From: an uncultured Pelagibacteraceae bacterium
GTDB taxonomy: Bacteria > Pseudomonadota > Alphaproteobacteria > Pelagibacterales > Pelagibacteraceae
Direction of reading: 5' to 3'
DNA: 64,000 nt
NCBI GenBank assembly: GCA_902588585.1
Contig: CACIPQ010000003.1
Location: 1 to 64,000 of the forward strand
Both the position numbers and the translations under genes were made by a program. The notes below the pieces were generated by a model. The model worked only from the letters and a program-made list of their open reading frames with translations, had not been told where the DNA came from and made no database searches. Shown in pieces: positions 1 through 64,000 of this stretch. Within the stretch, counting starts at the first letter, position 1; each line of letters begins with the position of its first letter.

Positions 1-354
1 TCTAAATTTTAATTTTTTTAATCCTTTGATCTCCATTAATTCAATTTTTTCAGCTTTTTTTGCAATTGAGTTTAATGGTTTTATTAAAAAATTTTCTAAA
101 TCTTCACCTACCCAAAATATAAGATCTGCCTCTTGTAGCATTTTTGCATGTGATGGTTTGAGTGCAAAACCGTGAGGTGAAGAATATCCATCCACTATCA
201 AATCAGGTTTGTTAACTCCGTCCATTAGATAGCTCGCTAATGAATGTATTGGCTTAATTGAAGTTACTACCTTTATTTCAGCATTTGCTGGTGTAAATAA
301 AGTTAAAAATGATAGTATTGATAAGATAAATGAAGCTTTTTTAAGATTTTTCAT
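1..354 (-). CDS. znuA: Zinc ABC transporter substrate-binding protein, N-terminal part
   Basis: Partial gene: the ATG is at 352-354 on the minus strand and the frame stays open to the window edge, giving the first 118 residues. Residues 1-21 form a Sec signal peptide (basic MKNLKK, hydrophobic core, ANA cleavage site). The mature start has the family pattern of a beta strand followed by KPIHSLASYL, then a histidine in SPHGFALKPSHA, the place of the first zinc ligand in ZnuA-type binding proteins, and a DLIFWVGEDLE segment. It would capture periplasmic Zn2+ for ZnuB/ZnuC, encoded divergently from 427. The His-rich loop and remaining ligands would lie outside the window. A manganese or iron relative of the same family is possible, but the ZnuCB-Zur neighbours favour zinc. 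Confidence 0.9.
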   Translation of the reverse strand, partial: MKNLKKASFILSILSFLTLFTPANAEIKVVTSIKPIHSLASYLMDGVNKPDLIVDGYSSPHGFALKPSHAKMLQEADLIFWVGEDLENFLIKPLNSIAKKAEKIELMEIKGLKKLKFR

Positions 355-374
355 AATTCCAATGTTTGTATATT

Positions 375-405
375 GTTATAATATAACGTTATGTAATAAT
401 GTAAC
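375..405. promoter_or_regulatory. Zur operator between znuA and znuC
   Basis: The 72-base divergent gap holds a palindrome, GTTATAATATAAC, at 375-387 (two 6-base arms around one A). It matches the core of the proteobacterial Zur box. A second, imperfect copy, GTAATAATGTAAC (11 of 13 identical), lies 18 bases further on at 393-405. A TATAAT hexamer lies inside the first palindrome (377-382). On the minus strand TTACAT and TTATAA are spaced 17 bases apart across the two sites. Zur bound here could repress both znuA and znuCB-zur, which would make zur autoregulated. The operator is read directly; the regulation is inferred from the zur gene at 2003. Confidence 0.8.
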
Positions 406-426
406 ATTTGAAAGTCAAGATACAAA

Positions 427-1173
427 ATGAGCCTAGATAAAAATATATTGGTTAAATTAAAGGATGCAGGTTTTCGCCAAAATGATAAGTGGCTTGTAAA
501 AGGCGTATCATTAGTAGTTGAAAAAGGAAAAATTGTGACCCTAATTGGCCCAAATGGTTCTGGGAAAAGCACAACTGCAAAAATTGCCTTGGGTATTTAT
601 AAAAAAATTGATGGTAAAGTTGAAAAATATACTAACAAAGTTGGGTATGTTCCCCAAAAAGTTTCGATAGATTGGACATTACCACTGAGAGTTAACGATT
701 TCATGGTCTTGACTGAAAATCTTAAAGATGATGCAATAAATGAAGCTTTATCATTAACAGGTGTTGAGCATCTTAAAAATAAAAATTTAGGAACCCTATC
801 TGGTGGTGAATTTCAAAGAGTTTTGCTTGCAAGAGCTATTTCAAAAAAACCAGAATTATTAGTACTTGATGAACCTGTTCAAGGAGTAGATTTCACTGGG
901 GAAATAGCTTTGTATGAATTAATAAAAAAAATATCAGAAGAATTAAACTGTGGAATTTTATTAATATCTCATGACTTGCATACAGTAATGAGTGCTACTG
1001 ACCATGTTGTTTGTTTAAATGGCCATGTGTGCTGTTCGGGTTCACCAATTGATGTTGCAAAAAACAAAGAATATAAAGTTTTATTCGGCGAACAAGCTTC
1101 GCAAACCCTTTCAATTTACGAACATAGACATGATCATGTTCATTCCCATGAAGGAGATATAAAGAAAAATTAA
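427..1173 (+). CDS. znuC: Zinc ABC transporter ATP-binding protein
   Basis: A 248-residue ABC ATPase that powers Zn2+ import through ZnuB. Walker A GPNGSGKST is at residues 41-49, then a Q-loop in VGYVPQ, the signature LSGGEFQRVLLARA near 124, Walker B LLVLDEP near 143 and an H-loop SHD near 180. The tail carries a His/Asp-rich stretch (HRHDHVHSH), common in ZnuC proteins and probably a cytoplasmic zinc-binding tail. ATG at 427 follows the Zur operator. The gene runs into znuB with a one-base gap, so the two are surely cotranscribed. Confidence 0.93.
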   Translation: MSLDKNILVKLKDAGFRQNDKWLVKGVSLVVEKGKIVTLIGPNGSGKSTTAKIALGIYKKIDGKVEKYTNKVGYVPQKVSIDWTLPLRVNDFMVLTENLKDDAINEALSLTGVEHLKNKNLGTLSGGEFQRVLLARAISKKPELLVLDEPVQGVDFTGEIALYELIKKISEELNCGILLISHDLHTVMSATDHVVCLNGHVCCSGSPIDVAKNKEYKVLFGEQASQTLSIYEHRHDHVHSHEGDIKKN

Positions 1174-1174
1174 A

Positions 1175-1978
1175 ATGTTTGATGATTTTTTTATAAGAGC
1201 GTTAGTTGCTGGAATTGGAGTTGCTTTTGTAACGGGCCCACTTGGTTGTTTTGTTGTGTGGAGAAGATTATCTTATTTTGGAGATACACTTGCACACTCA
1301 GCTTTACTCGGGGTTACTATGGCATATTCTTTTGAATTAAATATTGCTGTCTCGGTATTTTTAATTTCATCTATAATAGCTTTAATTTTAATACAACTTC
1401 AAAAGAAAACTAATCTTCCGGGTGATGCTTTGCTTGGTCTTTTAGCTCATTCCTCATTAGCAGTTGGTTTAGTAGTAATTGGTTTTTTAACATTTATCAG
1501 ATTTGATATTATGGGATTGTTATTTGGAGATATATTAGCTGTAACAATTGATGATTTGCTTATTATATGGATTGGCGGAGGATTAATTTTGCTAGTACTT
1601 AAATTAATTTGGAAACCTTTATTTGCATCAACAGTAAATTATGAATTAGCTGAAGCTGAAGGACTCAATCCAGATAGAGCAAAAGCAATATTTACAATTT
1701 TAATGGCTGCTATTATTGCAATTTCTATAAAAATGGTTGGTTTGTTGTTAATTACAGGAATGTTAATTATTCCAGCTGCTATGGCTAGAAACATCTCAGA
1801 CAATCCAAGAAAAATGATAATATTTTCAATAATTGGAGGATTGTTATCAGTAATTATTGGATTATTTTCTTCACTAGAATTTAATTCTCCTTCTGGACCT
1901 TCAATTATAACAGCTTCTTTAATTTTATTTATACTGTCATTGTTAAAAATAAAACAATCAATACATTTGAAAAACTAA
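1175..1978 (+). CDS. znuB: Zinc ABC transporter permease
   Basis: A 267-residue polytopic inner-membrane protein of the ABC-3 metal permease family, with seven to eight hydrophobic helices. The family-typical FVTGPLGCFVVWRRLSYFGDTLAHSALLG lies near the N terminus (written here as a positional description, residues about 18-46), and a conserved AEAEGLNP loop near residue 160 is the likely contact with ZnuC. A short KMVGLLLITGMLIIPAA membrane segment follows near 188. It starts one base after the znuC stop codon and is followed by zur. Confidence 0.93.
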   Translation: MFDDFFIRALVAGIGVAFVTGPLGCFVVWRRLSYFGDTLAHSALLGVTMAYSFELNIAVSVFLISSIIALILIQLQKKTNLPGDALLGLLAHSSLAVGLVVIGFLTFIRFDIMGLLFGDILAVTIDDLLIIWIGGGLILLVLKLIWKPLFASTVNYELAEAEGLNPDRAKAIFTILMAAIIAISIKMVGLLLITGMLIIPAAMARNISDNPRKMIIFSIIGGLLSVIIGLFSSLEFNSPSGPSIITASLILFILSLLKIKQSIHLKN

Positions 1979-2002
1979 TGGGTAATTGTTAAAATATAAA
2001 AA

Positions 2003-2401
2003 ATGCAAAAACAGCAATATCTTTCAAAAAATCAAAAAATAGTTTTAGAGCATGTTGAAAAAGCTAATCAACCTCTTAAGGCTTATTCGATATTATATAA
2101 TGTTCAAAAAAAAGGATTAAAAGCACCTCTACAAGTATATAGAGCTTTAGATAAATTAGTTGAAATAGGTAAAATTCATAAAATTGAAAGCAGAAATGCT
2201 TTTGTAGCGTGTAAAAATGCAAATTGTGTAGTTTCTAATGCAACTGCTTTTTCAATTTGCGAAAGTTGTGAAAAAGTCACTGAAATAAACAATTCAAAAC
2301 TTTCTAAATATCTAGGTAATTTTGAAGACAGCTCAGGAATGAAGTATAGCAAATATAACCTAGAATTCTTTGGTTTGTGCAAGAAGTGCAAAAACAAATA
2401 A
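2003..2401 (+). CDS. zur: Fur-family zinc uptake regulator
   Basis: A 132-residue Fur-family repressor with an N-terminal winged helix (VYRALDKLVEIGKIHKIES, residues 45-63) and a C-terminal metal/dimer domain. Two CxxC pairs (C86/C89 and C126/C129) match the structural zinc site. Of the regulatory-site ligands known from E. coli Zur (H77, C88, H96, E111), H59, C70 and E94 align, but the position of H96 is Asn79. An extra Cys75 nearby might substitute. The protein is shorter than E. coli Zur, with only about ten residues before the winged helix. It ends the znuCB operon and probably acts at the palindrome at 375-405. Position with znuCB makes Zur far likelier than Fur or PerR. Confidence 0.87.
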   Translation: MQKQQYLSKNQKIVLEHVEKANQPLKAYSILYNVQKKGLKAPLQVYRALDKLVEIGKIHKIESRNAFVACKNANCVVSNATAFSICESCEKVTEINNSKLSKYLGNFEDSSGMKYSKYNLEFFGLCKKCKNK

Positions 2402-2443
2402 AATAATCACAAAATAATTTAATAAAAATTAGAAAGGAGCATA

Positions 2444-2665
2444 ATGTTTATAAAAAAATATCTTAAATGGACAAGTACGTTTTTAACCTTATTTGGAATA
2501 TTGGCATTCTATTTAGATTACTATCCTTACAGCATGATACCTCACGGACTTGGTATTATTGGATGGACAGTTGTTGGAACCATAACAAAGGATAAACCTC
2601 TACTTACAAACTTTGCATTGCAAATACCTATAATGTTTGCGGGTATTATAAAATATTCAATTTAA
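2444..2665 (+). CDS. Small two-helix membrane protein, unknown function
   Basis: A 73-residue protein preceded by a strong Shine-Dalgarno (AAAGGAG at about 2431-2437), so it is probably translated well. It has a basic start (MFIKKYLKW), a first membrane helix (about residues 10-26), a short loop with Tyr and Pro, a second hydrophobic stretch (GLGIIGWTVVGTI), and a third, weaker one near the C terminus. Small proteins of this shape are common in Pelagibacter genomes, but I do not recognise a function. It lies between zur and the convergent phoB and ends inside a hairpin. Confidence 0.7.
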   Translation: MFIKKYLKWTSTFLTLFGILAFYLDYYPYSMIPHGLGIIGWTVVGTITKDKPLLTNFALQIPIMFAGIIKYSI

Positions 2666-2677
2666 GAATTGAATTTT
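2655..2677 (+). terminator. AU-rich hairpin terminator of the small membrane protein gene
   Basis: ATTCAATT and AATTGAAT form a perfect 8-base-pair stem around the loop TAAG, followed by TTTTT. The loop contains the gene's own stop codon. The stem has little G/C, so it is weak, but its place between two convergent genes suits a terminator. Confidence 0.5.
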
Positions 2678-2684
2678 TGAAAAG

Positions 2685-3368
2685 TCAGTTATCCAAAGAA
2701 TAACCTGCAGCTCGAACTGTCCTAATTAAGTCTTTTGTTCCTTCGAGATTAATTGCTTGTCTTAGTCTTCTAATATGTACGTCAACTGTTCTACTCTCAA
2801 CATTTATATTATCTCCCCAAACATTAGTTAATAATTGTTCTCTTGAATAAACCCTTTTTGGATTTTTTATAAAAAAATCAAGAAGGTTATATTCTGTTGG
2901 TCCTAAATCTATTTGTTTGTTTGCTCTATAAACTTTTCTAGTAATTCTATCTATTTTAAGATCTCCAAAAGAAATTATATCTTCTGCCACTGATGGTTTT
3001 GATCTTCTCAGCAAAGCTTTTATTCTTGCTAGTAGTTCAGGGAAACTAAAAGGTTTAGTAATATAATCGTCAGCACCAATATTCAGTGCTTTGACTTTAT
3101 CTTCTTCTTCACCTTTTGCTGTAAGCATTATAATAGGAATATTTTTATATTTTTCATTTTTCTTAAGTAGCTTACAAATTTCGACTCCGGATAAATCAGG
3201 CAACATCCAGTCCATCAAAACTAAATCTGGATTTGTATCTTTAATTGCTTTGAAACCATCTTCTCCATTAGTTGAAGAGTTTACTTTAAAACCTTCTTTG
3301 CTTAAGTTGTATTCTACAAGTGTTACTATTGATTGTTCGTCCTCAACTATATGAATATTTGCATTCAT
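2685..3368 (-). CDS. phoB: Phosphate regulon response regulator PhoB
   Basis: A 227-residue OmpR-family regulator. The receiver domain has the acidic pocket (VEDE at 8-11), phospho-acceptor D53 in LMDWMLPD and the switch lysine in ITKPFSFPELLARI. A C-terminal winged helix follows (about 130-227), with RVYSREQLLTNVWG and RTVDVHIRRLRQAI. It should bind Pho boxes such as those at 7504-7532 and 8690-8718 when phosphorylated by PhoR. Its ATG overlaps the phoU stop codon (ATGA), so the two are translationally coupled. It is the last gene of the pst operon. Unusually, phoR lies at the other end of the cluster. Confidence 0.95.
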   Translation of the reverse strand: MNANIHIVEDEQSIVTLVEYNLSKEGFKVNSSTNGEDGFKAIKDTNPDLVLMDWMLPDLSGVEICKLLKKNEKYKNIPIIMLTAKGEEEDKVKALNIGADDYITKPFSFPELLARIKALLRRSKPSVAEDIISFGDLKIDRITRKVYRANKQIDLGPTEYNLLDFFIKNPKRVYSREQLLTNVWGDNINVESRTVDVHIRRLRQAINLEGTKDLIRTVRAAGYSLDN

Positions 3369-4066
3369 TTATCTTTTACAAATTCTTTTCCTTTTGGCCT
3401 TGCGCCTTCTAAATATTCACCCTCAATCAAATAATAAAGTGACTCAGCTATATTTGTAACGTGATCGCCAGCTCTCTCGATATTTTTAGTAACAAAGAGT
3501 AAATGTGTAGCTAATTCTAAATTTTTTTTATTTTTCCCTAGAAAATTTGCAACCTCATTCATGGCAATATGAGTTAAATCATCTACTTGTTCATCATTTC
3601 TCCATACTTCGATGGCCTTGTCTTTAGATTTAGATATGTATGCATCTAAAACATTATTAAGCTGTTTCTGAACTAGTTCACCCAATCTTTTTAGACTACC
3701 TGTCAATTCTTGAGGTAAGTCAATTGGAAGTGGCTCAATTTTTTTGGCAACGCTTTTAGCTAAATCTCCGATCCTTTCTAAATCATGAGATATTTTAAGT
3801 GAGGATATAGTTGTTCTCAAATCAATAGCCATGGGTGCTCTTTTAACTAAAACAGTTGAAATTTGGTCATCTATTTTTGCTCGAAGCTCATTTATTTGAA
3901 CATCATTTTTTATGATATTTTCCGCCGCCTCTTTATCAATTTTTACAATTGCTTGAATAGTATCTGACAATTGACTTTCGGTTAGACTTCCCATTTTCAC
4001 AAGATCATCGTTTAAACTTTGCATCTCTTCTTCGTAAGATTTTACTATTCTTTTTTCTTCAGACAT
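3365..4066 (-). CDS. phoU: Phosphate signalling protein PhoU
   Basis: A 233-residue all-helical protein with two PhoU repeats (about 15-105 and 118-215). Each repeat carries the typical acidic helix patches: the segments around DLERIGDLAKSVAKK (near residue 95) and NIERAGDHVTNIAES (near 197) match the E/DxxxD metal-binding motifs. PhoU links PstB activity to PhoR and represses the regulon when phosphate is plentiful. It starts directly after the pstB stop codon and overlaps phoB by four bases. Confidence 0.94.
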   Translation of the reverse strand: MSEEKRIVKSYEEEMQSLNDDLVKMGSLTESQLSDTIQAIVKIDKEAAENIIKNDVQINELRAKIDDQISTVLVKRAPMAIDLRTTISSLKISHDLERIGDLAKSVAKKIEPLPIDLPQELTGSLKRLGELVQKQLNNVLDAYISKSKDKAIEVWRNDEQVDDLTHIAMNEVANFLGKNKKNLELATHLLFVTKNIERAGDHVTNIAESLYYLIEGEYLEGARPKGKEFVKDK

Positions 4067-4840
4067 CTAACCAAACCTTCCTGTAATATAATCTTGTGTC
4101 ATCTTGTTATTAGGATTTTTAAACATCTTATCAGTAGTATCGACTTCAATCAAATTTCCTAAATGAAAAAAACCAGTTCTTTGTGAGACCCTTACTGCTT
4201 GAGCCATAGAGTGAGTTACGATTACTATGGTAAAAGTTTTTTTAAGCTCCTCCATAAGTTCTTCTATTTTTGCTGTAGCAATTGGATCTAATGCAGAACA
4301 TGGTTCATCCATTAGAATTACTTCTGGATTAACAGATATAGCACGGGCGATGCAAAGTCTCTGTTGTTGTCCTCCTGATAAAGAAGTGCCTGGTTCATCT
4401 AAACGATCTTTAACCTCTTCCCAAAGTGCAGATTTTTTTAAACTTGTTTGAACAATCTGATCCAATTTATCTTTATGATCAGCTAAACCATGAATTTGTG
4501 GGCCATAAGCTACATTATCATAAATACTTTTTGGAAAAGGATTTGGCTTTTGGAAAACCATGCCTATTCTTTCCCTTAGTCTTACTACATCAATTTGTTT
4601 ATTATTTATTTCTTGTCCATCAATTTTTATTGAGCCAGATATTTTGCATGTTTCAATTACGTCGTTCATTCTATTAATACATCTTATATATGTTGATTTA
4701 CCACAACCCGAAGGTCCTATTAAGGCAGTAACTTCTCTATTAAAAATTTCTAAATTAACATTTTTAAGGGCTTGTTTTTGCCCATAAAAAACATCTAATT
4801 TTTCAGTTTTTATTTTAACTTTATTATTTGTCATGACCAT
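4067..4840 (-). CDS. pstB: Phosphate ABC transporter ATP-binding protein
   Basis: A 257-residue ABC ATPase driving high-affinity phosphate uptake. Walker [10 protein letters not shown] lies near residue 42, the signature [14 protein letters not shown] near 150 and Walker [17 protein letters not shown] near 170, all with strong PstB identity ([21 protein letters not shown] region). There are two in-frame ATGs at 4840 and 4834. Either start overlaps the pstA stop codon, so translation is coupled. Confidence 0.95.
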
Positions 4841-6093
4841 CTTCTTTCAAATTTTTGTCTTAAATATACTGCGAAAGCATTCATTGTAATTAAAAATGTA
4901 AGCAAAATCATTATTGTTGCCGAAGTTTTTTCAACAAAACCTCTTTCTGCTTGTTCTGACCAAAGATAGACCTGAACGGGTAATGATGCTGAGGGATCAA
5001 CGGGACTAGAAGGTAAGTCCACAACAAATGCGACCATTCCAATTAAAATTAAAGGAGCAGTTTCACCTAAAGCTTGAGCTAAACCTATTATTGTTCCTGA
5101 AAGTGTTCCCGGAATAGCAAGCGGAACAACATGGTGTGTAACTGATTGAACTTTAGATGCACCAACAGCTAAAGCACCTTCTCTAATAGATGGTGGCACT
5201 GCTTTTAAAGATGCTCTGCAAGGAATAATTATTCTAGGCAAAGTCATTAAAGCTAGAGTAATACCTGCAACTAACGGTGTTGAACGAGGGAAATCAAAAG
5301 TACCTAGTAAAATACCCAATCCAAGTAATCCAAAGACAATAGATGGGACTGCTGCAAGATTATTTATATTGATTTCAATAAAATCTGTTATTCGATTTTT
5401 AGGTGCAAATTCTTCTAAGTAAATAGATGCAAGTATCGCAATAGGAAATGATAAAAGCAAAGTTACTATGATTGTAAAAAACGAACCTAATAATGAACCT
5501 CCGACACCTGCTAATTCTGGATCTCTAGAGTCGCCGTTTGTAAATAAAAATGTATTAAAAGTTTTTTGAATTTTATTATCCTCAACAAGTTTGTCATAAA
5601 TCAAAAGCTGAAAGTCAGAGATTCTTCTCCTCTCTTCGGGTAAGTGCCTTGGATAATTTCCCTTGTTTAATTGATCTATATCATCTGAAGCTGTGAGTTC
5701 GATTATAGTTGTTTTGTTTAAGAATCCTTTATTTTCGATAATGAAATTCTTTATTTCAAATTCATAATCAGGGCTAAATATTCTTATCAAATCCTTTTCT
5801 TCTTTAAGACCTTTTGTTTTGTAAACATTTAACAAGCTTTCAATGGATAAATCATAAAAGTCTGTGTCTTGAATCTCTTCATTTGTTGGGTTGTTTTTAA
5901 TTTCAAGTTTTTCTGTATTGAAATCTACCTCTACAGATATTGTTGTTCTAGAAAATGCACCTTTTCCTTTTGAGAAAATAACATTTACTAAGAAGAGAAC
6001 AAATAAGATTGCTAAAATTACAGAGGTAAGTCCATAAAATTTAAATCTTTTTTCAGCTCTGTATCTTTTTTTTAATAATTCTTCTTTACTCAT
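4831..6093 (-). CDS. pstA: Phosphate ABC transporter permease PstA, long form
   Basis: About 420 residues, well above the roughly 300 of E. coli PstA. The extra part is an N-terminal membrane helix (about residues 20-42) plus a 130-residue periplasmic segment. It opens with [14 protein letters not shown], like the N-terminal DUF3333 domain of alphaproteobacterial PstA. The permease core follows ([19 protein letters not shown], then the coupling loop [21 protein letters not shown]). I chose ATG at 6093 rather than the TTG at 6117 because GGGA sits seven bases upstream of the ATG. It overlaps the end of pstC by eight bases. Confidence 0.93.
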
Positions 6094-7489
6094 ATTTTTC
6101 CCTATATTTTTTAACAAACCTTAGAGCAATATAGTTTAGAATTAATGTTGCAAAAAATAGTGTTAAACCTAAAGCAAAAGCAGATTGTGTTTTTGGACTA
6201 TCAAACTCTTGGTCTCCAATTAAAATCATAACTATTTGTGTGGTAATCGTTGTGGTCGACTCTAAAGGATTGATTGTAAGTCTTGCTGCTAGTCCAGCTG
6301 CCATAACTACGATCATTGTCTCGCCAATTGCTCTTGATACAGCGAGTAAAACCGAACCTACAATTCCTGGTAACGCGGCAGGTATAACTACTTTTTTTAT
6401 TGTCTCTGACTTAGTTGCACCAACTGCGTAAGAGCCATCTCTCAAAGATTGAGGTACTGCATTTATTACATCATCTGATAAAGAGGAAATGTACGGAATT
6501 ATCATTACACCCATTACTAAACCAGCCGCTAAAGCACTTTCAGAAGATACTTCGAGACCAAACCTTTCGCCGAATTCTCTAAAGAAAGGACCAACAGTTA
6601 ATGCAGCAAAGAATCCATAAACTACGGTTGGTATTCCAGCTAATATTTCTATGATTGGTTTAGAATATTTTCTAACTTTTTTACTTGCATATTCTGCTAA
6701 ATATATTCCTGAAAAAAGACCTATCGGAACAGCAACTATCATTGCAATAAAAGCTATAAATGCTGTACCAGCAAATAAGGGTACTGATCCAAAGGCATCT
6801 TTAAGTTCATTATATTCTTCTGGAGTAATAGTAGAGGCATCCCTAACAAATGCTCTTTGTGGGCTCCATGAAGTTCCAAACAAAAAGTCAAATATATTAA
6901 TTGTGGTAAAAAATTTAATACTCTCAAATAAAAGTGAAAAAATAATTCCAATTGTTGTTAAAATTGCAACTAGGGAACAGGTAAAAAGAACTGCTTTAAC
7001 AATTTTTTCTACCTCTTCTCTTGCCTTATTATTACTTATTAATTTTTTATAAGCATAAAGAGTGGTAAACATTAAAAAGCTTATCAGAATTACTATTTTC
7101 GATCCTTCGGCAATAGATAAGAAAGATTTATAATTTTCAGCACCTAATCTAATTTCTTCTGTGATTGTTCCTGTAAAATTTCCTGCATATAATGCAATTA
7201 TCTGTTGGTAAACTAAGTTTAATTCGTCAGGGTTTAATTCGCTCAAATTATTTGAGCTTAAATTGTTAATTATAATAGCTTTGATTATGGTCGGTTCAAA
7301 AACAGTCCATAAGGCTAAGATTAAAACTGCTGGAATCGCACACCATAAGGCTAAATAATAACCATAATAATCAGGTAGTGCGTTAGGTCTAATTTTATTT
7401 TCTGAAGTGATTTTTATTATTTTCTTTCTACCGAAAAAAAAACAAGATGTACTAAATAACACTACAAGCAAAAGAATTGCTAAGTTCAT
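6086..7489 (-). CDS. pstC: Phosphate ABC transporter permease PstC, long form
   Basis: A 467-residue permease, also longer than the E. coli protein (319). It has extra N-terminal helices, a periplasmic loop (about residues 75-125) and then the permease core with LAEYASKKVRKYSKPIIEIL and the coupling loop RDGSYAVGATKSETIKKVVIP. No Shine-Dalgarno is visible before ATG 7489, and a Pho box ends only 14 bases upstream, so the transcript may have little or no leader. It has its own operator although it lies downstream of pstS. Confidence 0.94.
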   Translation of the reverse strand: MNLAILLLVVLFSTSCFFFGRKKIIKITSENKIRPNALPDYYGYYLALWCAIPAVLILALWTVFEPTIIKAIIINNLSSNNLSELNPDELNLVYQQIIALYAGNFTGTITEEIRLGAENYKSFLSIAEGSKIVILISFLMFTTLYAYKKLISNNKAREEVEKIVKAVLFTCSLVAILTTIGIIFSLLFESIKFFTTINIFDFLFGTSWSPQRAFVRDASTITPEEYNELKDAFGSVPLFAGTAFIAFIAMIVAVPIGLFSGIYLAEYASKKVRKYSKPIIEILAGIPTVVYGFFAALTVGPFFREFGERFGLEVSSESALAAGLVMGVMIIPYISSLSDDVINAVPQSLRDGSYAVGATKSETIKKVVIPAALPGIVGSVLLAVSRAIGETMIVVMAAGLAARLTINPLESTTTITTQIVMILIGDQEFDSPKTQSAFALGLTLFFATLILNYIALRFVKKYREKYE

Positions 7490-7503
7490 GGTAGGAAGAC
7501 GGT

Positions 7504-7532
7504 ATTACAAAACTGTTACAGTTTTATTACAA
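7504..7532 (-). promoter_or_regulatory. Triple Pho box upstream of pstC
   Basis: On the minus strand three heptamers repeat every 11 bases: TTGTAAT, CTGTAAC, TTGTAAT, separated by AAAA and AGTT. This is the classical PhoB-box layout (consensus CTGTCAT-N4-CTGTCAT) with one extra half-site. It implies that pstCAB-phoUB has its own PhoB-activated promoter in addition to read-through from pstS. TAATAC, overlapping the third repeat, is the nearest -10-like hexamer, but it lies closer to the box than is usual. Confidence 0.82.
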
Positions 7533-7563
7533 AAATAAACTTTTGATTGAATTTTAAGTGTTT

Positions 7564-7596
7564 AAAAAAAGGCCAGATACTATATCTGGCCTTTTT
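7564..7596. terminator. Bidirectional intercistronic terminator between pstS and pstC
   Basis: GGCCAGATA and TATCTGGCC form a perfect nine-base-pair stem around the loop CTA (7571-7591), with seven A before it and five T after it, so it can act on either strand. It lies just past the pstS stop codon in the direction of transcription and before the pstC Pho box. It would cut most pstS transcripts here and give more binding protein than permease. Confidence 0.88.
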
Positions 7597-7606
7597 GAGG
7601 GATTAA

Positions 7607-8632
7607 TTACTTTATTTTAATAGTAGTTAGATCTGTTGCTGCAGTTCTTACTATTTTATACTTATCAGAAGCTAAAGGTACCAAACCAATATCTGTTAGA
7701 TATCCTCTAGGTCCCATTGATTTTTTTGAAGTAAATTCTTTCAAAAATTCTTGCACACCTGGCACTACACCGATGTGAGCCTTTTTCACATAGAAAAATA
7801 ATGGTCTTGCTATTGGATATGAATAATCTTGAATACCTTCAAGAGATGGTTTCACTCCGTTAATTGCTGCTGCTTTAATTTTATCTTTGTTAGCTAAATA
7901 ATAGCTGTAACCAAAAAAACCATAAGCATCTGGATTAGCAGTTAGCTTTTGAACTATAAGTGTATCATTTTCACCAGCCTCTACCGCATAACCATCTTCT
8001 CTCATTTTAGCACATTCTTTTTTAGCCTTTTTTCCATCAGCTTCGTAAAGAGATATTGCTGCTTTCGAACAACCTTTGTTCATTACTAATGAGTTCCAAG
8101 CATCTCTTGTACCAGAAGTTGGGGGAGCAATTAAAATTTCAATTTTTTTGTTTGGCAAACTTGTATCAATATCACTCCAGTTTTTGTATGGATTTTCAAC
8201 TAATTTACCATCCACATCAACTATAGAAGCTAAAGCTCTCCAAAGCTGCTCTTTTGTAAAATTTGCGTCTTGAGATTTAGCAGAGTGAGAAAAAGTTATT
8301 CCATCATTCCCCACAATTATTTCGACGATTTCTTTAACTCCATTTTTTTCACACAATGCTTTTTCTTTTGATTTAATAGCTCTTGAAGCATTTGTGATAT
8401 CTGGATGTGCAGTTCCTACACCTGCGCAAAATAATTTCATTCCTCCGCCAGTACCAGTACTTTCGATAACTGGAGTTTTAAATTTACTTTGTTTACCGAA
8501 TTTTTCAGCAACAACTGTTGCGTACGGATAAACTGTAGATGAACCTACAATTTTGATTTGATCTCTTGCTTGAGCTGTCGATGCAAAAATCATAGCAGCA
8601 AAAGCTAAAAGAATTATTTTTATTTTTTTCAT
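7607..8632 (-). CDS. pstS: Phosphate ABC transporter substrate-binding protein
   Basis: A 341-residue periplasmic phosphate-binding protein. The signal peptide ends at TAQA (residue 22). Phosphate-contact motifs follow: GSSTVYP at the start of the mature protein, the ESTGTGGG loop, SRAIK, and PTSGTRDAW near residue 170. AAGGA lies six bases before ATG 8632. A Pho box stands upstream and a strong terminator downstream, which fits the very high expression known for SAR11 PstS under phosphate stress. Confidence 0.96.
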   Translation of the reverse strand: MKKIKIILLAFAAMIFASTAQARDQIKIVGSSTVYPYATVVAEKFGKQSKFKTPVIESTGTGGGMKLFCAGVGTAHPDITNASRAIKSKEKALCEKNGVKEIVEIIVGNDGITFSHSAKSQDANFTKEQLWRALASIVDVDGKLVENPYKNWSDIDTSLPNKKIEILIAPPTSGTRDAWNSLVMNKGCSKAAISLYEADGKKAKKECAKMREDGYAVEAGENDTLIVQKLTANPDAYGFFGYSYYLANKDKIKAAAINGVKPSLEGIQDYSYPIARPLFFYVKKAHIGVVPGVQEFLKEFTSKKSMGPRGYLTDIGLVPLASDKYKIVRTAATDLTTIKIK

Positions 8633-8689
8633 GTTTTTTCCTTTTTTGTTGTTTTCAAGATCAATCTAGTAAAAAAGGGTTTAAAAATT

Positions 8690-8718
8690 GTTTCAGTAAT
8701 ATGAAAGTTTTGTTACAA
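8690..8718 (-). promoter_or_regulatory. Pho box upstream of pstS
   Basis: Reading the minus strand, TTGTAAC-AAAA-CTTTCAT (8701-8718) is a good PhoB box. A weaker third half-site, CTGAAAC, follows at the same 11-base spacing (8690-8696). The box lies about 60 bases upstream of the pstS ATG. No perfect -10 hexamer follows, as is common for PhoB-activated promoters. Confidence 0.75.
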
Positions 8719-8744
8719 GACTAACTTTTTAGTTGTGTTAGTAT

Positions 8745-9935
8745 TTAAATTGCTGGAAATTTAAGAACAAATTCGGTACCAACACCCTCTTCACTTTTAA
8801 TATCCATTTCAGCTCTGTGTTGGTTTATAATGTGTTTTACAATTGCTAGGCCGAGTCCAGTACCACCTACATCTTTACTTTTAGACGGATTTACCCTGAA
8901 AAATCTTTCAGTGACTCTGTGTATATATTCTTTTGGAATACCAATACCCTGATCTTTAATTGAAACGATTACGGACTCTTCATTGTTTTCAACATTAATA
9001 AATATTTTTTTACCTTTTTTGCTATATTTTGCGGCATTATCGATCAAATTAGAAAACACTTCTGTTAATCTATCTTGCTCTCCTAAAATCTCATATTCAT
9101 TATCTGGGGCTTTTAATTCAGCCTGTATTTCATTTTTTTTGAGTATCTCGTTATTCATTTCAATAACTGAAGATATAATTTTTTTAATATCTACCTTTTT
9201 TTCAGGTCTAATATGCTCTTGTAATTCTATTTTAGATAAAGAGAGTAGATCTCTAACAATATTCTCCATTCTAACCGTCTGTTGAAAAAGTATAGGTAAA
9301 AATTTCTTTTGGCTTTCAAAATCATTTGATGCATGTCCTTTATTTATCGTTTCTAGGCCTAATTTTATGCTTTGAAGAGGTGTTCTTAATTCATGAGATA
9401 CGTTTGCAACAAAGTCAGATCTTAGCCTTTGCGTCTTAATAATTTCTGTTAAATCTTTTAGAAAAATTACTATTGAATTTTGATTATTTAAAATTATGTA
9501 GGAAGAAAAGAACTGAAAAGTTGGATTATTAAGTTCAATATCAATTTTTTTATTTTTCTTTGTTGATAAGACAACATCAATATTTTGCAAAATTTCAGGA
9601 ACCCTTAAAACTGTAGCTATATGTTTACCTTGAAGTTTTTTTCCAAATTTTTTTGTAGCTGCTGTGTTTAAAAATTTTATATTTTTAAATTTATCAATCT
9701 CAAATAAAACATCATCTATTTGATTAAAAGTATTGCTCGATAATCCTTTTTCATTACCATTTAATTCTTCTTCTTCCAAAATTTCTTCTTCTTCTTCAAT
9801 TTCATCTGATTTTAGTTTGTCTTTTTGTCTATTTATTTCTGATTTTGCGGCTATACCTGCTCCGATGCTTTTAAAAGATACGAATATGACAAATATAGCA
9901 AGACCTGCGCCTATTAATATAAAGAGTAAATCCAT
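8745..9935 (-). CDS. phoR: Phosphate regulon sensor histidine kinase PhoR
   Basis: A 396-residue histidine kinase. One N-terminal membrane helix (about residues 3-22) is followed by a basic segment and a strongly acidic linker (about 44-58, mostly Glu). Next come a PAS-like region (about 70-165) and the H-box with phospho-acceptor H181 in ANVSHELRTPLQ. The ATPase core has NLIDNAAKYS, DQGIGIP and GGTGLGLAIV. It should phosphorylate PhoB when PstSCAB-PhoU reports low phosphate. With one membrane helix and no periplasmic domain it cannot sense phosphate outside the cell directly. It starts 21 bases after the NDUFA9-like gene stop and probably shares its transcript. Confidence 0.93.
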   Translation of the reverse strand: MDLLFILIGAGLAIFVIFVSFKSIGAGIAAKSEINRQKDKLKSDEIEEEEEILEEEELNGNEKGLSSNTFNQIDDVLFEIDKFKNIKFLNTAATKKFGKKLQGKHIATVLRVPEILQNIDVVLSTKKNKKIDIELNNPTFQFFSSYIILNNQNSIVIFLKDLTEIIKTQRLRSDFVANVSHELRTPLQSIKLGLETINKGHASNDFESQKKFLPILFQQTVRMENIVRDLLSLSKIELQEHIRPEKKVDIKKIISSVIEMNNEILKKNEIQAELKAPDNEYEILGEQDRLTEVFSNLIDNAAKYSKKGKKIFINVENNEESVIVSIKDQGIGIPKEYIHRVTERFFRVNPSKSKDVGGTGLGLAIVKHIINQHRAEMDIKSEEGVGTEFVLKFPAI

Positions 9936-9956
9936 TAATTAATTATAATTGCTAAT

Positions 9957-10898
9957 TTAAACTTTAGCAAATTCTCCACCTGAACGGTAGCGCCATAACC
10001 ACTTTTCCATTTCTTTTTCGACGTCTGTTGGTTTTATGTTTAGGTCTTGAATAGTTGAATGGTCGCCTGAAACTATATTGTCTTTTTCTGATAGTATTAA
10101 ACACTGATCTTTTGTTAAAATTGGAGGAATTGGAAGTAATCCTAAAAGTGTACTTTGTATTTTAGCAAGTGTCATTGGCATTTCTACAACTAGCCTTTTT
10201 TTTCCAATTATTCTTAAAATTGATTTTACCATATCTTGAAAACTGATGATTTTTTCTCCACCAATTTCATAAATTTTTCCTTCATTGTTTTTAGCCTCGA
10301 TAGCTTTTAGAATGCCTCTTGCAACATCATTTACAAAAATAGGTTGAAATTTATAATTCATATTAACCAAGGGAATGATTGGTGAGAAACTTAATTTAGC
10401 AAATAAATTAGTAAAATTATCTTCGCTGCCACAAACAACACTTGGTCTAATCACTACTGTATTTTTAAAATTAAGAGCCTTTTCCTCTCCTAAAAATTTC
10501 GATTGTTGATATTTTGATTTAGATTCTTTGCTTGCACCAATTGCACTTACATGAATAAATTTTTTTACATTAGCTTGCGTGCATAGCTTTGAGATTGTTT
10601 CAGGTAAATCGACGTGAATCGTATTAAACTTTTGTTTTCTACTTTCGTATAAAATTCCGCAGAGATTTATAACAACATCTGAATTGCTGATAGCATTTTT
10701 AATTTCATCAAAATTTTTTGTGCTAAAATTAATAATTTCTATAGCCCCTGCTTGTGCTTGAGTCTTCAAATAGCCTTTAGTAAAGGGATTTCGAGTCGGA
10801 ATGATGCATCTAAAGTTTCTCTTGGTCAAATTTCGGACAAGATATCTTCCTATAAACCCACCACCACCAAGGATTGTTGCTATTGGGTAATTATTCAT
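9957..10898 (-). CDS. NAD(P)-binding protein, complex I NDUFA9-like family
   Basis: About 313 residues of the atypical short-chain dehydrogenase family. A glycine-rich NAD(P) motif GGGGFIGRYL stands at the N terminus, followed by VVINLCGILY, HVSAIGAS, a YxxxK-like YQQSK, and an RPSVVCG segment. Bacterial members resemble the NDUFA9 accessory subunit of mitochondrial complex I; quinone or sugar-nucleotide roles are also possible. I start it at ATG 10898 (MNNYPIATILGG), because an earlier start would run 54 bases further and overlap the divergent gene at 10916. Confidence 0.85.
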   Translation of the reverse strand: MNNYPIATILGGGGFIGRYLVRNLTKRNFRCIIPTRNPFTKGYLKTQAQAGAIEIINFSTKNFDEIKNAISNSDVVINLCGILYESRKQKFNTIHVDLPETISKLCTQANVKKFIHVSAIGASKESKSKYQQSKFLGEEKALNFKNTVVIRPSVVCGSEDNFTNLFAKLSFSPIIPLVNMNYKFQPIFVNDVARGILKAIEAKNNEGKIYEIGGEKIISFQDMVKSILRIIGKKRLVVEMPMTLAKIQSTLLGLLPIPPILTKDQCLILSEKDNIVSGDHSTIQDLNIKPTDVEKEMEKWLWRYRSGGEFAKV

Positions 10899-10915
10899 GG
10901 TATTGAAGAATAGGT

Positions 10916-11542
10916 ATGGCAAAAATACATAAATTTCAAGGAGACATAACAAAAGAAGTAGCTAATTCACTTAAAGAATCTATTGCAATTGATACTGAAG
11001 CTACGGGTTTACAAATTCCTGAAAGAGATAAATTAAGTCTAATTCAAATTTGTGATCAAAATGGTGCTGTTTACATCATACAACCAGACCGGAAGAATTA
11101 TAAAGCTCCGAATCTTGTTTCTGTTTTAGAAAATGAGAAAATTTTAAAAATTGGTCATTTTTTAAGATTTGATAAAAGTGCCTTAGAATACTTTTTAAAA
11201 TGCAAGGTTAAAAATATTTTTGATACTAAAATCGCAAGTAAAGTTGTTAGAACATACACGGACCAGCATGGTCTTAAAAATTTAGTTTACGAATTTTGTA
11301 ATAAAACTTTGGACAAAAGAGTAAGTAGCAGTGATTGGAACAAAGATATAAATGAGTTAAGTGACAAGCAGTTAGAGTACGCTGCAAACGATGTAATTTT
11401 TCTTCACAAGATAAAATCCGAGCTTGAAAAGATGTTGAAGAGAGAAAACAGAATGGAATTATATAAAAATTGCATTACTTTCCTAGACACAAGAATTCAG
11501 CTGGATCAATCAGGATTTAAATTTGATATATTTGAACATTAA
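10916..11542 (+). CDS. rnd: RNase D-like 3'-5' exonuclease
   Basis: A 208-residue DEDDy exonuclease. ExoI AIDTEATGL is near residue 23, ExoII with HFLRFDKSAL near 82, and ExoIII YAANDVIFLHKI near 155, where Tyr and Asp complete the metal site. It contains only the exonuclease domain; the two HRDC domains of E. coli RNase D are absent, as in other short alphaproteobacterial forms. It probably trims stable RNA precursors. Its last base overlaps the first of kdsD (TAATG). Confidence 0.85.
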   Translation: MAKIHKFQGDITKEVANSLKESIAIDTEATGLQIPERDKLSLIQICDQNGAVYIIQPDRKNYKAPNLVSVLENEKILKIGHFLRFDKSALEYFLKCKVKNIFDTKIASKVVRTYTDQHGLKNLVYEFCNKTLDKRVSSSDWNKDINELSDKQLEYAANDVIFLHKIKSELEKMLKRENRMELYKNCITFLDTRIQLDQSGFKFDIFEH

Positions 11543-12525
11543 TGCCAAAAATAAATTATATAAAAATAGCAAAAAAATCTGCCGGTATACAAATTAAAGA
11601 GTTAAAAAAAATCAATAAAGTTTTTAATAAAGATTTCGTAAGAGCTGTTGAAACCATACATAAAACTAAGGGAAAGGTTGTTTGTTCAGGAGTTGGAAAA
11701 TCAGGATTAATAGCTAGAAAAGTAAGTGCCTCACTATCTTCTGTGGGTATAAGTTCTTTTTTTCTTGATCCCAATTCAGCTATACACGGGGATCTTGGAC
11801 AAATTGATAACAGAGATGTGTTAGTTGTTTTTTCATACTCAGGCAATACCTCAGAGCTTACCAATTTACTAAGGTATGCAAATAGATTTGGAATTAAAAT
11901 TATTGGAGTTGCTTCAATAAAAGATAGTTTGTTAATTAAAGCAAGCGATATTCCTCTTCTTATTCCAAGAGTTAAAGAAGCTGATCCAATCGGTATGGTT
12001 CCAAGCTCAAGCACATCAATTACTCTTTTGCTAGGTGATTGTTTGATGGCTGCACTCCTAACAAAACAAAAATTTACCAAAGAAAGATTTAAACTTTATC
12101 ATCCTGGAGGAAATATTGGAAAAGCACTGTTATTAGTAAAAGACATAATGTTAACAGGAAATAAAATTCCATTAATAAATTTTAATAACAATATAGTTAG
12201 TGCTGTAAAAATTATTAGTAAGAAAAACTTGGGTATAGGAATTATTGTTAAAAATAAAAAGGCGGTTGGAATAGTTACAGATGGAGATATAAGACGAGGG
12301 ACAAAAAATTATTCAAAAAAAACTAAAATTACAGCTCTGATGACAAAAAAACCTATGCACATAGGAGAGGATGCTTCGGCTGCTAAAGCTCTTTCTATCA
12401 TGAACGAAAAGAAAATTACCAGCCTAATAGTGTCTTCTGACTTAGATTACAAAAAAAAGAAAAATGTCTTTAAACCAAGGGGAATACTACACATACATTC
12501 GTTACTAAAATATGGTATGAAATAA
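11542..12525 (+). CDS. kdsD: Arabinose-5-phosphate isomerase (KdsD/KpsF)
   Basis: A 327-residue protein with an N-terminal SIS sugar-isomerase domain (VVCSGVGKSGLIARKVSASL near 48, SAIHGDLGQID, FSYSGNTSEL) and two C-terminal CBS domains (about 200-260 and 268-325). It converts ribulose-5-phosphate to arabinose-5-phosphate, the first step to Kdo for lipopolysaccharide. It is followed by lptC and lptB, a usual partnership, but the phosphatase gene kdsC is not next to it. Confidence 0.93.
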   Translation: MPKINYIKIAKKSAGIQIKELKKINKVFNKDFVRAVETIHKTKGKVVCSGVGKSGLIARKVSASLSSVGISSFFLDPNSAIHGDLGQIDNRDVLVVFSYSGNTSELTNLLRYANRFGIKIIGVASIKDSLLIKASDIPLLIPRVKEADPIGMVPSSSTSITLLLGDCLMAALLTKQKFTKERFKLYHPGGNIGKALLLVKDIMLTGNKIPLINFNNNIVSAVKIISKKNLGIGIIVKNKKAVGIVTDGDIRRGTKNYSKKTKITALMTKKPMHIGEDASAAKALSIMNEKKITSLIVSSDLDYKKKKNVFKPRGILHIHSLLKYGMK

Positions 12526-12529
12526 ATAT

Positions 12530-13117
12530 ATGCTAACTAAAAGAAAATTTTTCCAATTAACTCTTATATTAACGGGTTTGTGTATTTTATTTTTTACTTA
12601 CTTTTATAATTTAAGAACGGATCGGCCTCTTGAAGCGGATAAAGAGAAAGAAATTGTTAAAAAAGAAGAAATAAGTGATGAAGAAATTAATAAATTTGAA
12701 AATGTCGAATATCAAGGTATAGACAATACTGGAAACAGATTTGTTATAGGTTCAAATTATGCACAATTTGAGCAGGAGAGACCTGAAATTATAAATATGG
12801 AAACCATAAAATGTACATTTTATTTTAAAGATAATACGGTTTTAACAATCATTGCTGATAGCGGTGTCTTTAATAATATTACAAATGACATGAAATTTTC
12901 AGATAACGTTAAAATGAACTATCTTGAAAGTGTTTTATTTTCAGATAGAGCTGTATTTAATAATTATGAGGATCAGCTTTTGGTAGCTGGAAACGTTAGG
13001 GGAGAAAACTCTCAATCAAAACTAAAGGCAGATGAACTAGAATTTGATTTAAATACTAAAAATTTAAAAATTTCCATGTATAGTGATGAAAGAGTAAATA
13101 TTAAAACAAATTTCTAA
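12530..13117 (+). CDS. lptC: LPS export protein LptC
   Basis: A 195-residue membrane-anchored periplasmic protein. One N-terminal helix (about residues 10-27) is followed by an acidic linker (EKEIVKKEEISDEE) and a beta-jellyroll region (YQGIDNTGNRFVIGSNYAQ onwards) of the LptC/OstA type. LptC links the LptBFG extractor to LptA. The last part, ending DELEFDLNTKNLKI, also resembles LptA, yet the anchor and the context favour LptC. It abuts lptB without a gap, where lptA is usually found. Confidence 0.83.
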   Translation: MLTKRKFFQLTLILTGLCILFFTYFYNLRTDRPLEADKEKEIVKKEEISDEEINKFENVEYQGIDNTGNRFVIGSNYAQFEQERPEIINMETIKCTFYFKDNTVLTIIADSGVFNNITNDMKFSDNVKMNYLESVLFSDRAVFNNYEDQLLVAGNVRGENSQSKLKADELEFDLNTKNLKISMYSDERVNIKTNF

Positions 13118-13873
13118 ATGAGAAAAAAGTTCAGAATAATAAAATTTAAAAAAAATAAGCCTGTTCTACAAGTCAGGGGTGTGAGCAAATCATTTAGTGG
13201 AAGACCTGTTTTAAAAAAAATCAGTTTAGAAGTATTTCCTGGTGAAATAATTGGATTAGTCGGGCCAAATGGTTCTGGTAAGTCAACGCTGTATGGAACT
13301 ATCATAGGTCAATACAAGGTAGACTCAGGAAGCATCTCATTAAGTCAGAAAGATATTACAGAAAAACCCATACACGAAAGAGCAAAACTTGGTATTACCT
13401 ATTTAAGTCAATATCGAAATGTTTTTAATATGAGTGTTTACGACAACCTTATGGGGATATGCCAAATTTCGATAAAGGGTAAACAAAAACAAAGAGAAGT
13501 TGTTGAAAAATTATTGAGTGAATTTCAATTAGAACATTTGCGAAGTCTTAACAGTTCAGTACTTAGCGGCGGTGAAGTTCGTAGACTTCAAATTGCGAGA
13601 ACCTTAATAAATAATCCTAAAGTAATTTTACTGGACGAACCAATGGCAGCTTTGGATCCAATTATCGTGCAGGACATTCAAAAATATATTTTAAAACTCC
13701 AATCTTATGGTTGCGGAATCATAATTACGGATCACCAAGTACAAAATTTATTTCAAATAGTCGATCGGGCTTACGTAATTGGAGAACACACAATAATAGC
13801 CGAAGGTAAACCAAAAGATATCTTGCAATCCACAAAAGCTAGGGAATTATATTTTGGTTCATTTGACAGTTAA
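13118..13873 (+). CDS. lptB: LPS export ABC transporter ATP-binding protein LptB
   Basis: A 251-residue ABC ATPase. Walker A GPNGSGKST is near residue 50, with a Q-loop TYLSQYRNVFNMSV, signature LSGGEVRRLQIARTL and Walker B VILLDEPMAALDPI. It extracts lipopolysaccharide from the inner membrane together with LptFG, encoded elsewhere. A basic N-terminal extension (MRKKFRIIKFKKNK) precedes the domain. The ATG follows the lptC stop codon immediately. Confidence 0.9.
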   Translation: MRKKFRIIKFKKNKPVLQVRGVSKSFSGRPVLKKISLEVFPGEIIGLVGPNGSGKSTLYGTIIGQYKVDSGSISLSQKDITEKPIHERAKLGITYLSQYRNVFNMSVYDNLMGICQISIKGKQKQREVVEKLLSEFQLEHLRSLNSSVLSGGEVRRLQIARTLINNPKVILLDEPMAALDPIIVQDIQKYILKLQSYGCGIIITDHQVQNLFQIVDRAYVIGEHTIIAEGKPKDILQSTKARELYFGSFDS

Positions 13874-13878
13874 CGCAG

Positions 13879-15228
13879 ATGGCAAAGGAACATTTCTCTG
13901 TAATTTTTAAAAAAAAAATTAATAGATTTAATAAAAGTGTCAGAGTTGATTCTGACAAATCAATTTCACAAAGAAGCTTTATTATTGGTTCAATTTCTGA
14001 AGGTGTTTCAAAAGTCAAAAACGCTCTAGAATCAGAAGATATATTTTCTACAATTAATTGTTTACGTAAATTAAATTGTAAAATTGAAAAAATAAAAGTG
14101 GGAGAGTATAAAATTTACGGTAAAGGTTTAGGTAGCTTTTATTGTAAAAAAAACACAATGCTAAATTTTGGTAACTCAGGTACTGCGGCTCGATTATTAG
14201 GCTTTGGGGTATGCAGTACAAATCCAAATATACAAATAAGACTAACTGGAGATAAGAGCCTTAGAAAAAGAAGTATGTATAAAATTATTAAAGTTATGGA
14301 GCAATTTGGTGCTGAATTTTTTCCTAAAAATAAATTTAATTTTCCTTTGACTTTAATTTCATCAGAAATGCCAATTGGATTTAAATTTAATACAGGCATT
14401 TCAAGTCAAATAAAGTCTGCTGTTATGCTTGCTGGTACAAACTCTTATGGAAAAACTTTAGTAGTTGAAAAGATAAAAAGCAGAGACCACACAGAAAGAA
14501 TGCTGAAACACAACGCTGGCGTTGTCAAAATAAAAAAAGGTAAAGAAAATCTTGTTGAGATTAAAGGAAAAAAAAGTTTAAAACCAATCAATATATTGGT
14601 TCCGGGAGATCCTTCTTCTGCAAGTTTCTATGCAGGACTGTGCCTTTTAAATAAAAATTCAGAAATCATTTTAAAAAGTGTACACATCAACCCTACGCGA
14701 GTTGGTTTCTTTAATATAATTAAAAAACACAAAGGAAAAATAAGTTTTAAAAATAAAAAAATTCAAGGCAATGAAATGATAGCTGATATACATGTTAAAA
14801 GTAGCAAAATGAAACCTTTAAAAGTAGGAGAAAAGTTTTTTGTAAGTTGCCAAGACGAATATCCTTTAATGATTTCAATGAGTGCACTTTTGCCAGGCAC
14901 TTCAATTTTTAAAGGTATAGAAGACTTAGCAAATAAAGAAAGTAACCGTATTAAGGAAATGCAAAAAATTTTAAGTCAAATTGGGATAAAAACTCGTGCC
15001 TCAAAAAATGAGATGAAAGTTTATGGAAACCCAAATTTAAATGTTCGAGGTAAAAAAATTAGTGTTTCTGGAGTTTTTGATCATAGAATTTTAATGTCCG
15101 CAGCAATTTTAAGTTTGTTAACTGGTATCAATGCAAAACTTAAAAATTTTGAACAAGTTAAAACTAGCTGCCCAAATTTTTTATCAACTATAGTTGGTCT
15201 TGGAGGAAAATTTGAAGTCAAAAAATAA
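13879..15228 (+). CDS. aroA: 3-phosphoshikimate 1-carboxyvinyltransferase (EPSP synthase)
   Basis: A 449-residue shikimate-pathway enzyme that transfers enolpyruvyl from PEP to shikimate-3-phosphate. Substrate-site motifs are readable: DKSISQRSFIIGS near the N terminus, the LNFGNSGTAARLLGFGV loop where most enzymes have GNAGT, the GDKSLRKRSM segment, SSQIKSAVMLAGT, DPSSASFYA and a DEYPLM stretch. The end contains SVSGVFDHRILMSAAI. It overlaps cmk by 17 bases. Confidence 0.94.
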   Translation: MAKEHFSVIFKKKINRFNKSVRVDSDKSISQRSFIIGSISEGVSKVKNALESEDIFSTINCLRKLNCKIEKIKVGEYKIYGKGLGSFYCKKNTMLNFGNSGTAARLLGFGVCSTNPNIQIRLTGDKSLRKRSMYKIIKVMEQFGAEFFPKNKFNFPLTLISSEMPIGFKFNTGISSQIKSAVMLAGTNSYGKTLVVEKIKSRDHTERMLKHNAGVVKIKKGKENLVEIKGKKSLKPINILVPGDPSSASFYAGLCLLNKNSEIILKSVHINPTRVGFFNIIKKHKGKISFKNKKIQGNEMIADIHVKSSKMKPLKVGEKFFVSCQDEYPLMISMSALLPGTSIFKGIEDLANKESNRIKEMQKILSQIGIKTRASKNEMKVYGNPNLNVRGKKISVSGVFDHRILMSAAILSLLTGINAKLKNFEQVKTSCPNFLSTIVGLGGKFEVKK

Positions 15229-15865
15229 AATAAAATTAGTTGTAAGCTGTGATGGTGGTGCTGCAAGCGGCAAAACTACTGGGGCAAAACTAATATCAAA
15301 AAAATATAAGTTAAATTTTTTATCTTCTGGACTGCTTTATAGATATGCTGGCTACCTATTTATAAAGCATAAACCCAAAAATCAGATAAATTTTTTGAAA
15401 ACTAAAATCAAAAATTTAAATTACAAAAAACTTTCAAGGATTAACTTGCATGAGGAAAAAATTAGTAAATTAGTCTCTGTTATTGCAAAAAAGAAAAAAA
15501 TTAGATCGATTTTAAAAAAATATCAAAAAAATTTTGCAAAAAAATATAATAGAGTTTGTATTGAGGGCAGAGATATATCTTATGCTATATTGCCTAATGC
15601 AGATTTAAAATTTTATTTTGAATGTAGCCTAGATGTTGCTTCTAAAAGACGATGGAGGGAATTAAAAAAAAGAAACAAAAAAATCAAATTATCTGAAGTA
15701 AAAAAATCATTGAAAATCAGGAATTTTAACGACAAAAATCGTAAACATAATCCCTTGATTAAACTACCAGATTCGATAGTAATACGAACCAATATTTTAA
15801 ATAAATCAGCGATGATTAGAAAGATGTCAAAAGAAATAGAGTTAAAGTTAAGTAAAAAAATATGA
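15212..15865 (+). CDS. cmk: Cytidylate kinase
   Basis: A 217-residue (d)CMP kinase with P-loop DGGAASGKTTGAKLIS near the start (family: DGPAASGKGT), a RDISYAILPNADLKFYF segment and the RRWREL lid. The start is decided by the ribosome site: GGAGG at 15202-15206 lies five bases before TTG 15212 (MKSKNKIKLVV). TTG codons at 15194 and 15200 have no such signal, and no ATG fits. It overlaps rpsA by four bases, the conserved cmk-rpsA pairing. Confidence 0.9.
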   Translation: MKSKNKIKLVVSCDGGAASGKTTGAKLISKKYKLNFLSSGLLYRYAGYLFIKHKPKNQINFLKTKIKNLNYKKLSRINLHEEKISKLVSVIAKKKKIRSILKKYQKNFAKKYNRVCIEGRDISYAILPNADLKFYFECSLDVASKRRWRELKKRNKKIKLSEVKKSLKIRNFNDKNRKHNPLIKLPDSIVIRTNILNKSAMIRKMSKEIELKLSKKI

Positions 15866-17607
15866 GTTTAGAAACAGAAACTATAAATAAAAGTCGAACA
15901 AAAGAGTTTGAAACTCTTTTAAACGAGGATTTTAAGAAAAGAGATTTCAAAGAAGGAAAGATTATTAAAGCAACAATAAGTGAAATAGGAAAAAAATATA
16001 TTTTTGTAGACCTTCAAGCAAAAAGTGAAGGTTCTATTCCCATAGAAGAATTCAAAGTCTCAAAGGAATTAGACGGTTTAAAAGTTGGATCAAAGATTGA
16101 TGTCTATCTAGAAAAAATCGAAAGCTATAAAGGTGAAATCGTAGTTAGCAGGGAGAAGGCGAGAAGGATGGGCTCTCTTAAAAAAATGCAGCGAGCTTTC
16201 GAAACTCAAGAGGAAGTTCAGGGCACCATTGTTAGTAAAGTAAAAGGAGGATTTATAGTAAACATAGATTCCTGCTTGTGCTTTTTGCCTGGCTCACAGG
16301 TTGATACTAGGCCTGTAAAAAATATGGATTCTTTGATGAACGTACCTCAAAAATTTCTGTGCGTTAAACTAGATAACTTGAGAGGTAATATCGTAGTTTC
16401 GCGTAAAGCCGTTCTCGCAAAATCAAGAAATAAAGAATTAGAAACTATTTTATCAAAAATTAAAGAAGGCGATATTGTATCTGCACAGGTTAAATCAATT
16501 TTAGATTGGGGTGCATTTCTTGACGTCATGGGCGCGGACGCGCTTCTTCACGTAACTGATCTGAGTTATTCAAGGGTAAATAAACCTTCCGATCTTTTAT
16601 CAATTGGAGACACTGTAAAGTGCAAAGTCATAAAGGTTGACCCTGAAACAAAACGAATTTCTCTAGGAGTTAAACAATTATTCCCTGATCCATTTGAAGA
16701 CATAGAAAAACGATATGAAGTCGGAAAAATCTATGATGGAATAGTAAGTAAGGTGGTCGATTATGGTGCCTTCATAAAATTAGTTGGATCAGACGGTAAA
16801 GTTGAGGAAGGTTTGGAGGGACTTTGTCATCAAAGTACGCTTTCACATACGAAAAAAAATATTCAACCAAGCAAAGTTTTATCTTCTAGCCAGAAAATTA
16901 AAGTAAAAATACTAGAACTAGACAAAGCTAAAAGAAGAATATCCATGAGCTACAAGGATACAATGGAAAATCCATGGGATGCTTTTATAAAAAATTATCC
17001 AATTTCATCTACGGTTAAAGGAAAAGTTAAAAATGTAGCTGAATTTGGAATTTTTGTAACTATAGACGATTCTGAATTAACCGGTTTAATTCATTGGAAA
17101 GATATATCTTACATCGAATCAGAAGAGAATCTAAAAAAGTTTAAAAAGAACGATAAAATAAAAGCAAAGTTAATCACAATCGATAGAGAAAAAGAAACAA
17201 TCAGATTGGGCTTAAAACAGCTGCTTGAAAAAGATCCTTTTGATTTCTTTTTAAAGAAAAAAAATAATGAAATTATCACTGTGACCGTTAGAGAAGTTTT
17301 AAAAAATGGAATAAAAGTATCTGTCGGTAATGATAAAAATTTATTGTTAACTATACCAAAAAAACATTTAAGTGCTGACCCAGCGTCATGTAGACCAGAA
17401 ATTTTTCAGATAGGAAATCGTACTGACTGTATGATAGTTGACTTAGAAAAGGAAAAAAGAAAAGTAAATCTCTCAATCAAGGAACTTGAAATACATAATG
17501 AAAAAATCGCAATTAAAAAATATGGTAAAGATGGTACAAGTTCTGGGCGTGTTTTGGGTGACATACTAGGAAAAGTATTTAAGTCTAAAAAGAAGGAAAA
17601 GAAATAA
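15862..17607 (+). CDS. rpsA: 30S ribosomal protein S1
   Basis: A 581-residue protein with six S1 RNA-binding repeats (about 30-98, 113-178, 197-266, 283-360, 372-441 and 455-528). Typical blocks are GAFLDVMGADALLHVTDLS in repeat 3, GAFIKLVG in 4 and GIFVTIDDSELTGLIHWKD in 5. S1 brings mRNA to the 30S subunit, which matters most where Shine-Dalgarno sequences are weak, as in many genes here. Its ATG overlaps the cmk stop codon. Confidence 0.96.
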   Translation: MSLETETINKSRTKEFETLLNEDFKKRDFKEGKIIKATISEIGKKYIFVDLQAKSEGSIPIEEFKVSKELDGLKVGSKIDVYLEKIESYKGEIVVSREKARRMGSLKKMQRAFETQEEVQGTIVSKVKGGFIVNIDSCLCFLPGSQVDTRPVKNMDSLMNVPQKFLCVKLDNLRGNIVVSRKAVLAKSRNKELETILSKIKEGDIVSAQVKSILDWGAFLDVMGADALLHVTDLSYSRVNKPSDLLSIGDTVKCKVIKVDPETKRISLGVKQLFPDPFEDIEKRYEVGKIYDGIVSKVVDYGAFIKLVGSDGKVEEGLEGLCHQSTLSHTKKNIQPSKVLSSSQKIKVKILELDKAKRRISMSYKDTMENPWDAFIKNYPISSTVKGKVKNVAEFGIFVTIDDSELTGLIHWKDISYIESEENLKKFKKNDKIKAKLITIDREKETIRLGLKQLLEKDPFDFFLKKKNNEIITVTVREVLKNGIKVSVGNDKNLLLTIPKKHLSADPASCRPEIFQIGNRTDCMIVDLEKEKRKVNLSIKELEIHNEKIAIKKYGKDGTSSGRVLGDILGKVFKSKKKEKK

Positions 17608-17613
17608 TCCGGC

Positions 17614-17916
17614 ATGGTGAGATCTGAGATAATTTCAAAATTATCTGATAAAATTCACCGAAAAATAAAAAAATCTGAATTAGAAGAAATTCTCAATATA
17701 TTAATTAAAATGATAGTAGAGGGGGTAAGAGATCAGAAAAATATTGAACTCCGAAACTTTGGGAGATTTTCTCAAAAGAAAATTAAGGAAAAAATGAATG
17801 CAAGAAATCCCCGTACTGGTGAAAAAATTCAAACCTCAGAAAAAAAATCTATAGCATTTAAAATGTCAAAAGAATTGAGAAATAGAATCAACAAGAGTGA
17901 GGATAAAATAAATTGA
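17614..17916 (+). CDS. ihfB: Integration host factor beta / HU-family DNA-binding protein
   Basis: A 100-residue DNABII protein. It has an N-terminal helix pair (MVRSEIISKLSDKI...), the strand IELRNFGRFSQKK and the DNA-intercalating arm ARNPRTGEKI, whose proline bends DNA. Its place right after rpsA is the standard site for ihfB. The sequence alone leaves HU possible, because the lysine-rich tail is not diagnostic. It ends overlapping the TTG start of pyrF. Confidence 0.85.
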   Translation: MVRSEIISKLSDKIHRKIKKSELEEILNILIKMIVEGVRDQKNIELRNFGRFSQKKIKEKMNARNPRTGEKIQTSEKKSIAFKMSKELRNRINKSEDKIN

Positions 17917-18584
17917 AAAAAGATATTTTTGTTGCCTTAGATTTTAATTCTCTAGACAAGGCCCTTGATACAACCAAAAAATTGAAGGATCAAATCGCCG
18001 GTATCAAAATTGGCAGTGAACTTTATGCAATATGCGGTGCTAATGGTTTAAAAAAATTTAGAGAGCTTGGTTTAGAAATATTTTTAGATTTGAAACTTCA
18101 CGATATTCCAAACCAAGTTAAAAAAACTGTAGCTGCAATAGCTTCTTTAAAAACTATAAAATATTTAACTATTCATACCAGCGGAAATTTAGAAATGTTA
18201 AAAGCTGCTCAAGAATCTTCTGATGGAATAGAGTTATTGGGTGTCACAGTTCTTACCTCGCAATCCAATCTTGAGGGTATAGGTGTAAAAAACTCTGTAA
18301 AAGATCAAATTAAACTTTTAGTAAATTTAGCTTTAGAAGCAAATCTTTCTGGTGTTATCGCATCAGCTCAAGATGTTTCTTTGGTAAGATCTTTGTCAAA
18401 GAAAGTTAAAATATTTTGCCCTGGAATAAGAAGTGGAGATGCTAAACAGGACCAAAAAAGAGTAATGAGTTACGCCGATTTCTCAAAAATTGCAGATGAT
18501 AAATGTTTTGCGGTAATAGGAAGACCTATTATTGATGGCGACCCTGTTCAAAACATTAAAAAGATTATACAGTCAGTTAAATAG
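17913..18584 (+). CDS. pyrF: Orotidine 5'-phosphate decarboxylase
   Basis: A 223-residue TIM barrel that makes UMP from OMP. Catalytic block: DLKLHDIPNQVKKTV (Lys and Asp around residue 60). Other motifs are VALDFNS at the N terminus, GIRSGDAKQDQKR near 170 (phosphate loop) and AVIGRPI near 200. The start is TTG 17913, overlapping the ihfB stop codon, with GTGAGG about ten bases upstream. In related genomes trpF often follows, but here trpB begins 21 bases later. Confidence 0.93.
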   Translation: MKKDIFVALDFNSLDKALDTTKKLKDQIAGIKIGSELYAICGANGLKKFRELGLEIFLDLKLHDIPNQVKKTVAAIASLKTIKYLTIHTSGNLEMLKAAQESSDGIELLGVTVLTSQSNLEGIGVKNSVKDQIKLLVNLALEANLSGVIASAQDVSLVRSLSKKVKIFCPGIRSGDAKQDQKRVMSYADFSKIADDKCFAVIGRPIIDGDPVQNIKKIIQSVK

Positions 18585-18605
18585 CAAAATTAATCATATT
18601 TAAGA

Positions 18606-19841
18606 ATGAAAATTAAAAAAGGAATACCTTTAATTGATCAGCACGACAAAAGCGGTTTTTATGGTGGAAAATTTGGTGGCAACTATGTTGCTGAAACACT
18701 AAAAAAGCCTATAGATGACTTAACAAAATTATTCGAACAGTATAGGAATGATAAAAATTTTCTAAAAGAAAGAGATGGTTTGTACGAAAGTTATGTCGGA
18801 AAACCTACAAGATTTATCAAGTTACAAAATCTCACAGACCATTTAGGCGGCGCTCAGATTTATGCAAAGATGGTTTCTGATGCAAACGGCGGGGCTCACA
18901 AAATCTATAATGCAATTACTCATGCAATGTTGTGTAAACGAGCAAAAAAGAAATACATCTGTACTGATACTGGTGCTGGTTACAACGGAAAAATGTTTTC
19001 TATGGTTGCAAAAAAATTTGGACTGGGATGCAAAGTATTTATGGGAACTAGGGATATCGAAAGACAAAAACCAAATTGTGATGCAATAAGAAAAAATGGT
19101 GCGGATATTGTCCCTGTAAATTCGGGAAGCAAAACTTTAGTAGATGCTGTTAGTGAATGCATTCGGTATTGGGTATCAAATTGCGATAAAGTTCATATGG
19201 GAATAGGAAGTCTTGTTGGACCTAATATTTTTGTAAAAATTTGTGGATGGAGTACAGCCCAAATTTCAAGAGAACTAAAAATTCAGCTAGAGGAAGAATT
19301 TGGAGAAATACCAAACAAATTAAAATTAATTAACTGTGTTGGCGGGGGCTCAAGTGCTTATGGTTTCTGGAGTGAATTTTTCGATTATAATAAAAATCAG
19401 GTAGAACTAATAGGTGTAGAGGCTGGTGGTCCAAAAAATAGTAAGCTGCATGCGGCACCGCTAAGTAAAAATTCCAAAATAGGAGTACTTCATGGTGCGG
19501 CTGCTTACTGTATACAAAATTCAGACGGTCAAATTAATGAGACTGAGTCTATTAGTAGTGGTCTCGATTATCCTTCTGTGAGTCCTATACATTGTCTTTT
19601 AAAGGATTCTGGTAGAGCCAGATATGTTTACGCAACAGATGAAGAGGCGTTAAATGCTTTTAAATTAGTTACTGAACTTGAAGAAATTTCTCCAAGTTTA
19701 GAACCAGCTCACGCTTTTGCAGAAGCAATTAAAATTGCACCTAAACTTGATGACTCAACAACTCTAATAGTGGACAGTTGTGGAGACAGCTTGAAGGACA
19801 AAGATATTATTAAAAAACATTTAGGTAGTTATCGAAGATGA
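18606..19841 (+). CDS. trpB: Tryptophan synthase beta chain, highly divergent
   Basis: A 411-residue PLP enzyme with the length and order of TrpB. The Schiff-base lysine K99 is in GGAHKIYN. The phosphate loop is GGGSS (246-250, usually GGGSN). GLDYPSV and the SLEPAHA glutamate are kept. Several near-invariant blocks have changed: the ETGAGQHG segment reads DTGAGYNG (Asp121 for the catalytic Glu), the KREDLxHTG block reads KMVSDANGG, and the GPHPYP region and the LSGRGDKD end are not recognisable. Synteny says trpB. Whether it still joins indole to serine is uncertain. It overlaps trpA by four bases. Confidence 0.75.
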   Translation: MKIKKGIPLIDQHDKSGFYGGKFGGNYVAETLKKPIDDLTKLFEQYRNDKNFLKERDGLYESYVGKPTRFIKLQNLTDHLGGAQIYAKMVSDANGGAHKIYNAITHAMLCKRAKKKYICTDTGAGYNGKMFSMVAKKFGLGCKVFMGTRDIERQKPNCDAIRKNGADIVPVNSGSKTLVDAVSECIRYWVSNCDKVHMGIGSLVGPNIFVKICGWSTAQISRELKIQLEEEFGEIPNKLKLINCVGGGSSAYGFWSEFFDYNKNQVELIGVEAGGPKNSKLHAAPLSKNSKIGVLHGAAAYCIQNSDGQINETESISSGLDYPSVSPIHCLLKDSGRARYVYATDEEALNAFKLVTELEEISPSLEPAHAFAEAIKIAPKLDDSTTLIVDSCGDSLKDKDIIKKHLGSYRR

Positions 19842-20638
19842 TATCTCCAATTAGTTTAGCTTTTCAAAAGTGTAAAAAAGAAAGTAGACCTGCTTTACTA
19901 ACTTATACAGTAGCTGGTGATAACACTAAAAAAAAATCGTTAGAAATTCTAAAATCAATATCTGAACATGCTGATATCTTAGAAATTGGTTTTCCACACA
20001 ATGCTCCTACAGCGGACGGACCTCAAATTCAAAATAGTTCTTACAGAGCCTTAAAAAATGGAATTAAATTAAAAGACGTTTTTCAAATAGTTAAGAGTTA
20101 TAAGAAAGAGAAAAATGCAAAACCGTGTATTCTCATGGGATATTACCAAATGGTTTATAGATATGGAGAAAGAAATTTTGTTAAAAAATGTAAGCAAGTT
20201 GGGGTTAATGGATTAATAATTGTAGATCTACCGTGGCCTGATAACAGAAAATTTGCAAAGTTATGTAAAAAAAATTCTATTAGTTTTGTTCAGCTTTTAT
20301 CGCCTACAACATCAAAAGAAAGAATGAAGAGAATTATAAGAGATTCTCATGACCTAAATTATTTCATTAGCATGTTATCTACGACAGGGGGTAAATTAAA
20401 AGTTTCTCCCAAAAAGATTATGGAAAATTATAATAAAATAAAAAAAATTAAGAAGTCTAAAAATATGGTGATTGGATTTGGAATCACAAATAAAACTATT
20501 AGTGCCTTAAAAAAGGCTGATGGACTGGTGGTAGGAAGCGCTTTATGTAAGGTAATTGGGGATTCAATAAAAAATCGCCAAAATCCTGTCACAAAATTGA
20601 ATAAAATGGTAAAAAGTTTAAGAAATAAAATTAAATGA
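19838..20638 (+). CDS. trpA: Tryptophan synthase alpha chain, divergent
   Basis: A 266-residue TIM barrel. Catalytic E49 (LEIGFP) and D60 (TADGP) are at the exact positions known for Salmonella TrpA. The loop between them reads HNAPT instead of FSDPL, and the mobile loop YLLSRxGVTG reads YFISMLSTTG, losing the Arg. The phosphate site GFGI and VVGSA are present. It is encoded with the divergent TrpB and so may have co-evolved with it. Cleavage of indole-3-glycerol phosphate is likely but not certain. It overlaps accD by four bases. Confidence 0.78.
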   Translation: MISPISLAFQKCKKESRPALLTYTVAGDNTKKKSLEILKSISEHADILEIGFPHNAPTADGPQIQNSSYRALKNGIKLKDVFQIVKSYKKEKNAKPCILMGYYQMVYRYGERNFVKKCKQVGVNGLIIVDLPWPDNRKFAKLCKKNSISFVQLLSPTTSKERMKRIIRDSHDLNYFISMLSTTGGKLKVSPKKIMENYNKIKKIKKSKNMVIGFGITNKTISALKKADGLVVGSALCKVIGDSIKNRQNPVTKLNKMVKSLRNKIK

Positions 20639-21555
20639 ATTGGATTACAAAATTTATTAAACCAAAAATAAAGTCTTTGTTCAAAAAAAGATTCTCCGAT
20701 AACAAGGAGGCCTTATGGACAACTTGTGAATGTAAAAATTTAATTTATAAAGATGAGCTCTTTAGCAATTTAAGTGTTTGTCCATCTTGTGGATTTCATC
20801 ACAAACTTAATTGTGAAGAAAGGTTCAAAATATTTTTTGACAATAAACAATACGAAATTTTACAAACACCACTGCCTAAAGATGATCCTTTAAACTTTCC
20901 TAAGTACACAGAAAAATTAAAACAATCTAGAGAAAAAACAAAACAGTCAGATGCAATTTTAATTGCTGACGGAAAATTAGATAATATTCGTATTACTGTA
21001 GGAGCACAAAATTTTAATTTTATTGGCGGGGCCGTTGGTGCTGCTTCTGGTGAAGCCTTTATTCACGGCGTTCAGCATGCAATCAATAACCGAACTCCAT
21101 TTATATTTTTTAGTTGTTCTGGGGGGCAAAAAATGCAGGAAGGCGCTATAGCTCTGATGCAAATGACAAGAACTGTTTTAGCTGTTAATGAACTTAAAAA
21201 AAATAACCTGCCCTATATTGTGGTAATGACCAATCCAACCACAGGTGGTGTGTCGGCAAGCTTTGCGACATTAGGTGATATTTTGATTGGTGAACCTAAA
21301 TCTGTAATAGCATTTGCTGGTCGTCGAGTCATACAAAATACTGTAAAAGAAGAATTGCCAGAAGATTTTCAAACAGCAGAATTTGTTAAAGATCATGGCG
21401 GAATTGATCTTGTGGTTGAAAGAAAGTACCTAAGATCTACAATCTCTACTCTATTATCAATTTTGTTGAAGAAAAAAGAAGTTCGGAATATATCTGAGAC
21501 AAATGATGTTACAAACCTCAACGAAACTCTACAAAAAACTTCAAAGGCAGTATAG
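20635..21555 (+). CDS. accD: Acetyl-CoA carboxylase carboxyltransferase subunit beta
   Basis: A 306-residue carboxyltransferase beta subunit for malonyl-CoA synthesis. The N-terminal zinc ribbon reads C31-x-C33...C49-x-x-C52; the first pair is CxC where the family has CxxC, a one-residue deletion. The crotonase-like core has GGAVGAASGEAF, SCSGGQKMQEG, VMTNPTTGGVSASFA and GFAGRRVI-like IAFAGRRVIQ. It pairs with AccA, encoded elsewhere. Its last 53 bases overlap folC. Confidence 0.94.
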   Translation: MNWITKFIKPKIKSLFKKRFSDNKEALWTTCECKNLIYKDELFSNLSVCPSCGFHHKLNCEERFKIFFDNKQYEILQTPLPKDDPLNFPKYTEKLKQSREKTKQSDAILIADGKLDNIRITVGAQNFNFIGGAVGAASGEAFIHGVQHAINNRTPFIFFSCSGGQKMQEGAIALMQMTRTVLAVNELKKNNLPYIVVMTNPTTGGVSASFATLGDILIGEPKSVIAFAGRRVIQNTVKEELPEDFQTAEFVKDHGGIDLVVERKYLRSTISTLLSILLKKKEVRNISETNDVTNLNETLQKTSKAV

Positions 21556-22762
21556 CCGTCGTATCAATTTAGATCTCAATAGAATTAAAAAAGTTTTAAA
21601 AAAATTAAATAATCCAGAAAAAGAAATAAATAACGTAATTAATATAATTGGAAGTGATGGAAAAAATAGTGTTTTAACTTCTCTAAAATACTTTTTTGAA
21701 GCAAACAATCAAAAAGTAAATGCTTTCACGAGTCCGCATTTGTATGATGTTCGACACAGATTTTGGTTGGGAAATAGATTTATTTCCCTAAGGGAGATCA
21801 AAAAATATAAAAAAGTTATAGAGCGCACAAAGCAAAAGCTCACATTATTTGAACTGCTTACCTGCGTTTATATTTTAGCTGCTACAAAAACAGATTTTGA
21901 TTCTGTAAACCTTATGGAGTCAGGATTGATGTTTGCTAAAGATTCAACAAATCTTTGGTCTGATCCATTGGCTCAAGTGGTTACAAATATTAATTACCAA
22001 CACCAAGAATGGGTTCATCCAAAAACTATAGCTGAAATTTGCAGACAAAAAGTAGGTTATTTGAGCAACAATACAAAAATTTATACCGGTAAGCAAAAGC
22101 AAAAAACATCAAAAATAATAAAAAATATTTTAAATAAAAATCAAAGTGAAAAAATACATTATGGATTTTGGAAAATTATAAATAAAAATAAGAAGAAATA
22201 TTACAAAGATAAGGAAAATTTAATTGCTCTTAACTCTAAACATATTCACTCAGATGGTTTGTGGGAAAATGTAGGTTTAGCAATAAAAATATCGCTGGAC
22301 CTCGGCATAGATTGCAAAATAATAAAAAAGACACTTCCAAAAATAAAATTTGAGGGTCGTGTCCAGTTTATAAAGGGCAAACTATCAAAAAACTTAAAAA
22401 AAACTAAAATTCTTGTAGATGGTTGTCATAGTGATGAATCTACAAAAAATTTGGCCCGGTATTTAAAAAAATTTAAAATACCTGTTTATGGTATTTGCGG
22501 CATGCTTAAGAATAAAAATCCAAATCAACTTATAAAAAATTTTAAAGGAATTTTTAAAAAAATTTTAACTGTAAAAATTCCTGATGAGCCTGGTGCAATG
22601 AGTTCTCTAGATCTTTGTAGGATAGCTGAAAAAAATGGTTTTGAAACTATAAAGTCAAAAAACATAAAAGATGCCTTAAAAAAAATTCCAACAAATCAAA
22701 AAAAAATAGTTGTGATTTTTGGCAGCTTATATCTTGTTGGAAACGCTTTAAGTATGAATTAA
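21503..22762 (+). CDS. folC: Folylpolyglutamate/dihydrofolate synthase, divergent
   Basis: A 419-residue Mur-ligase-family enzyme that adds Glu to dihydropteroate/folate. The N-terminal INLDLNRIKK...LNNP pattern is family-typical, so I accept ATG 21503 or 21506 despite a 50-base overlap with accD. The P-loop reads GSDGKNS (50-56; family GTNGKGS), still fitting GxxGKxS. Later blocks are weak: ESGLMFAKDSTN for EVGLGGRLDATN, and DGCHSD for DGAHNP. It is probably functional but fast-evolving. It overlaps the convergent trxA by four bases. Confidence 0.82.
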   Translation: MMLQTSTKLYKKLQRQYSRRINLDLNRIKKVLKKLNNPEKEINNVINIIGSDGKNSVLTSLKYFFEANNQKVNAFTSPHLYDVRHRFWLGNRFISLREIKKYKKVIERTKQKLTLFELLTCVYILAATKTDFDSVNLMESGLMFAKDSTNLWSDPLAQVVTNINYQHQEWVHPKTIAEICRQKVGYLSNNTKIYTGKQKQKTSKIIKNILNKNQSEKIHYGFWKIINKNKKKYYKDKENLIALNSKHIHSDGLWENVGLAIKISLDLGIDCKIIKKTLPKIKFEGRVQFIKGKLSKNLKKTKILVDGCHSDESTKNLARYLKKFKIPVYGICGMLKNKNPNQLIKNFKGIFKKILTVKIPDEPGAMSSLDLCRIAEKNGFETIKSKNIKDALKKIPTNQKKIVVIFGSLYLVGNALSMN

Positions 22763-23079
22763 ATATTTTCTTTTATCCAAGAAACAATATTTGATTTTGT
22801 GGTAGCGCCAACTTTAGTTGCCTTAAGTTCTCCGGCTTTAAACAAAAGCATCGTTGGAATTCCCCTAATTCCGTACTTTGTTGGAGTATTTGGTTCTTGA
22901 TCTATGTTGTGTTTAGCAATCACAACTTCGTTTGACATCTCGTTAGAAATCTCTTCTAAAATTGGACCAATCTGTTTGCATGGCCCACACCACTCGGCCC
23001 AAAAATCTACTATAGTGGGTTTTTGTGATTTAATTACGTCTGTTTCAAAACTTTCGTCAGTTACTTTCTTTGTGGCCAT
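22759..23079 (-). CDS. trxA: Thioredoxin
   Basis: A 106-residue classic thioredoxin with active site WAEWCGPCKQI, cis-proline block RGIPTMLLF and the usual start and end. It reduces disulfides in cytosolic enzymes. Convergent with folC, as in the alphaproteobacterial folC-trxA region; the addAB genes often found beside it are not adjacent here. Confidence 0.96.
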   Translation of the reverse strand: MATKKVTDESFETDVIKSQKPTIVDFWAEWCGPCKQIGPILEEISNEMSNEVVIAKHNIDQEPNTPTKYGIRGIPTMLLFKAGELKATKVGATTKSNIVSWIKENI

Positions 23080-23114
23080 AAATTTATAGATAAAGTCTTT
23101 TTTAATAATGTCAA

Positions 23115-24533
23115 CTAGGCATTAGAGTAAAATTTTTCCAGTTCTTCAATGTAAACGTTAATTTCTTCTAACATTTTAAGTTTGTCAGTTTCTTTGCTTT
23201 TTTCAAACTTTGCTCTTAAATCATCAATCTCTTTGTATGTTCTGGGAATTGTATTCCATTTTTTATCATCGTTAGTAGAGAGAACTCTTTTAACAATTGT
23301 TCCGTGAATTTCATCGTAATCTTCTTTTGACAAAAGATCTGGTTTTTCTTGATAAATTAGTTTTTTTCCAAAATAATGAAATCTTTTATCTTTAAATTTA
23401 TTTAAATAAGGAAGTTTTTTATGCCAATCTATTTCATGAAAACCTTGTAAATTTTTATTGTCCTCTGGTGGGGGAAAATTATACAAGCTTTCTTCTTCGC
23501 ACATATCTTCTTGAGATTTAGTCTCTGCCTTCTCTTCAGCTTCATCCCTTAAAATAAGAGCTACTTTTTCAGCAAATTTCTTATTTTTTCTAACAATGTC
23601 TGCTCTTTCGGTTAATTTATTAATTCCTATCATTTTATATTCTTCAAAATGATCAATGTAAGAAGGATTCATAACGATGGGATGTTTGTTGTGACGACAT
23701 GTTCTCAAAACCTTGGGAGCTTTTTTTAATTCTTCTTTTAAAACTTGGATTGGCATATTCATATAAATATTTGGATCATGTTTTAAATCAAATGTTTTTG
23801 GCCACTGATAAACTGGATGTTGGCAAACAAAAGTTTGAACAAATGGAACAACCTTGCCATAGTAAAATTCATTAGAACAAAAAACTTTTTCATTTTTAAT
23901 TATTTTCAAGCTGTCCTCTTTATTTAATGTTAAAAGGCTACTGTTCCAAACACTGGGTGCTTTCTTTTTTATTATTTTTGCAATCTCTAATGTGGCACTG
24001 CAATCGCCTATTGCCGTATGGGCCGCATGCTCAATTCCATTAAGGGGGGCCATAGTATCAAGCTTGTATTCTAAATTTCCTTTTTTATTAGTCGCATTCT
24101 TTAAAGTTTTTGGATAATAGAGATTTGCCGCCCTTGCTAAATTAAGTAGGTCACCTTCTTGATTCCCATTGGTTGTAGAAGCAAAAGGATATTGTAAATT
24201 TTGAAATAAAGTATTTCTCCAAAAAATTTGATCAAATTCAATATTGTTCCATCCTATATAGGTAACTTTACCCCAGCTTTTTAATTTTTCAACAAACTGC
24301 CTAACCATTTCATAGTGTGAAAGATTGGTTGTTTTTAATTTTTTTGGAGCAGTGTTACTTACAATTAGGGACATTGCCTCTGGGATAATTCCTGGTGACA
24401 ATCTGGATCTAGACTCAAATCTATCTAATTCGTTTAACCCATCATCAGTTAGTATTGCTCCAATTTCAATAATTTGCCCCCACTGTTTGTTGGATGAACT
24501 GGTTTCAAAATCATAAAATACAAAATTTGACAT
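23115..24533 (-). CDS. sbcB: Exodeoxyribonuclease I
   Basis: A 472-residue DEDDh exonuclease, the same length as E. coli ExoI (475). ExoI motif FYDFETSS near residue 7, ExoII region YIGWNNIEFDQIFWRN, and ExoIII HTAIGDCSATLEI carrying the catalytic His and Asp. A long C-terminal region follows, with the family-typical ELKKAPKVLRTCRHNKHPI segment. It degrades single-stranded DNA 3'-5' in recombination repair. rmuC lies 13 bases upstream, so the two form a repair operon. Confidence 0.92.
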   Translation of the reverse strand: MSNFVFYDFETSSSNKQWGQIIEIGAILTDDGLNELDRFESRSRLSPGIIPEAMSLIVSNTAPKKLKTTNLSHYEMVRQFVEKLKSWGKVTYIGWNNIEFDQIFWRNTLFQNLQYPFASTTNGNQEGDLLNLARAANLYYPKTLKNATNKKGNLEYKLDTMAPLNGIEHAAHTAIGDCSATLEIAKIIKKKAPSVWNSSLLTLNKEDSLKIIKNEKVFCSNEFYYGKVVPFVQTFVCQHPVYQWPKTFDLKHDPNIYMNMPIQVLKEELKKAPKVLRTCRHNKHPIVMNPSYIDHFEEYKMIGINKLTERADIVRKNKKFAEKVALILRDEAEEKAETKSQEDMCEEESLYNFPPPEDNKNLQGFHEIDWHKKLPYLNKFKDKRFHYFGKKLIYQEKPDLLSKEDYDEIHGTIVKRVLSTNDDKKWNTIPRTYKEIDDLRAKFEKSKETDKLKMLEEINVYIEELEKFYSNA

Positions 24534-24546
24534 TTAGGAAATTTAC

Positions 24547-25578
24547 TTACTTAAAGGCTTTGATTTTATCAGAATTTTCTTCAACTGTCTCTTTAACTGT
24601 TCCGGGATCTTTGATGTTATTAAGAGTATTCATTATAGAACGTGCGTCTCTACCAAAACTATCAGTTGTGGTCATAGCTTGTTCTAATTTTTTTCTCAAA
24701 TCTACAATGCCATCAAAATGTTTTTCAAATCTTCTAGAGATAAGTTTTAAATCATTATAAATTTGAGTTGCATGTTTTTGAACCTTAAGCGTTTGAAAAC
24801 CCAGGTGGTAAGATTGTAGGAGGGCAGACAGCGTGTTTGGTCCTGAAATTGTAACCTTGTATTTTGTTCTTAACTCCTCAAGCAATAATTCCTTAGTTTT
24901 TGGGTCTCGATAACTTGAAAGTTCAGCAAATAATCCTTCTGTGGGCGCATACACAATTGCAAAATCTGTTGTTTTAGGTGGCGCAATATATTTGGAGCTA
25001 ACTGATTTAGCTTTAGTTCTGAATGCAGCTGCTAAATCTTTTCTGGCCTCTGCCAAAGCTTCTTTGTCCTTTGATTGATAAGCGTTATCTATTTCTTTAA
25101 ATTTTTCAATGGGCCAATGACTATCTAGAGGAACCAAAACATCTTGAAGTTTAATAGCAAATTCAACTGTATCCCCTGTCTCGTCAGGCTTCATCTTAAC
25201 ATTTTCAATATATTGAGATGCTGGTAACAAATCTTTTAAAAGTGAAGCCAAAGAAAATTCAGCCAAAACACCGTACTGCTTTACCCCGGCAAGAATTCGG
25301 CTAAAATTGTCTTGGCTTTTATTTAATGACTCTACCTGTTTGTTAAAAACTCCAACCTTCTCATCTACTCTTGTTAAAGCGCCTGACATATCTTTTGCAA
25401 TATCTTTAGACATATGGCCAAAAGATTGGCTAAAAGACTCCTTGAAGGCATTAAATTCATCCTTAAGGGATTGGGTAGGATTTTCTGTTTTTTCCTGTTT
25501 ATTTTTAAACAAAAATAAAAGCACCCCAATATTTAGTAATATCAGAACAGCTATAAGTATTATGACTAGCGAATCCAT
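24547..25578 (-). CDS. rmuC: DNA recombination protein RmuC
   Basis: A 343-residue RmuC protein: an N-terminal membrane anchor (about residues 3-24), a predicted coiled coil (about 35-95), then the nuclease-like core with LKDLLPASQYIENV, DSHWPIEKF and VYAPTEGLFAEL. It is shorter than the E. coli protein (475) because the coiled coil is reduced. RmuC limits rearrangements between inverted repeats in E. coli; the exact reaction is unknown. The partner sbcB follows directly. Confidence 0.9.
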   Translation of the reverse strand: MDSLVIILIAVLILLNIGVLLFLFKNKQEKTENPTQSLKDEFNAFKESFSQSFGHMSKDIAKDMSGALTRVDEKVGVFNKQVESLNKSQDNFSRILAGVKQYGVLAEFSLASLLKDLLPASQYIENVKMKPDETGDTVEFAIKLQDVLVPLDSHWPIEKFKEIDNAYQSKDKEALAEARKDLAAAFRTKAKSVSSKYIAPPKTTDFAIVYAPTEGLFAELSSYRDPKTKELLLEELRTKYKVTISGPNTLSALLQSYHLGFQTLKVQKHATQIYNDLKLISRRFEKHFDGIVDLRKKLEQAMTTTDSFGRDARSIMNTLNNIKDPGTVKETVEENSDKIKAFK

Positions 25579-25630
25579 TTTATGAATATATGGTTTATTT
25601 GCTAAAAAACAAATTTTAATTTAAATACTA

Positions 25631-26254
25631 ATGTTAATGAGAATATTTGCTTACTTTCTAACTATCTTTTTAATTTGTATAGCGGCTAACGCGAAAGAAT
25701 TCCGAATCGATTTTAGTGATGAAGGAATGAAAATGTTTAAAAAAAGAGGCTTTGGAAAAAAAACTATTTATACTAATGAAAAAGGTGAGAATGGCTGGTT
25801 TCTAAAAGCCGAGGCTGACGGAACTGCCACAGGGCTTGGCATGGAAATAGATAAAGAACTTCTTATGGAAATGCCTTTTTTAAATATTACTTTTAAAATT
25901 GAAAAAGATTTTGACAATATTGATCAAAAAACCAAAGACGGACATGATTGGGCCGCTAGAGTTATGGTGGGCCACGGTAAAAAAATTGGCTCTAAATTAG
26001 TTAGTTTAGCTCATTCTTCTTTTTTAGAAGAAGGTTTTCTTCAGGAAAGCCCTTGGACCAAAGGAAGTAGAGATTACGTTATTTCAAATGATAAAAGTGG
26101 TGAATGGCATACCCGTAAAATTAATGTGAAAGAACTGCTTGAAAAAACCCACGGTATTTCTTTTACTAATTTTATTGCTGTATTTTCTGATTCCAATAAT
26201 TCCAAACAAAAAATTATTGCATATTACCGAGATATCTATTTTAGTAGCGAGTAA
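25631..26254 (+). CDS. Secreted DUF3047 domain protein
   Basis: A 207-residue protein with a signal peptide (MLMRIFAYFLTIFLICIAANA, cleavage after ANA). The mature part matches DUF3047 in its landmarks: ITFKIEKDF, a KTKDGHDWAARVMV block, SGEWHTRKINV, a segment ending AVFSDSNNS, and IIAYYRDIYF at the end. The family has a beta-sandwich look and no known function. ATG 25637 is an alternative start. It overlaps the dioxygenase gene by one base (TAATG), so the two are cotranscribed. Confidence 0.8.
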   Translation: MLMRIFAYFLTIFLICIAANAKEFRIDFSDEGMKMFKKRGFGKKTIYTNEKGENGWFLKAEADGTATGLGMEIDKELLMEMPFLNITFKIEKDFDNIDQKTKDGHDWAARVMVGHGKKIGSKLVSLAHSSFLEEGFLQESPWTKGSRDYVISNDKSGEWHTRKINVKELLEKTHGISFTNFIAVFSDSNNSKQKIIAYYRDIYFSSE

Positions 26255-27051
26255 TGAGCATTAAGATAGAACCGTTTAAAAACAACATAGGCGCTTCCAT
26301 TGCCTGTGATTTAAAATCTATAAAAGCAGATGAGGTAGTAAAAACTAAAGAAGCTTTAAATAATTATGGATTTGTCTGTTTTAGAAATCAGAATTTAGAT
26401 CCTGGAGAGTATTTAGATTTTGCAAAACTTTTGGGGGAAATTAAAGATTATCCTATGCTTAAAGATCTGGAGGGGCACAAGGGGATTACGGTTGTGGAGA
26501 GAAAAGAAAAAGATAAGGGAAAATCATATGGTGAGGGATGGCATACTGATAGTTCCTACTTGAGCAAAACCCCGAGATATACTTGTCTTATGGGAAAAAT
26601 AGTAGAGAAAGACCAGGGTCAAACTCTGTTTGCTTCACAATTTGCCTCTTACGAAGCCCTCGACCAAAAAATTAAGGACAAAATAAAAAACCTTATTGGA
26701 GTTTTTAGCTCAGCTGGGCCTATTTCAGAAACGCGACTTGAAAGGGAATCGGAAAGAGGAACGGGAAAAGCTAAAGATTTTATTTCCGAACATCCCATTG
26801 TGAGAACTGTAAAAAATAAGAAGGCTTTGTATTTAAGCCCAGGTCACACAATTGCCATAAAAAACCTTGATGAAAAAAATTCAAAAAATCTTTTAAAGTT
26901 TTTATTCAACCACCAAACGAAAAAAGAGTTCCAAATGAGCTTTTCTTGGGAAAAAAACACAATCGTAATTTGGGACAATTACTCTATCATTCATTCTGCC
27001 ACTCCTTTTTCTGGTAGAAGACTGATGCACAGAATTATTATAGACGCATAA
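26254..27051 (+). CDS. TauD/TfdA-family Fe(II)/2-oxoglutarate dioxygenase
   Basis: A 265-residue dioxygenase. Iron ligands: the HxD pair in GWHTDSSYL near residue 95, and the distal His in YSIIHSATPF near 247, followed by the 2-oxoglutarate-binding Arg (GRRLMHRIII). Family members hydroxylate taurine, other sulfonates, carnitine precursors and similar small acids. The substrate cannot be told from sequence. It is cytosolic and translationally linked to the secreted DUF3047 protein. Confidence 0.87.
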   Translation: MSIKIEPFKNNIGASIACDLKSIKADEVVKTKEALNNYGFVCFRNQNLDPGEYLDFAKLLGEIKDYPMLKDLEGHKGITVVERKEKDKGKSYGEGWHTDSSYLSKTPRYTCLMGKIVEKDQGQTLFASQFASYEALDQKIKDKIKNLIGVFSSAGPISETRLERESERGTGKAKDFISEHPIVRTVKNKKALYLSPGHTIAIKNLDEKNSKNLLKFLFNHQTKKEFQMSFSWEKNTIVIWDNYSIIHSATPFSGRRLMHRIIIDA

Positions 27052-27105
27052 AAAAAACAAATTTCAGCCCCTCTTAAAACAAAAAGTACCTCTAAATATT
27101 TGACC

Positions 27106-27318
27106 ATGAAAAATATTGTAATTTTACTAGTATGCTCTCTGTTGCTTGCGAACTGCAGTAATAGATATGTTCTTGGAACTAAATGCACATCACCGGATAA
27201 AGCAACTGGTGCCTACGAAAAATCATTCGTTTGGTCTGTAGATAGAACTATGAGCAATGAATCCTTTGGAAATAGAATTTCTAAAGAAAACTGTCCTAAA
27301 ACAGCTAAAAAATCTTAA
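27106..27318 (+). CDS. Small putative lipoprotein
   Basis: About 70 residues from ATG 27106 (a TTG lies two codons earlier). It has a short signal with lipobox LLANC, so Cys would be lipidated and the protein anchored in a membrane. The mature part has two more Cys (near residues 27 and 63) that could form a disulfide. No recognised domain. The next small gene starts 25 bases later. Confidence 0.6.
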   Translation: MKNIVILLVCSLLLANCSNRYVLGTKCTSPDKATGAYEKSFVWSVDRTMSNESFGNRISKENCPKTAKKS

Positions 27319-27342
27319 TTTTTAGTGACAGTTTAGAAAACC

Positions 27343-27447
27343 ATGATCATTATTGGTCTTACCCTGCTTGGTATTGCCGCACTATTCGTGTCTTTTTTAA
27401 TCGTGAACTTTAATTCTAAAAACGATAAAAAAGACACCGAATGCTAA
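27343..27447 (+). CDS. 34-residue single-pass membrane protein
   Basis: A short reading frame from ATG 27343 to TAA 27445: one hydrophobic helix (MIIIGLTLLGIAALFVSF at the N terminus) followed by a charged tail (NSKNDKKDTEC). It overlaps the start of the metallo-hydrolase gene by seven bases, a stop-start coupling typical of this genome. Composition and coupling support a real gene; there is no homology that I recognise. Confidence 0.5.
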   Translation: MIIIGLTLLGIAALFVSFLIVNFNSKNDKKDTEC

Positions 27448-28523
27448 AATATTTCCTATTTATACTTCTTTTCTTTTCTTTTAATAGTTTAGGCGCAATG
27501 GATAAAAAACCATATCATCATATTTACAAAGACGGAAAGCTGTTTGCTTTTAAAAATTTAGAAGGTGGTCCAAAGAGAGATCCTAATTTTAAATGGAATT
27601 GGAAAGTTTTTAGAGAAGAAAAAAAGAAACTAAAGATTAATTATCCTCCTGAACACGTAATTGAAAAACAGGATGTTTTAAAAAATCTTGAAAGACATAA
27701 ATCAGACTCATATGTTATGTGGCTTGATCACACAAACTTTATTATTAAACTTGGAGACACTACGATTATTACCGATCCAGTTTTTGAAAAAAATTATGGA
27801 CCTTTATGGTTTGGCCCTAAAAAATATATTGAGTCGCCTCTAACCCTGAAAGAAATTCCTGAGATAAATTTATTTTTACTGACACACAATCATTATGATC
27901 ACATGAGCATTCGTACAATAAAAAATTTTCCTTATAAAAATGCTAAAGTACTTGTGCCCCTTAAGCTTGGAAAATATTTTACAAAAAATGGGTACGAAAA
28001 AGATAATGTCAAAGAGATGGACTGGTTTGATAAAATTAAAATTAATGATGAAATCACAATAACAATGCTCCCGGCCCAACATTGGAGCAAGCGTTGGATA
28101 TGGGGAGTTGGAAATACAAATAGAAGTCTTTGGGGGAGTTTTTTAATCGAATATAAAGATAAAAAAATCTTTTTTGCTTGTGATACTGGACCTGCACCTT
28201 TTTATAAAGATTTAGGGGAAAAATATGGTCCGATTGATTTAGGTTTTGGAAATATTGGAGCCTACAATTTTTTTCCGATTGTAAATGTTAAAGACAAATC
28301 TACAGCTCATGCAAACCCTGAAGAACTTTTATCATTAATGAAAGAATTAAAAGTTAAAAAAGTAGTGGGAATGCATTGGGGTACAGCAATCTTAAGCTTA
28401 GAGCCAATTTGGGAACCTCCAGTTAGATTTAAAGCAAATGCTGAAAAGTTTGGCTACAAAAAAGAGGATGCGATTATATTTAAAATAGGTGAGATTAAAA
28501 AATTAGAAGATCTCATTAACTAG
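27441..28523 (+). CDS. Metallo-beta-lactamase-fold hydrolase (RomA/NAPE-PLD-like)
   Basis: A 360-residue exported or membrane-anchored protein: signal-like residues 1-18, then an MBL fold. Metal ligands are visible in LLTHNHYDHMS (HxHxDH), a later His in PAQHWSKRW, an Asp in FACDTGPAP and the last His in VGMHWGTA. The layout and the GPLWFGPKKYIESP stretch fit the NAPE-PLD/UlaG-like branch that cleaves phosphodiesters or lactones. The substrate is unknown. Its end overlaps the convergent polybasic gene by eight bases. Confidence 0.82.
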   Translation: MLKYFLFILLFFSFNSLGAMDKKPYHHIYKDGKLFAFKNLEGGPKRDPNFKWNWKVFREEKKKLKINYPPEHVIEKQDVLKNLERHKSDSYVMWLDHTNFIIKLGDTTIITDPVFEKNYGPLWFGPKKYIESPLTLKEIPEINLFLLTHNHYDHMSIRTIKNFPYKNAKVLVPLKLGKYFTKNGYEKDNVKEMDWFDKIKINDEITITMLPAQHWSKRWIWGVGNTNRSLWGSFLIEYKDKKIFFACDTGPAPFYKDLGEKYGPIDLGFGNIGAYNFFPIVNVKDKSTAHANPEELLSLMKELKVKKVVGMHWGTAILSLEPIWEPPVRFKANAEKFGYKKEDAIIFKIGEIKKLEDLIN

Positions 28524-29646
28524 CTTTTTTTTCTTCTGAAGGTTTTTTTGAATTTCTTTCTCTTTCAATCATTTTTACTACATTGTCAATCGCTGTCTCT
28601 TGAAATTGAAAAATAGATTTAATATCAAATTCAACACTTAAATGTTTTTCAGGATCTGTTTTCATTTCAAGAACTATCTTTTTACTTTCTATTGAATTAT
28701 CTTTTAAATAACAAAGAAGTATAAAATCTTCAGATTCTTGTAATTCTAGCCATTTTAGATAAACTTCTCCTGTATCCATTGATAGATCCACAATTTTAAG
28801 AGGAGACAAATGTTTTCCTAATATTTTAGAACGATTACAAAAGAATGCGATGGATCTTAAAGATCTAGTAAAACTCATTAGAGTATTTTCAATTTCTGAT
28901 TTTTGGAATAGAAGTTTTCTTTCTTTTTCAATTAAAGCAGACTTGTCTTCATCCCCTTGAACCTGAATACCAAGATCCTGTAATTTTTTTCTATAGGATT
29001 CTAATCTATAATTTTTATATTTTTCTTTTATGGCGTTAACTCTATCAAGTGTAAATTGATAATCTTCCTTCTCTGCTTTAAAAGCAGCTTTTTCAAGCAT
29101 AGCTACTTCGCGGTTCATTCGTGCTTCAAAGCCAGCTATTTTTTTGGTCAAACGGAGATTATCAAAGATCTTTTGTTGCTCTCTTGCCTTTTGCTGTCTA
29201 TTTTCACGTTCTTGCTGTCTTAAAAATATTTGCATATCTTTTTTTAATTCTTTGGAATAATAAATTTCTTCCTTTAATTGCTCTTGCTTCATTTTTTTGA
29301 CAAGTTCAAGCTTCTCTCTTTTCCTTCTTTCTTCCTCTCTTGCTCTTGCTTCTTCAGTTTTTAGGAGTCTTCGTCTTCTTTCACGTTGAAAATTATAATA
29401 GGCTTCAAAAATAGGTGTGCTCAGATAAGAAAGTAAATTTTTTAGACTAAATTCTTTGATTTTTGAAAAAGACTGATAAAATTTATAGCTAGATTTTTTT
29501 CTTTTTTTAGCTGTAACTTTTGGTCTTCTTTTTTTTCTTGGTCGAGAAGATCTTTTTAAGGTCTTTTTCTTATATCGTCTTTTAATTTTGACCCTTTTTT
29601 TAAGCCTTTTTCTTTTGCTTTTTTTTGCTTTTTTTTTCTTTTTCAT
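28516..29646 (-). CDS. Polybasic coiled-coil protein, unknown function
   Basis: A 376-residue protein in three parts. Residues 1-52 are almost wholly Lys/Arg (blocks such as KKKKKAKKSKRKRLKKR), like a histone tail. Residues about 75-240 form a long charged coiled coil rich in Glu, Arg, Lys and Gln. Residues about 245-376 look globular (SFTRSLRSIAFFCNRSK, EVYLKWLELQESEDFILLCYL). No signal peptide or membrane helix. It could bind nucleic acid or phospholipid head groups; I recognise no family. It lies 27 bases after cfa and is preceded by an inverted repeat at 29649-29670. Confidence 0.7.
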   Translation of the reverse strand: MKKKKKAKKSKRKRLKKRVKIKRRYKKKTLKRSSRPRKKRRPKVTAKKRKKSSYKFYQSFSKIKEFSLKNLLSYLSTPIFEAYYNFQRERRRRLLKTEEARAREEERRKREKLELVKKMKQEQLKEEIYYSKELKKDMQIFLRQQERENRQQKAREQQKIFDNLRLTKKIAGFEARMNREVAMLEKAAFKAEKEDYQFTLDRVNAIKEKYKNYRLESYRKKLQDLGIQVQGDEDKSALIEKERKLLFQKSEIENTLMSFTRSLRSIAFFCNRSKILGKHLSPLKIVDLSMDTGEVYLKWLELQESEDFILLCYLKDNSIESKKIVLEMKTDPEKHLSVEFDIKSIFQFQETAIDNVVKMIERERNSKKPSEEKKAS

Positions 29647-29648
29647 CG

Positions 29649-29670
29649 AGTGCTATTAACTAATAACACT
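29649..29670 (-). repeat. Inverted repeat directly upstream of the polybasic gene
   Basis: A 22-base imperfect palindrome (AGTGTTATTA / TAATAGCACT with a two-base centre on the minus strand, one G-T pair) lies between the cfa stop codon and the ATG at 29646, where a Shine-Dalgarno would be. It could be an RNA hairpin controlling translation, an operator or a weak terminator. There is no T tract after it. Confidence 0.45.
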
Positions 29671-29673
29671 TTC

Positions 29674-30864
29674 TTAAGAATATATATAGTCCCTCGTTGA
29701 TGGAGCTGTGGTTAGTTTTTTGGTAAGCTGAAATTGGAATACAACTTGGTCACCATGCTTGAAGGCCATTTCACAAGAAGAAAGATAAAATTCAAACATC
29801 CTAAAAAATCTTTCGTCAAACATTTTAACCACTTTTCCTTTATTTTTTATAAATCTTTCTTTCCAATTTCTGAGAGTATGGGCATAATGCATTCTCAAAA
29901 CTTCAATATCTGATACGATTAGACCAGATTTCTCAATAGGTCCTGCAACTTCACTCAAACTAGGAGTATATCCTCCGGGGAAAATGTATCTAGTTATCCA
30001 TGGATGGGGGTCTCTTGGAGGATTAATTGAACCAATAGTATGTAATAGGGCCATACCATTATCATTTAAAATATCAAAAACTTTTTTAAAAAAAGTTTTA
30101 TAAAATTTTCTTCCAACATGTTCGAACATTCCTACACTTACAATTCGGTCAAACTTCTCTTTTACTTCTCTATAGTCTACCAATTTAAATTCTACTTGAT
30201 TTCCAAGATTTAATTCTTTTGCTTTTTTTTTACTATATTCAAATTGGTTTTTTGACAAAGTTATACCAGTTACATGGCATTTAGCTTTTTTTGCAATCTC
30301 AATAGCAAGTGAACCCCATCCGCTACCAATATCCAACACTTTTTGGTTGGGACGAATATTTAATTTTTTAATTATATGGTTGATTTTGTTTTCTTGAGCT
30401 TCTTCCAAAGTTTCTTTTTCATTTTTGAAGTATGCACACGAATATTGTCGTAAAGGATCAAGAAAAAGAAAGTAAAGATCATCTGAAATATCATAGTGAT
30501 GAGCAACATTCATTCTAGATTTTTTTATAAAATTAAAATTAGTAAGATACCTATAAGACCCTCTAAATTTATTAAAAAATTCACTGAAGGTATTTGTTTC
30601 ACGACGTCCAATATTTTCTAAAGCAATATCAAGAAAGTTGCTCAACTCACCTCCTTCAATAGTTATTGATCCGTCGGTATATGCCTCTCCAAAATAAAGA
30701 TCTGGGTAAAGCAATAATTTGTAATGTAAATTTTTTTTATGTATTTTTAATTTTATGGGTTTTCCTGAATCTGGACTCCCAATAACATGTTCTTTGCCAT
30801 AAGCATCTTCTAGGATAAAACCACCTTTTGTAAATAATTTATTTAAAAATTTAACAAGTTGCAT
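29674..30864 (-). CDS. cfa: Cyclopropane-fatty-acyl-phospholipid synthase family methyltransferase
   Basis: A 396-residue SAM-dependent enzyme that methylates or cyclopropanates unsaturated lipid acyl chains in the membrane. Features: an N-terminal lipid-binding domain (about 1-115), the YSCAYF block, SAM motif VLDIGSGWGSLAIEIA near 176, VSVGMFEHVG, and IFPGGYTPSLSEV near 305, which in Cfa contacts the bicarbonate/acyl site. A family member with another activity is possible. It follows the aldolase gene by three bases. Confidence 0.9.
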   Translation of the reverse strand: MQLVKFLNKLFTKGGFILEDAYGKEHVIGSPDSGKPIKLKIHKKNLHYKLLLYPDLYFGEAYTDGSITIEGGELSNFLDIALENIGRRETNTFSEFFNKFRGSYRYLTNFNFIKKSRMNVAHHYDISDDLYFLFLDPLRQYSCAYFKNEKETLEEAQENKINHIIKKLNIRPNQKVLDIGSGWGSLAIEIAKKAKCHVTGITLSKNQFEYSKKKAKELNLGNQVEFKLVDYREVKEKFDRIVSVGMFEHVGRKFYKTFFKKVFDILNDNGMALLHTIGSINPPRDPHPWITRYIFPGGYTPSLSEVAGPIEKSGLIVSDIEVLRMHYAHTLRNWKERFIKNKGKVVKMFDERFFRMFEFYLSSCEMAFKHGDQVVFQFQLTKKLTTAPSTRDYIYS

Positions 30865-30867
30865 ATT

Positions 30868-31758
30868 TCAAGCGGCAATGTTTTTATTTGGTAAAAAATT
30901 TAAATCCTTTAATTTTCTGATCATTTCTTCCTTTTTAGAATTATTTAATAGTTCTAGAGGAGGTAGCAAATTTCCATAAATCTTATTTTCCAAGCTTTTA
31001 AAGGTATGTAGGGCAGAAATTAAATTTCCAGTGTCATCAAAAATTGTTCTTATAGTTTTCAACTTTTCATTCGTAGACGAATTTCCATTTTTATGAAAAT
31101 CATCATAAACTTTCTTTGCTAAAGATCCTGTAACATTTGTCGTTGCCGATATACATCCGGCCGCACCTAATTTGAGACCGTCTAATAATTTTTTTTCACT
31201 TCCAACAAACATTGAAAAGTTTTTAGCTTTAAAATTATCCCAAAGATTTCCTGTACTATCTTTCATTCCAACTATATTTTTTGGAAAATCTTTTATTAGT
31301 TTACTTGTTACTTCTGAGGTAAAAGCATAACCGCTTAATTTAGAAAAATTATAAAGTACAATTTTAGCTTCTGGAACAGATTTAATTATATTTGCATAAA
31401 AATTGTAAACACCATTGTCATCATTTTTGTAGTAAGCCACGTTCATCGTAAGAAAGTTTTCAAAACCTTTTTTTATTGAATGTTGCATAATATTTATAGT
31501 GTCATTTAGACTATTGCAGGAAGTTCCTATTAGTATTTTTTCTCTAAAATTTTTTTTTGATAAAGAATTAATGAATTCCTTCTTTTCAGAAATAGAGATC
31601 AACTGTCCACATCCGGTGCTGCCAAAAAATGCTGATCCAACTCCATTATCATCAAGATTTTTCTTTGCGTGAATCAAAGTTTCTTCTATATCTAGGCTCA
31701 AATCAGCTTTTAAAACTGACATGGACGCTGCATATACGCCGCTCAAAATTTTAGACAT
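30868..31758 (-). CDS. Dihydrodipicolinate synthase/N-acetylneuraminate lyase family aldolase
   Basis: A 296-residue TIM-barrel class I aldolase. Schiff-base lysine K166 (GMKDSTG) and Tyr136 (VLYNF) are present. The GTTGE loop reads GSTGCGQ and the YNxPxR block reads YNFSKLSG, so the Arg that binds the substrate carboxylate in true DapA is missing. That makes a keto-acid or sugar-acid aldolase likelier than lysine synthesis. ATG 31758 was chosen over TTG 31770 because GGGTGA lies four bases before it. Confidence 0.8.
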   Translation of the reverse strand: MSKILSGVYAASMSVLKADLSLDIEETLIHAKKNLDDNGVGSAFFGSTGCGQLISISEKKEFINSLSKKNFREKILIGTSCNSLNDTINIMQHSIKKGFENFLTMNVAYYKNDDNGVYNFYANIIKSVPEAKIVLYNFSKLSGYAFTSEVTSKLIKDFPKNIVGMKDSTGNLWDNFKAKNFSMFVGSEKKLLDGLKLGAAGCISATTNVTGSLAKKVYDDFHKNGNSSTNEKLKTIRTIFDDTGNLISALHTFKSLENKIYGNLLPPLELLNNSKKEEMIRKLKDLNFLPNKNIAA

Positions 31759-31803
31759 GTTTTCACCCAATTTTTATATAAAGGTACTATAAATAAAAAA
31801 GAA

Positions 31804-32724
31804 ATGAAAATTCTTATTATTCAACAAAGATACGGTATTGGGGACCTGATTATTTTTCTACCCTATATCCATGCAATTTCAAAAAAATTTAACACGCAGG
31901 TAAGTCTTTTGGTTAAGAAAAGTTCAAAAGCATTGGATTTGCTAGCTGATGATAATCATATCGACGAAATAATTATATTAGATAAAGAAAAAGATGGTTT
32001 GAGCGGATTTTTTAAGTTGTCAAATGAATTAAAAAAGAGAAAATTTAATAAAGTTTTTATTTTTAATAGTTCTTTAAGGTATAATTTAATTGCAAAATTT
32101 TCTGGAATAGGATCAATTCAACAGTATCCATTATTTAGATCTAAAGACAATATAGTTCATAGTGCTAAAATTTTTACTGAAAATGTAATAGGTAAAGTTG
32201 TCTCGACTGAGCCTAATTTAAAAATTAAAAATACAAATAATAATTTGGATAAAAATTTAAAGCATATTTGTCTTGCTATTTCTGCTTCCGGTCAAACTAA
32301 AAGATGGGACTTACAAAATTATATTAAACTTTGTCAGGAGTTGATAAAAAATCGAAAATGCAAATTTTATATAGCTGCTGGTGCCAAAGATATTGATTTA
32401 ATCAATAATTTTAAAAACTCTGATGTGGGAAAAAATTGTGAATCTTTTGAAAAACTTAGTATCAAACAAACCTTGCCTATTATAAAAAATTGTAGTTTAG
32501 CAATTTGTAACGACACAGGATTTGCCCATATCGCTTGTGCGCTTGGAGTAAAAACTTTAACTTTATTTATGGATAGTCCTGTGATGGCTTACGGAAAATA
32601 TTCTTCAAGAATGGAAGTAATCGAACCTGAGGGAGAGAAAGATAGTACTACCCATGATACTTTGGGGAAAGATAGAATTTCCTTTGAAAAAGTCTTAGCT
32701 AAAGCAAATCAAATGTTAATTTAA
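31804..32724 (+). CDS. Glycosyltransferase family 9 (heptosyltransferase-like)
   Basis: A 306-residue GT-B enzyme. The N-terminal block is MKILIIQQRYGIGDLIIFLP; the middle hinge is ISASGQTKRW near 155; the nucleotide-sugar block CNDTGFAHIACALGVKTLTLF lies near 235. Such enzymes add heptose or related sugars to the lipopolysaccharide core; the sugar here is unknown. It stands alone, divergent from the aldolase and overlapping the convergent J-protein by four bases. Confidence 0.85.
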   Translation: MKILIIQQRYGIGDLIIFLPYIHAISKKFNTQVSLLVKKSSKALDLLADDNHIDEIIILDKEKDGLSGFFKLSNELKKRKFNKVFIFNSSLRYNLIAKFSGIGSIQQYPLFRSKDNIVHSAKIFTENVIGKVVSTEPNLKIKNTNNNLDKNLKHICLAISASGQTKRWDLQNYIKLCQELIKNRKCKFYIAAGAKDIDLINNFKNSDVGKNCESFEKLSIKQTLPIIKNCSLAICNDTGFAHIACALGVKTLTLFMDSPVMAYGKYSSRMEVIEPEGEKDSTTHDTLGKDRISFEKVLAKANQMLI

Positions 32725-33236
32725 CTAAAGTCATTTTTTAAAATAGTCTCTTTTGCTTCGCTAACAATTTGAGCTAATTTTGTCGTATCTGTTTCCTGGT
32801 TTGAATCAGGATGAAGTTTTTGCATTATTTTCTTATATTTTGATAGAACATCTTCTTTTGAACACTTGTTTCGTTTTAATCCCAAAATATTATAGCTATC
32901 ATCTAGAGTAAGGTTTGATGAGGGTTTAGAATTATTTGGTCCTGAAGTGAAATTAAATCTTCCTGTCTGTCTTAAATAACTTAAAAGTCTAAATAATTGA
33001 AACATTTGTAGAAGGGTTAATCCTTTTAGCTTAAGTAGAGGAAGTAGTAATATTAAAACTGGAATACTAAAAGCATATCTTCCTACTAAAAAGAAAATAG
33101 CGGCCAAGAGTATAGAGGCAATTATAATGATATATCTAATAGACCTTGCGATTTTTTTGCTACTTGTTTTGGCAAACCAATTTAATAATAAATAAAGAAT
33201 GACAAAACAGATTCCAATGATTAAAAATAAATTCAT
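32721..33236 (-). CDS. Membrane-anchored protein with C-terminal J domain
   Basis: A 171-residue protein with an N-terminal helix (1-19), a further hydrophobic region (about 33-66), a disordered NSKPSSN-like linker, and a J domain at the C terminus (about 113-171) with the HPD motif in KLHPDSNQ. The J domain would stimulate a DnaK ATPase at the membrane. J domain last, after the anchor, is the arrangement of mitochondrial Pam18/Tim14 and of alphaproteobacterial relatives. Confidence 0.82.
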   Translation of the reverse strand: MNLFLIIGICFVILYLLLNWFAKTSSKKIARSIRYIIIIASILLAAIFFLVGRYAFSIPVLILLLPLLKLKGLTLLQMFQLFRLLSYLRQTGRFNFTSGPNNSKPSSNLTLDDSYNILGLKRNKCSKEDVLSKYKKIMQKLHPDSNQETDTTKLAQIVSEAKETILKNDFS

Positions 33237-33248
33237 AATTCTTTTTTA

Positions 33249-35321
33249 ATGATGAAGATACCACAGTTACGTAAACAACCAGAAAAAAAAAGTTTCCATG
33301 GATACAGTTGGAAAGACGATTACTCATGGATTCATCAAGATAATTGTCTCGAAATTTTAAGAGATACGGGTCAACTCAATCCTGAAGTTCGAAAATATTT
33401 AGAAGAAGAGAATGTCTACACTAAAGAAAATATGAAAGACACAGAAAATTTGCAAAAAAAACTTTTTCGTGAAATTGAGGGTAGAATAAAATTAGATGAT
33501 GAAAGTCTTCCTTATAGAGATAAAAAATACGAGTACTGGACCAAAACCACAAAACAGGGAAATTATTCTAAAAAATTAAGAAGAAAAATAGGTGATAATA
33601 AAATAGAAACTTACTGGGATGGAGATGTAGAGGCGAAAGGTAAAAAATTTTTTAGCACAGGAGATCTTGAGGTTTCATACAACGATGAGCTATTAGCTTA
33701 TTCCATAGATGATAAGGGCGGCGAATATTTCACAATTTTTTTAAGAAAAATAGCTGACAATAAAATTATTGAAGAGCCCATTAAAGATACAGCTGGGGGT
33801 ATAGTTTGGGCATATGATGACAAATCATTTTTTTACCGAAAACATGATGGCCAACACAGACCTCGTAAAATTTTTCAACACAAATTAGGCACTTCAAGTA
33901 AAGAAGATAAATTAATTTTTGAAGAAAAATCTGAAAGATTTACATGCTCTATAAGCACTAGTAGTTGCGAAAATTTTTATTTAATTGATACAAGTGAACA
34001 TACAACGTCTGAGGTTTACTATTTTCATAAAGATGAAAAAACATTTAAACCAAAATTATTTTTCAAAAGAGAAGCGGGTATTCAATATAGCATAGATAGT
34101 TTTGCTGGTTGGTGGTGGATGTGGACCAATAAAGATGCTGAAGATTTTAAAATTTCAAGATGTCCAAATAAAAATACTAAAGAGTGGAAAGATTTTATTC
34201 CTGCGAAAAATGGTGTTTTAATTGGTGGACTCACGTTCTTAAATAATTGGATTGTCAGATCTGAGGTTTCTGATGCTCTTTCAAAAATTTTTGTTAGAAA
34301 CACAAAAACGAACAAAGAAGAGCAGCTGATGTTCACTGATGAAAAAGTTATTTCTCCAGGAATAGCTCTTATGCAGAAAGATAAAAACACAGACACTATA
34401 CGAATAGGTTATGAATCTCCCAGGACACCTTCTAGAACATATGAATACAATTTAAGGACAAAAGAAAAAAAACTTGTGAAGGAGCAAGAAGTTCCGTCTG
34501 GTCACAATAGAAATGATTATATTGTGGAACGCTTGAATTGTCCAAGCCATGATGGTCGAAATATTCCAATTACAATTACTTATCATAAAAAAACAAAACT
34601 AGATGGAAATGCACATCTTTTATTATACGGCTACGGAAGCTACGGAAGTTCTATGTCACCTACTTTTTCAACAACAAAACTTTCTTTAATTGATAGGGAT
34701 ATAATTTGGGCAACATGTCATATAAGAGGTGGACTTGAGAGAGGAATGGCATGGTGGCGAGAAGGAAAGATGTTAAACAAAAAAAATACATTTTCTGATT
34801 TTATTAGTTGTGGAAAATTTTTAATTCAAAAAAAATATACTAGTAAAAATAAATTGATTGCTTTTGGAGGTTCTGCTGGAGGCCTTCTGGTGTCAAATGC
34901 TGTTAATCAAGCACCTGACATTTTTCTAGGAGCCATTATGGCTGTGCCATTCGTAGATAATTTAACAACCAATATGGATCATTCACTCCCCTTAACCCCT
35001 GGAGAATTGTTAGAATTTGGTGATGCAAAAAATAATAAAGAACACTTCGAATATATACGTTCTTACGCTCCTTATGATAATATTGAAAAAAAGAACTATC
35101 CTCATATTTTGATTACAACATCTTTGTCTGACTCTAGGGTTTTGTTTGACGAACCAACCAAATATTGTGCAAAACTTAGGGATTACAAAACCGATAGTAA
35201 TTTATTACTTTTAAAATGTGAAATGGATGCTGGGCATGGATCTCGGTCAGGAAGAAAAAACACAATAGAAGACATCGCTTTTGATTATGCTTTTGCCTTA
35301 AAAATTTCAGGAAAAGTATAA
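33249..35321 (+). CDS. ptrB: Oligopeptidase B-like S9A peptidase
   Basis: A 690-residue prolyl-oligopeptidase-family serine peptidase: an N-terminal strand-swapped part and beta-propeller (about 70-400), then an alpha/beta-hydrolase domain. Catalytic Ser is in GGSAGGLL near 541, Asp in DSRVLFDEP near 627 and His in DAGHGSRSGR near 662. Oligopeptidase B cuts short peptides after Arg/Lys; specificity here is inferred from overall likeness only. No signal peptide, so it is cytosolic. ATG 33249 and 33252 are both possible starts. Confidence 0.88.
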   Translation: MMKIPQLRKQPEKKSFHGYSWKDDYSWIHQDNCLEILRDTGQLNPEVRKYLEEENVYTKENMKDTENLQKKLFREIEGRIKLDDESLPYRDKKYEYWTKTTKQGNYSKKLRRKIGDNKIETYWDGDVEAKGKKFFSTGDLEVSYNDELLAYSIDDKGGEYFTIFLRKIADNKIIEEPIKDTAGGIVWAYDDKSFFYRKHDGQHRPRKIFQHKLGTSSKEDKLIFEEKSERFTCSISTSSCENFYLIDTSEHTTSEVYYFHKDEKTFKPKLFFKREAGIQYSIDSFAGWWWMWTNKDAEDFKISRCPNKNTKEWKDFIPAKNGVLIGGLTFLNNWIVRSEVSDALSKIFVRNTKTNKEEQLMFTDEKVISPGIALMQKDKNTDTIRIGYESPRTPSRTYEYNLRTKEKKLVKEQEVPSGHNRNDYIVERLNCPSHDGRNIPITITYHKKTKLDGNAHLLLYGYGSYGSSMSPTFSTTKLSLIDRDIIWATCHIRGGLERGMAWWREGKMLNKKNTFSDFISCGKFLIQKKYTSKNKLIAFGGSAGGLLVSNAVNQAPDIFLGAIMAVPFVDNLTTNMDHSLPLTPGELLEFGDAKNNKEHFEYIRSYAPYDNIEKKNYPHILITTSLSDSRVLFDEPTKYCAKLRDYKTDSNLLLLKCEMDAGHGSRSGRKNTIEDIAFDYAFALKISGKV

Positions 35322-35322
35322 T

Positions 35323-35625
35323 TTAAAAACAATTCTTGCTACTAAAACCAACAACAATATTGTTTTGATTTATTTCAAATCTTCTTTCACATTTAATATT
35401 TAATTTTGATTTTAAATAAACAAAATTCTTGTTTGCCTTATCGGTTACTTCTACCAAATCTGGTTCACCGAATTCTATTTTTAATTCCTCCACCGACTTG
35501 CTTAGAAAACTGCTTAGTTTTTGTTCCTCTTTGGAAATAGTCTTATCAACCTTTGTGCTAACTGTTTTACAACCTACAAAGATAAAAAAAGATAGAATCA
35601 AACATATAAAATACATTTTTTTCAT
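35323..35625 (-). CDS. Small putative lipoprotein
   Basis: A 100-residue protein with signal and lipobox IFVGC (Cys19). The mature part has SVEELKIEFGEPDLVEV, which resembles the repeat in BamE/SmpA-type lipoproteins (turn FGxP), followed by an FVYLKSKLNIKCERRFEI strand pair. Assignment to that family is weak. Two Cys near 79 and 99 may form a disulfide. Confidence 0.65.
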   Translation of the reverse strand: MKKMYFICLILSFFIFVGCKTVSTKVDKTISKEEQKLSSFLSKSVEELKIEFGEPDLVEVTDKANKNFVYLKSKLNIKCERRFEINQNNIVVGFSSKNCF

Positions 35626-35788
35626 AATTCAACTTTTTATAGAATACACCAAAAATTATAAACAGAAATACAACTTTAAATATACATAAAAAAAGACTCA
35701 TCTCTGTATTGCAGTTTTTTCGTTAGATTTAGTATGAAGAATCAAATACCACCATTAGATATCAATTTATCGAAAGAGAGGAAAAATT
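35626..35788. other. Longest intergenic region, divergent leaders
   Basis: About 163 AT-rich bases between the lipoprotein gene and the purine permease. I see AGAGAGG as the ribosome site at 35775-35781 for ATG 35789, but no hairpin or aptamer pattern that I can name. Promoters for both genes must lie here; no confident -35/-10 pair stands out. Confidence 0.5.
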
Positions 35789-37147
35789 ATGCTGGATAAA
35801 TATTTTGAGTACAGAAAGCACAAAACCACTTTCAATACAGAAGTTGTAGCTGGGGTCACGACATTCCTAACTATGGCTTACATTATGTTCTTAAATCCCT
35901 TTATTCTTTCCGGTGAATTCGCTGGAACAGAAAAAGGTTTTTTTGATTTTGGAGGTGTATACACCGCTACAATTGTAGCAACTGCCATAGCCTGTTTTAT
36001 TATGGCATTTTATGGAAAAACTTGGCCGATAGGTCTTGCGCCTGGGATGGGTATTAATGCATTCGTTGCATTTGGCGTAGTTGGAGGAATGAAATATACA
36101 CCTGCCGAAGCTTTATCAACCGTATTGCTTGCAGGAATATTATTTTTATTAGTATCTCTAACTCCTATCAGGGCTTGGATTATCAATTCTATTCCAAGAA
36201 GTTTAAAACTCGGAATTGGAGCTGGTATTGGACTATTCTTGTCTATTATTGGTTTAGAAATAATGGGAGTAGTTGGAGATCATCCTGTAACATTAGTAAC
36301 GCTAGGAGATATTAAAAATCCACTAGTTTTGTTGGGTTGTCTTGCCTTGGTGGTAATGGTTGTTCTAGAAAAAATGAAAGTTAGAGGCAATATTATTATC
36401 GGGATATTAGGATTTAGTATCTTAGCTTGGTTACCAATGTGGGATTGGACTGGAGCAACAATTGAGGGTGGAAAATCATTAGCAAGATTTAATGGTGTTT
36501 TTTCTGCGCCTCCGTCAATGAGTTATCTCTTTGAAGCTGTTGAAGGTTTTAGTACAGGAAAAGTTTTATCTGGAGGTGGATTGACAGTAATATTCACACT
36601 ATTCTTTATAGACTTTTTTGACACAGCTGGAACTTTAACTTCTGTTGCAAACGTTTCTGGTAAAGTAAAAGGAAACAAAGTCGAAGACATTGATAGAGCA
36701 ATGCTTGCGGACAGTGCTGGGACAGTGGCTGGTGCGTTCATGGGAACAACTACAGTTACAAGCTATGTTGAATCTGGTGCCGGAGTTAAAGCAGGTGGAC
36801 GAACTGGAATGACCTCTTTGGTTATTGGAGTTCTGTTTCTTCTTTGCCTAGGGTTTGCGCCTTTAGCGACAAGCCTTCCTAAAGAAATAGATGGTGCTGC
36901 ACTTGTATATGTGGCTGTTCTGTTTGTAAGAAACATTACAGATATAGAGTGGGATGATATAGCAGAATCTGCTCCTGCAGTGATAGCTATGATCACTATG
37001 CCACTTACCTATAGCATATCAAATGGTATCGCTTTAGCTTTTATAGCTTATGCGCTAATTAAGATATTGAGCGGCAATGCTGCTAAAACATCACCAGCAA
37101 TATGGGTTGTTGCAGTATTAAGTGTAATGAGCTTTGCAGTAGCTTAA
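35789..37147 (+). CDS. NCS2-family purine permease (AzgA-like)
   Basis: A 452-residue polytopic permease with the AzgA/GhxP opening (EYRKHKTTFNTEVVAGVTTFLTMAYIMFLNP, residues 6-36 by position), the transport-site helix APGMGINAFVAFGVV, and FIDFFDTAGTL near 275, the region of the substrate-binding Asp/Glu. It probably imports hypoxanthine, guanine or adenine. The convergent phosphoribosyltransferase at 37188 would trap such bases as nucleotides. Confidence 0.88.
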   Translation: MLDKYFEYRKHKTTFNTEVVAGVTTFLTMAYIMFLNPFILSGEFAGTEKGFFDFGGVYTATIVATAIACFIMAFYGKTWPIGLAPGMGINAFVAFGVVGGMKYTPAEALSTVLLAGILFLLVSLTPIRAWIINSIPRSLKLGIGAGIGLFLSIIGLEIMGVVGDHPVTLVTLGDIKNPLVLLGCLALVVMVVLEKMKVRGNIIIGILGFSILAWLPMWDWTGATIEGGKSLARFNGVFSAPPSMSYLFEAVEGFSTGKVLSGGGLTVIFTLFFIDFFDTAGTLTSVANVSGKVKGNKVEDIDRAMLADSAGTVAGAFMGTTTVTSYVESGAGVKAGGRTGMTSLVIGVLFLLCLGFAPLATSLPKEIDGAALVYVAVLFVRNITDIEWDDIAESAPAVIAMITMPLTYSISNGIALAFIAYALIKILSGNAAKTSPAIWVVAVLSVMSFAVA

Positions 37148-37163
37148 GAATATTAAATAATTT

Positions 37164-37202
37164 TTAAAAAAAGGGTTGAACGAAAGTTTAACCCTTTTTT
37201 TT
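37164..37202. terminator. Bidirectional terminator between permease and phosphoribosyltransferase genes
   Basis: GGGTTGAAC and GTTTAACCC pair (one G-T) around a GAAA tetraloop at 37173-37194, with A tracts before and T tracts after. It serves both convergent genes. The TAA stop of the minus-strand gene (37188-37190) is inside the stem. Confidence 0.85.
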
Positions 37203-37718
37203 ATGTTTTTTTTTCAATTCTTCAATTTTAATTTCTTCGTAATGTTCAAAAGGTTGTACAATCCATGGATCACTTTTTAATCTAACGGCACAATAATCTG
37301 GTTCAAATGTTGATTTTTTTTTCTTCCATAAAGTTGCTGTTTTTATATCTTCGATTTTATCTTTTATTGGTTCATATTTTTTTAACCAATCTACACTTTT
37401 GTTTAAAGTAATTCCTGTATCTGAAAGATCATCACATAAAAGTATTTTCCCACCCATATTTTTTGCAATCGAACTCATCTCTCTAGAAAAGACTATGTCT
37501 CCTTGTTCGTCCTCAACGCCTTTACCACTGTAAGATTCAACAGCTAGGTAAGCACATTTTAATTTAAAAACTCTGCTTAAAACATCTATCATAGGTGCTG
37601 CTCCACGCATGATACCAACAAGCAGGGTAGGCTTGTAACCGCTATCATGGACCATGATTGCCAATTTTTCCACAGTCCTGTTATATTCATCCCATGAAAC
37701 AATTAATTTTTCTGACAT
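37188..37718 (-). CDS. Purine phosphoribosyltransferase
   Basis: A 176-residue type I phosphoribosyltransferase. The PRPP motif is LLCDDLSDTGITL near 87, preceded by GIMRGAAPMIDVLSR near 37. The late KSDPWIVQPFEHYEE end resembles xanthine/hypoxanthine forms. It makes nucleotides from free bases and PRPP. The final residues (KKKHKKKG) are encoded within the shared terminator. Confidence 0.83.
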   Translation of the reverse strand: MSEKLIVSWDEYNRTVEKLAIMVHDSGYKPTLLVGIMRGAAPMIDVLSRVFKLKCAYLAVESYSGKGVEDEQGDIVFSREMSSIAKNMGGKILLCDDLSDTGITLNKSVDWLKKYEPIKDKIEDIKTATLWKKKKSTFEPDYCAVRLKSDPWIVQPFEHYEEIKIEELKKKHKKKG

Positions 37719-37770
37719 ATTAATTCTGCTATCATAGTTAAAAAAAACTTAATTAAAAAGGAGAAAATTT

Positions 37771-38070
37771 ATGGCAAAAGGCTATTGGATAAGTTTGTAT
37801 ACAAAAATTGAAAATCAAGAGAATCAAAAAAAGTATGCTAAAACTGTAACTCCCATTATCAAAAGTTATGGAGGCACACCTCTTGTAAGGGGAGGAAAAT
37901 ATAAGGTTTATGACGGGGACAACTTTCAAAGAACGGTTGTTTGGGAATTTCCTAGCTATGAAAAAGCAGTCGAATGTCATAGCTCTAAAGAATATCAAGC
38001 TGGTTGGAATCTAACTAAAGAAACAAGTGTAAGACACATGCAAATCGTTGAAGGATTTAGTACTGAATAG
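37771..38070 (+). CDS. DUF1330 family protein
   Basis: A 99-residue protein with a dimeric alpha-beta barrel look: AKGYWISLYTKIEN strand, YGGTPLVRGGKY, VWEFPSYEKAVECHSSKEYQ and a final strand. DUF1330 proteins occur widely in proteobacteria; their role is unknown. AAAGGAG stands just upstream of the ATG, a strong ribosome site. It overlaps the convergent glycosylase gene by 14 bases. Confidence 0.85.
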   Translation: MAKGYWISLYTKIENQENQKKYAKTVTPIIKSYGGTPLVRGGKYKVYDGDNFQRTVVWEFPSYEKAVECHSSKEYQAGWNLTKETSVRHMQIVEGFSTE

Positions 38071-38674
38071 GTTCGTTATCTATTGATCGCCAAAAATACC
38101 AGGTAGCTACAGAACAATAAGGTGAAAATTTTTTTTGAAGTTTTTTTACAAAACTTTTAGGGGGTAAATAACTTTTTTTATAATTAACGGAGATAGCTCT
38201 AAGCAAACCTATGTCTTGGACTGGCCAAATGTTTGGTCTGTTAAAAAAGAAAAGAAGGGCCATTTCTGCTGACCATCTTCCAATTTGTCTTAAGCTAGAA
38301 AGATAAATAATTGCTTCCTCATCATTCATTTTTTTTATTAATCTTGGATCAAAAGACTTATCCAAAATTTTTTCTGACAAACTTTTTATTCCCAGTGCTT
38401 TTTGTCGACTTAAACCACACTTTCTCAAAGACCCCAGGGAAAGCTTTGAAACAACCTTTGGATTAATTTTTCCCTTACATTTTTTTTCAAACTTAGAAAA
38501 TACCGAATCAGCTGCTGCAGTAGAAATTTGTTGGCCTACTATAGATCTTGAAAGAGAATAAAAAAAGTTATTTCGAGTGGTTAGGTGACCTTTGTGAGAT
38601 CTAATTAATCTAAACATAACTCTATCTTTTTTGGAAAGATATTTTTTTGATTTTTCCCACCACCTAGGTTTCAT
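38057..38674 (-). CDS. DNA-3-methyladenine glycosylase II family (AlkA-like)
   Basis: A 205-residue HhH-GPD glycosylase. The helix-hairpin-helix is LRQIGRWSAEMALL near 132 and the catalytic Asp lies in VQDIGLLRAI about twenty residues later. SIVGQQIS near 48 is the usual N-terminal block. It removes alkylated bases from DNA. There are no Cys ligands for an iron-sulfur cluster, which argues against EndoIII/MutY. It overlaps the upstream EamA gene by four bases. Confidence 0.88.
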   Translation of the reverse strand: MKPRWWEKSKKYLSKKDRVMFRLIRSHKGHLTTRNNFFYSLSRSIVGQQISTAAADSVFSKFEKKCKGKINPKVVSKLSLGSLRKCGLSRQKALGIKSLSEKILDKSFDPRLIKKMNDEEAIIYLSSLRQIGRWSAEMALLFFFNRPNIWPVQDIGLLRAISVNYKKSYLPPKSFVKKLQKKFSPYCSVATWYFWRSIDNEPIQY

Positions 38675-39549
38675 ACTCTTGGTGCCACAACTTGTTTTTT
38701 TAATGTTGCTTCCCTTCTAAAAATTATAAATGAGCTTACAACGATAAGGCTGGCCCCTAATAAAGTCATCGATTTTGGTATTTCGCTGAAAATTAAATAA
38801 CCCGCCACAACTGCAACTACTAAAGATAAATATTTAATAGGAGAAACAAGGCTTGCATCAGCCAATCTATAACTTTGGGTAAGCAATAAATTTGCTATAC
38901 CTCCAGATAAACCAAGTATTGCAAATAAAAGTGCCTCGTATGGTGTTGGCCAAATCCAACCATTTAAAATAGTACTAAGACCGACTAAAAGAGATAGGAT
39001 AGAAAAGTAAAATGCTATCAAATAATTTGGTTCAGTTTTTGATAAACTTCTTATACTTATTGCCACATTAGCAAAGCCTAGTGAAAAAATAATTGGAAAA
39101 ATATAATAAAGATTCATTTCTTCAAAAGCAGGACGAACTATAAATAGCATTCCTATAAAACCGATTAGAACTGCAGACCATCTTCTTATACCTACTTTTT
39201 CTGAAAGAAAAATTACGGACATTATGGTCACAAATAAAGGTCCAGTAAAAGTTAAACTAATAACGTCAGCTAAAGGTAAATTTCTTAAAGCAACAAACAA
39301 GGCGATAATAGCAATTGTTCCACTAACTGCTCTGAAAGCATGAAGTATTGGTCTTTTAGTTTTATAAAAAGTAAAAATTTTATTTCTAGGTATTAAAAAA
39401 AGGATTGGTATCATTCCGAAAAAAAACCGCATGAACAAAACTTGTCCAAATGGGACATCATTTAAGTATTTAACTATCAAATCCATGCTGCTGAAACAGA
39501 TTACTGATCCAACCATGTATAAAACTGCCTTTTGTGATTTTGTGAGCAA
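38671..39549 (-). CDS. EamA/DMT-family transporter
   Basis: A 292-residue permease with ten predicted membrane helices in two EamA repeats. Landmarks: GSVICFSSMDLIVKYL, PLADVISLTFTGPLFVTIM at the end of repeat 1, and ADASLVSPIKYLSLVVAVVAG in repeat 2. Substrate unknown, perhaps amino acids or metabolites. The start appears to be TTG 39549: GGCGG lies five bases before it, while the next ATG would cut into helix 1. Confidence 0.87.
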   Translation of the reverse strand: MLTKSQKAVLYMVGSVICFSSMDLIVKYLNDVPFGQVLFMRFFFGMIPILFLIPRNKIFTFYKTKRPILHAFRAVSGTIAIIALFVALRNLPLADVISLTFTGPLFVTIMSVIFLSEKVGIRRWSAVLIGFIGMLFIVRPAFEEMNLYYIFPIIFSLGFANVAISIRSLSKTEPNYLIAFYFSILSLLVGLSTILNGWIWPTPYEALLFAILGLSGGIANLLLTQSYRLADASLVSPIKYLSLVVAVVAGYLIFSEIPKSMTLLGASLIVVSSFIIFRREATLKKQVVAPRV

Positions 39550-39597
39550 ATTTACCGCCTTTAATTAATTTAATTAACATATTAGAATTTCAATACA

Positions 39598-40050
39598 ATG
39601 GAAACTGGAATATTTGCAGCTGGTTGTTTTTGGAAACCTGATCTAGAGTTTGAAAAGCTTGAGGGTGTTAAAAAAACTGAAGTGGGTTACTGCGGGGGCA
39701 ATAACTCAAATACAACTTATGAAAATGTTTGTACAGGCACTACTAATCATGCCGAAGTAGTTAAAGTTTATTATGACGAAAATATTATTTCCTATCAAGA
39801 ATTATTGAACTTTTTTTTAAAAATCCATGACCCGACAACTCTTAACAAACAGGGACCGGACATAGGTACGCAATATAGAAGTGAGATTTTTTACACTAAA
39901 GAAGAACAAAAAGATATTGCTGAAAAAGTTATAGAAAAAGCAAATGAAAAATTTAAAGGGAAAATTGTGACAAAAATTTCAAAAGAATCCAATTATTGCA
40001 AAGCTGAAGATTATCATCAAAAATATCTTAGAAAGAAAGGAATGTTATGA
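39598..40050 (+). CDS. msrA: Peptide methionine sulfoxide reductase MsrA
   Basis: A 150-residue MsrA. Catalytic Cys10 is in AAGCFWKPD; the family motif is GCFWG, so Lys replaces Gly. VGYCGG, the TTNHAEVVKV segment (catalytic Glu), HDPTTLNKQGPDIGTQYRS and the AEDYHQKYL end are normal. Repairs methionine-S-sulfoxide. It overlaps the sulfurtransferase start by four bases. Confidence 0.92.
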   Translation: METGIFAAGCFWKPDLEFEKLEGVKKTEVGYCGGNNSNTTYENVCTGTTNHAEVVKVYYDENIISYQELLNFFLKIHDPTTLNKQGPDIGTQYRSEIFYTKEEQKDIAEKVIEKANEKFKGKIVTKISKESNYCKAEDYHQKYLRKKGML

Positions 40051-40856
40051 ATTTAGTTACAACAGATTGGTTAGAATCTAATTTAGATAAAGTAAAAATA
40101 TTTGATGCCAGTTGGCATATGCCTTCTACAAAACGTAATGCTAAAAAAGAATACGATGAAAAACATATTAGAGGAGCAATATTTTGGGATATAAATGAAC
40201 ATAGCAATAAAAATTCGCCTTATCCACATATGATGTCTAATTCAGATTATTGGACCAAAATGTTATGGTCCTACGGAGTTAGAAATGAAGATCATATTAT
40301 AGTATATGATTTCAGTGATCTATATAGCTCCTGTAGATTATGGTTTGCTCTAAAATATTTTGGTCATCAAATGGTTTCTGTTTTAGATGGTGGGTTAAAA
40401 AAATGGCTCAAAGAAGATAGAGAAACTACAAATAAGTTAGAAAAAATTCAAAAATCAAATAGCTACAGTGTAAATGAAAATATTAAATGGATTAAAAATA
40501 AAAGACAAATTGATGAAAACATTAAAAATTTTTCTTTCCAAATAGTTGATGCTCGAAGTCGTGAACGTTTTGAAGGAAAGGTAGAAGAACCTCGTCCTGG
40601 ATTAAAAAGAGGCTGTATAACGGGCTCAAAAAACATTCCTTTTAAAGATTGTATTAACTCTGAAACAAATGCTTTTAAGAAGAAATCTGAATTAACTCAA
40701 ATTTTTAATCAAAATAATGTAGATCCTACTAAGCCCGTGGTTTTTACTTGTGGTTCTGGAGTGACTGCTTGCGTTTTAGGTATGGCATATTCTTTGATAA
40801 GTGATAAAAATGCTGTGATTTATGATGGTTCTTGGTCTGAGTATGGAGAAAAATGA
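40047..40856 (+). CDS. sseA: 3-mercaptopyruvate sulfurtransferase/rhodanese (SseA-like)
   Basis: A 269-residue tandem rhodanese. The inactive N-terminal domain has the DASWHMPSTKRNAKKEY block; the active domain has VDARSRERFEGKVEEPRPG and the cysteine loop CGSGVTACV, whose form favours mercaptopyruvate over thiosulfate. It overlaps msrA and the adaptor gene by four bases each. Confidence 0.9.
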   Translation: MNLVTTDWLESNLDKVKIFDASWHMPSTKRNAKKEYDEKHIRGAIFWDINEHSNKNSPYPHMMSNSDYWTKMLWSYGVRNEDHIIVYDFSDLYSSCRLWFALKYFGHQMVSVLDGGLKKWLKEDRETTNKLEKIQKSNSYSVNENIKWIKNKRQIDENIKNFSFQIVDARSRERFEGKVEEPRPGLKRGCITGSKNIPFKDCINSETNAFKKKSELTQIFNQNNVDPTKPVVFTCGSGVTACVLGMAYSLISDKNAVIYDGSWSEYGEK

Positions 40857-41719
40857 AAAGATCTAAAAAAGTAACTATAGGAATTATAATATTTTTTATT
40901 ATCGTTGCGACTGTAATTGGTGGCAGAACAGCGATGGGTATTTATTTTAAAAAAAAATTTGGTAAACGCCCTCCTCCAGGAGTTATAGTAGAATTAGTTT
41001 CTGAAAAAAAATTTAATCAAACCATTGAAAGTTATTGTACTGCGTTGAGTAGCAAAACTACTTCTTTTAAAATTAAAAAAAGTGATCTGTTGGAACCAAT
41101 AAAATTTCAAAAAAAAGTTAAAAAAGGTGGTGTAATTGCCAAATTACAAAACAAAACTATAACAGCGCCCTTTACTGGAACAATCGGAACACGTGGGATT
41201 AGTTCATCTATTTTAGGTACTGACTCGATAATGGTAACCTTGGATGATGCTAATAAAATACTTTGTGATTTGCAGATCCCTGAAGTATTTGCTGCTGTCA
41301 TAAAAAAAGATTTACAAGTTAATGCAAGATTTCTAGCTTACAAAAACAAATTATATAATGGAAAAATCGTTTCTCACGCCTCTCGAATAGACGCACAAAC
41401 ACGTAGTATTTTGGCCAGAGCACAAATAAATAATGAAAATCTTGAAATACTTCCTGGTTCTTTACTTGATATTGAAGTGTTCTATAATAACGAAGAAGCA
41501 CTTTCCGTAGCAGATACAAGTATCATTTTTGAAGATGAGAAGAAATTTGTTTATAAAATTTTAGATAATAACAAAATTCAAAAGACAGAAGTTGTAACAG
41601 GAATAAGAAAAGATGGAAATCTTCAAATTTTAGAAGGCTTAAGTCCTAATGATCGAGTAATTAAAGAAGGACTGTCCAGACTTAGTGACGGAATGCTTGT
41701 TAGACCCATATTAAAATAA
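40853..41719 (+). CDS. RND efflux periplasmic adaptor, short form
   Basis: A 288-residue membrane-fusion protein: one N-terminal anchor helix (about 7-23), then lipoyl, beta-barrel and membrane-proximal domains. The lipoyl halves join directly (KKGGVIAKLQNKTITAPFTG, residues 90-109) without the alpha-helical hairpin that normally sits between them and contacts TolC. It ends with a VVTGIRKDGNLQILEGLSP-like domain. It feeds the RND pump one base downstream. Confidence 0.87.
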   Translation: MKRSKKVTIGIIIFFIIVATVIGGRTAMGIYFKKKFGKRPPPGVIVELVSEKKFNQTIESYCTALSSKTTSFKIKKSDLLEPIKFQKKVKKGGVIAKLQNKTITAPFTGTIGTRGISSSILGTDSIMVTLDDANKILCDLQIPEVFAAVIKKDLQVNARFLAYKNKLYNGKIVSHASRIDAQTRSILARAQINNENLEILPGSLLDIEVFYNNEEALSVADTSIIFEDEKKFVYKILDNNKIQKTEVVTGIRKDGNLQILEGLSPNDRVIKEGLSRLSDGMLVRPILK

Positions 41720-41720
41720 A

Positions 41721-44700
41721 ATGCATAATTTTTGTCTGCTAAATATAAAAAGACCAGTTTTAAGTTCTGTTTTTTCTCTATTGCTTGTAGTTTTTGGCCT
41801 TTATACATTTTTTGAAATTAGTACTAGAGAACTTCCAAAAAATCTCCAGCCTCCCGAAGTAGTCATTTCAACTAAATATACCGGTGCAAGCCCATCCATA
41901 ATTGCATCTGAAATTTCAGAACCAATTGAACTAGCGGTTGGTGGTGCAGAAGGTATTAAATCAATTGATACATTGTCAGAAATTGGAAGGAGCACTGTAA
42001 AAATTGAATTTTTTACTAACATTGACGTAGATGACGCTGCCAATGATATTCGAGAAAGAATAGCTAGAATTATAGATAACCTGCCAGAAGACAGTAAGGC
42101 TCCAGAAGTAAGAAAAGCTTCAGCGGGATTTTCTACTAGTATGTGGCTATCTGTAAGCAGCACTTCCTGGAATTCTTTAGATATTGGCGACTATGTGAAA
42201 AGAAATTTGGTTGATGCTTTCAGCTCCGTTCCTGGAACAGGAAGAGTAATTGTTGGGGGAATTAATGAAAAAGCAGTAAGGGTTTATCTTAACCCGGTTA
42301 AACTCATTGCAAATGATTTAGATATTAGAGAAGTAGAAAGTTCTATAAGAAAAAATAATATTGCTGTGCCCGCCGGAACAATTGAAGCAAACAACGTAGA
42401 TCTTACGCTTGACCTTGGAAAAACTTACACGAATATTAATTCTATTAAAAAGCTTCCAATAAAAAAAATCAGAGGAAAAATTATAGCTTTGGGAGATTTA
42501 GGGGAAGTTAAGTATGGTCCAGTTTCTGAAAAAACTTTATTTAAAGCACAAAGTCCGGATTCATTAAATGAAAATACTGTTGGAATAGGTATATATGCCC
42601 GAACAAACGAAAGCACGGTGACACTTTCAAATAATATTAGAGAAAAAATTGAAGAAGTAAAAAAAACACTACCTGATGGTCTTAAATTATCAGTAAGTTT
42701 TGACAGGGCCACTTATATTAAAGAGGCCATTGAAATGTGTTATCAATCAATAATTTTAGCTTTAGCATTAGTTGTCGGAATTATTTATCTTTTTTTAGGG
42801 AACATAAGAGCCACAATTGTTCCAGCTGTAACACTGCCTGTCAGTTTAGTAGGTGCTTGTCTTGGTTTGTGGATTTTTGGTCTTACTATCAACGTTTTTA
42901 CACTGCTTGCTATCATACTAAGTGTGGCCATCGTAACTGACGATAGTGTTGTTATGACAGAATCAATTTATCACAGAGTTGAACAAGGAGATACTCCTCT
43001 TGCAGCAGCGGCTACTGGATCTAAAAATGTTATTTTTGCGATTTTATCTACAAGCATCATACTTTTAGCAACATTTGCACCCTTATTATTTATTGGGGGA
43101 ATTAGCGGAACTTTATTTAGAGAAATGGCAATAACCCTTTCAATTACAATTGTAATAAGTACCTTTACAGCTCTTTCGATCGCGCCAATGTTAGGATCAA
43201 AATTACTTAACAAAAAAAAATCTAAATCAAAAATAGTTTTAAAATTTGAAAGATTATTTGATTCTTTTGGGCAATTTTATTCTGAAACTTTAAATTATTG
43301 GATAAAAAGACCAAAAACTATAGTTTGGTTTATGATTTTTGTAGTTGCCTTTGCTGCTCTTCTTTTCAAGTTTACCCCTAAAACTTTACTAGAAAGAGAT
43401 CCAGATAGAGGGGTTTATTTGGTTTTTGGAAAAACTGATGAATCTTCTTCTTTTGAATATACCGTTGATAAAGCTGAAAAAGTTGAAAAAAGATTATTGC
43501 CACTTTTGCAAGATGAAAATGAACCTTATCAAAAATTAATTATGAGGGTGCCTGGATTTGGTAGATCTTCACAATCATATAATAGCTTTATAATAATAGC
43601 TTTGCTGGACAATTGGAATGATAGAAAAGACAGTGCACAAAAAATTGTTAGAAAGGCTATAGGAAAAATTGTTACCGTTCCAGGTACAATGGCATTTCCA
43701 TTAACTCCTAACTCAGTTCGTGTAAGCAATTATCAAAAACCAGTTGTAGTGACTATGACAGGACCTTCCTATGAGAGTTTATACAAATGGCAAAATTCTG
43801 TAATGAAACAATTGAGAAATAACAGAGGTTTGGCTGATATAACTTCTGATTATTCGAAAAATAAACCAGAGGTTCAACTGTTGATAGATGAAAATAAAGC
43901 AAAAGATCTGGGTCTTTCTACTCAAGCAATTGGAAAATCTATAGAAACTTTATTCTCTGGAAAAACTGTAACAACATTAAATGAATCGGGAAAGGAATAT
44001 CCCATAATTTTACAAGCGGATCTTAAGGACAGACGAAAAACTGAAAGTCTAAGCAAAATATTTGTACGTTCCGAAACTACTGGTAAGTTAATATCTTTGG
44101 CTAACGTGGTCAGTTTTGAGGAGAGAGGTTCGGCAAAACTATTAACGCGTTACCAAAGATCTAAATCAGTAACCCTTACTGCACGATTAGTAGGCGGTTA
44201 TACGCTAAATGAAGCGCTAAATTTTATTGAAAAAACAATTGATAATGAGGCACCTTCAGCTGGAATTTTTTATAAGGGAAAATCTCTAGACCTCAAAGAG
44301 TCTTCAAGTGAGTTAATTATAATTTTTGCATTGGCCCTGGTAAGTGCCTATCTAGTAATGGCTGGTACTTTCAATGCTTGGCGACAACCTTTTGTGGTTA
44401 TGTTAACGGTGCCTTTAGCTGCCTTAGGAGGTTTAATTTTTATTCTTTTATTTAACAGTACAATAAATATTTTCTCTCAGATTGCTTTGGTTGTGCTAAT
44501 CGGAATTGCTACTAAAAATAGTATTTTAATAGTTGATTGGGCAAACCAACTAAGAATTAAAGGAAAGAGTGTTGAAAATGCTATAGTCGAGTCTTGTATG
44601 AGAAGATTTAGACCGATTATGATGACAAGTTTATCTACTCTTATTGCAATGGTCCCTCTAGTAGTTGGAAACATTGGTCCTGGGGCTGGAGAAGGAATAA

Positions 44701-44852
44701 GGCTAGCGGTAGGTTGTACAATATTTGGCGGAATGTTGATTAGTACTTTTTTAACTTTATTTACTACCCCCGTCTTTTATTTGCTACTTTGTAAAAATTC
44801 TAAAAGGATGGACGAAGTTGATATTCAGCTGGGTAAAGAATTTAGTAAATAA
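41721..44852 (+). CDS. RND-family efflux transporter (AcrB/HAE1-like)
   Basis: A 1043-residue inner-membrane pump with twelve expected helices and two large periplasmic loops. The proton-relay Asp pair is in helix 4 (AIVTDDSVVMTES). NIRATIVPAVTLPVSLVGA and GIATKNSILIVDWANQ are family blocks, the latter holding the helix-10 Lys. Only the adaptor precedes it; no TolC-like gene is next to it. Substrates unknown. It overlaps the convergent lytic transglycosylase gene by 11 bases. Confidence 0.93.
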   Translation: MHNFCLLNIKRPVLSSVFSLLLVVFGLYTFFEISTRELPKNLQPPEVVISTKYTGASPSIIASEISEPIELAVGGAEGIKSIDTLSEIGRSTVKIEFFTNIDVDDAANDIRERIARIIDNLPEDSKAPEVRKASAGFSTSMWLSVSSTSWNSLDIGDYVKRNLVDAFSSVPGTGRVIVGGINEKAVRVYLNPVKLIANDLDIREVESSIRKNNIAVPAGTIEANNVDLTLDLGKTYTNINSIKKLPIKKIRGKIIALGDLGEVKYGPVSEKTLFKAQSPDSLNENTVGIGIYARTNESTVTLSNNIREKIEEVKKTLPDGLKLSVSFDRATYIKEAIEMCYQSIILALALVVGIIYLFLGNIRATIVPAVTLPVSLVGACLGLWIFGLTINVFTLLAIILSVAIVTDDSVVMTESIYHRVEQGDTPLAAAATGSKNVIFAILSTSIILLATFAPLLFIGGISGTLFREMAITLSITIVISTFTALSIAPMLGSKLLNKKKSKSKIVLKFERLFDSFGQFYSETLNYWIKRPKTIVWFMIFVVAFAALLFKFTPKTLLERDPDRGVYLVFGKTDESSSFEYTVDKAEKVEKRLLPLLQDENEPYQKLIMRVPGFGRSSQSYNSFIIIALLDNWNDRKDSAQKIVRKAIGKIVTVPGTMAFPLTPNSVRVSNYQKPVVVTMTGPSYESLYKWQNSVMKQLRNNRGLADITSDYSKNKPEVQLLIDENKAKDLGLSTQAIGKSIETLFSGKTVTTLNESGKEYPIILQADLKDRRKTESLSKIFVRSETTGKLISLANVVSFEERGSAKLLTRYQRSKSVTLTARLVGGYTLNEALNFIEKTIDNEAPSAGIFYKGKSLDLKESSSELIIIFALALVSAYLVMAGTFNAWRQPFVVMLTVPLAALGGLIFILLFNSTINIFSQIALVVLIGIATKNSILIVDWANQLRIKGKSVENAIVESCMRRFRPIMMTSLSTLIAMVPLVVGNIGPGAGEGIRLAVGCTIFGGMLISTFLTLFTTPVFYLLLCKNSKRMDEVDIQLGKEFSK

Positions 44853-45441
44853 TATATTTTTTTCTATTTAACTTATCTCTACATATCGTTAATTGTTTTC
44901 TATAAGTAGAGGCAATATCTTTTGCAGATTTTGCGTATATAATTGCTTTTTTATCCTTAGAATAATTTTTATAATCACCCCAACCTTTATAATAAGCCAA
45001 GTACTGTCTGTAAGCGTCATTTTTAGGTATCTTCAATAATTTGTTGGTCTTACTTACATACCAGCCAATAAAATCGACTGAGTCTTTAAATCTTGCCCTG
45101 GTAGCATATTTGTTTCCAGTTTCTTTTTTATATTGTGCCCAGGTACCTTTAATAGCCTGAGAATACCCAAACGAACTTGATTTACGTTTGTAAGGTATAA
45201 CTTTAAAAAGTTTAATTCTTTCAGGTTTTGCTAGCCAATCAAATCCGCTTTCTTTTTTTACAAATGCTAACTGAATATAAATTGGAACACCCCATTTCTC
45301 TTCAACCTTTTTGGTATGTTTATACCATAAGTATCGATCTTCAAAGATTGCACAGCTATTTTTAGTGTTTTTAGGAACAGAGGAACAAGCGGCAACAAAG
45401 AATAATAAAATTAATAAATAAAAATTTGTTTTTCGAATCAC
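44842..45441 (-). CDS. Lytic transglycosylase-like lipoprotein
   Basis: A 199-residue protein with a lipobox (VAAC, Cys19). The SLT-like domain starts at QLAFVKKESGFDW, where Glu is the likely catalytic acid, followed by SSSFGYSQAIKGTWAQYKKET and YLAYYKGWGDYKNYS. It would cut peptidoglycan from the membrane side. GTG at 45441 is the only reasonable start. A small hairpin lies between it and the nuclease gene. Confidence 0.82.
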   Translation of the reverse strand: MIRKTNFYLLILLFFVAACSSVPKNTKNSCAIFEDRYLWYKHTKKVEEKWGVPIYIQLAFVKKESGFDWLAKPERIKLFKVIPYKRKSSSFGYSQAIKGTWAQYKKETGNKYATRARFKDSVDFIGWYVSKTNKLLKIPKNDAYRQYLAYYKGWGDYKNYSKDKKAIIYAKSAKDIASTYRKQLTICRDKLNRKKYIIY

Positions 45442-45461
45442 AAAACCATTATAAATGGTTT
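45442..45461 (-). terminator. Small intergenic hairpin between nuclease and transglycosylase genes
   Basis: AAACCAT and ATGGTTT pair around a five-base loop, followed by a short T run on the minus strand; the nuclease stop codon lies in it. On the plus strand it is followed by ATTTTTTT. Possibly a weak terminator or an RNA stability hairpin. Confidence 0.35.
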
Positions 45462-45924
45462 ATTTTTTTCTGCATTTATTTTCCCAAGAAGTATTATATT
45501 TCATTTTCCAGACACCTAATTTGTTAACTTTAGCATATTTTTGTTCTTTGGCGTACTTACCTTTTGAATAGTATATATAATCGCAAGCATATCCTTTTTT
45601 AACCATAAAAGATGATAGGCTCTCTCCATTAATAAAACATTCGGCTACTGTTCTTCGATACTTGTCTTTATTTTTTTCTCTTACACAAGTGACAATATTA
45701 TTGGCTACTTTGTCTATAAGCTTATCTTTGGCTAATCTATAACCAATTTCTTTTCTTTCAGGAGAATTTATTCCCCCAAAACGAATTTTTTCTTTATTAA
45801 TTTCAATTGTATCACCGTCAATGATTCTCGCCTTTCCTTTGGCAACATTTTTTTCTGAACTGTTTGAAAATGAAAAATTAATTAAAATTATGAAGCTAAA
45901 TAAAATCAGACTTGGCTTTTTCAT
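45460..45924 (-). CDS. Secreted thermonuclease-family (SNase) nuclease
   Basis: A 154-residue staphylococcal-nuclease-fold protein with an N-terminal signal (MKKPSLILFSFIILINFSFS). Catalytic landmarks: VIDGDTIEI-like RIIDGDTIEINKEKIRFGGI, SPERKE, and a DKYRRTVAECFINGESL block with the second Arg. Four Cys in the mature part suggest disulfides. It probably degrades nucleic acid in the periplasm, perhaps for phosphorus or nitrogen. It overlaps the ATPase-inhibitor gene by 29 bases. Confidence 0.87.
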   Translation of the reverse strand: MKKPSLILFSFIILINFSFSNSSEKNVAKGKARIIDGDTIEINKEKIRFGGINSPERKEIGYRLAKDKLIDKVANNIVTCVREKNKDKYRRTVAECFINGESLSSFMVKKGYACDYIYYSKGKYAKEQKYAKVNKLGVWKMKYNTSWENKCRKK

Positions 45925-46204
45925 CGAATTCTTTCATTTTTTTTCTGATGTCTTCGTCTGTGATATTGTGACCTTTTAGATCTGCTTGAATTTTTCTGAA
46001 AACATCTTCGTCTCCTGCTTCTTGAAAATCAGCTTTGATAACAGACTGGATATATTCTTTTTCCTTTTCAGGATCATATCCAAGTTTTTGAGAAGCCCAC
46101 TGGCCAAGATATTTATTTCTTTTTGCAGCAACTTTGAATTTTAATTCTTCATCATGTGCAAATTTTTTCTCAAAGGATTTTTTTCGTTCGTCAAATTTTT
46201 CCAT
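45896..46204 (-). CDS. F1-ATPase inhibitor zeta subunit (DUF1476)
   Basis: A 102-residue helical protein of the family found in alphaproteobacterial F1Fo-ATP synthase. The N-terminal inhibitory helix is FDERKKSFEKKFAHDEELKFK, shortened here to its first part (residues 4-20), followed by AAKRNKYLGQWASQKLG and the DIRKKMKEFDEKAK tail. Zeta blocks wasteful ATP hydrolysis. It overlaps the VanZ gene by 14 bases. Confidence 0.88.
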   Translation of the reverse strand: MEKFDERKKSFEKKFAHDEELKFKVAAKRNKYLGQWASQKLGYDPEKEKEYIQSVIKADFQEAGDEDVFRKIQADLKGHNITDEDIRKKMKEFDEKAKSDFI

Positions 46205-46589
46205 TTTTTAACTTCTTATATAAAAATATTATAACAATAGCTAATAATGTTCCAAGTAAATTAGCAAAAAGATCTAACGATTGAAAAGATCTATTGGGTA
46301 TAATTAAATGAGATAATTCTAATAGTAATGATAGTAATATTAGAAAAATTAAGGTTTGATTAAAACCAGTCCCTCTCATGTAGCTCATTAGACCAAGTAT
46401 TGATAAATAAAAAAAAGCCAATGCGTGATTGATTGAGGTTCCCATAGGATTTGGGATCATATCTGGTTGTCTGCTAAAATCTCCATAAAAAAAATACCCG
46501 ATGAGACTGCCTGGAAAAAGATACAAGATTAATAAACCTGTAAGGGAAAAGTAATACAAATAGCGAACTATACGGATTTTATAATCCAT
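46191..46589 (-). CDS. VanZ-like membrane protein
   Basis: A 132-residue protein with four membrane helices. Family landmarks: HALAFFYLSILGLM, LLLELSHLIIPNRSFQSLDLFANLLG, where the E..Q/H and N residues are typical of VanZ. Role unknown outside teicoplanin resistance. It overlaps cutA by 22 bases. Confidence 0.8.
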   Translation of the reverse strand: MDYKIRIVRYLYYFSLTGLLILYLFPGSLIGYFFYGDFSRQPDMIPNPMGTSINHALAFFYLSILGLMSYMRGTGFNQTLIFLILLSLLLELSHLIIPNRSFQSLDLFANLLGTLLAIVIIFLYKKLKNGKI

Positions 46590-46882
46590 TTCAAAAAATC
46601 TGTATTTCCATTTTTTATATCAAAAAAGATAACACACGGAACTTCGTAACTATGTAATTTTTTAACGCTCTTAATAATTTTTTGAACATTTTTGTTCATT
46701 GTCTTACCAACAATTAAAATCTCTTTTGCTTTTGTTACTTTTCCTTTCCAAGTAAATACTGAATCAACATTGTGAATAATATTAGCGCATGCTACGAGTT
46801 TCTTTTTTACAAGAAATGCAGCTATTTTGTGTGCTTCCTTTTTTTTTGGACAGGTAATGTAAAAGAATTTAATACCCTTCAT
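46568..46882 (-). CDS. cutA: Divalent-cation tolerance protein CutA
   Basis: A 104-residue trimeric ferredoxin-like protein with ITCPKKKEAHKIAAFLVKKKLVACANI and SVFTWKGKVTKAKEILIVGKT, both typical CutA blocks. The HSYEVPCVIFFDI segment follows. Its function in copper tolerance is not settled. It is divergent from gpmA across 35 very AT-rich bases. Confidence 0.93.
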   Translation of the reverse strand: MKGIKFFYITCPKKKEAHKIAAFLVKKKLVACANIIHNVDSVFTWKGKVTKAKEILIVGKTMNKNVQKIIKSVKKLHSYEVPCVIFFDIKNGNTDFLKWIIKSV

Positions 46883-46917
46883 ATTAATAATTTAATATAT
46901 TAAATATATTATATTCA

Positions 46918-47631
46918 ATGGGTAAACTCATAGCAATTAGACACGGGCAAAGTACTTGGAATGCTGAGAATCGTTTCACAGGTTGGGCTGATGTCGATCT
47001 ATCGGAAAAAGGCGTAGAAGAAGCCGAAAAATCTGGAAAATTATTACAGGAGTTAAATATAAATTTTGACAACTGTTTTACCTCCTATCTTAAACGAGCA
47101 ATAAACACCCTGGAAATAGTATTAGAAGTTCTTGGAAAGGATAATAAGTACACCAAAGCTTGGGAACTTAATGAAAGACATTACGGATCTTTAACAGGAT
47201 TAAATAAAGCTGAAACTAAAAAAAAATTAGGTGAAGAGCAGTTTAAAAAATACAGAAGATCTTGGGATATTCCGCCACCTAACCTCGATAAAGATTCTAA
47301 ATTCAGTTCACACAATGACCCTTTATATAAAGATCTAAAAAATATACCTAACACCGAATCTTTAAAGGATACTTATGATCGTGTTGTACCTTATTTTGAA
47401 AAAAACATAGAAAAGCACCTGAGGGAAAATAAAAACATTATTCTTTCAGCTCATGGGAACACTATTAGGGCGTTAGGGAAAAAAATTTTTAATATATCTG
47501 ATAAAAATATAAACTTGCTTGAAATACCAACGGGAAATCCTTTGGTAATTCATTTTGATAATTCAGGCAAAGTTTTAAGCGCAAAATATTTGGACGAATC
47601 TAGAAAAACTGAAATAATATCTAATCAATAA
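46918..47631 (+). CDS. gpmA: 2,3-bisphosphoglycerate-dependent phosphoglycerate mutase
   Basis: A 237-residue histidine phosphatase-fold mutase. The phospho-histidine is H9 in AIRHGQSTWN, with FTGWADVDLSEKG next. LNERHYGSLTGLNKAET and LSAHGNTIRAL hold the other active-site residues. Converts 3- to 2-phosphoglycerate. Its end overlaps the convergent nucleotidyltransferase gene by 11 bases. Confidence 0.95.
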   Translation: MGKLIAIRHGQSTWNAENRFTGWADVDLSEKGVEEAEKSGKLLQELNINFDNCFTSYLKRAINTLEIVLEVLGKDNKYTKAWELNERHYGSLTGLNKAETKKKLGEEQFKKYRRSWDIPPPNLDKDSKFSSHNDPLYKDLKNIPNTESLKDTYDRVVPYFEKNIEKHLRENKNIILSAHGNTIRALGKKIFNISDKNINLLEIPTGNPLVIHFDNSGKVLSAKYLDESRKTEIISNQ

Positions 47632-48319
47632 CTTTTTTTTTTAGTTTTTTATATATTTTATAATTATTTATATGAAAAAACTTTTGTCTACTAGCAACGC
47701 CAATAAGTTCTTTATTCTTTATTAAATTGTCCCAAACTTTATTCATGGAAAAAGGTTTAATTTTTCTTTTTTTGAAAACTGATCTATTAATAATTTGAGC
47801 TCCAGTAAAAATAAACTTATTACTTTTTTGTCTTAAAATTTCATTTTTAGAATTTAAGTTAAAGTCACCCTTGAATGACCGATCGTAACTTTTACTTTTT
47901 GAAACCAAAAGCATCGTTGGCTTTTTATTTTTTATATAAACTTTCTCAAGTTTTTTAAATTCTTTTTTATATCCTCTTCTCCAAAGAGTATCTGGATTTA
48001 AAACAAAAAATATTTGTTTTTTGAATTTCTTAGATGCATTTAAAATTCCCCCACCTGTATCTAATATTTTTCTTTTTTCTACAACCACATGTACTTTGGA
48101 AGAAAATTTTTTTCTTTTTACAAAATTGACCATCTCTTTATGAAGATGGTGGGCATTAATTATAATATGCTTGACGCCTAGAGAAATTAAAAATTTAATG
48201 CTGTTTTCTAATAAAGTTACACCGTTAATTTTCACAAGTGGTTTTGGAATTTTTTTTGTAATTGGACGCATTCTTTTTCCAAAACCTGCTCCTAAAATTA
48301 TCGCTTTTTTTACTCCCAT
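47621..48319 (-). CDS. murU: N-acetylmuramate-1-phosphate uridylyltransferase (MurU-like)
   Basis: A 232-residue nucleotidyltransferase: AIILGAGFGKRMRPITKKIPKPLVKI at the N terminus (GxGxRMRP...KPL motif), LDTGGGILNA near 90 and FVLNPDTLWRR with the metal Asp. Placed after the AmgK-like kinase, it probably makes UDP-MurNAc in the cell-wall recycling route. Other sugar-1-phosphates are possible. It abuts amgK. Confidence 0.83.
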   Translation of the reverse strand: MGVKKAIILGAGFGKRMRPITKKIPKPLVKINGVTLLENSIKFLISLGVKHIIINAHHLHKEMVNFVKRKKFSSKVHVVVEKRKILDTGGGILNASKKFKKQIFFVLNPDTLWRRGYKKEFKKLEKVYIKNKKPTMLLVSKSKSYDRSFKGDFNLNSKNEILRQKSNKFIFTGAQIINRSVFKKRKIKPFSMNKVWDNLIKNKELIGVASRQKFFHINNYKIYKKLKKKVID

Positions 48320-49282
48320 TTAAAATTTCTTTTTTTTTCTTATTTTTATATTTATAGCTTTTTTAAGTATCGTTTCTAAATTTTTAAAAATTTTATTTTT
48401 CATTCTTAACTCAATTAAAGACCATGTGTAAGGTAAATATTTTAGATATTGCGGCTTATTATCCCTTTTAAAAAGTCTATAAAAAATTCCTAAAATTTTT
48501 AAATTTCTTTGAATAGATAGAATATCAAAATCATTTTTTAATGAAGATATTTGTTTTTTTTTAAAGGAACTTTTTCCTAAATAATATTGAAATGTTTTAT
48601 TTTTTATTTGGGAAGGAACTTTAATTCTTACATCATCTACCAATGATACAAGATCATACATTGGATTGCCTAAAATAGCATCTTGCGTATCAATAATACC
48701 TAACTTTTTATTAGTTGGCATAATATTAGATACATGAAAATCTCTATGAACAATAAATTGATTTTTAAAAAAAATTTTTTTGTATAAATTATGCAATTCA
48801 CTCTTTATTATTTTTTTATACTTAAAAGATTTTTTTTTACCTATAACTCCTGGGAGATACCAATCAAAAAACAAATTAGATTCTTTGTGCAAGTTTGCTA
48901 TATTATAACTATTTAATTTTAAATATTTATTTGAACCAAATTTAATTTTTCTTACTGGTTTTATTTTTTGGATTTTTAATATTACATCCACACACTTTTT
49001 ATAAAGATTCAGCTTGTTTTTAGATTGTTTAACGTAATGTAAAAGAGTTTTGTCACCAAAATCCTCTATTTCCATAATGCCTTGCTTGAGGTGTTGGCTG
49101 ATCAATTTTGGGGTATGAATACCCTTTTTTTTTAAAAATCTATTTATTGTCGAATAAGCTATAAGATTCTTAAATCTTTCTTTTTTAGCTGTAACGATAA
49201 TTGATGTTTTTTTTCCTTTGTGCAGCCTAAAAAACTCTCTGAATGAAGCATCACTTCTAATTTTTTTAAGTTTAAATTGCAT
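48320..49282 (-). CDS. amgK: AmgK-like sugar-1-kinase
   Basis: A 320-residue aminoglycoside-phosphotransferase-fold kinase. Catalytic loop VHRDFHVSNIMPTNKKLGIIDTQDAILG (about 178-205) holds the active Asp and Asn and the DTQ metal Asp. In related genomes this gene lies between tsaE and murU and phosphorylates MurNAc/GlcNAc at C1. It overlaps tsaE by 11 bases. The protein is extremely Lys/Ile rich. Confidence 0.83.
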   Translation of the reverse strand: MQFKLKKIRSDASFREFFRLHKGKKTSIIVTAKKERFKNLIAYSTINRFLKKKGIHTPKLISQHLKQGIMEIEDFGDKTLLHYVKQSKNKLNLYKKCVDVILKIQKIKPVRKIKFGSNKYLKLNSYNIANLHKESNLFFDWYLPGVIGKKKSFKYKKIIKSELHNLYKKIFFKNQFIVHRDFHVSNIMPTNKKLGIIDTQDAILGNPMYDLVSLVDDVRIKVPSQIKNKTFQYYLGKSSFKKKQISSLKNDFDILSIQRNLKILGIFYRLFKRDNKPQYLKYLPYTWSLIELRMKNKIFKNLETILKKAINIKIRKKKKF

Positions 49283-49727
49283 TTAGTTTAAAATTTTTCC
49301 ATTTACCAAATCCACAAAATTTGATCTTCCTGCTCTCCACATCAGGTTCGTAGTAAAATGTAATTTCTAATCTATTTTCAATTTTTTTTTTCATTTTCTC
49401 AGGCCACTCAATAATTGATATTATATTCGTAGAATCTTCAAAAATACCCAATTGTTCAATTTCTTTGTTTGTTTTCAATCTATATAAATCATAATGCATA
49501 ACTTTTAATGATTTCATTTCGTATTCGTATAAAAGATTAAAAGTTGGACTAGGCACTTCCGTTTCATTAACTTCGTTTTTTATCTGCAGTTGATTGATTA
49601 AACTTCGGGTAAAAGTTGTTTTTCCAGACCCTAATTCTCCAAAAAGAAATATACAATCTGTTTTTGACAATTTTAACAAAATTTTTTTTGAGATGGTGTT
49701 TATTTGAGATAAATTATATTTTAACAT
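49272..49727 (-). CDS. tsaE: tRNA threonylcarbamoyladenosine biosynthesis ATPase TsaE
   Basis: A 151-residue P-loop ATPase with Walker A GELGSGKTTFTRSLI near 30, then SPTFNLLYEY and MHYDLYRL, the family fingerprint, and IEWPEKM near 108. Works with TsaB/C/D to make t6A on tRNAs reading ANN codons. Stands between ahcY and amgK. Confidence 0.93.
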   Translation of the reverse strand: MLKYNLSQINTISKKILLKLSKTDCIFLFGELGSGKTTFTRSLINQLQIKNEVNETEVPSPTFNLLYEYEMKSLKVMHYDLYRLKTNKEIEQLGIFEDSTNIISIIEWPEKMKKKIENRLEITFYYEPDVESRKIKFCGFGKWKNFKLNAI

Positions 49728-49737
49728 TAGCTACTTT

Positions 49738-51027
49738 TTAGTAGCGATAACTATCAGATTTAAATGGTCCTTTGGTGTCTACGCCGATATAATCTGCTTG
49801 ATCTTTTGAAAGTTCTGTTAGCTTAGCTCCAACTTTATTTAAATGTAGCATCGCAACTTTTTCATCTAAATGTTTGGGTAAAACATATACTTTTTTTTCA
49901 TATTTTTTATGATTATTCCAAAGCTCTATTTGAGCCATAACCTGGTTAGTAAAAGATGCACTCATAACAAAGCTGGGGTGTCCAGTTGCACAACCTAAAT
50001 TTACCAGTCTTCCTTCTGCTAAAAGAATAATTCTTTTTTTATCGGGAAGCTCTATTTCATGAACTTGGGATTTGATCTCGGTCCATTTATAATTTCTTAA
50101 TGCGTCCACTTGAATTTCATTATCAAAGTGACCAATATTGCAAAGTATAGCTCTATCCTTCATTTTTCTAATATGATCAGCGGTAACAATGTCTTTGTTT
50201 CCTGTAGCTGTAACTACTATGTCCGCATTACTGATGGCATCTTCCATTAGAACTACCTCGTAGCCTTCCATAGCCGCTTGGAGAGCACAAATAGGATCTG
50301 CTTCGGTCACCATAACCCTGGCACCACTTTGTCTTAATGAAGCAGCACTTCCTTTGCCTACATCTCCAAAGCCTGCAACGATAGCAGTTTTACCAGACAT
50401 CATAACATCTGTAGCCCGTTTTATGCCATCAACCAAGCTTTCTCTACATCCATATAAATTATCAAATTTAGACTTTGTCACTGAGTCGTTAACATTAATT
50501 GCTGGGACTAAAAGTTTTTTTTGTGTTTCCATTCTTTTTAGTGCTTTAATTCCCGTGGTTGTTTCTTCTGATAGCCCCCTAACAGATTTTAGAAGTTCTT
50601 TATATTCTTTATGCATCAATGCCGTAAGGTCCCCTCCATCATCCAATAACATATTGGGTTTCCAATCTTTTTTTCCTTCTATAGTTTGTTTAATGCACCA
50701 CCAATATTCTTTTTCTGTTTCTCCCTTCCAAGCATAAACAGGTATTCCTGCTTTTGCTATTGCGGCTGCAGCATGATCTTGAGTAGAAAAAATATTGCAT
50801 GATGACCATCTTACATCTGCTCCTAACTGAACAAGAGTTTCAATTAGAACGGCCGTCTGAATAGTCATGTGTAGACATCCTAAAATTCTAGCTCCCTGTA
50901 ATGGTTTTTGACCTTTAAATTCTTTTCGTAACGCCATCAATCCTGGCATTTCTGACTCTGCTATTGAAATTTCTTTTCTACCAAACTCTGATTGTTTGAT
51001 ATCTTTTATTTTAAAATCTTGGTTCAT
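49738..51027 (-). CDS. ahcY: Adenosylhomocysteinase
   Basis: A 429-residue NAD-dependent enzyme that splits S-adenosylhomocysteine into adenosine and homocysteine. Landmarks: [29 protein letters not shown], the catalytic-site [17 protein letters not shown] and NAD motif [13 protein letters not shown]. It lacks a roughly 40-residue insert known from plant and some bacterial forms only in part; I did not align it. Start ATG 51027 (MNQDFKIK) rather than TTG 51045, which lies within the promoter spacer-proximal region. Confidence 0.95.
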
Positions 51028-51035
51028 ATAAAAAT

Positions 51036-51064
51036 ATTTTAGCAATTAAATTTATAGTAATCAA
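51036..51064 (-). promoter_or_regulatory. Sigma-70-type promoter of ahcY
   Basis: On the minus strand TTGATT (51059-51064) and TAAAAT (51036-51041) are 17 bases apart. Transcription would start near 51029-51030, only two or three bases before ATG 51027. No Shine-Dalgarno is present, so the mRNA may be almost leaderless. Confidence 0.5.
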
Positions 51065-51078
51065 GTGGTTGCTATTGA

Positions 51079-52617
51079 TTATATTTTTTTTGGTAAGTTT
51101 ACTTCTATTTCTGCTCCACTTTGATTGTCAGTCCTATTAAAAGCCCTGACTTCACCACCGTGCATCTCTACAATGCTCTTAACAATATTTAAACCTAGGC
51201 CAGAATGCTGGCCAAATTTTTCTGGTCTATTGCTATAAAACCTTTTAAAAATTTTTTCTGTATTATTTTCTTGAAACCCTGGACCTTTATCTTTTACTTT
51301 AAAAGAGACTGTATCTTTATTTCCTTTAATACTAATTAGTACTTCTGAATTTTTAGGGCTGAATGAAACTGCATTATCGAGCAAATTTGCTAATATCTGT
51401 TCTAACCGGTTATATTTACCCAGAAGTTGGCAGCTATGACCATTTGGTTTTTCTCGAATAACTTTAAATTTAATATTTCTTTCATGTACATTAGAATTAT
51501 TTTTAAACTCATCTACAACATTTTTTATTAAATCTTGTAAATCTAACTTCTTCATTTTTTCTCTGGATAAAGAAGCTTCGTCTTTGAGCATCTGAGAATA
51601 ATCAGTGATTAGCCTCTCAATTCTTTCAACGTCATGACTTAAAATTTTTATTAATTTTACTCTTTCGTTTTGATCAGAGGTATTTTCAAGAAGTTCGGAA
51701 GCACCTTTTAAAGATGCCAATGGATTTCTAATTTCATGCGCCAAATCTGCTGAGGAATTTTCTGCCCGTCTAGTTCGATTTTGTAAATCTTGGGTCATAT
51801 TGTTTAGAGATCTAGAAAGAAGACCTAATTCATCACTTCTTCTTAAAAATTTTTCTATTTTTCTTGAAGAGTCATCTTTAGATTTAATAGACTCTGTGTA
51901 ACCTACTAATGCAGCAATCGGTGTAAGTATATACTTGTTAAGAAATATTGAAAAAAGAAAAATTGCAATTGCGATTGCGAAAACTGTTCTAAGTATAAAA
52001 TTTTTTCTCTCCTCTACTGCGGTCAAAATTTCATTTGCCTGCTCTGTTACCATTATATAACCCAAAATATCTCCTTTTATATCAACGCTATTCAAGGTTT
52101 TTACATAAAAATTGTTATTTTCTTCTCTTTCAATAACAACTGGTTCACCCTTTTTTTTATTTGTTATCAAATTATTAATATTTGAATTTTCAGTTTTATT
52201 AATTGTTTTTTTATTTTTTGGTTCCTCTTTTGAGATGGAAGACTCTGTATTTATATTTTCTTCAACTATAGCATCTGATTTTACAAAAACATTCTGATCT
52301 AAATCTATTATATTGGTATCTCCGATTAAAACTCCGTCTATGTTATAAAATTGCACTCTCTCAAGATTTTGGAACAAAAATCTTGTTGAGAGTAAAAAAT
52401 TCCTTAAATCTTTTGTTTCAAAATTAATTTTTAATCTCTCAATATGATTGGATGTATTATTTATAATAACTGTATGCTTTTCGATTTTTTGTTTAACCAA
52501 ATTAGGTTGAATCGCTTTAAGATAGAAAAAAGTAAATAAACCTAAAATTAAAAATATTAGTGAATTAAATACTAAAAATTTTCTCAATATTGATGATGAA
52601 TTTTTTACTAATTGCAT
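51079..52617 (-). CDS. chvG: Sensor histidine kinase ChvG
   Basis: A 512-residue membrane kinase: helix 1 (about 14-34), a periplasmic sensor segment (about 35-205, with a Ser/Asn/Lys-rich low-complexity insert near 125-155), helix 2 (about 208-228), HAMP, H-box SADLAHEIRNPLASLKGA and ATPase boxes NLLDNAVSFS, DKGPGF and HSGLGLNIVKSI. The ChvG/ChvI system senses envelope or acid stress in alphaproteobacteria. It directly follows chvI with a one-base overlap. Confidence 0.9.
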   Translation of the reverse strand: MQLVKNSSSILRKFLVFNSLIFLILGLFTFFYLKAIQPNLVKQKIEKHTVIINNTSNHIERLKINFETKDLRNFLLSTRFLFQNLERVQFYNIDGVLIGDTNIIDLDQNVFVKSDAIVEENINTESSISKEEPKNKKTINKTENSNINNLITNKKKGEPVVIEREENNNFYVKTLNSVDIKGDILGYIMVTEQANEILTAVEERKNFILRTVFAIAIAIFLFSIFLNKYILTPIAALVGYTESIKSKDDSSRKIEKFLRRSDELGLLSRSLNNMTQDLQNRTRRAENSSADLAHEIRNPLASLKGASELLENTSDQNERVKLIKILSHDVERIERLITDYSQMLKDEASLSREKMKKLDLQDLIKNVVDEFKNNSNVHERNIKFKVIREKPNGHSCQLLGKYNRLEQILANLLDNAVSFSPKNSEVLISIKGNKDTVSFKVKDKGPGFQENNTEKIFKRFYSNRPEKFGQHSGLGLNIVKSIVEMHGGEVRAFNRTDNQSGAEIEVNLPKKI

Positions 52618-53315
52618 TAACTAACGTTCCATCTATAACCACTGCCATAACGTGTTTCAATTGATGAAAATTTTTCATCAACTTTTTTAAATTTTTTCCT
52701 TATTCTCTTGATGTGGCTATCGATAGTTCGATCTTCTATATCAGTGTTTTCTTTGTAAGCTATATCCATTAGATGTGCTCTCTCTTTAATAACCCCGGGT
52801 CTCTGCGCAAGTTCTTTTACAATTAAAAATTCTGTTGTGGTAAGTTTTTCTGGTAAATTTTTTCCATTCCATTGACATTCAAGTTGGCTTGGATCAAGTT
52901 TAAGCTTCCCGTGAACTATCAAATTTTTTGTTTCATCCTGGGAGCTATTTTTTTTCCTTAACTGAACCCTAATTCTTTCCACCAAAACTTTAATCGAAAA
53001 TCCTCCCGACTTTTTTATAAAATCATCAGCTCCTAATTTTAAACCCAACAACTCATCAACTTCTTCATCTTTTGACGTAAGAAATATTATTGGAATAGAC
53101 ATCTTTTTCTTTACTTTTTTTAGTAATTCTTCACCATCCATTCTTGGCATTTTTATATCTACGACTGCTAGATCAGGGGGGTTTCTAGAAAGTCCAACCA
53201 AAGCACTTTCTCCATCAATATATGTTTGAACTTTAAAACCTTCTCGCTCAAGTGCCATGCTTAGACTTGTGAGTATATTCCTGTCATCATCAACAAGTGC
53301 AATAGTTTTGGACAT
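52617..53315 (-). CDS. chvI: Response regulator ChvI
   Basis: A 232-residue OmpR-family regulator: acidic pocket VDDDR, phospho-acceptor D53 in [11 protein letters not shown], switch Lys in [19 protein letters not shown], and a winged helix with [15 protein letters not shown] start it at ATG 53315 ([11 protein letters not shown]), with AGGAT about eight bases upstream, rather than TTG 53321. Confidence 0.9.
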
Positions 53316-53369
53316 TTTCAATATCCTAATAGTTTAAAATAAATTGTCAAAATTTAGGCATTATTATTT

Positions 53370-56141
53370 TTAATGTGCCTCTTCCCAATTATTACCTGAA
53401 TTAATGTTTACATCCAATGGAATTGTAAACATGTGGTACTCTGAGCTTGAAATTGACTCCATGGCTTTTTTGACTTCCTTTTCAACAGCAATTTGATTCG
53501 ATTTTAAACATTCAAAAACTAGTTCATCATGTATCTGCAAAAGCATTTTAGCATCATGAATTTTTTCAGAACTTGCTAATTCATTAATTTTAATCATAGC
53601 AAGTCTAATAATATCGGCTGCAGAACTTTGTATTGGAGCATTTATAGCTGCCCTTTCTTGAAAGCTTCTAACGCTAAAATTTTTGTCATTTATACCTCGT
53701 AAATGAATTCTTCTTCCAAAAATATTATTTACGTATCCATTTTTTCTGCAAAATTTAATTGTCTTATCCATATATTCTTTTATTTCAGGAAATTTTTTAA
53801 AATAAGCATTAATAAAATCCAATGCCTCCTGGTTTGATACTGAAATTTGTTTCGCAAGGCCATATTGTGTAATTCCATAAATTATACCAAAATTAATAGT
53901 TTTAGCTTTTCTTCTTAGATTCCCGTCAACCTCTTTTATTGGAACATTAAAAACTTGGCTGGCAGTTAAAGTATGAATATCTTCCTTGTTAAGAAATGCT
54001 TTTTTTAGCTCTTTAACGTCAGCAAGGTCGGCCAAGATCCTCATTTCAACCTGATTATAATCTGCTGATATCAAAATATTATTTTTTTCAGCTATAAATG
54101 CCTTTCTAATTTCTCTGCCTTCGTCTGTTTTGATTGGAATATTTTGTAAATTTGGATCACTAGAAGCTAATCTCCCTGTATTTGTTGCGGCCAGTAAAAA
54201 AGATGTATGTACTCGTTTAGTCTTTGAATTAATATGGTCCTGTAGTGCATCCGTATAAGTGTTTTTTAATTTTGATGACTGTCTCCAATCCAAAACTAGA
54301 CTGGGAAACTTGTGTCCCTTGAAGGCTAAATCCTCTAAAATTGAAGCACTAGTAGCCAAACTTCCTTTTTTTGTCTTTTTTAAATTTGCAATTTTAAGAT
54401 CATTATAAATAATTTCACCCAGCTGTTTTGGTGATCCAATGTTAAACTCTTTTTTCGCTAAAGAAAAAATTTCTTTTTCGATTTTCTTTATCTTTTCTGA
54501 AAAATTTTTAGATAGTTTTTTTAAATATTCACTATTAATCTTAATACCATTCATTTCAACTTTTGAAAGAATTCTGACCATTGGTTTTTCAAAAAATTCA
54601 TAAATTCTATTTAATTTCTCTGCATCCAACCTTTTCTTCAATGATTCAAATAATCTAAAAGTAACGTCGGCATCTTCTCCCGCATATTCTGTTGCTTTTT
54701 TTAAATCAACCTCTTCAAAGGTCATTTTATTTTTTCCTGATCCTACTATGTCTTTAAATGAAATGGTTTTATGATTTAAGTGAATTTCAGATAGTGTATC
54801 AAGATTATGTCGATTAATACCAGCATCCAAAGTATAGGATAAGAGCATCGTGTCTTCGATTGGATCTACTTCAATTCCGTGTCTTTTTAAAATTATATAG
54901 TCAAATTTAATATTTTGACCAATTTTTTTTATACTTGGATCTTCAAAAATTTTTTTAATTTTTTTAAGAACCAATTCCTTATTCAAACATTTATCTTTCT
55001 TGTGTCTTAAAGGGATATAATATGCTGCATTTGGAGAATAACAAACAGAAATACCTACTAGATCTGCTTCTACAGGATTTACCGAAGATGTTTCGGTGTC
55101 GATTGCAATTAGAGATTTCTCTTCTAAAGTAGTTATTAATTTTTCAAGTTCTTTATCGTTGGTAACAGTTATATATTTAGTGGTATCAATTTTTTTTGGT
55201 TTTGATTTAACTTCTTGCTTTTTTTTATTTCTCTCATCTGGTTCTCCGTAAAAATCGATTGCTTGGCTTAAGAGTCTATTAAATTCCATTTCTCTTAAAA
55301 AATCATAAAGTTTATTTTTTTCTACATTTTTAATATCAAAACTTTCAATTTTATTCTCTACCGGAACATCCTTTTTAAGGGTAACTAATTTTTTACTTAC
55401 AAGTGCCAAGTCTTTGTTCTCGATCAAAGTTTCTTTTCTTTTTTTTTGAGGTATCTCTTCAGCTCTCTTAAGTAAGTTGTCTAATGTTTTGTATTTTTTG
55501 ATCAATTCAGCGGCAGTTTTAATTCCTATGCCTGGAACTCCCGGTATGTTGTCCGATGAGTCTCCAGCCAATGATTGTACGTCGATTACTTGTTCTGGTC
55601 TAACCCCAAATTTTTCTATTACTTCTTTTTCTCCAATGACTTTACTTTTCATGGGATCAAATAATCTTATTTTATTGGAGACAAGTTGCATCAAATCTTT
55701 GTCAGAAGAAATTATTGTAACTTTAGCTCCTATACTAACAATCTGTTTTGCATAGGTTGCTATTAAATCATCGGCCTCATAATTTAATTGTTCAACCGAA
55801 GGTAAATTAAAAGCTTTCACGGCTTTTCTAATATATTCAAATTGAGGAGCTAGATCATCCGGGGCTTCTGATCTGTTAGCCTTATAATCTTTATAAATTT
55901 CATTTCTAAAGTTCTTTCTTGCAGAGTCAAATATTACAGCAAAGTGAGTTGGTTTATTTTTTGAGTCATCAGATCTTGACTCCTCTAAAAGTTTGAAAAG
56001 CATGCTGCTGAATCCACTAACAGCTCCTGTCGGTAAACCATCGCTTTTTCTCGATAAAGGAGGTAGTGCATAATAAGCTCTGAAAATATAACCAGATCCA
56101 TCTACTAAATAAAAGTGGTCCGTTTTTTTTATTACATTCAT
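53370..56141 (-). CDS. polA: DNA polymerase I
   Basis: A 923-residue full-length PolA. 5'-3' exonuclease domain (1 to about 300) with VDGSGYIFRAYYALPP and GDSSDNIPGVPGIGIKTAA. 3'-5' exonuclease (about 325-510) with IDTETSSV, GQNIKFDYIIL and YAGEDADVT, so proofreading residues are kept. Polymerase domain with motif A SADYNQVEMRILA, motif B RRKAKTINFGIIYGITQYGL and motif C LQIHDELVFE. Start is ATG 56141; TTG 56144 precedes it. Confidence 0.96.
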   Translation of the reverse strand: MNVIKKTDHFYLVDGSGYIFRAYYALPPLSRKSDGLPTGAVSGFSSMLFKLLEESRSDDSKNKPTHFAVIFDSARKNFRNEIYKDYKANRSEAPDDLAPQFEYIRKAVKAFNLPSVEQLNYEADDLIATYAKQIVSIGAKVTIISSDKDLMQLVSNKIRLFDPMKSKVIGEKEVIEKFGVRPEQVIDVQSLAGDSSDNIPGVPGIGIKTAAELIKKYKTLDNLLKRAEEIPQKKRKETLIENKDLALVSKKLVTLKKDVPVENKIESFDIKNVEKNKLYDFLREMEFNRLLSQAIDFYGEPDERNKKKQEVKSKPKKIDTTKYITVTNDKELEKLITTLEEKSLIAIDTETSSVNPVEADLVGISVCYSPNAAYYIPLRHKKDKCLNKELVLKKIKKIFEDPSIKKIGQNIKFDYIILKRHGIEVDPIEDTMLLSYTLDAGINRHNLDTLSEIHLNHKTISFKDIVGSGKNKMTFEEVDLKKATEYAGEDADVTFRLFESLKKRLDAEKLNRIYEFFEKPMVRILSKVEMNGIKINSEYLKKLSKNFSEKIKKIEKEIFSLAKKEFNIGSPKQLGEIIYNDLKIANLKKTKKGSLATSASILEDLAFKGHKFPSLVLDWRQSSKLKNTYTDALQDHINSKTKRVHTSFLLAATNTGRLASSDPNLQNIPIKTDEGREIRKAFIAEKNNILISADYNQVEMRILADLADVKELKKAFLNKEDIHTLTASQVFNVPIKEVDGNLRRKAKTINFGIIYGITQYGLAKQISVSNQEALDFINAYFKKFPEIKEYMDKTIKFCRKNGYVNNIFGRRIHLRGINDKNFSVRSFQERAAINAPIQSSAADIIRLAMIKINELASSEKIHDAKMLLQIHDELVFECLKSNQIAVEKEVKKAMESISSSEYHMFTIPLDVNINSGNNWEEAH

Positions 56142-56188
56142 CAATTAATGATATCCTAATTTTTTTAATGATATAATAATATTAAATT

Positions 56189-57115
56189 ATGAACAAAATT
56201 GCATTATCCGCAGAAAATTTAACCAAAATTTATTCAAAAAATAATAATTTGAGTAAAAACATTTTGGCTTTAAACAAGTTAAACCTAGAAGTAAGACAAG
56301 GTGAAATTTTTGGTCTTTTGGGACCTAATGGGGCTGGTAAGACAACTTTCATAAATATTTTGGCGGGTACAGTTGAGAAAACATCAGGTCAAGCCAAGGT
56401 ATGGGGTTTTGACCTTGATAAAGATCCAAGGCAAGTAAGAGCTTCAATTGGGATTGTTCCTCAAGAAGTTAATTTTGATCCGTTCTTTAGTCCAAAAAAA
56501 TTACTAGAACTTCAAGCAGGTTTTTACGGAGTAAAACAAAAAGATAGAATTACAGAATCAATTTTAAAAACAGTTTCTCTTGAAAAACAAGCAAATGCTT
56601 ACACAAGAAGTCTCTCGGGAGGTATGAAAAGAAGATTACTTATTGCAAAAGCAATGGTACATCAACCGCCTATTTTATTCTTGGACGAACCAACCGCAGG
56701 AGTAGATGTAGAATTAAGAAAAAATTTATGGGACAATGTTAGAGAATTAAATAAACTTGGTGTAACTATTGTCTTAACAACACATTATCTTCATGAAGCT
56801 CAAGAAATGTGTGATCGAATTGCAATTATTAACAAAGGAAACATGGTTGCTCTAGATACTACACAAAAACTACTGGAGCGTATTGAAAGTAAAAAAATTA
56901 AATTTAAAATTAAAAATTTAAATCAATTTGAAAAGATCAAGCTTGATGGTGTAAAATTTTCAAAAACCGATTCTGGGATTGTTGCTACTTATGATAAGAA
57001 CAAATTCAAATTTGACCAAATTATAGATGTTGTAAAAAATAATGCTGAAATACTTGATATTTCTACTGATGAAGGTGATTTGGAAGATATATTTTTACAA
57101 GTAACAAATAAGTAG
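56189..57115 (+). CDS. ABC-2 type transporter ATP-binding protein
   Basis: A 308-residue ATPase of the CcmA/NodI/YadG group. Walker A GPNGAGKTTFINIL near 48, signature RSLSGGMKRRLLIAKAMVH near 146 and Walker B ILFLDEPTAGVDVELR. A C-terminal DUF4162-like extension follows the ATPase core. No permease gene adjoins it (bioY follows), so its partner is encoded elsewhere. Confidence 0.87.
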   Translation: MNKIALSAENLTKIYSKNNNLSKNILALNKLNLEVRQGEIFGLLGPNGAGKTTFINILAGTVEKTSGQAKVWGFDLDKDPRQVRASIGIVPQEVNFDPFFSPKKLLELQAGFYGVKQKDRITESILKTVSLEKQANAYTRSLSGGMKRRLLIAKAMVHQPPILFLDEPTAGVDVELRKNLWDNVRELNKLGVTIVLTTHYLHEAQEMCDRIAIINKGNMVALDTTQKLLERIESKKIKFKIKNLNQFEKIKLDGVKFSKTDSGIVATYDKNKFKFDQIIDVVKNNAEILDISTDEGDLEDIFLQVTNK

Positions 57116-57147
57116 ATTTTTCTGTAAATAAAAGTAAGAATCAGAAT

Positions 57148-57696
57148 ATGGAGTTAATTAAAAATTTAAAAGAAGCCCCTATAGTAAAAAGTTTATTTAT
57201 AGCAATTTTAGGCTCTATTCTTTTGGCCATATCTGCAAAAGTAAAAATTCCCTTTTATCCAGTTCCCATGACTATGCAAACCTTCGTGGTTTTGTTGCTT
57301 GGTGTATCTTTAGGATGGAAATTAGGCTTGTTTACCGTTGCACTTTATTTGGTCGAAGGTATTGCTGGACTGCCTGTTTTTGCTGGAACTCCGGAAAAAG
57401 GTATGGGTATTGTTTATTTCACCGGACCAACCATGGGGTATTTAATCGGTTTTTTAGTAGCAGTTTACTTAACCGGTTTTTTTACTTTTGATAATAATTT
57501 TTTTAAGAATTTTGCAAGATTACTATTTTCTGTAAGTTTTATATATCTTTTAGGATTAATTTGGTTAGGAACATTAATCGGTTGGGACAAGCCAATTTTT
57601 AAATTAGGTGCACAACCTTTTCTTTTGGCTGAGCTGTTCAAAATTATTCTTTTGGCCCTGCTCGTGCCTTTGCTATTAAAATTAAAAAAAATATAA
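57148..57696 (+). CDS. bioY: Biotin uptake protein BioY
   Basis: A 182-residue membrane protein, the substrate-binding S component of ECF biotin transporters. Landmarks: AKVKIPFYPVPMTMQTFVVLL near residue 25, LYLVEGIAGLPVFAG, and GPTMGYLIGFLVAVYLTG near 90. BioM/BioN are not adjacent; lone BioY is known to work in some bacteria. It ends five bases before the convergent regA stop. Confidence 0.93.
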   Translation: MELIKNLKEAPIVKSLFIAILGSILLAISAKVKIPFYPVPMTMQTFVVLLLGVSLGWKLGLFTVALYLVEGIAGLPVFAGTPEKGMGIVYFTGPTMGYLIGFLVAVYLTGFFTFDNNFFKNFARLLFSVSFIYLLGLIWLGTLIGWDKPIFKLGAQPFLLAELFKIILLALLVPLLLKLKKI

Positions 57697-57701
57697 AAGT
57701 A

Positions 57702-58274
57702 TTAGTTTGGTGACCTTTTAGACAATATCCTTTGAAGGGTTCTTCTATGCATTTTTAGCCTTCTAGCGGTCTCTGAGACATTCCTGTTACAAAGTTCGAA
57801 CACCCTGTGTATATGTTCCCATTTTACTCTGTCTGCTGACATAGGGTTTTCTGGTGGTTTAGCCTTCGAATCTGGAGATGCCAAAAGAGCTGATTCGACG
57901 TCATCAGCATCTACTGGCTTAGCCATATAATCTATGGCTCCGGCCTTCACAGCAGCAACGGCTGTGGGCAGATTTCCATAACCCGTAAGCATTACTATCC
58001 TGCTGTCATTTTTGGCCTTATTGATCTCCTTAACTACGTCTAGACCACTCCCGTCTTCTAATCTTAGGTCTACTAGGGCAAATTTTGGAGGGGATAATTT
58101 CACCAATTTAACAGCATTTTCAACGGTTTTAGCATTTTTTACCTGGAAACCTTTCTTCTCCATGGCTCTGGATAACCTGTCTCTAAGAGGATCGTCGTCA
58201 TCAACTATGAGAAGAGATTTGTCCTCGAAGTCAGCTAAGCTTAAACCTGGGGATGTCTTATACGTCTTTGTCAT
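57702..58274 (-). CDS. regA: Redox response regulator RegA/PrrA/ActR
   Basis: A 190-residue regulator, receiver plus Fis-type helix-turn-helix. Phospho-acceptor D69 in LVDLRLEDGSGLDVV; switch Lys in DYMAKPVDADDV; linker PENPMSADRVKWEHI; DNA-binding NVSETARRLKMHRRTLQRIL, nearly identical in all known RegA proteins. I start it at ATG 58274 (MTKTYKTSPG); an earlier TTG at 58298 is less likely. Its sensor is regB at 61536. Confidence 0.93.
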   Translation of the reverse strand: MTKTYKTSPGLSLADFEDKSLLIVDDDDPLRDRLSRAMEKKGFQVKNAKTVENAVKLVKLSPPKFALVDLRLEDGSGLDVVKEINKAKNDSRIVMLTGYGNLPTAVAAVKAGAIDYMAKPVDADDVESALLASPDSKAKPPENPMSADRVKWEHIHRVFELCNRNVSETARRLKMHRRTLQRILSKRSPN

Positions 58275-58330
58275 ACATTTTATATAGTTGCTGATCAAAA
58301 GATTTCAAGTGATTATTTTCTTTACATAAA

Positions 58331-58360
58331 TTGCAAAAACCATTAAATGCAAAATATAAA
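58331..58360 (+). promoter_or_regulatory. Candidate promoter of the polyamine operon
   Basis: TTGCAA (58331-58336) and TATAAA (58355-58360) are separated by 18 bases on the plus strand, 73 bases before the decarboxylase ATG. GGGGGA at about 58416-58421 is a strong but distant ribosome site. The divergent regA promoter must lie in the same 160 bases, so RegA could control both. Confidence 0.45.
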
Positions 58361-58433
58361 GGTTTTTTTATAAAATTTTTTAGAAGCCTTATGAAAAGTT
58401 TGTTGTGTAATTAACGGGGGAAAAACATACACG

Positions 58434-59612
58434 ATGCAAAAATTTAGTAACGTTAACAAGTTAGTTAACACTCTGCGGCCTGAAAATCCGGTCTATTGTA
58501 TTAGACCCAATTCAGTTAAAAAGTCTGTAGAGTTTTTTAAAAACAATTTTCCAGGAAAAGTCCTTTACGCTGTTAAAACTAATCCGGACGAAAAAATAAT
58601 TAAAATCATTATAGATAGTGGGGTTCAGAATTTTGATGTTGCTTCAATCAATGAAGTAAAATTAATAAGAAGGATTGATAATAAAGCTAAGGTATATTTT
58701 ATGCACACTGTTAAAAGTAGAGAAAATATTAAAGAAGCTTACTGTCAATACAACGTAAAAGATTTCGCATTAGATACTAAAGATGAGTTGCTTAAAATTC
58801 TTGAAGCTACAAATAATGCAAAAGATTTAAATCTTTATGTGAGAGTAAGTATTTCAAATGAACATGCTGAAATTGATTTATCCAGAAAGTTTGGTGCTTC
58901 ACCAAGTGAAGCTTTGGGCTTACTGAGGTTGTGTAAAGAACATGGTAAAAAAGTTGGACTAAGTTTTCATGTAGGATCACAATGTATGCATAAAATTTCT
59001 TTTTCAAAAGGAATAACCGAGATTGGCAAAATCATAAAAAAAACAAAAATTGTACCAAATGTAATTAATGTGGGCGGAGGATTTCCAGCAGTATATCCCG
59101 ATTTAACTCCCGAACCGTTAGAAAACTATTTAGAGGAAATTAAAGAGTCTCTGAAAAATTTAAAACTGGAAAAAATGCCAGAAATATTTTGTGAACCCGG
59201 TAGAGCACTTGTGGCAGAGGCTGGTTCTACTATTGTAAAAGTTCTATTAAAGAAAAAACAAAAACTTTATATTAATGATGGAACCTATGGTTCTCTATTT
59301 GATGCAGGTGTGCCAAATTTTGTTTTACCTACAAGGATGATTACCAATGGAAGGATTGTTTCAAAAAAACTTACTGATTTTAATTTCTATGGACCAACTT
59401 GTGATAGTCTAGACTACATGAAAGGACCTTTTTTGTTGCCCAACAATATTAAAGAAGGAGATTATATTGAGATTGGCCAGCTTGGAGCTTACGGAACTAC
59501 ATTTAGAACAAAATTTAATGGTTTCTATTCAGATACAATCTATCAAGTAGATGACAAACCTATCCTTTCGATGTACGATCGGAAAGATAAGCTTGATTAC
59601 TTGGTTGCGTAA
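58434..59612 (+). CDS. Ornithine/lysine decarboxylase, alanine-racemase fold
   Basis: A 392-residue PLP decarboxylase of the eukaryotic-ODC type. PLP lysine K48 in LYAVKTNPDE, HVGSQC, the glycine loop NVGGGFPAVYP, EPGRALVAEAG and the active-site Cys in YGPTCDSLDYM. Makes putrescine from ornithine (or cadaverine from lysine). First gene of the polyamine operon; its stop overlaps the next start by one base (TAATG). Confidence 0.9.
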   Translation: MQKFSNVNKLVNTLRPENPVYCIRPNSVKKSVEFFKNNFPGKVLYAVKTNPDEKIIKIIIDSGVQNFDVASINEVKLIRRIDNKAKVYFMHTVKSRENIKEAYCQYNVKDFALDTKDELLKILEATNNAKDLNLYVRVSISNEHAEIDLSRKFGASPSEALGLLRLCKEHGKKVGLSFHVGSQCMHKISFSKGITEIGKIIKKTKIVPNVINVGGGFPAVYPDLTPEPLENYLEEIKESLKNLKLEKMPEIFCEPGRALVAEAGSTIVKVLLKKKQKLYINDGTYGSLFDAGVPNFVLPTRMITNGRIVSKKLTDFNFYGPTCDSLDYMKGPFLLPNNIKEGDYIEIGQLGAYGTTFRTKFNGFYSDTIYQVDDKPILSMYDRKDKLDYLVA

Positions 59613-60658
59613 TGAATAAAAAAAACGGTCCAACTATAGGACATAATAAAAAATCTCTATTAAAATCAGAAGTAGAACATATTGATATAACATCATTTGA
59701 TTCCCGTAAGATTATTGAATCTATGAAAAAAATGTCCTTTACATCAAGGGACACTGCGAATGCTGCCGAGATCTATAATGATATGATAAAAGACAAAAGT
59801 TGTTCAATTTTTTTGACAATCGCTGGCTCAACTTCTGCCGCAGGATGCATGAATCTTTATTCCGATTTAGTTAAATACAATATGGTTGATGCTATAGTGG
59901 CTACTGGAGCATCAATAATTGACATGGATTTTTTTGAAGCTTTAGGATTTAAACACTATCAAGGTAGTCAATTTCAAGATGACAAAGTTTTGAGAGAAAA
60001 TTATATAGATAGAATATATGATACCTATATTGACGAAGAGCAGCTACAGGCTTGTGACAAAACCATATGCGAAATAGCTAACAAACTAAAACCCAAAGCT
60101 TATACTTCTAGAGAATTTATTAAAGAAATCGGCAAATATTTAAAAAAAAATGCAAAGAAAAAAGGTTCTTTGATTGAAGTCGCCTATGATCACAATGTAC
60201 CAATATTTTGTCCGGCCTTTACTGATAGTTCTGCAGGTTTCGGCCTGGTAATGCATCAAGAGCAGAACCCTGATAAGCATATTACAATAGATTCTATAAG
60301 GGAATTTAGAGAATTAACTGAGATTAAACTAAAATCAAAAGCTTCTGGATTATTAATGGTTGGTGGCGGAGTTCCTAAAAACTTTGTTCAGGATACAGTG
60401 GTATGTGCTGAGCTTTTAGGAAAAAATGTTGATATGCATAAATACGCCGTACAGATAACTGTTGCTGACACACGGGATGGTGCGTGCAGTAGTTCCACTT
60501 TAAAAGAAGCAAGTTCTTGGGGAAAAGTTGATACTTCTAAAGAACAAATGGTTTTTGCTGAAGCAACAAGTGTTTTGCCTTTAATTGCTAGCGATGCTTA
60601 TCATCGTAAATTTTGGCAAAATAGAGAAAGAAAAAAATTTTCAAATCTATTTGGGTAA
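59612..60658 (+). CDS. Deoxyhypusine synthase-like protein (probable homospermidine synthase)
   Basis: A 348-residue protein of the deoxyhypusine synthase fold. The catalytic lysine is K305 in SSWGKVD (human enzyme: WGKI); NAD-site blocks TIAGSTSAAGC, VATGASIID and HNVPIFCPAFTDSS are present. Bacteria lack the eIF5A target, and bacterial relatives make homospermidine from putrescine. Decarboxylase and ureohydrolase neighbours support that role. Confidence 0.82.
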   Translation: MNKKNGPTIGHNKKSLLKSEVEHIDITSFDSRKIIESMKKMSFTSRDTANAAEIYNDMIKDKSCSIFLTIAGSTSAAGCMNLYSDLVKYNMVDAIVATGASIIDMDFFEALGFKHYQGSQFQDDKVLRENYIDRIYDTYIDEEQLQACDKTICEIANKLKPKAYTSREFIKEIGKYLKKNAKKKGSLIEVAYDHNVPIFCPAFTDSSAGFGLVMHQEQNPDKHITIDSIREFRELTEIKLKSKASGLLMVGGGVPKNFVQDTVVCAELLGKNVDMHKYAVQITVADTRDGACSSSTLKEASSWGKVDTSKEQMVFAEATSVLPLIASDAYHRKFWQNRERKKFSNLFG

Positions 60659-60661
60659 AAA

Positions 60662-61546
60662 TTGAATTATCTATCTAATAAACAGGGTTTTTTAGGAATT
60701 GAAAATAAATTCAAAATAAAAGAAAAAGCTGTTGTTGTTCCATTCGGATTAGAAAAAACTGTCAGCTATGGAAGTGGCACAAAAAATGGACCCAAAGAAA
60801 TCATAAAAGCTTCCCATCAAGTTGAATTATTTGATGAGGATCTAAGTTGTGAACCATATAAAAAAATTGGAATTAAAACCTTAAAACCTTTTTTGATCAA
60901 AAAAAAAATGAGCGAGGCCTTAATTCAAATTTCTAAAATTAATGAGTCTTTGTTAAAACAAAATATTTTTCCTATGGTTCTTGGGGGTGAGCACTCAATA
61001 ACCCCGGGTTGTATTGTGCCTTTTGTAAAAAAATATGACAATCTTTGTTTATTGCATTTTGACGCCCATGCAGACTTAAGACAAAGCTACGAAGGAAATA
61101 AGTTTTCTCATGCATCAGCAATTAGAAGATGCTTAGATTATAAAAATGTGAATGTAGTATCTTTTGGTATAAGAAATATATCAAACGGTGAAGTGGCCTA
61201 TTTAAAAAAAAATAAAAAAAAAATAAACATTTTTTGGGCAAAAGACAAAAAAAATTGGAATTTAAATGCTTTTAAAAAATTAATAAAAAATAAAAATGTT
61301 TATATTACTTTTGACGTTGATGGTTTTGACTCAAGCTTAATGCCAGCAACCGGAACTCCTGAACCTGGCGGACTTTTTTGGGATGAAACAATAGAAATTA
61401 TAAAAATTGCATCAAAATATTCTAGGATAGTTGGTGCTGACATAAATGAACTTGCCCCTATAAAAGGATTTTCAAGTTATAATTTTTTAGTGGCAAAACT
61501 AGCTTATAAAATTCTTTCTTATAAATTTTTAAATTTTAAATTATAA
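60662..61546 (+). CDS. Ureohydrolase (agmatinase/arginase family)
   Basis: A 294-residue manganese enzyme. Metal ligands: GGEHSITPG, HFDAHADLR and TFDVDGFDSSLMPATGTPEPGG (DxD). HASAIRR near 145 follows the second motif, as in agmatinases. It makes putrescine from agmatine, or ornithine if it is an arginase. The start is TTG 60662, three bases after the previous stop. It overlaps the convergent regB by 11 bases. Confidence 0.85.
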   Translation: MNYLSNKQGFLGIENKFKIKEKAVVVPFGLEKTVSYGSGTKNGPKEIIKASHQVELFDEDLSCEPYKKIGIKTLKPFLIKKKMSEALIQISKINESLLKQNIFPMVLGGEHSITPGCIVPFVKKYDNLCLLHFDAHADLRQSYEGNKFSHASAIRRCLDYKNVNVVSFGIRNISNGEVAYLKKNKKKINIFWAKDKKNWNLNAFKKLIKNKNVYITFDVDGFDSSLMPATGTPEPGGLFWDETIEIIKIASKYSRIVGADINELAPIKGFSSYNFLVAKLAYKILSYKFLNFKL

Positions 61547-62819
61547 TATCAGAATTTTTCCAGGTTATTGTAACTAAAGCACCTTCTTTTTTTAAATTTA
61601 AAAAATTTAATGAAGCCTTTTTTCTTTCAAGGAGAGTTTTTCCTATAAAAGTTCCCAATCCCAAACCGGCTTTCGAACCTAATTCTTTTGACCTAGTTAC
61701 AATATAAGGTTGACCAATTTTTTTTGAAATATCATCCGGAAATCCAGGACCATCATCAGAAATACTAATTTTAGTTGTATTTGAATTGGTTTCTAAATCT
61801 ATATTTATTTTATTTTTTGAATATTTTACCGCGTTTCCAATAAAGTTACGAATTCCATAAGTTACTTCTACTGATCTATCAATTAATACTTCTTCTTTTG
61901 CTTTATCTAAATTTAAAATAATGTTTTTTTCTGATATTTCTTGAAAAGATCTTGTAATTTCAATAAGTAAATTTCTTATAGTCACCTCGCTAATAAATTT
62001 GTCATCTTCAATTTGGGCTTGGGATATTTTTTTTAGTATTTCGCTACACCTTTTGGCTTGACTTAATAACAATTCAGTATCTTTTTCATTTTTTTTATTT
62101 TTCTGGCTTTCTTTATTTAACTCTTTTGCAATTACTGTGATTGTAGATAATGGTGTGCCTAGTGAATGGACAGCTGCAGCTGCTTGTAATCCGATGGACT
62201 CAAGTTCTTGCTCTTTTGCTAATACTAATTCCAATTCTTTTAAAGCAGCTGATCTTTGCCGCGACTCTAAACCAAATCTTGCTCCAAAATAAGTTAAGAA
62301 AATTAAGGCAATTAGTACTGCCAAAGGCACTGCATATAAATAGTAATCCGGTACATGAAAATGTAAATATCCAGGATGAGGTAATGGTAAATGAAAAAAT
62401 GAAAGAAATATCAAAAATATTACTGTGGAAATTACTAATACTAAAGTATTTTTTAAAGTCAGCAACGTAGAGGATATTATGGAAGGTACAATTAAAAAAA
62501 TTAAAAAAGGATTTTTTATACCTCCAGTTAAAAATATTAGAATTGCTAACTGAAAAAGGTCATAAAATAAAAAAATAGTTGAATCTAAAGTGCTTAGATC
62601 ATTTTTTTTATTAAACCAAAGTTGCAAGTAGATGTTAGTTAATGCCCCTAAAAAAACTATTAATAAACAAATAAGAATGGGAAGTTTAAAATTAAAAGCA
62701 AAATAAACTGTTAATATTGCTATTAATTGACCGATAATTGCAATCCATCTTAAAAAAATTAAAGTTTTCTTTTCTAAATATAAATTCTCTTCGGATTTGA
62801 AGAGGTCAGATAAGTTCAT
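61536..62819 (-). CDS. regB: Redox sensor histidine kinase RegB/PrrB/ActS
   Basis: A 427-residue kinase with six membrane helices (about 22-180). The quinone-binding heptad GGIKNPF is at 99-105 and the redox-active Cys at 258 (AKRCSEILKK), both RegB hallmarks. The phospho-acceptor is H218, but the box reads HSLGTP rather than HELGTP, so the acidic residue next to His is a Ser. The ATPase part has NFIGNAVKYS, DDGPGFP and GLGLGTFIG. It is separated from regA by the polyamine operon. Confidence 0.9.
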   Translation of the reverse strand: MNLSDLFKSEENLYLEKKTLIFLRWIAIIGQLIAILTVYFAFNFKLPILICLLIVFLGALTNIYLQLWFNKKNDLSTLDSTIFLFYDLFQLAILIFLTGGIKNPFLIFLIVPSIISSTLLTLKNTLVLVISTVIFLIFLSFFHLPLPHPGYLHFHVPDYYLYAVPLAVLIALIFLTYFGARFGLESRQRSAALKELELVLAKEQELESIGLQAAAAVHSLGTPLSTITVIAKELNKESQKNKKNEKDTELLLSQAKRCSEILKKISQAQIEDDKFISEVTIRNLLIEITRSFQEISEKNIILNLDKAKEEVLIDRSVEVTYGIRNFIGNAVKYSKNKINIDLETNSNTTKISISDDGPGFPDDISKKIGQPYIVTRSKELGSKAGLGLGTFIGKTLLERKKASLNFLNLKKEGALVTITWKNSDIII

Positions 62820-62823
62820 TAAA

Positions 62824-64000
62824 CTAAATATCTAAATTTTCAACTTCTAAAGCTTTACTAGTAATAAAGTCTTTTCTCGGAGCCACATCGTCACCCATAA
62901 GTATTTTAATAATATTCTGATCCTCTTTTGATTTTTCTCTAGTTGCTTTGGAATATTCAACTCTTAATAAAGTTCTATTTTCAGGATTTAATGTGGTTTG
63001 CCATAGTTCTTCTGGGTTCATTTCTCCCAATCCTTTAAATCTTTGTATGTTTAGTTTTTGCCTCTCATTGCTAATAAATTTTTCTAAATCACCTTTTTTT
63101 ATTTTTTTAACTCCATTTGTAGATGATTTCAAAATATACTTGTCTAAATCTTTTTCGTTTTTTATATAAGTACTTTTTGAACCTTTGGTCACTTTAAAAA
63201 GAGGCGGCTGTGCTAAATATAAGTGCCCTTTCTCGATCAACTGATTGAATGGTTTATTATTAAAAAAAGTAAGCAATAAAGTTCTTATATGTGATCCATC
63301 AACATCAGCATCTGTCATAATAATAATTTTCTCATACCTTAAGTTCTCTATATCAAAATCCTTGGAGCCAGTTCCTAATGCATTGATTAATGTAACTATT
63401 TCATTTGATGACATCATTTTAGATAATGTTTTGGTTTCATGAGCACCATTAGCTCCATTGATTTTTTTGGTCTCATTGACATATGTATTTAAAATTTTTC
63501 CCCGCAACGGAAGAACTGCTTGAAACTCTCTTTTTCTTCCTTGTTTAGCAGAGCCCCCTGCGGAATCTCCCTCGACAATAAAAAGTTCTGTTCCTTCCAT
63601 TGAGGAAATTTGACAGTCAGCTAGCTTTCCAGGTAAACCCGACAATTCTAATGTGCCTTTTCTTCTTACACTGTCTCTAGCTTTTCTTGCAAGATCTCTA
63701 GCAATTGCAGCTTGTAAAACTTTATCTAAAACTGAACGTATAACCGAAGGATTTTGATCAAACCAAACTGAAATTTTATCGCCTACTATAGACTCAACTA
63801 TATTTCTTATTTCTGATGAAACCAATTTGTCTTTAGTTTGAGATGAAAATTTTGGATCAGGCATTTTAATTGATAAAATTGCCGTAAGTCCTTCTTTTAT
63901 ATCTTCACCTCCTATAGTTACTTTATTTTTTTTGGTTAAATTTTTCTCAGAAGCATATTTGTTTATTACTCTTGTCAAAGAACTCCTAAAGCCTAAAAGA
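62824..64000 (-). CDS. gyrB: DNA gyrase subunit B, C-terminal part
   Basis: Partial gene: the frame is open to the right edge (GFRSSLTRVINKYA at the border), so about 392 C-terminal residues are present. Transducer end, then the TOPRIM domain with EGDSAGGSAKQGR near the start of the fragment, MTDADVDGSHIRTLLLTFF and RFKGLGEMNPEELW. The C-terminal end VAPRKDFITSKALEVENLDI favours GyrB over ParE. It starts transcription from beyond the window and ends four bases before regB, which may share its transcript. Confidence 0.94.
   Translation of the reverse strand, partial: LLGFRSSLTRVINKYASEKNLTKKNKVTIGGEDIKEGLTAILSIKMPDPKFSSQTKDKLVSSEIRNIVESIVGDKISVWFDQNPSVIRSVLDKVLQAAIARDLARKARDSVRRKGTLELSGLPGKLADCQISSMEGTELFIVEGDSAGGSAKQGRKREFQAVLPLRGKILNTYVNETKKINGANGAHETKTLSKMMSSNEIVTLINALGTGSKDFDIENLRYEKIIIMTDADVDGSHIRTLLLTFFNNKPFNQLIEKGHLYLAQPPLFKVTKGSKSTYIKNEKDLDKYILKSSTNGVKKIKKGDLEKFISNERQKLNIQRFKGLGEMNPEELWQTTLNPENRTLLRVEYSKATREKSKEDQNIIKILMGDDVAPRKDFITSKALEVENLDI

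Follow-up and report, generated by a model that had tools for sequence, protein, structure and literature searches.

A predicted PhoB-activated promoter with a near-leaderless message directly before pstC in SAR11 bacteria

Results

The pst-pho locus and the heptamers upstream of pstC

The window (the whole 64,000-nucleotide stretch of SAR11 DNA analysed here) carries on its minus strand the gene order phoR-pstS-pstC-pstA-pstB-phoU-phoB. The features of this locus, all on the minus strand and given in the direction of transcription, are as follows:

8745..9935, minus strand: phoR-like sensor kinase; best match TIGR02966 (phoR_proteo), 297 bits, under the cut-off of 334
8690..8718, minus strand: three-half-site Pho box of pstS, TTGTAAC-AAAA-CTTTCAT-ATTA-CTGAAAC; third half-site 6/7
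7607..8632, minus strand: pstS; sole NCBIfam match TIGR02136 (ptsS_2), 155.5 bits, under the curated cut-off of 206.6
7564..7596, minus strand: terminator-like hairpin with a run of seven T, after pstS; −18.9 kcal/mol, z −6.9
7526..7532, minus strand: half-site 1, TTGTAAT; putative upstream half of the activating Pho box
7515..7521, minus strand: half-site 2, CTGTAAC; putative downstream half of the activating Pho box, predicted to replace the −35 element
7504..7510, minus strand: half-site 3, TTGTAAT; 11 bp past half-site 2, sharing a base with the predicted −10
7499..7504, minus strand: predicted −10 element, TACCGT; 10 nt past half-site 2
7490..7492, minus strand: predicted transcription start at 7492 (A) and leader of ~3 nt, placed from the −10 position
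6086..7489, minus strand: pstC; TIGR02138 above cut-off; ATG start without a Shine-Dalgarno motif
3365..6117, minus strand: pstA, pstB and phoU; each above its NCBIfam cut-off
2685..3368, minus strand: phoB; predicted activator and final gene of the unit; TIGR02154 (PhoB equivalog) at 327 bits, over the cut-off of 296

PstC proteins identical to that of the window by up to 94% occur in named Pelagibacteraceae records, and by 100% in others. A solved-structure search with PhoB gave five related regulators among the matches listed, and an Rfam search of positions 1-16000 returned no known RNA. Adjoining the pst-pho cluster on the plus strand (427-2401), the translated open reading frames resemble a znuC/znuB-type zinc transporter and a Fur/Zur-like regulator.

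The pstS-pstC gap of 117 bases holds the T7 hairpin followed by three heptamers, which read TTGTAAT-AAAA-CTGTAAC-AGTT-TTGTAAT on the minus strand from 7532 to 7504. The first-pass annotation had described three heptamers at an exact 11-base period that end 14 bases before the pstC ATG, and both statements were borne out by the window sequence: the heptamers occupy 7532-7526, 7521-7515 and 7510-7504, and bases 7503-7490 separate the last of them from the ATG at 7489-7487. The exact triple YTGTAAY-N4-YTGTAAY-N4-YTGTAAY occurred once in the window and in none of 60 second-order Markov simulations (calculated expectation 7.7e-6 per 64 kb, or ~1.2e-4 per genome). Across the genome (992,303 bases, 87% complete), the exact pair YTGTAAY-N4-YTGTAAY was found at the pstC site only, as two overlapping pairs. 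A scan for further Pho sites with one mismatch allowed gave noise, with 10 places (both pstC pairs included) versus 15 in the reversed control.

The pstC site has two direct half-sites of 7 nt separated by 4 nt (11-nt period), in a genome that encodes PhoB and in front of a phosphate gene (TIGR02154 and TIGR02138, both above cut-off).

A predicted −10 element at a fixed distance from the Pho box

Comparison of box-bearing relatives places the predicted −10 element at a constant offset from the box. We collected 29 distinct box-bearing pstC promoters from 55 locus rows, with some genomes represented twice, selecting them by the half-site pattern at no more than 45 nt from the start codon. The dinucleotide TA stands exactly 10 nt past half-site 2 in 29/29 of them, and the runner-up offset for TA reached 11/29. 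In the window this offset gives TACCGT, which agrees with TATAAT at positions 1, 2 and 6 only; the same offset of 10 nt in E. coli K-12 gives TATAGT at phoA and CATAAT at phoB, which we take to be the −10 elements of those promoters. Two other candidates for the −10, TGTAAT and TAATAC at 5-8 nt past half-site 2, were dropped, as column counts gave TA throughout only at offset 10. A scan of 7300-8900 for sigma-70 promoters and terminators made no call at the pstC site, where the fixed 10-nt spacing to the −10 comes without a −35 hexamer.

Both half-sites of the presumed activating pair are kept among these relatives. Half-site 1 is mostly TTGTAAC/T, with ATTTAAC in loci L011 and L032 (outside the strict pattern, and inside the wider one used for the counts of 59 and 29 sequences), while half-site 2 reads NTGTAAC in 27 distinct sequences, 20 of them from the loci and 7 taken from the 397-genome pattern search described below. 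These observations support a PhoB-type promoter directly before pstC, as judged from sequence and its conservation.

With the −10 at 7504-7499, transcription would start near 7492, 3 nt ahead of the pstC ATG. In each of the 29 promoters the ATG follows half-site 2 by 21-25 nt (25 in 22/29; search range 18-27), so that a start at offset 22 would leave a leader of 3 nt in most and of −1 to 2 nt in the rest. Start positions commonly shift by one or two bases.

Start codons and Shine-Dalgarno motifs point to probable leaderless translation

An earlier suggestion, drawn from the spacing, that the pstC transcript is leaderless gained support in the form of a (nearly) leaderless message, as the conserved TA puts the nominal predicted start no more than 3 nt from the ATG. 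The translation signals of pstC were then compared in 59 distinct upstream sequences (from 110 loci, of which 78 had a PstC identity of at least 62%), with Shine-Dalgarno motifs sought in the 15 bases before the start. All 22 distinct upstreams of the box class had an ATG start and 21 of the 22 lacked the motif, as does the window, where an ATG without a motif fits the sequence pattern of a leaderless gene. The 37 upstreams of the no-box class used TTG (17), GTG (5) or ATG (15), with a Shine-Dalgarno motif in 29/37 and the remaining 8 all starting with ATG. On the PstC tree the box and no-box classes are clustered, with two switches between them near which branch support is weak, so this association amounts to a few events rather than 59.

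According to the accessible part of a review (PMC9031893), AUG is the favoured start codon of leaderless messages in E. coli and Caulobacter, while GUG is well accepted by some other bacteria. Given the AUG preference in those two species, the contrast between classes fits leaderless versus leadered pstC messages. No unusual structure was evident in the ~60 nt at the 5' end of the predicted pstC message (z −0.31). From these sequence features, the 5' end of the pstC mRNA probably lies just ahead of the ATG, by a few bases, and its translation is probably leaderless.

The hairpin after pstS and the extent of the transcription units

The pstC site had been proposed as a second PhoB control point inside one operon. 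A PhoB-type promoter of its own for pstC agrees with that proposal; a single operon in the strict sense is improbable, as a hairpin with a T7 tract follows pstS. The terminator scan missed this hairpin, probably since A-T pairs pull the T run into the stem, and the fold shows it clearly. Its position between pstS and the pstC box implies that the pstC promoter probably drives a second transcription unit. We therefore consider that pstS and pstCAB-phoUB are probably two units, each with its own Pho box, and that pstC is probably the first gene of a pstCAB-phoU-phoB unit.

Among box-bearing rows, 7-8 of the 8 bases past the stem were T in 21/21 with a called hairpin (in one row none was called), and the hairpin lay 66-81 nt before the pstC ATG (81 nt in the window). 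The nearest no-box clade (8 rows) had its hairpin 19-32 nt before the start codon, with no more than 5 T in 8. A different picture came from 29 rows of distant no-box relatives (PstC identity 63-66%), where a T tract of 6-8 T in 8 follows a hairpin 22-44 nt from the start codon, no box precedes pstC, and a Shine-Dalgarno motif is present in 21/29. Unless those relatives hide another promoter, transcription there must be able to pass the hairpin, and these rows count against a strict rule of "terminator plus new promoter".

Such relatives raise the prospect that most pstC expression in the window, too, comes from transcripts that begin at the pstS promoter and run through the hairpin, which would do no more than reduce the level; the pstC box would then be a minor booster. 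This arrangement would suit the usual demand for more PstS than PstCAB. However, with pstC lacking a motif and the hairpin 81 nt away, a read-through message would probably be poorly translated in the window, and the T-poor hairpins belong to the nearer no-box clade (≤5 T in 8, versus 7-8 T in the 21 box-bearing rows). We regard read-through as an improbable main route, and retain two probable units.

The two pstC classes also meet within a single genus. In genus g1, PstC was of two kinds, with 94-100% versus about 64% identity to the window; the pstC box was present with the former and absent from the latter where upstreams were read. Such a split suggests that the pst locus has been exchanged or replaced. 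Separately, genome G051 (contigs C61 and C17) carries two full-length PstC copies with 68% identity to the window.

The third half-site at pstC and pstS

The first-pass annotation had treated all three heptamers as one extended PhoB site. Half-sites 1 and 2 are kept across relatives, but an exact third heptamer at the 11-bp period was present in only 4/29 distinct pstC promoters, all from g1 and g2, the two genera nearest to the window. Half-site 3 overlaps the first base of the predicted −10, and an activating role for it is unlikely.

One way to give it such a role would be for PhoB to activate from half-sites 2 and 3, or from all three, using TACCAT (7493-7488) as the −10; this would put the transcription start within pstC as annotated and shift the first translated codon downstream. 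In the window TACCAT does lie exactly 10 nt past half-site 3. It is not kept, however, being TGCGAT in the sister species and CAAAAT in the g2 genomes, whereas TA occurs 10 nt past half-site 2 in every one of the 29 promoters, and the PstC proteins of the nearest relatives align from residue 1 or 2. The pstS promoters described below tell against it as well, with TA 10 nt past half-site 3 in 1/59 and TA/CA past half-site 2 in 59/59. We consider this arrangement highly improbable, and keep half-sites 1 and 2 as the presumed activating pair.

The pstS promoters of SAR11 were scored for half-sites with a degenerate pattern that was set after seeing the sequences, taking the best triple per upstream and treating shuffled sequences alike; loci without a pstS match, those with <120 nt upstream and L052 (pstS cut by the contig end) were left out of the sample. 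The best 11-bp triple scored at least 18/21 in 59/59 distinct promoters, compared with 0.5% of 1,180 shuffled sequences. At 10 nt past half-site 2 the dinucleotide was TA in 47/59 and CA in 12/59, where T/C at offset 10 is partly built in, as the score accepts C/T at the last base, and A at offset 11 is not. The pstS promoter of the window, with CAATTT 10 nt past half-site 2, has a box among the weaker pstS ones. At both genes, as read from sequence, half-site 3 would lie between the activating pair and the −10 and share its last base with the −10.

The third heptamer at pstC may still be fortuitous, a −10-flanking TGTAATA beside a plain two-half-site Pho box that alone matters. It is absent at pstC in 25/29 distinct promoters, and in locus L010 the spacing to a CTGTAAT is 14 bp instead of 11, as would fit a −10-related sequence. 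Against this, an exact heptamer at that one fixed place has a chance of ~5e-4 (9e-4 if the last T is taken as given), TTGTAAT is kept between g1 and g2 although their PstC proteins differ by 18% and the 4-nt spacer differs, and third half-sites are the rule at SAR11 pstS promoters. We hold a fortuitous origin to be possible, if short of probable.

By position, half-site 3 (7504-7510) stands next to the predicted −10, where an auto-repression half-site would fit. We propose, by analogy with E. coli phoB, a second PhoB register on half-sites 2 and 3 through which half-site 3 would act as a mild brake; this is a guess, and a tentative one, with the odds against it.

Pattern search across the family

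A search of 397 family genomes, drawn from a larger group, with TGTAAY-N5-TGTAAY-N18..30-ATGAA gave a match in 63 genomes, while the reversed control gave 0. The 63 places comprise 36 directly before pstC (assigned by coordinates), 24 of one type in genus g4, 2 before an arsC-like gene, and 1 in G158, a genome without a PstC match, that looks like chance. The 24 g4 places are near-identical, and the one that was read (G046) is the pstS promoter; a leaderless pstS gene was ruled out there (locus L148), the ATG opening a frame of 7 codons only.

In the two remaining genomes, a Pho box precedes an arsenate-reductase-like gene followed by an aquaporin-like gene (498-541 in L145 of G036; 468-511 in L146 of G049; both gene names come from reading translations). 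Here TA lies 10 nt on, as read by eye, and the ATG lies at offset 22. From its sequence, this box suggests that arsenic handling is controlled by phosphate starvation and that the start of this gene, too, is leaderless. As an independent case with TA at the same offset, the gene counts in favour of the pstC promoter model.

Among the pstC loci collected, L010 (G053:C1:1131414-1132811), with its near-heptamer CTGTAAT 14 bp on, is probably that of strain HTCC1062, judging by its pstC coordinates. The accessible part of an earlier study contains an HTCC1062 pstC/pstS intergenic entry at 1132812-1132928 (PMC2704228).

Discussion

Proposed mechanism

Based on the sequence features above, we propose a PhoB-activated promoter for a pstC-pstA-pstB-phoU-phoB unit with a near-leaderless message, to which, leaving the brake aside, we assign a probability of roughly 0.8. 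Under phosphate starvation, as the gene set implies, PhoB would be phosphorylated and bind as a dimer to half-sites 1 and 2 in tandem, in the place of a −35 element. Bound PhoB would recruit RNA polymerase to the weak −10 TACCGT 10 nt downstream, as the comparison of relatives and the geometry of E. coli promoters suggest. Transcription would start near 7492, giving an mRNA with few bases before the ATG that may be translated leaderless. The pstC unit ends with phoB, so that the promoter would also form a positive PhoB feedback loop. The pstS gene upstream would belong to another unit, which has a Pho box of three half-sites and a leader of roughly 45 nt and ends with the terminator-like hairpin.

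Half-site 3 might add a further layer, in that abundant PhoB~P could bind the non-activating register 2+3 and exert a mild brake. Taken to its full extent, this would make the site a SAR11 dual-register PhoB operator, in which half-sites 1+2 activate and rising PhoB~P shifts to 2+3, capping its own synthesis, fused to a leaderless pstC-phoB message. We consider that complete scheme unlikely.

Relation to known Pho promoters

One close parallel is E. coli phoB, which has two activating half-sites, a hexamer (CATAAT) at the 10-nt offset past the second, and phoB within the controlled unit, all as predicted for the window save the letters of the hexamer. In our own reading CTGACGC is a degenerate third half-site there, which keeps the 11-bp period and overlaps the hexamer by one base. 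It differs from the window in having a leader of ~40 nt (from a distance of 63 nt), whereas in the window the third heptamer is perfect and the ATG stands at the predicted start. In the accessible part of the E. coli phoB paper, repression is assigned not to the third half-site but to another half-site pair, on the antisense strand near the −10; that paper also refers to earlier footprinting, where a high concentration of PhoB protected a region upstream of the −10. At E. coli phoA the Pho box likewise replaces the −35, with TATAGT exactly 10 nt past the second heptamer; unlike the window, phoA has two half-sites, and 62 nt lie between the second half-site and the start codon.

In Caulobacter crescentus, the accessible part of a published study (PMC11208175) shows pstC-pstA-pstB-phoU-phoB under their own PhoB-dependent promoter, distinct from that of pstS, and pstS as a separate unit. 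Its pstS is presumably located elsewhere in the genome, whereas in the window pstS is directly upstream of pstC behind the hairpin. Streptomyces PhoP operators also contain a variable number of 11-nt direct repeats, divided into simple and complex classes in the accessible part of the source (PMC4415409), but involve another regulator with the consensus GTTCACC in a distant phylum. The type of switch is therefore well known, with precedents at E. coli phoB and Caulobacter pstC, and its tight fit to the gene start is modestly new.

Among the matches listed in a search of the open-access literature, there was no Pho-box analysis of SAR11 pst genes and no SAR11 start-site map, and within the same scope we did not find the promoter rule, the near-zero pstC leader or the clade-wide third half-site at pstS described for SAR11. 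Pho boxes have been predicted in plcP gene clusters, and SAR11 strains also carry plcP, according to the accessible part of that work (PMC4796936). A structural study of SAR11 PstS names the pst genes and PhoB/PhoU of HTCC7211, and the words "promoter" and "operon" occur only in the reference list within its accessible part (PMC12421899).

Implications for SAR11 phosphate regulation

SAR11 bacteria rank among the most abundant cells of the ocean, and phosphate can limit them. The present comparison yields a checkable Pho rule for SAR11, i.e. two half-sites 11 nt apart followed at 10 nt by TA/CA, with a third half-site at pstS, and this rule may help to chart the Pho regulons of these little-studied genomes. 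A further prediction from the comparison is a pstC message that is leaderless in some lineages and leadered in others. If the dual-register reading were true, control from operator to start codon would be held within 46 nt of a streamlined genome, and the three-half-site design seen at 59/59 pstS promoters would be the general Pho promoter of the clade.
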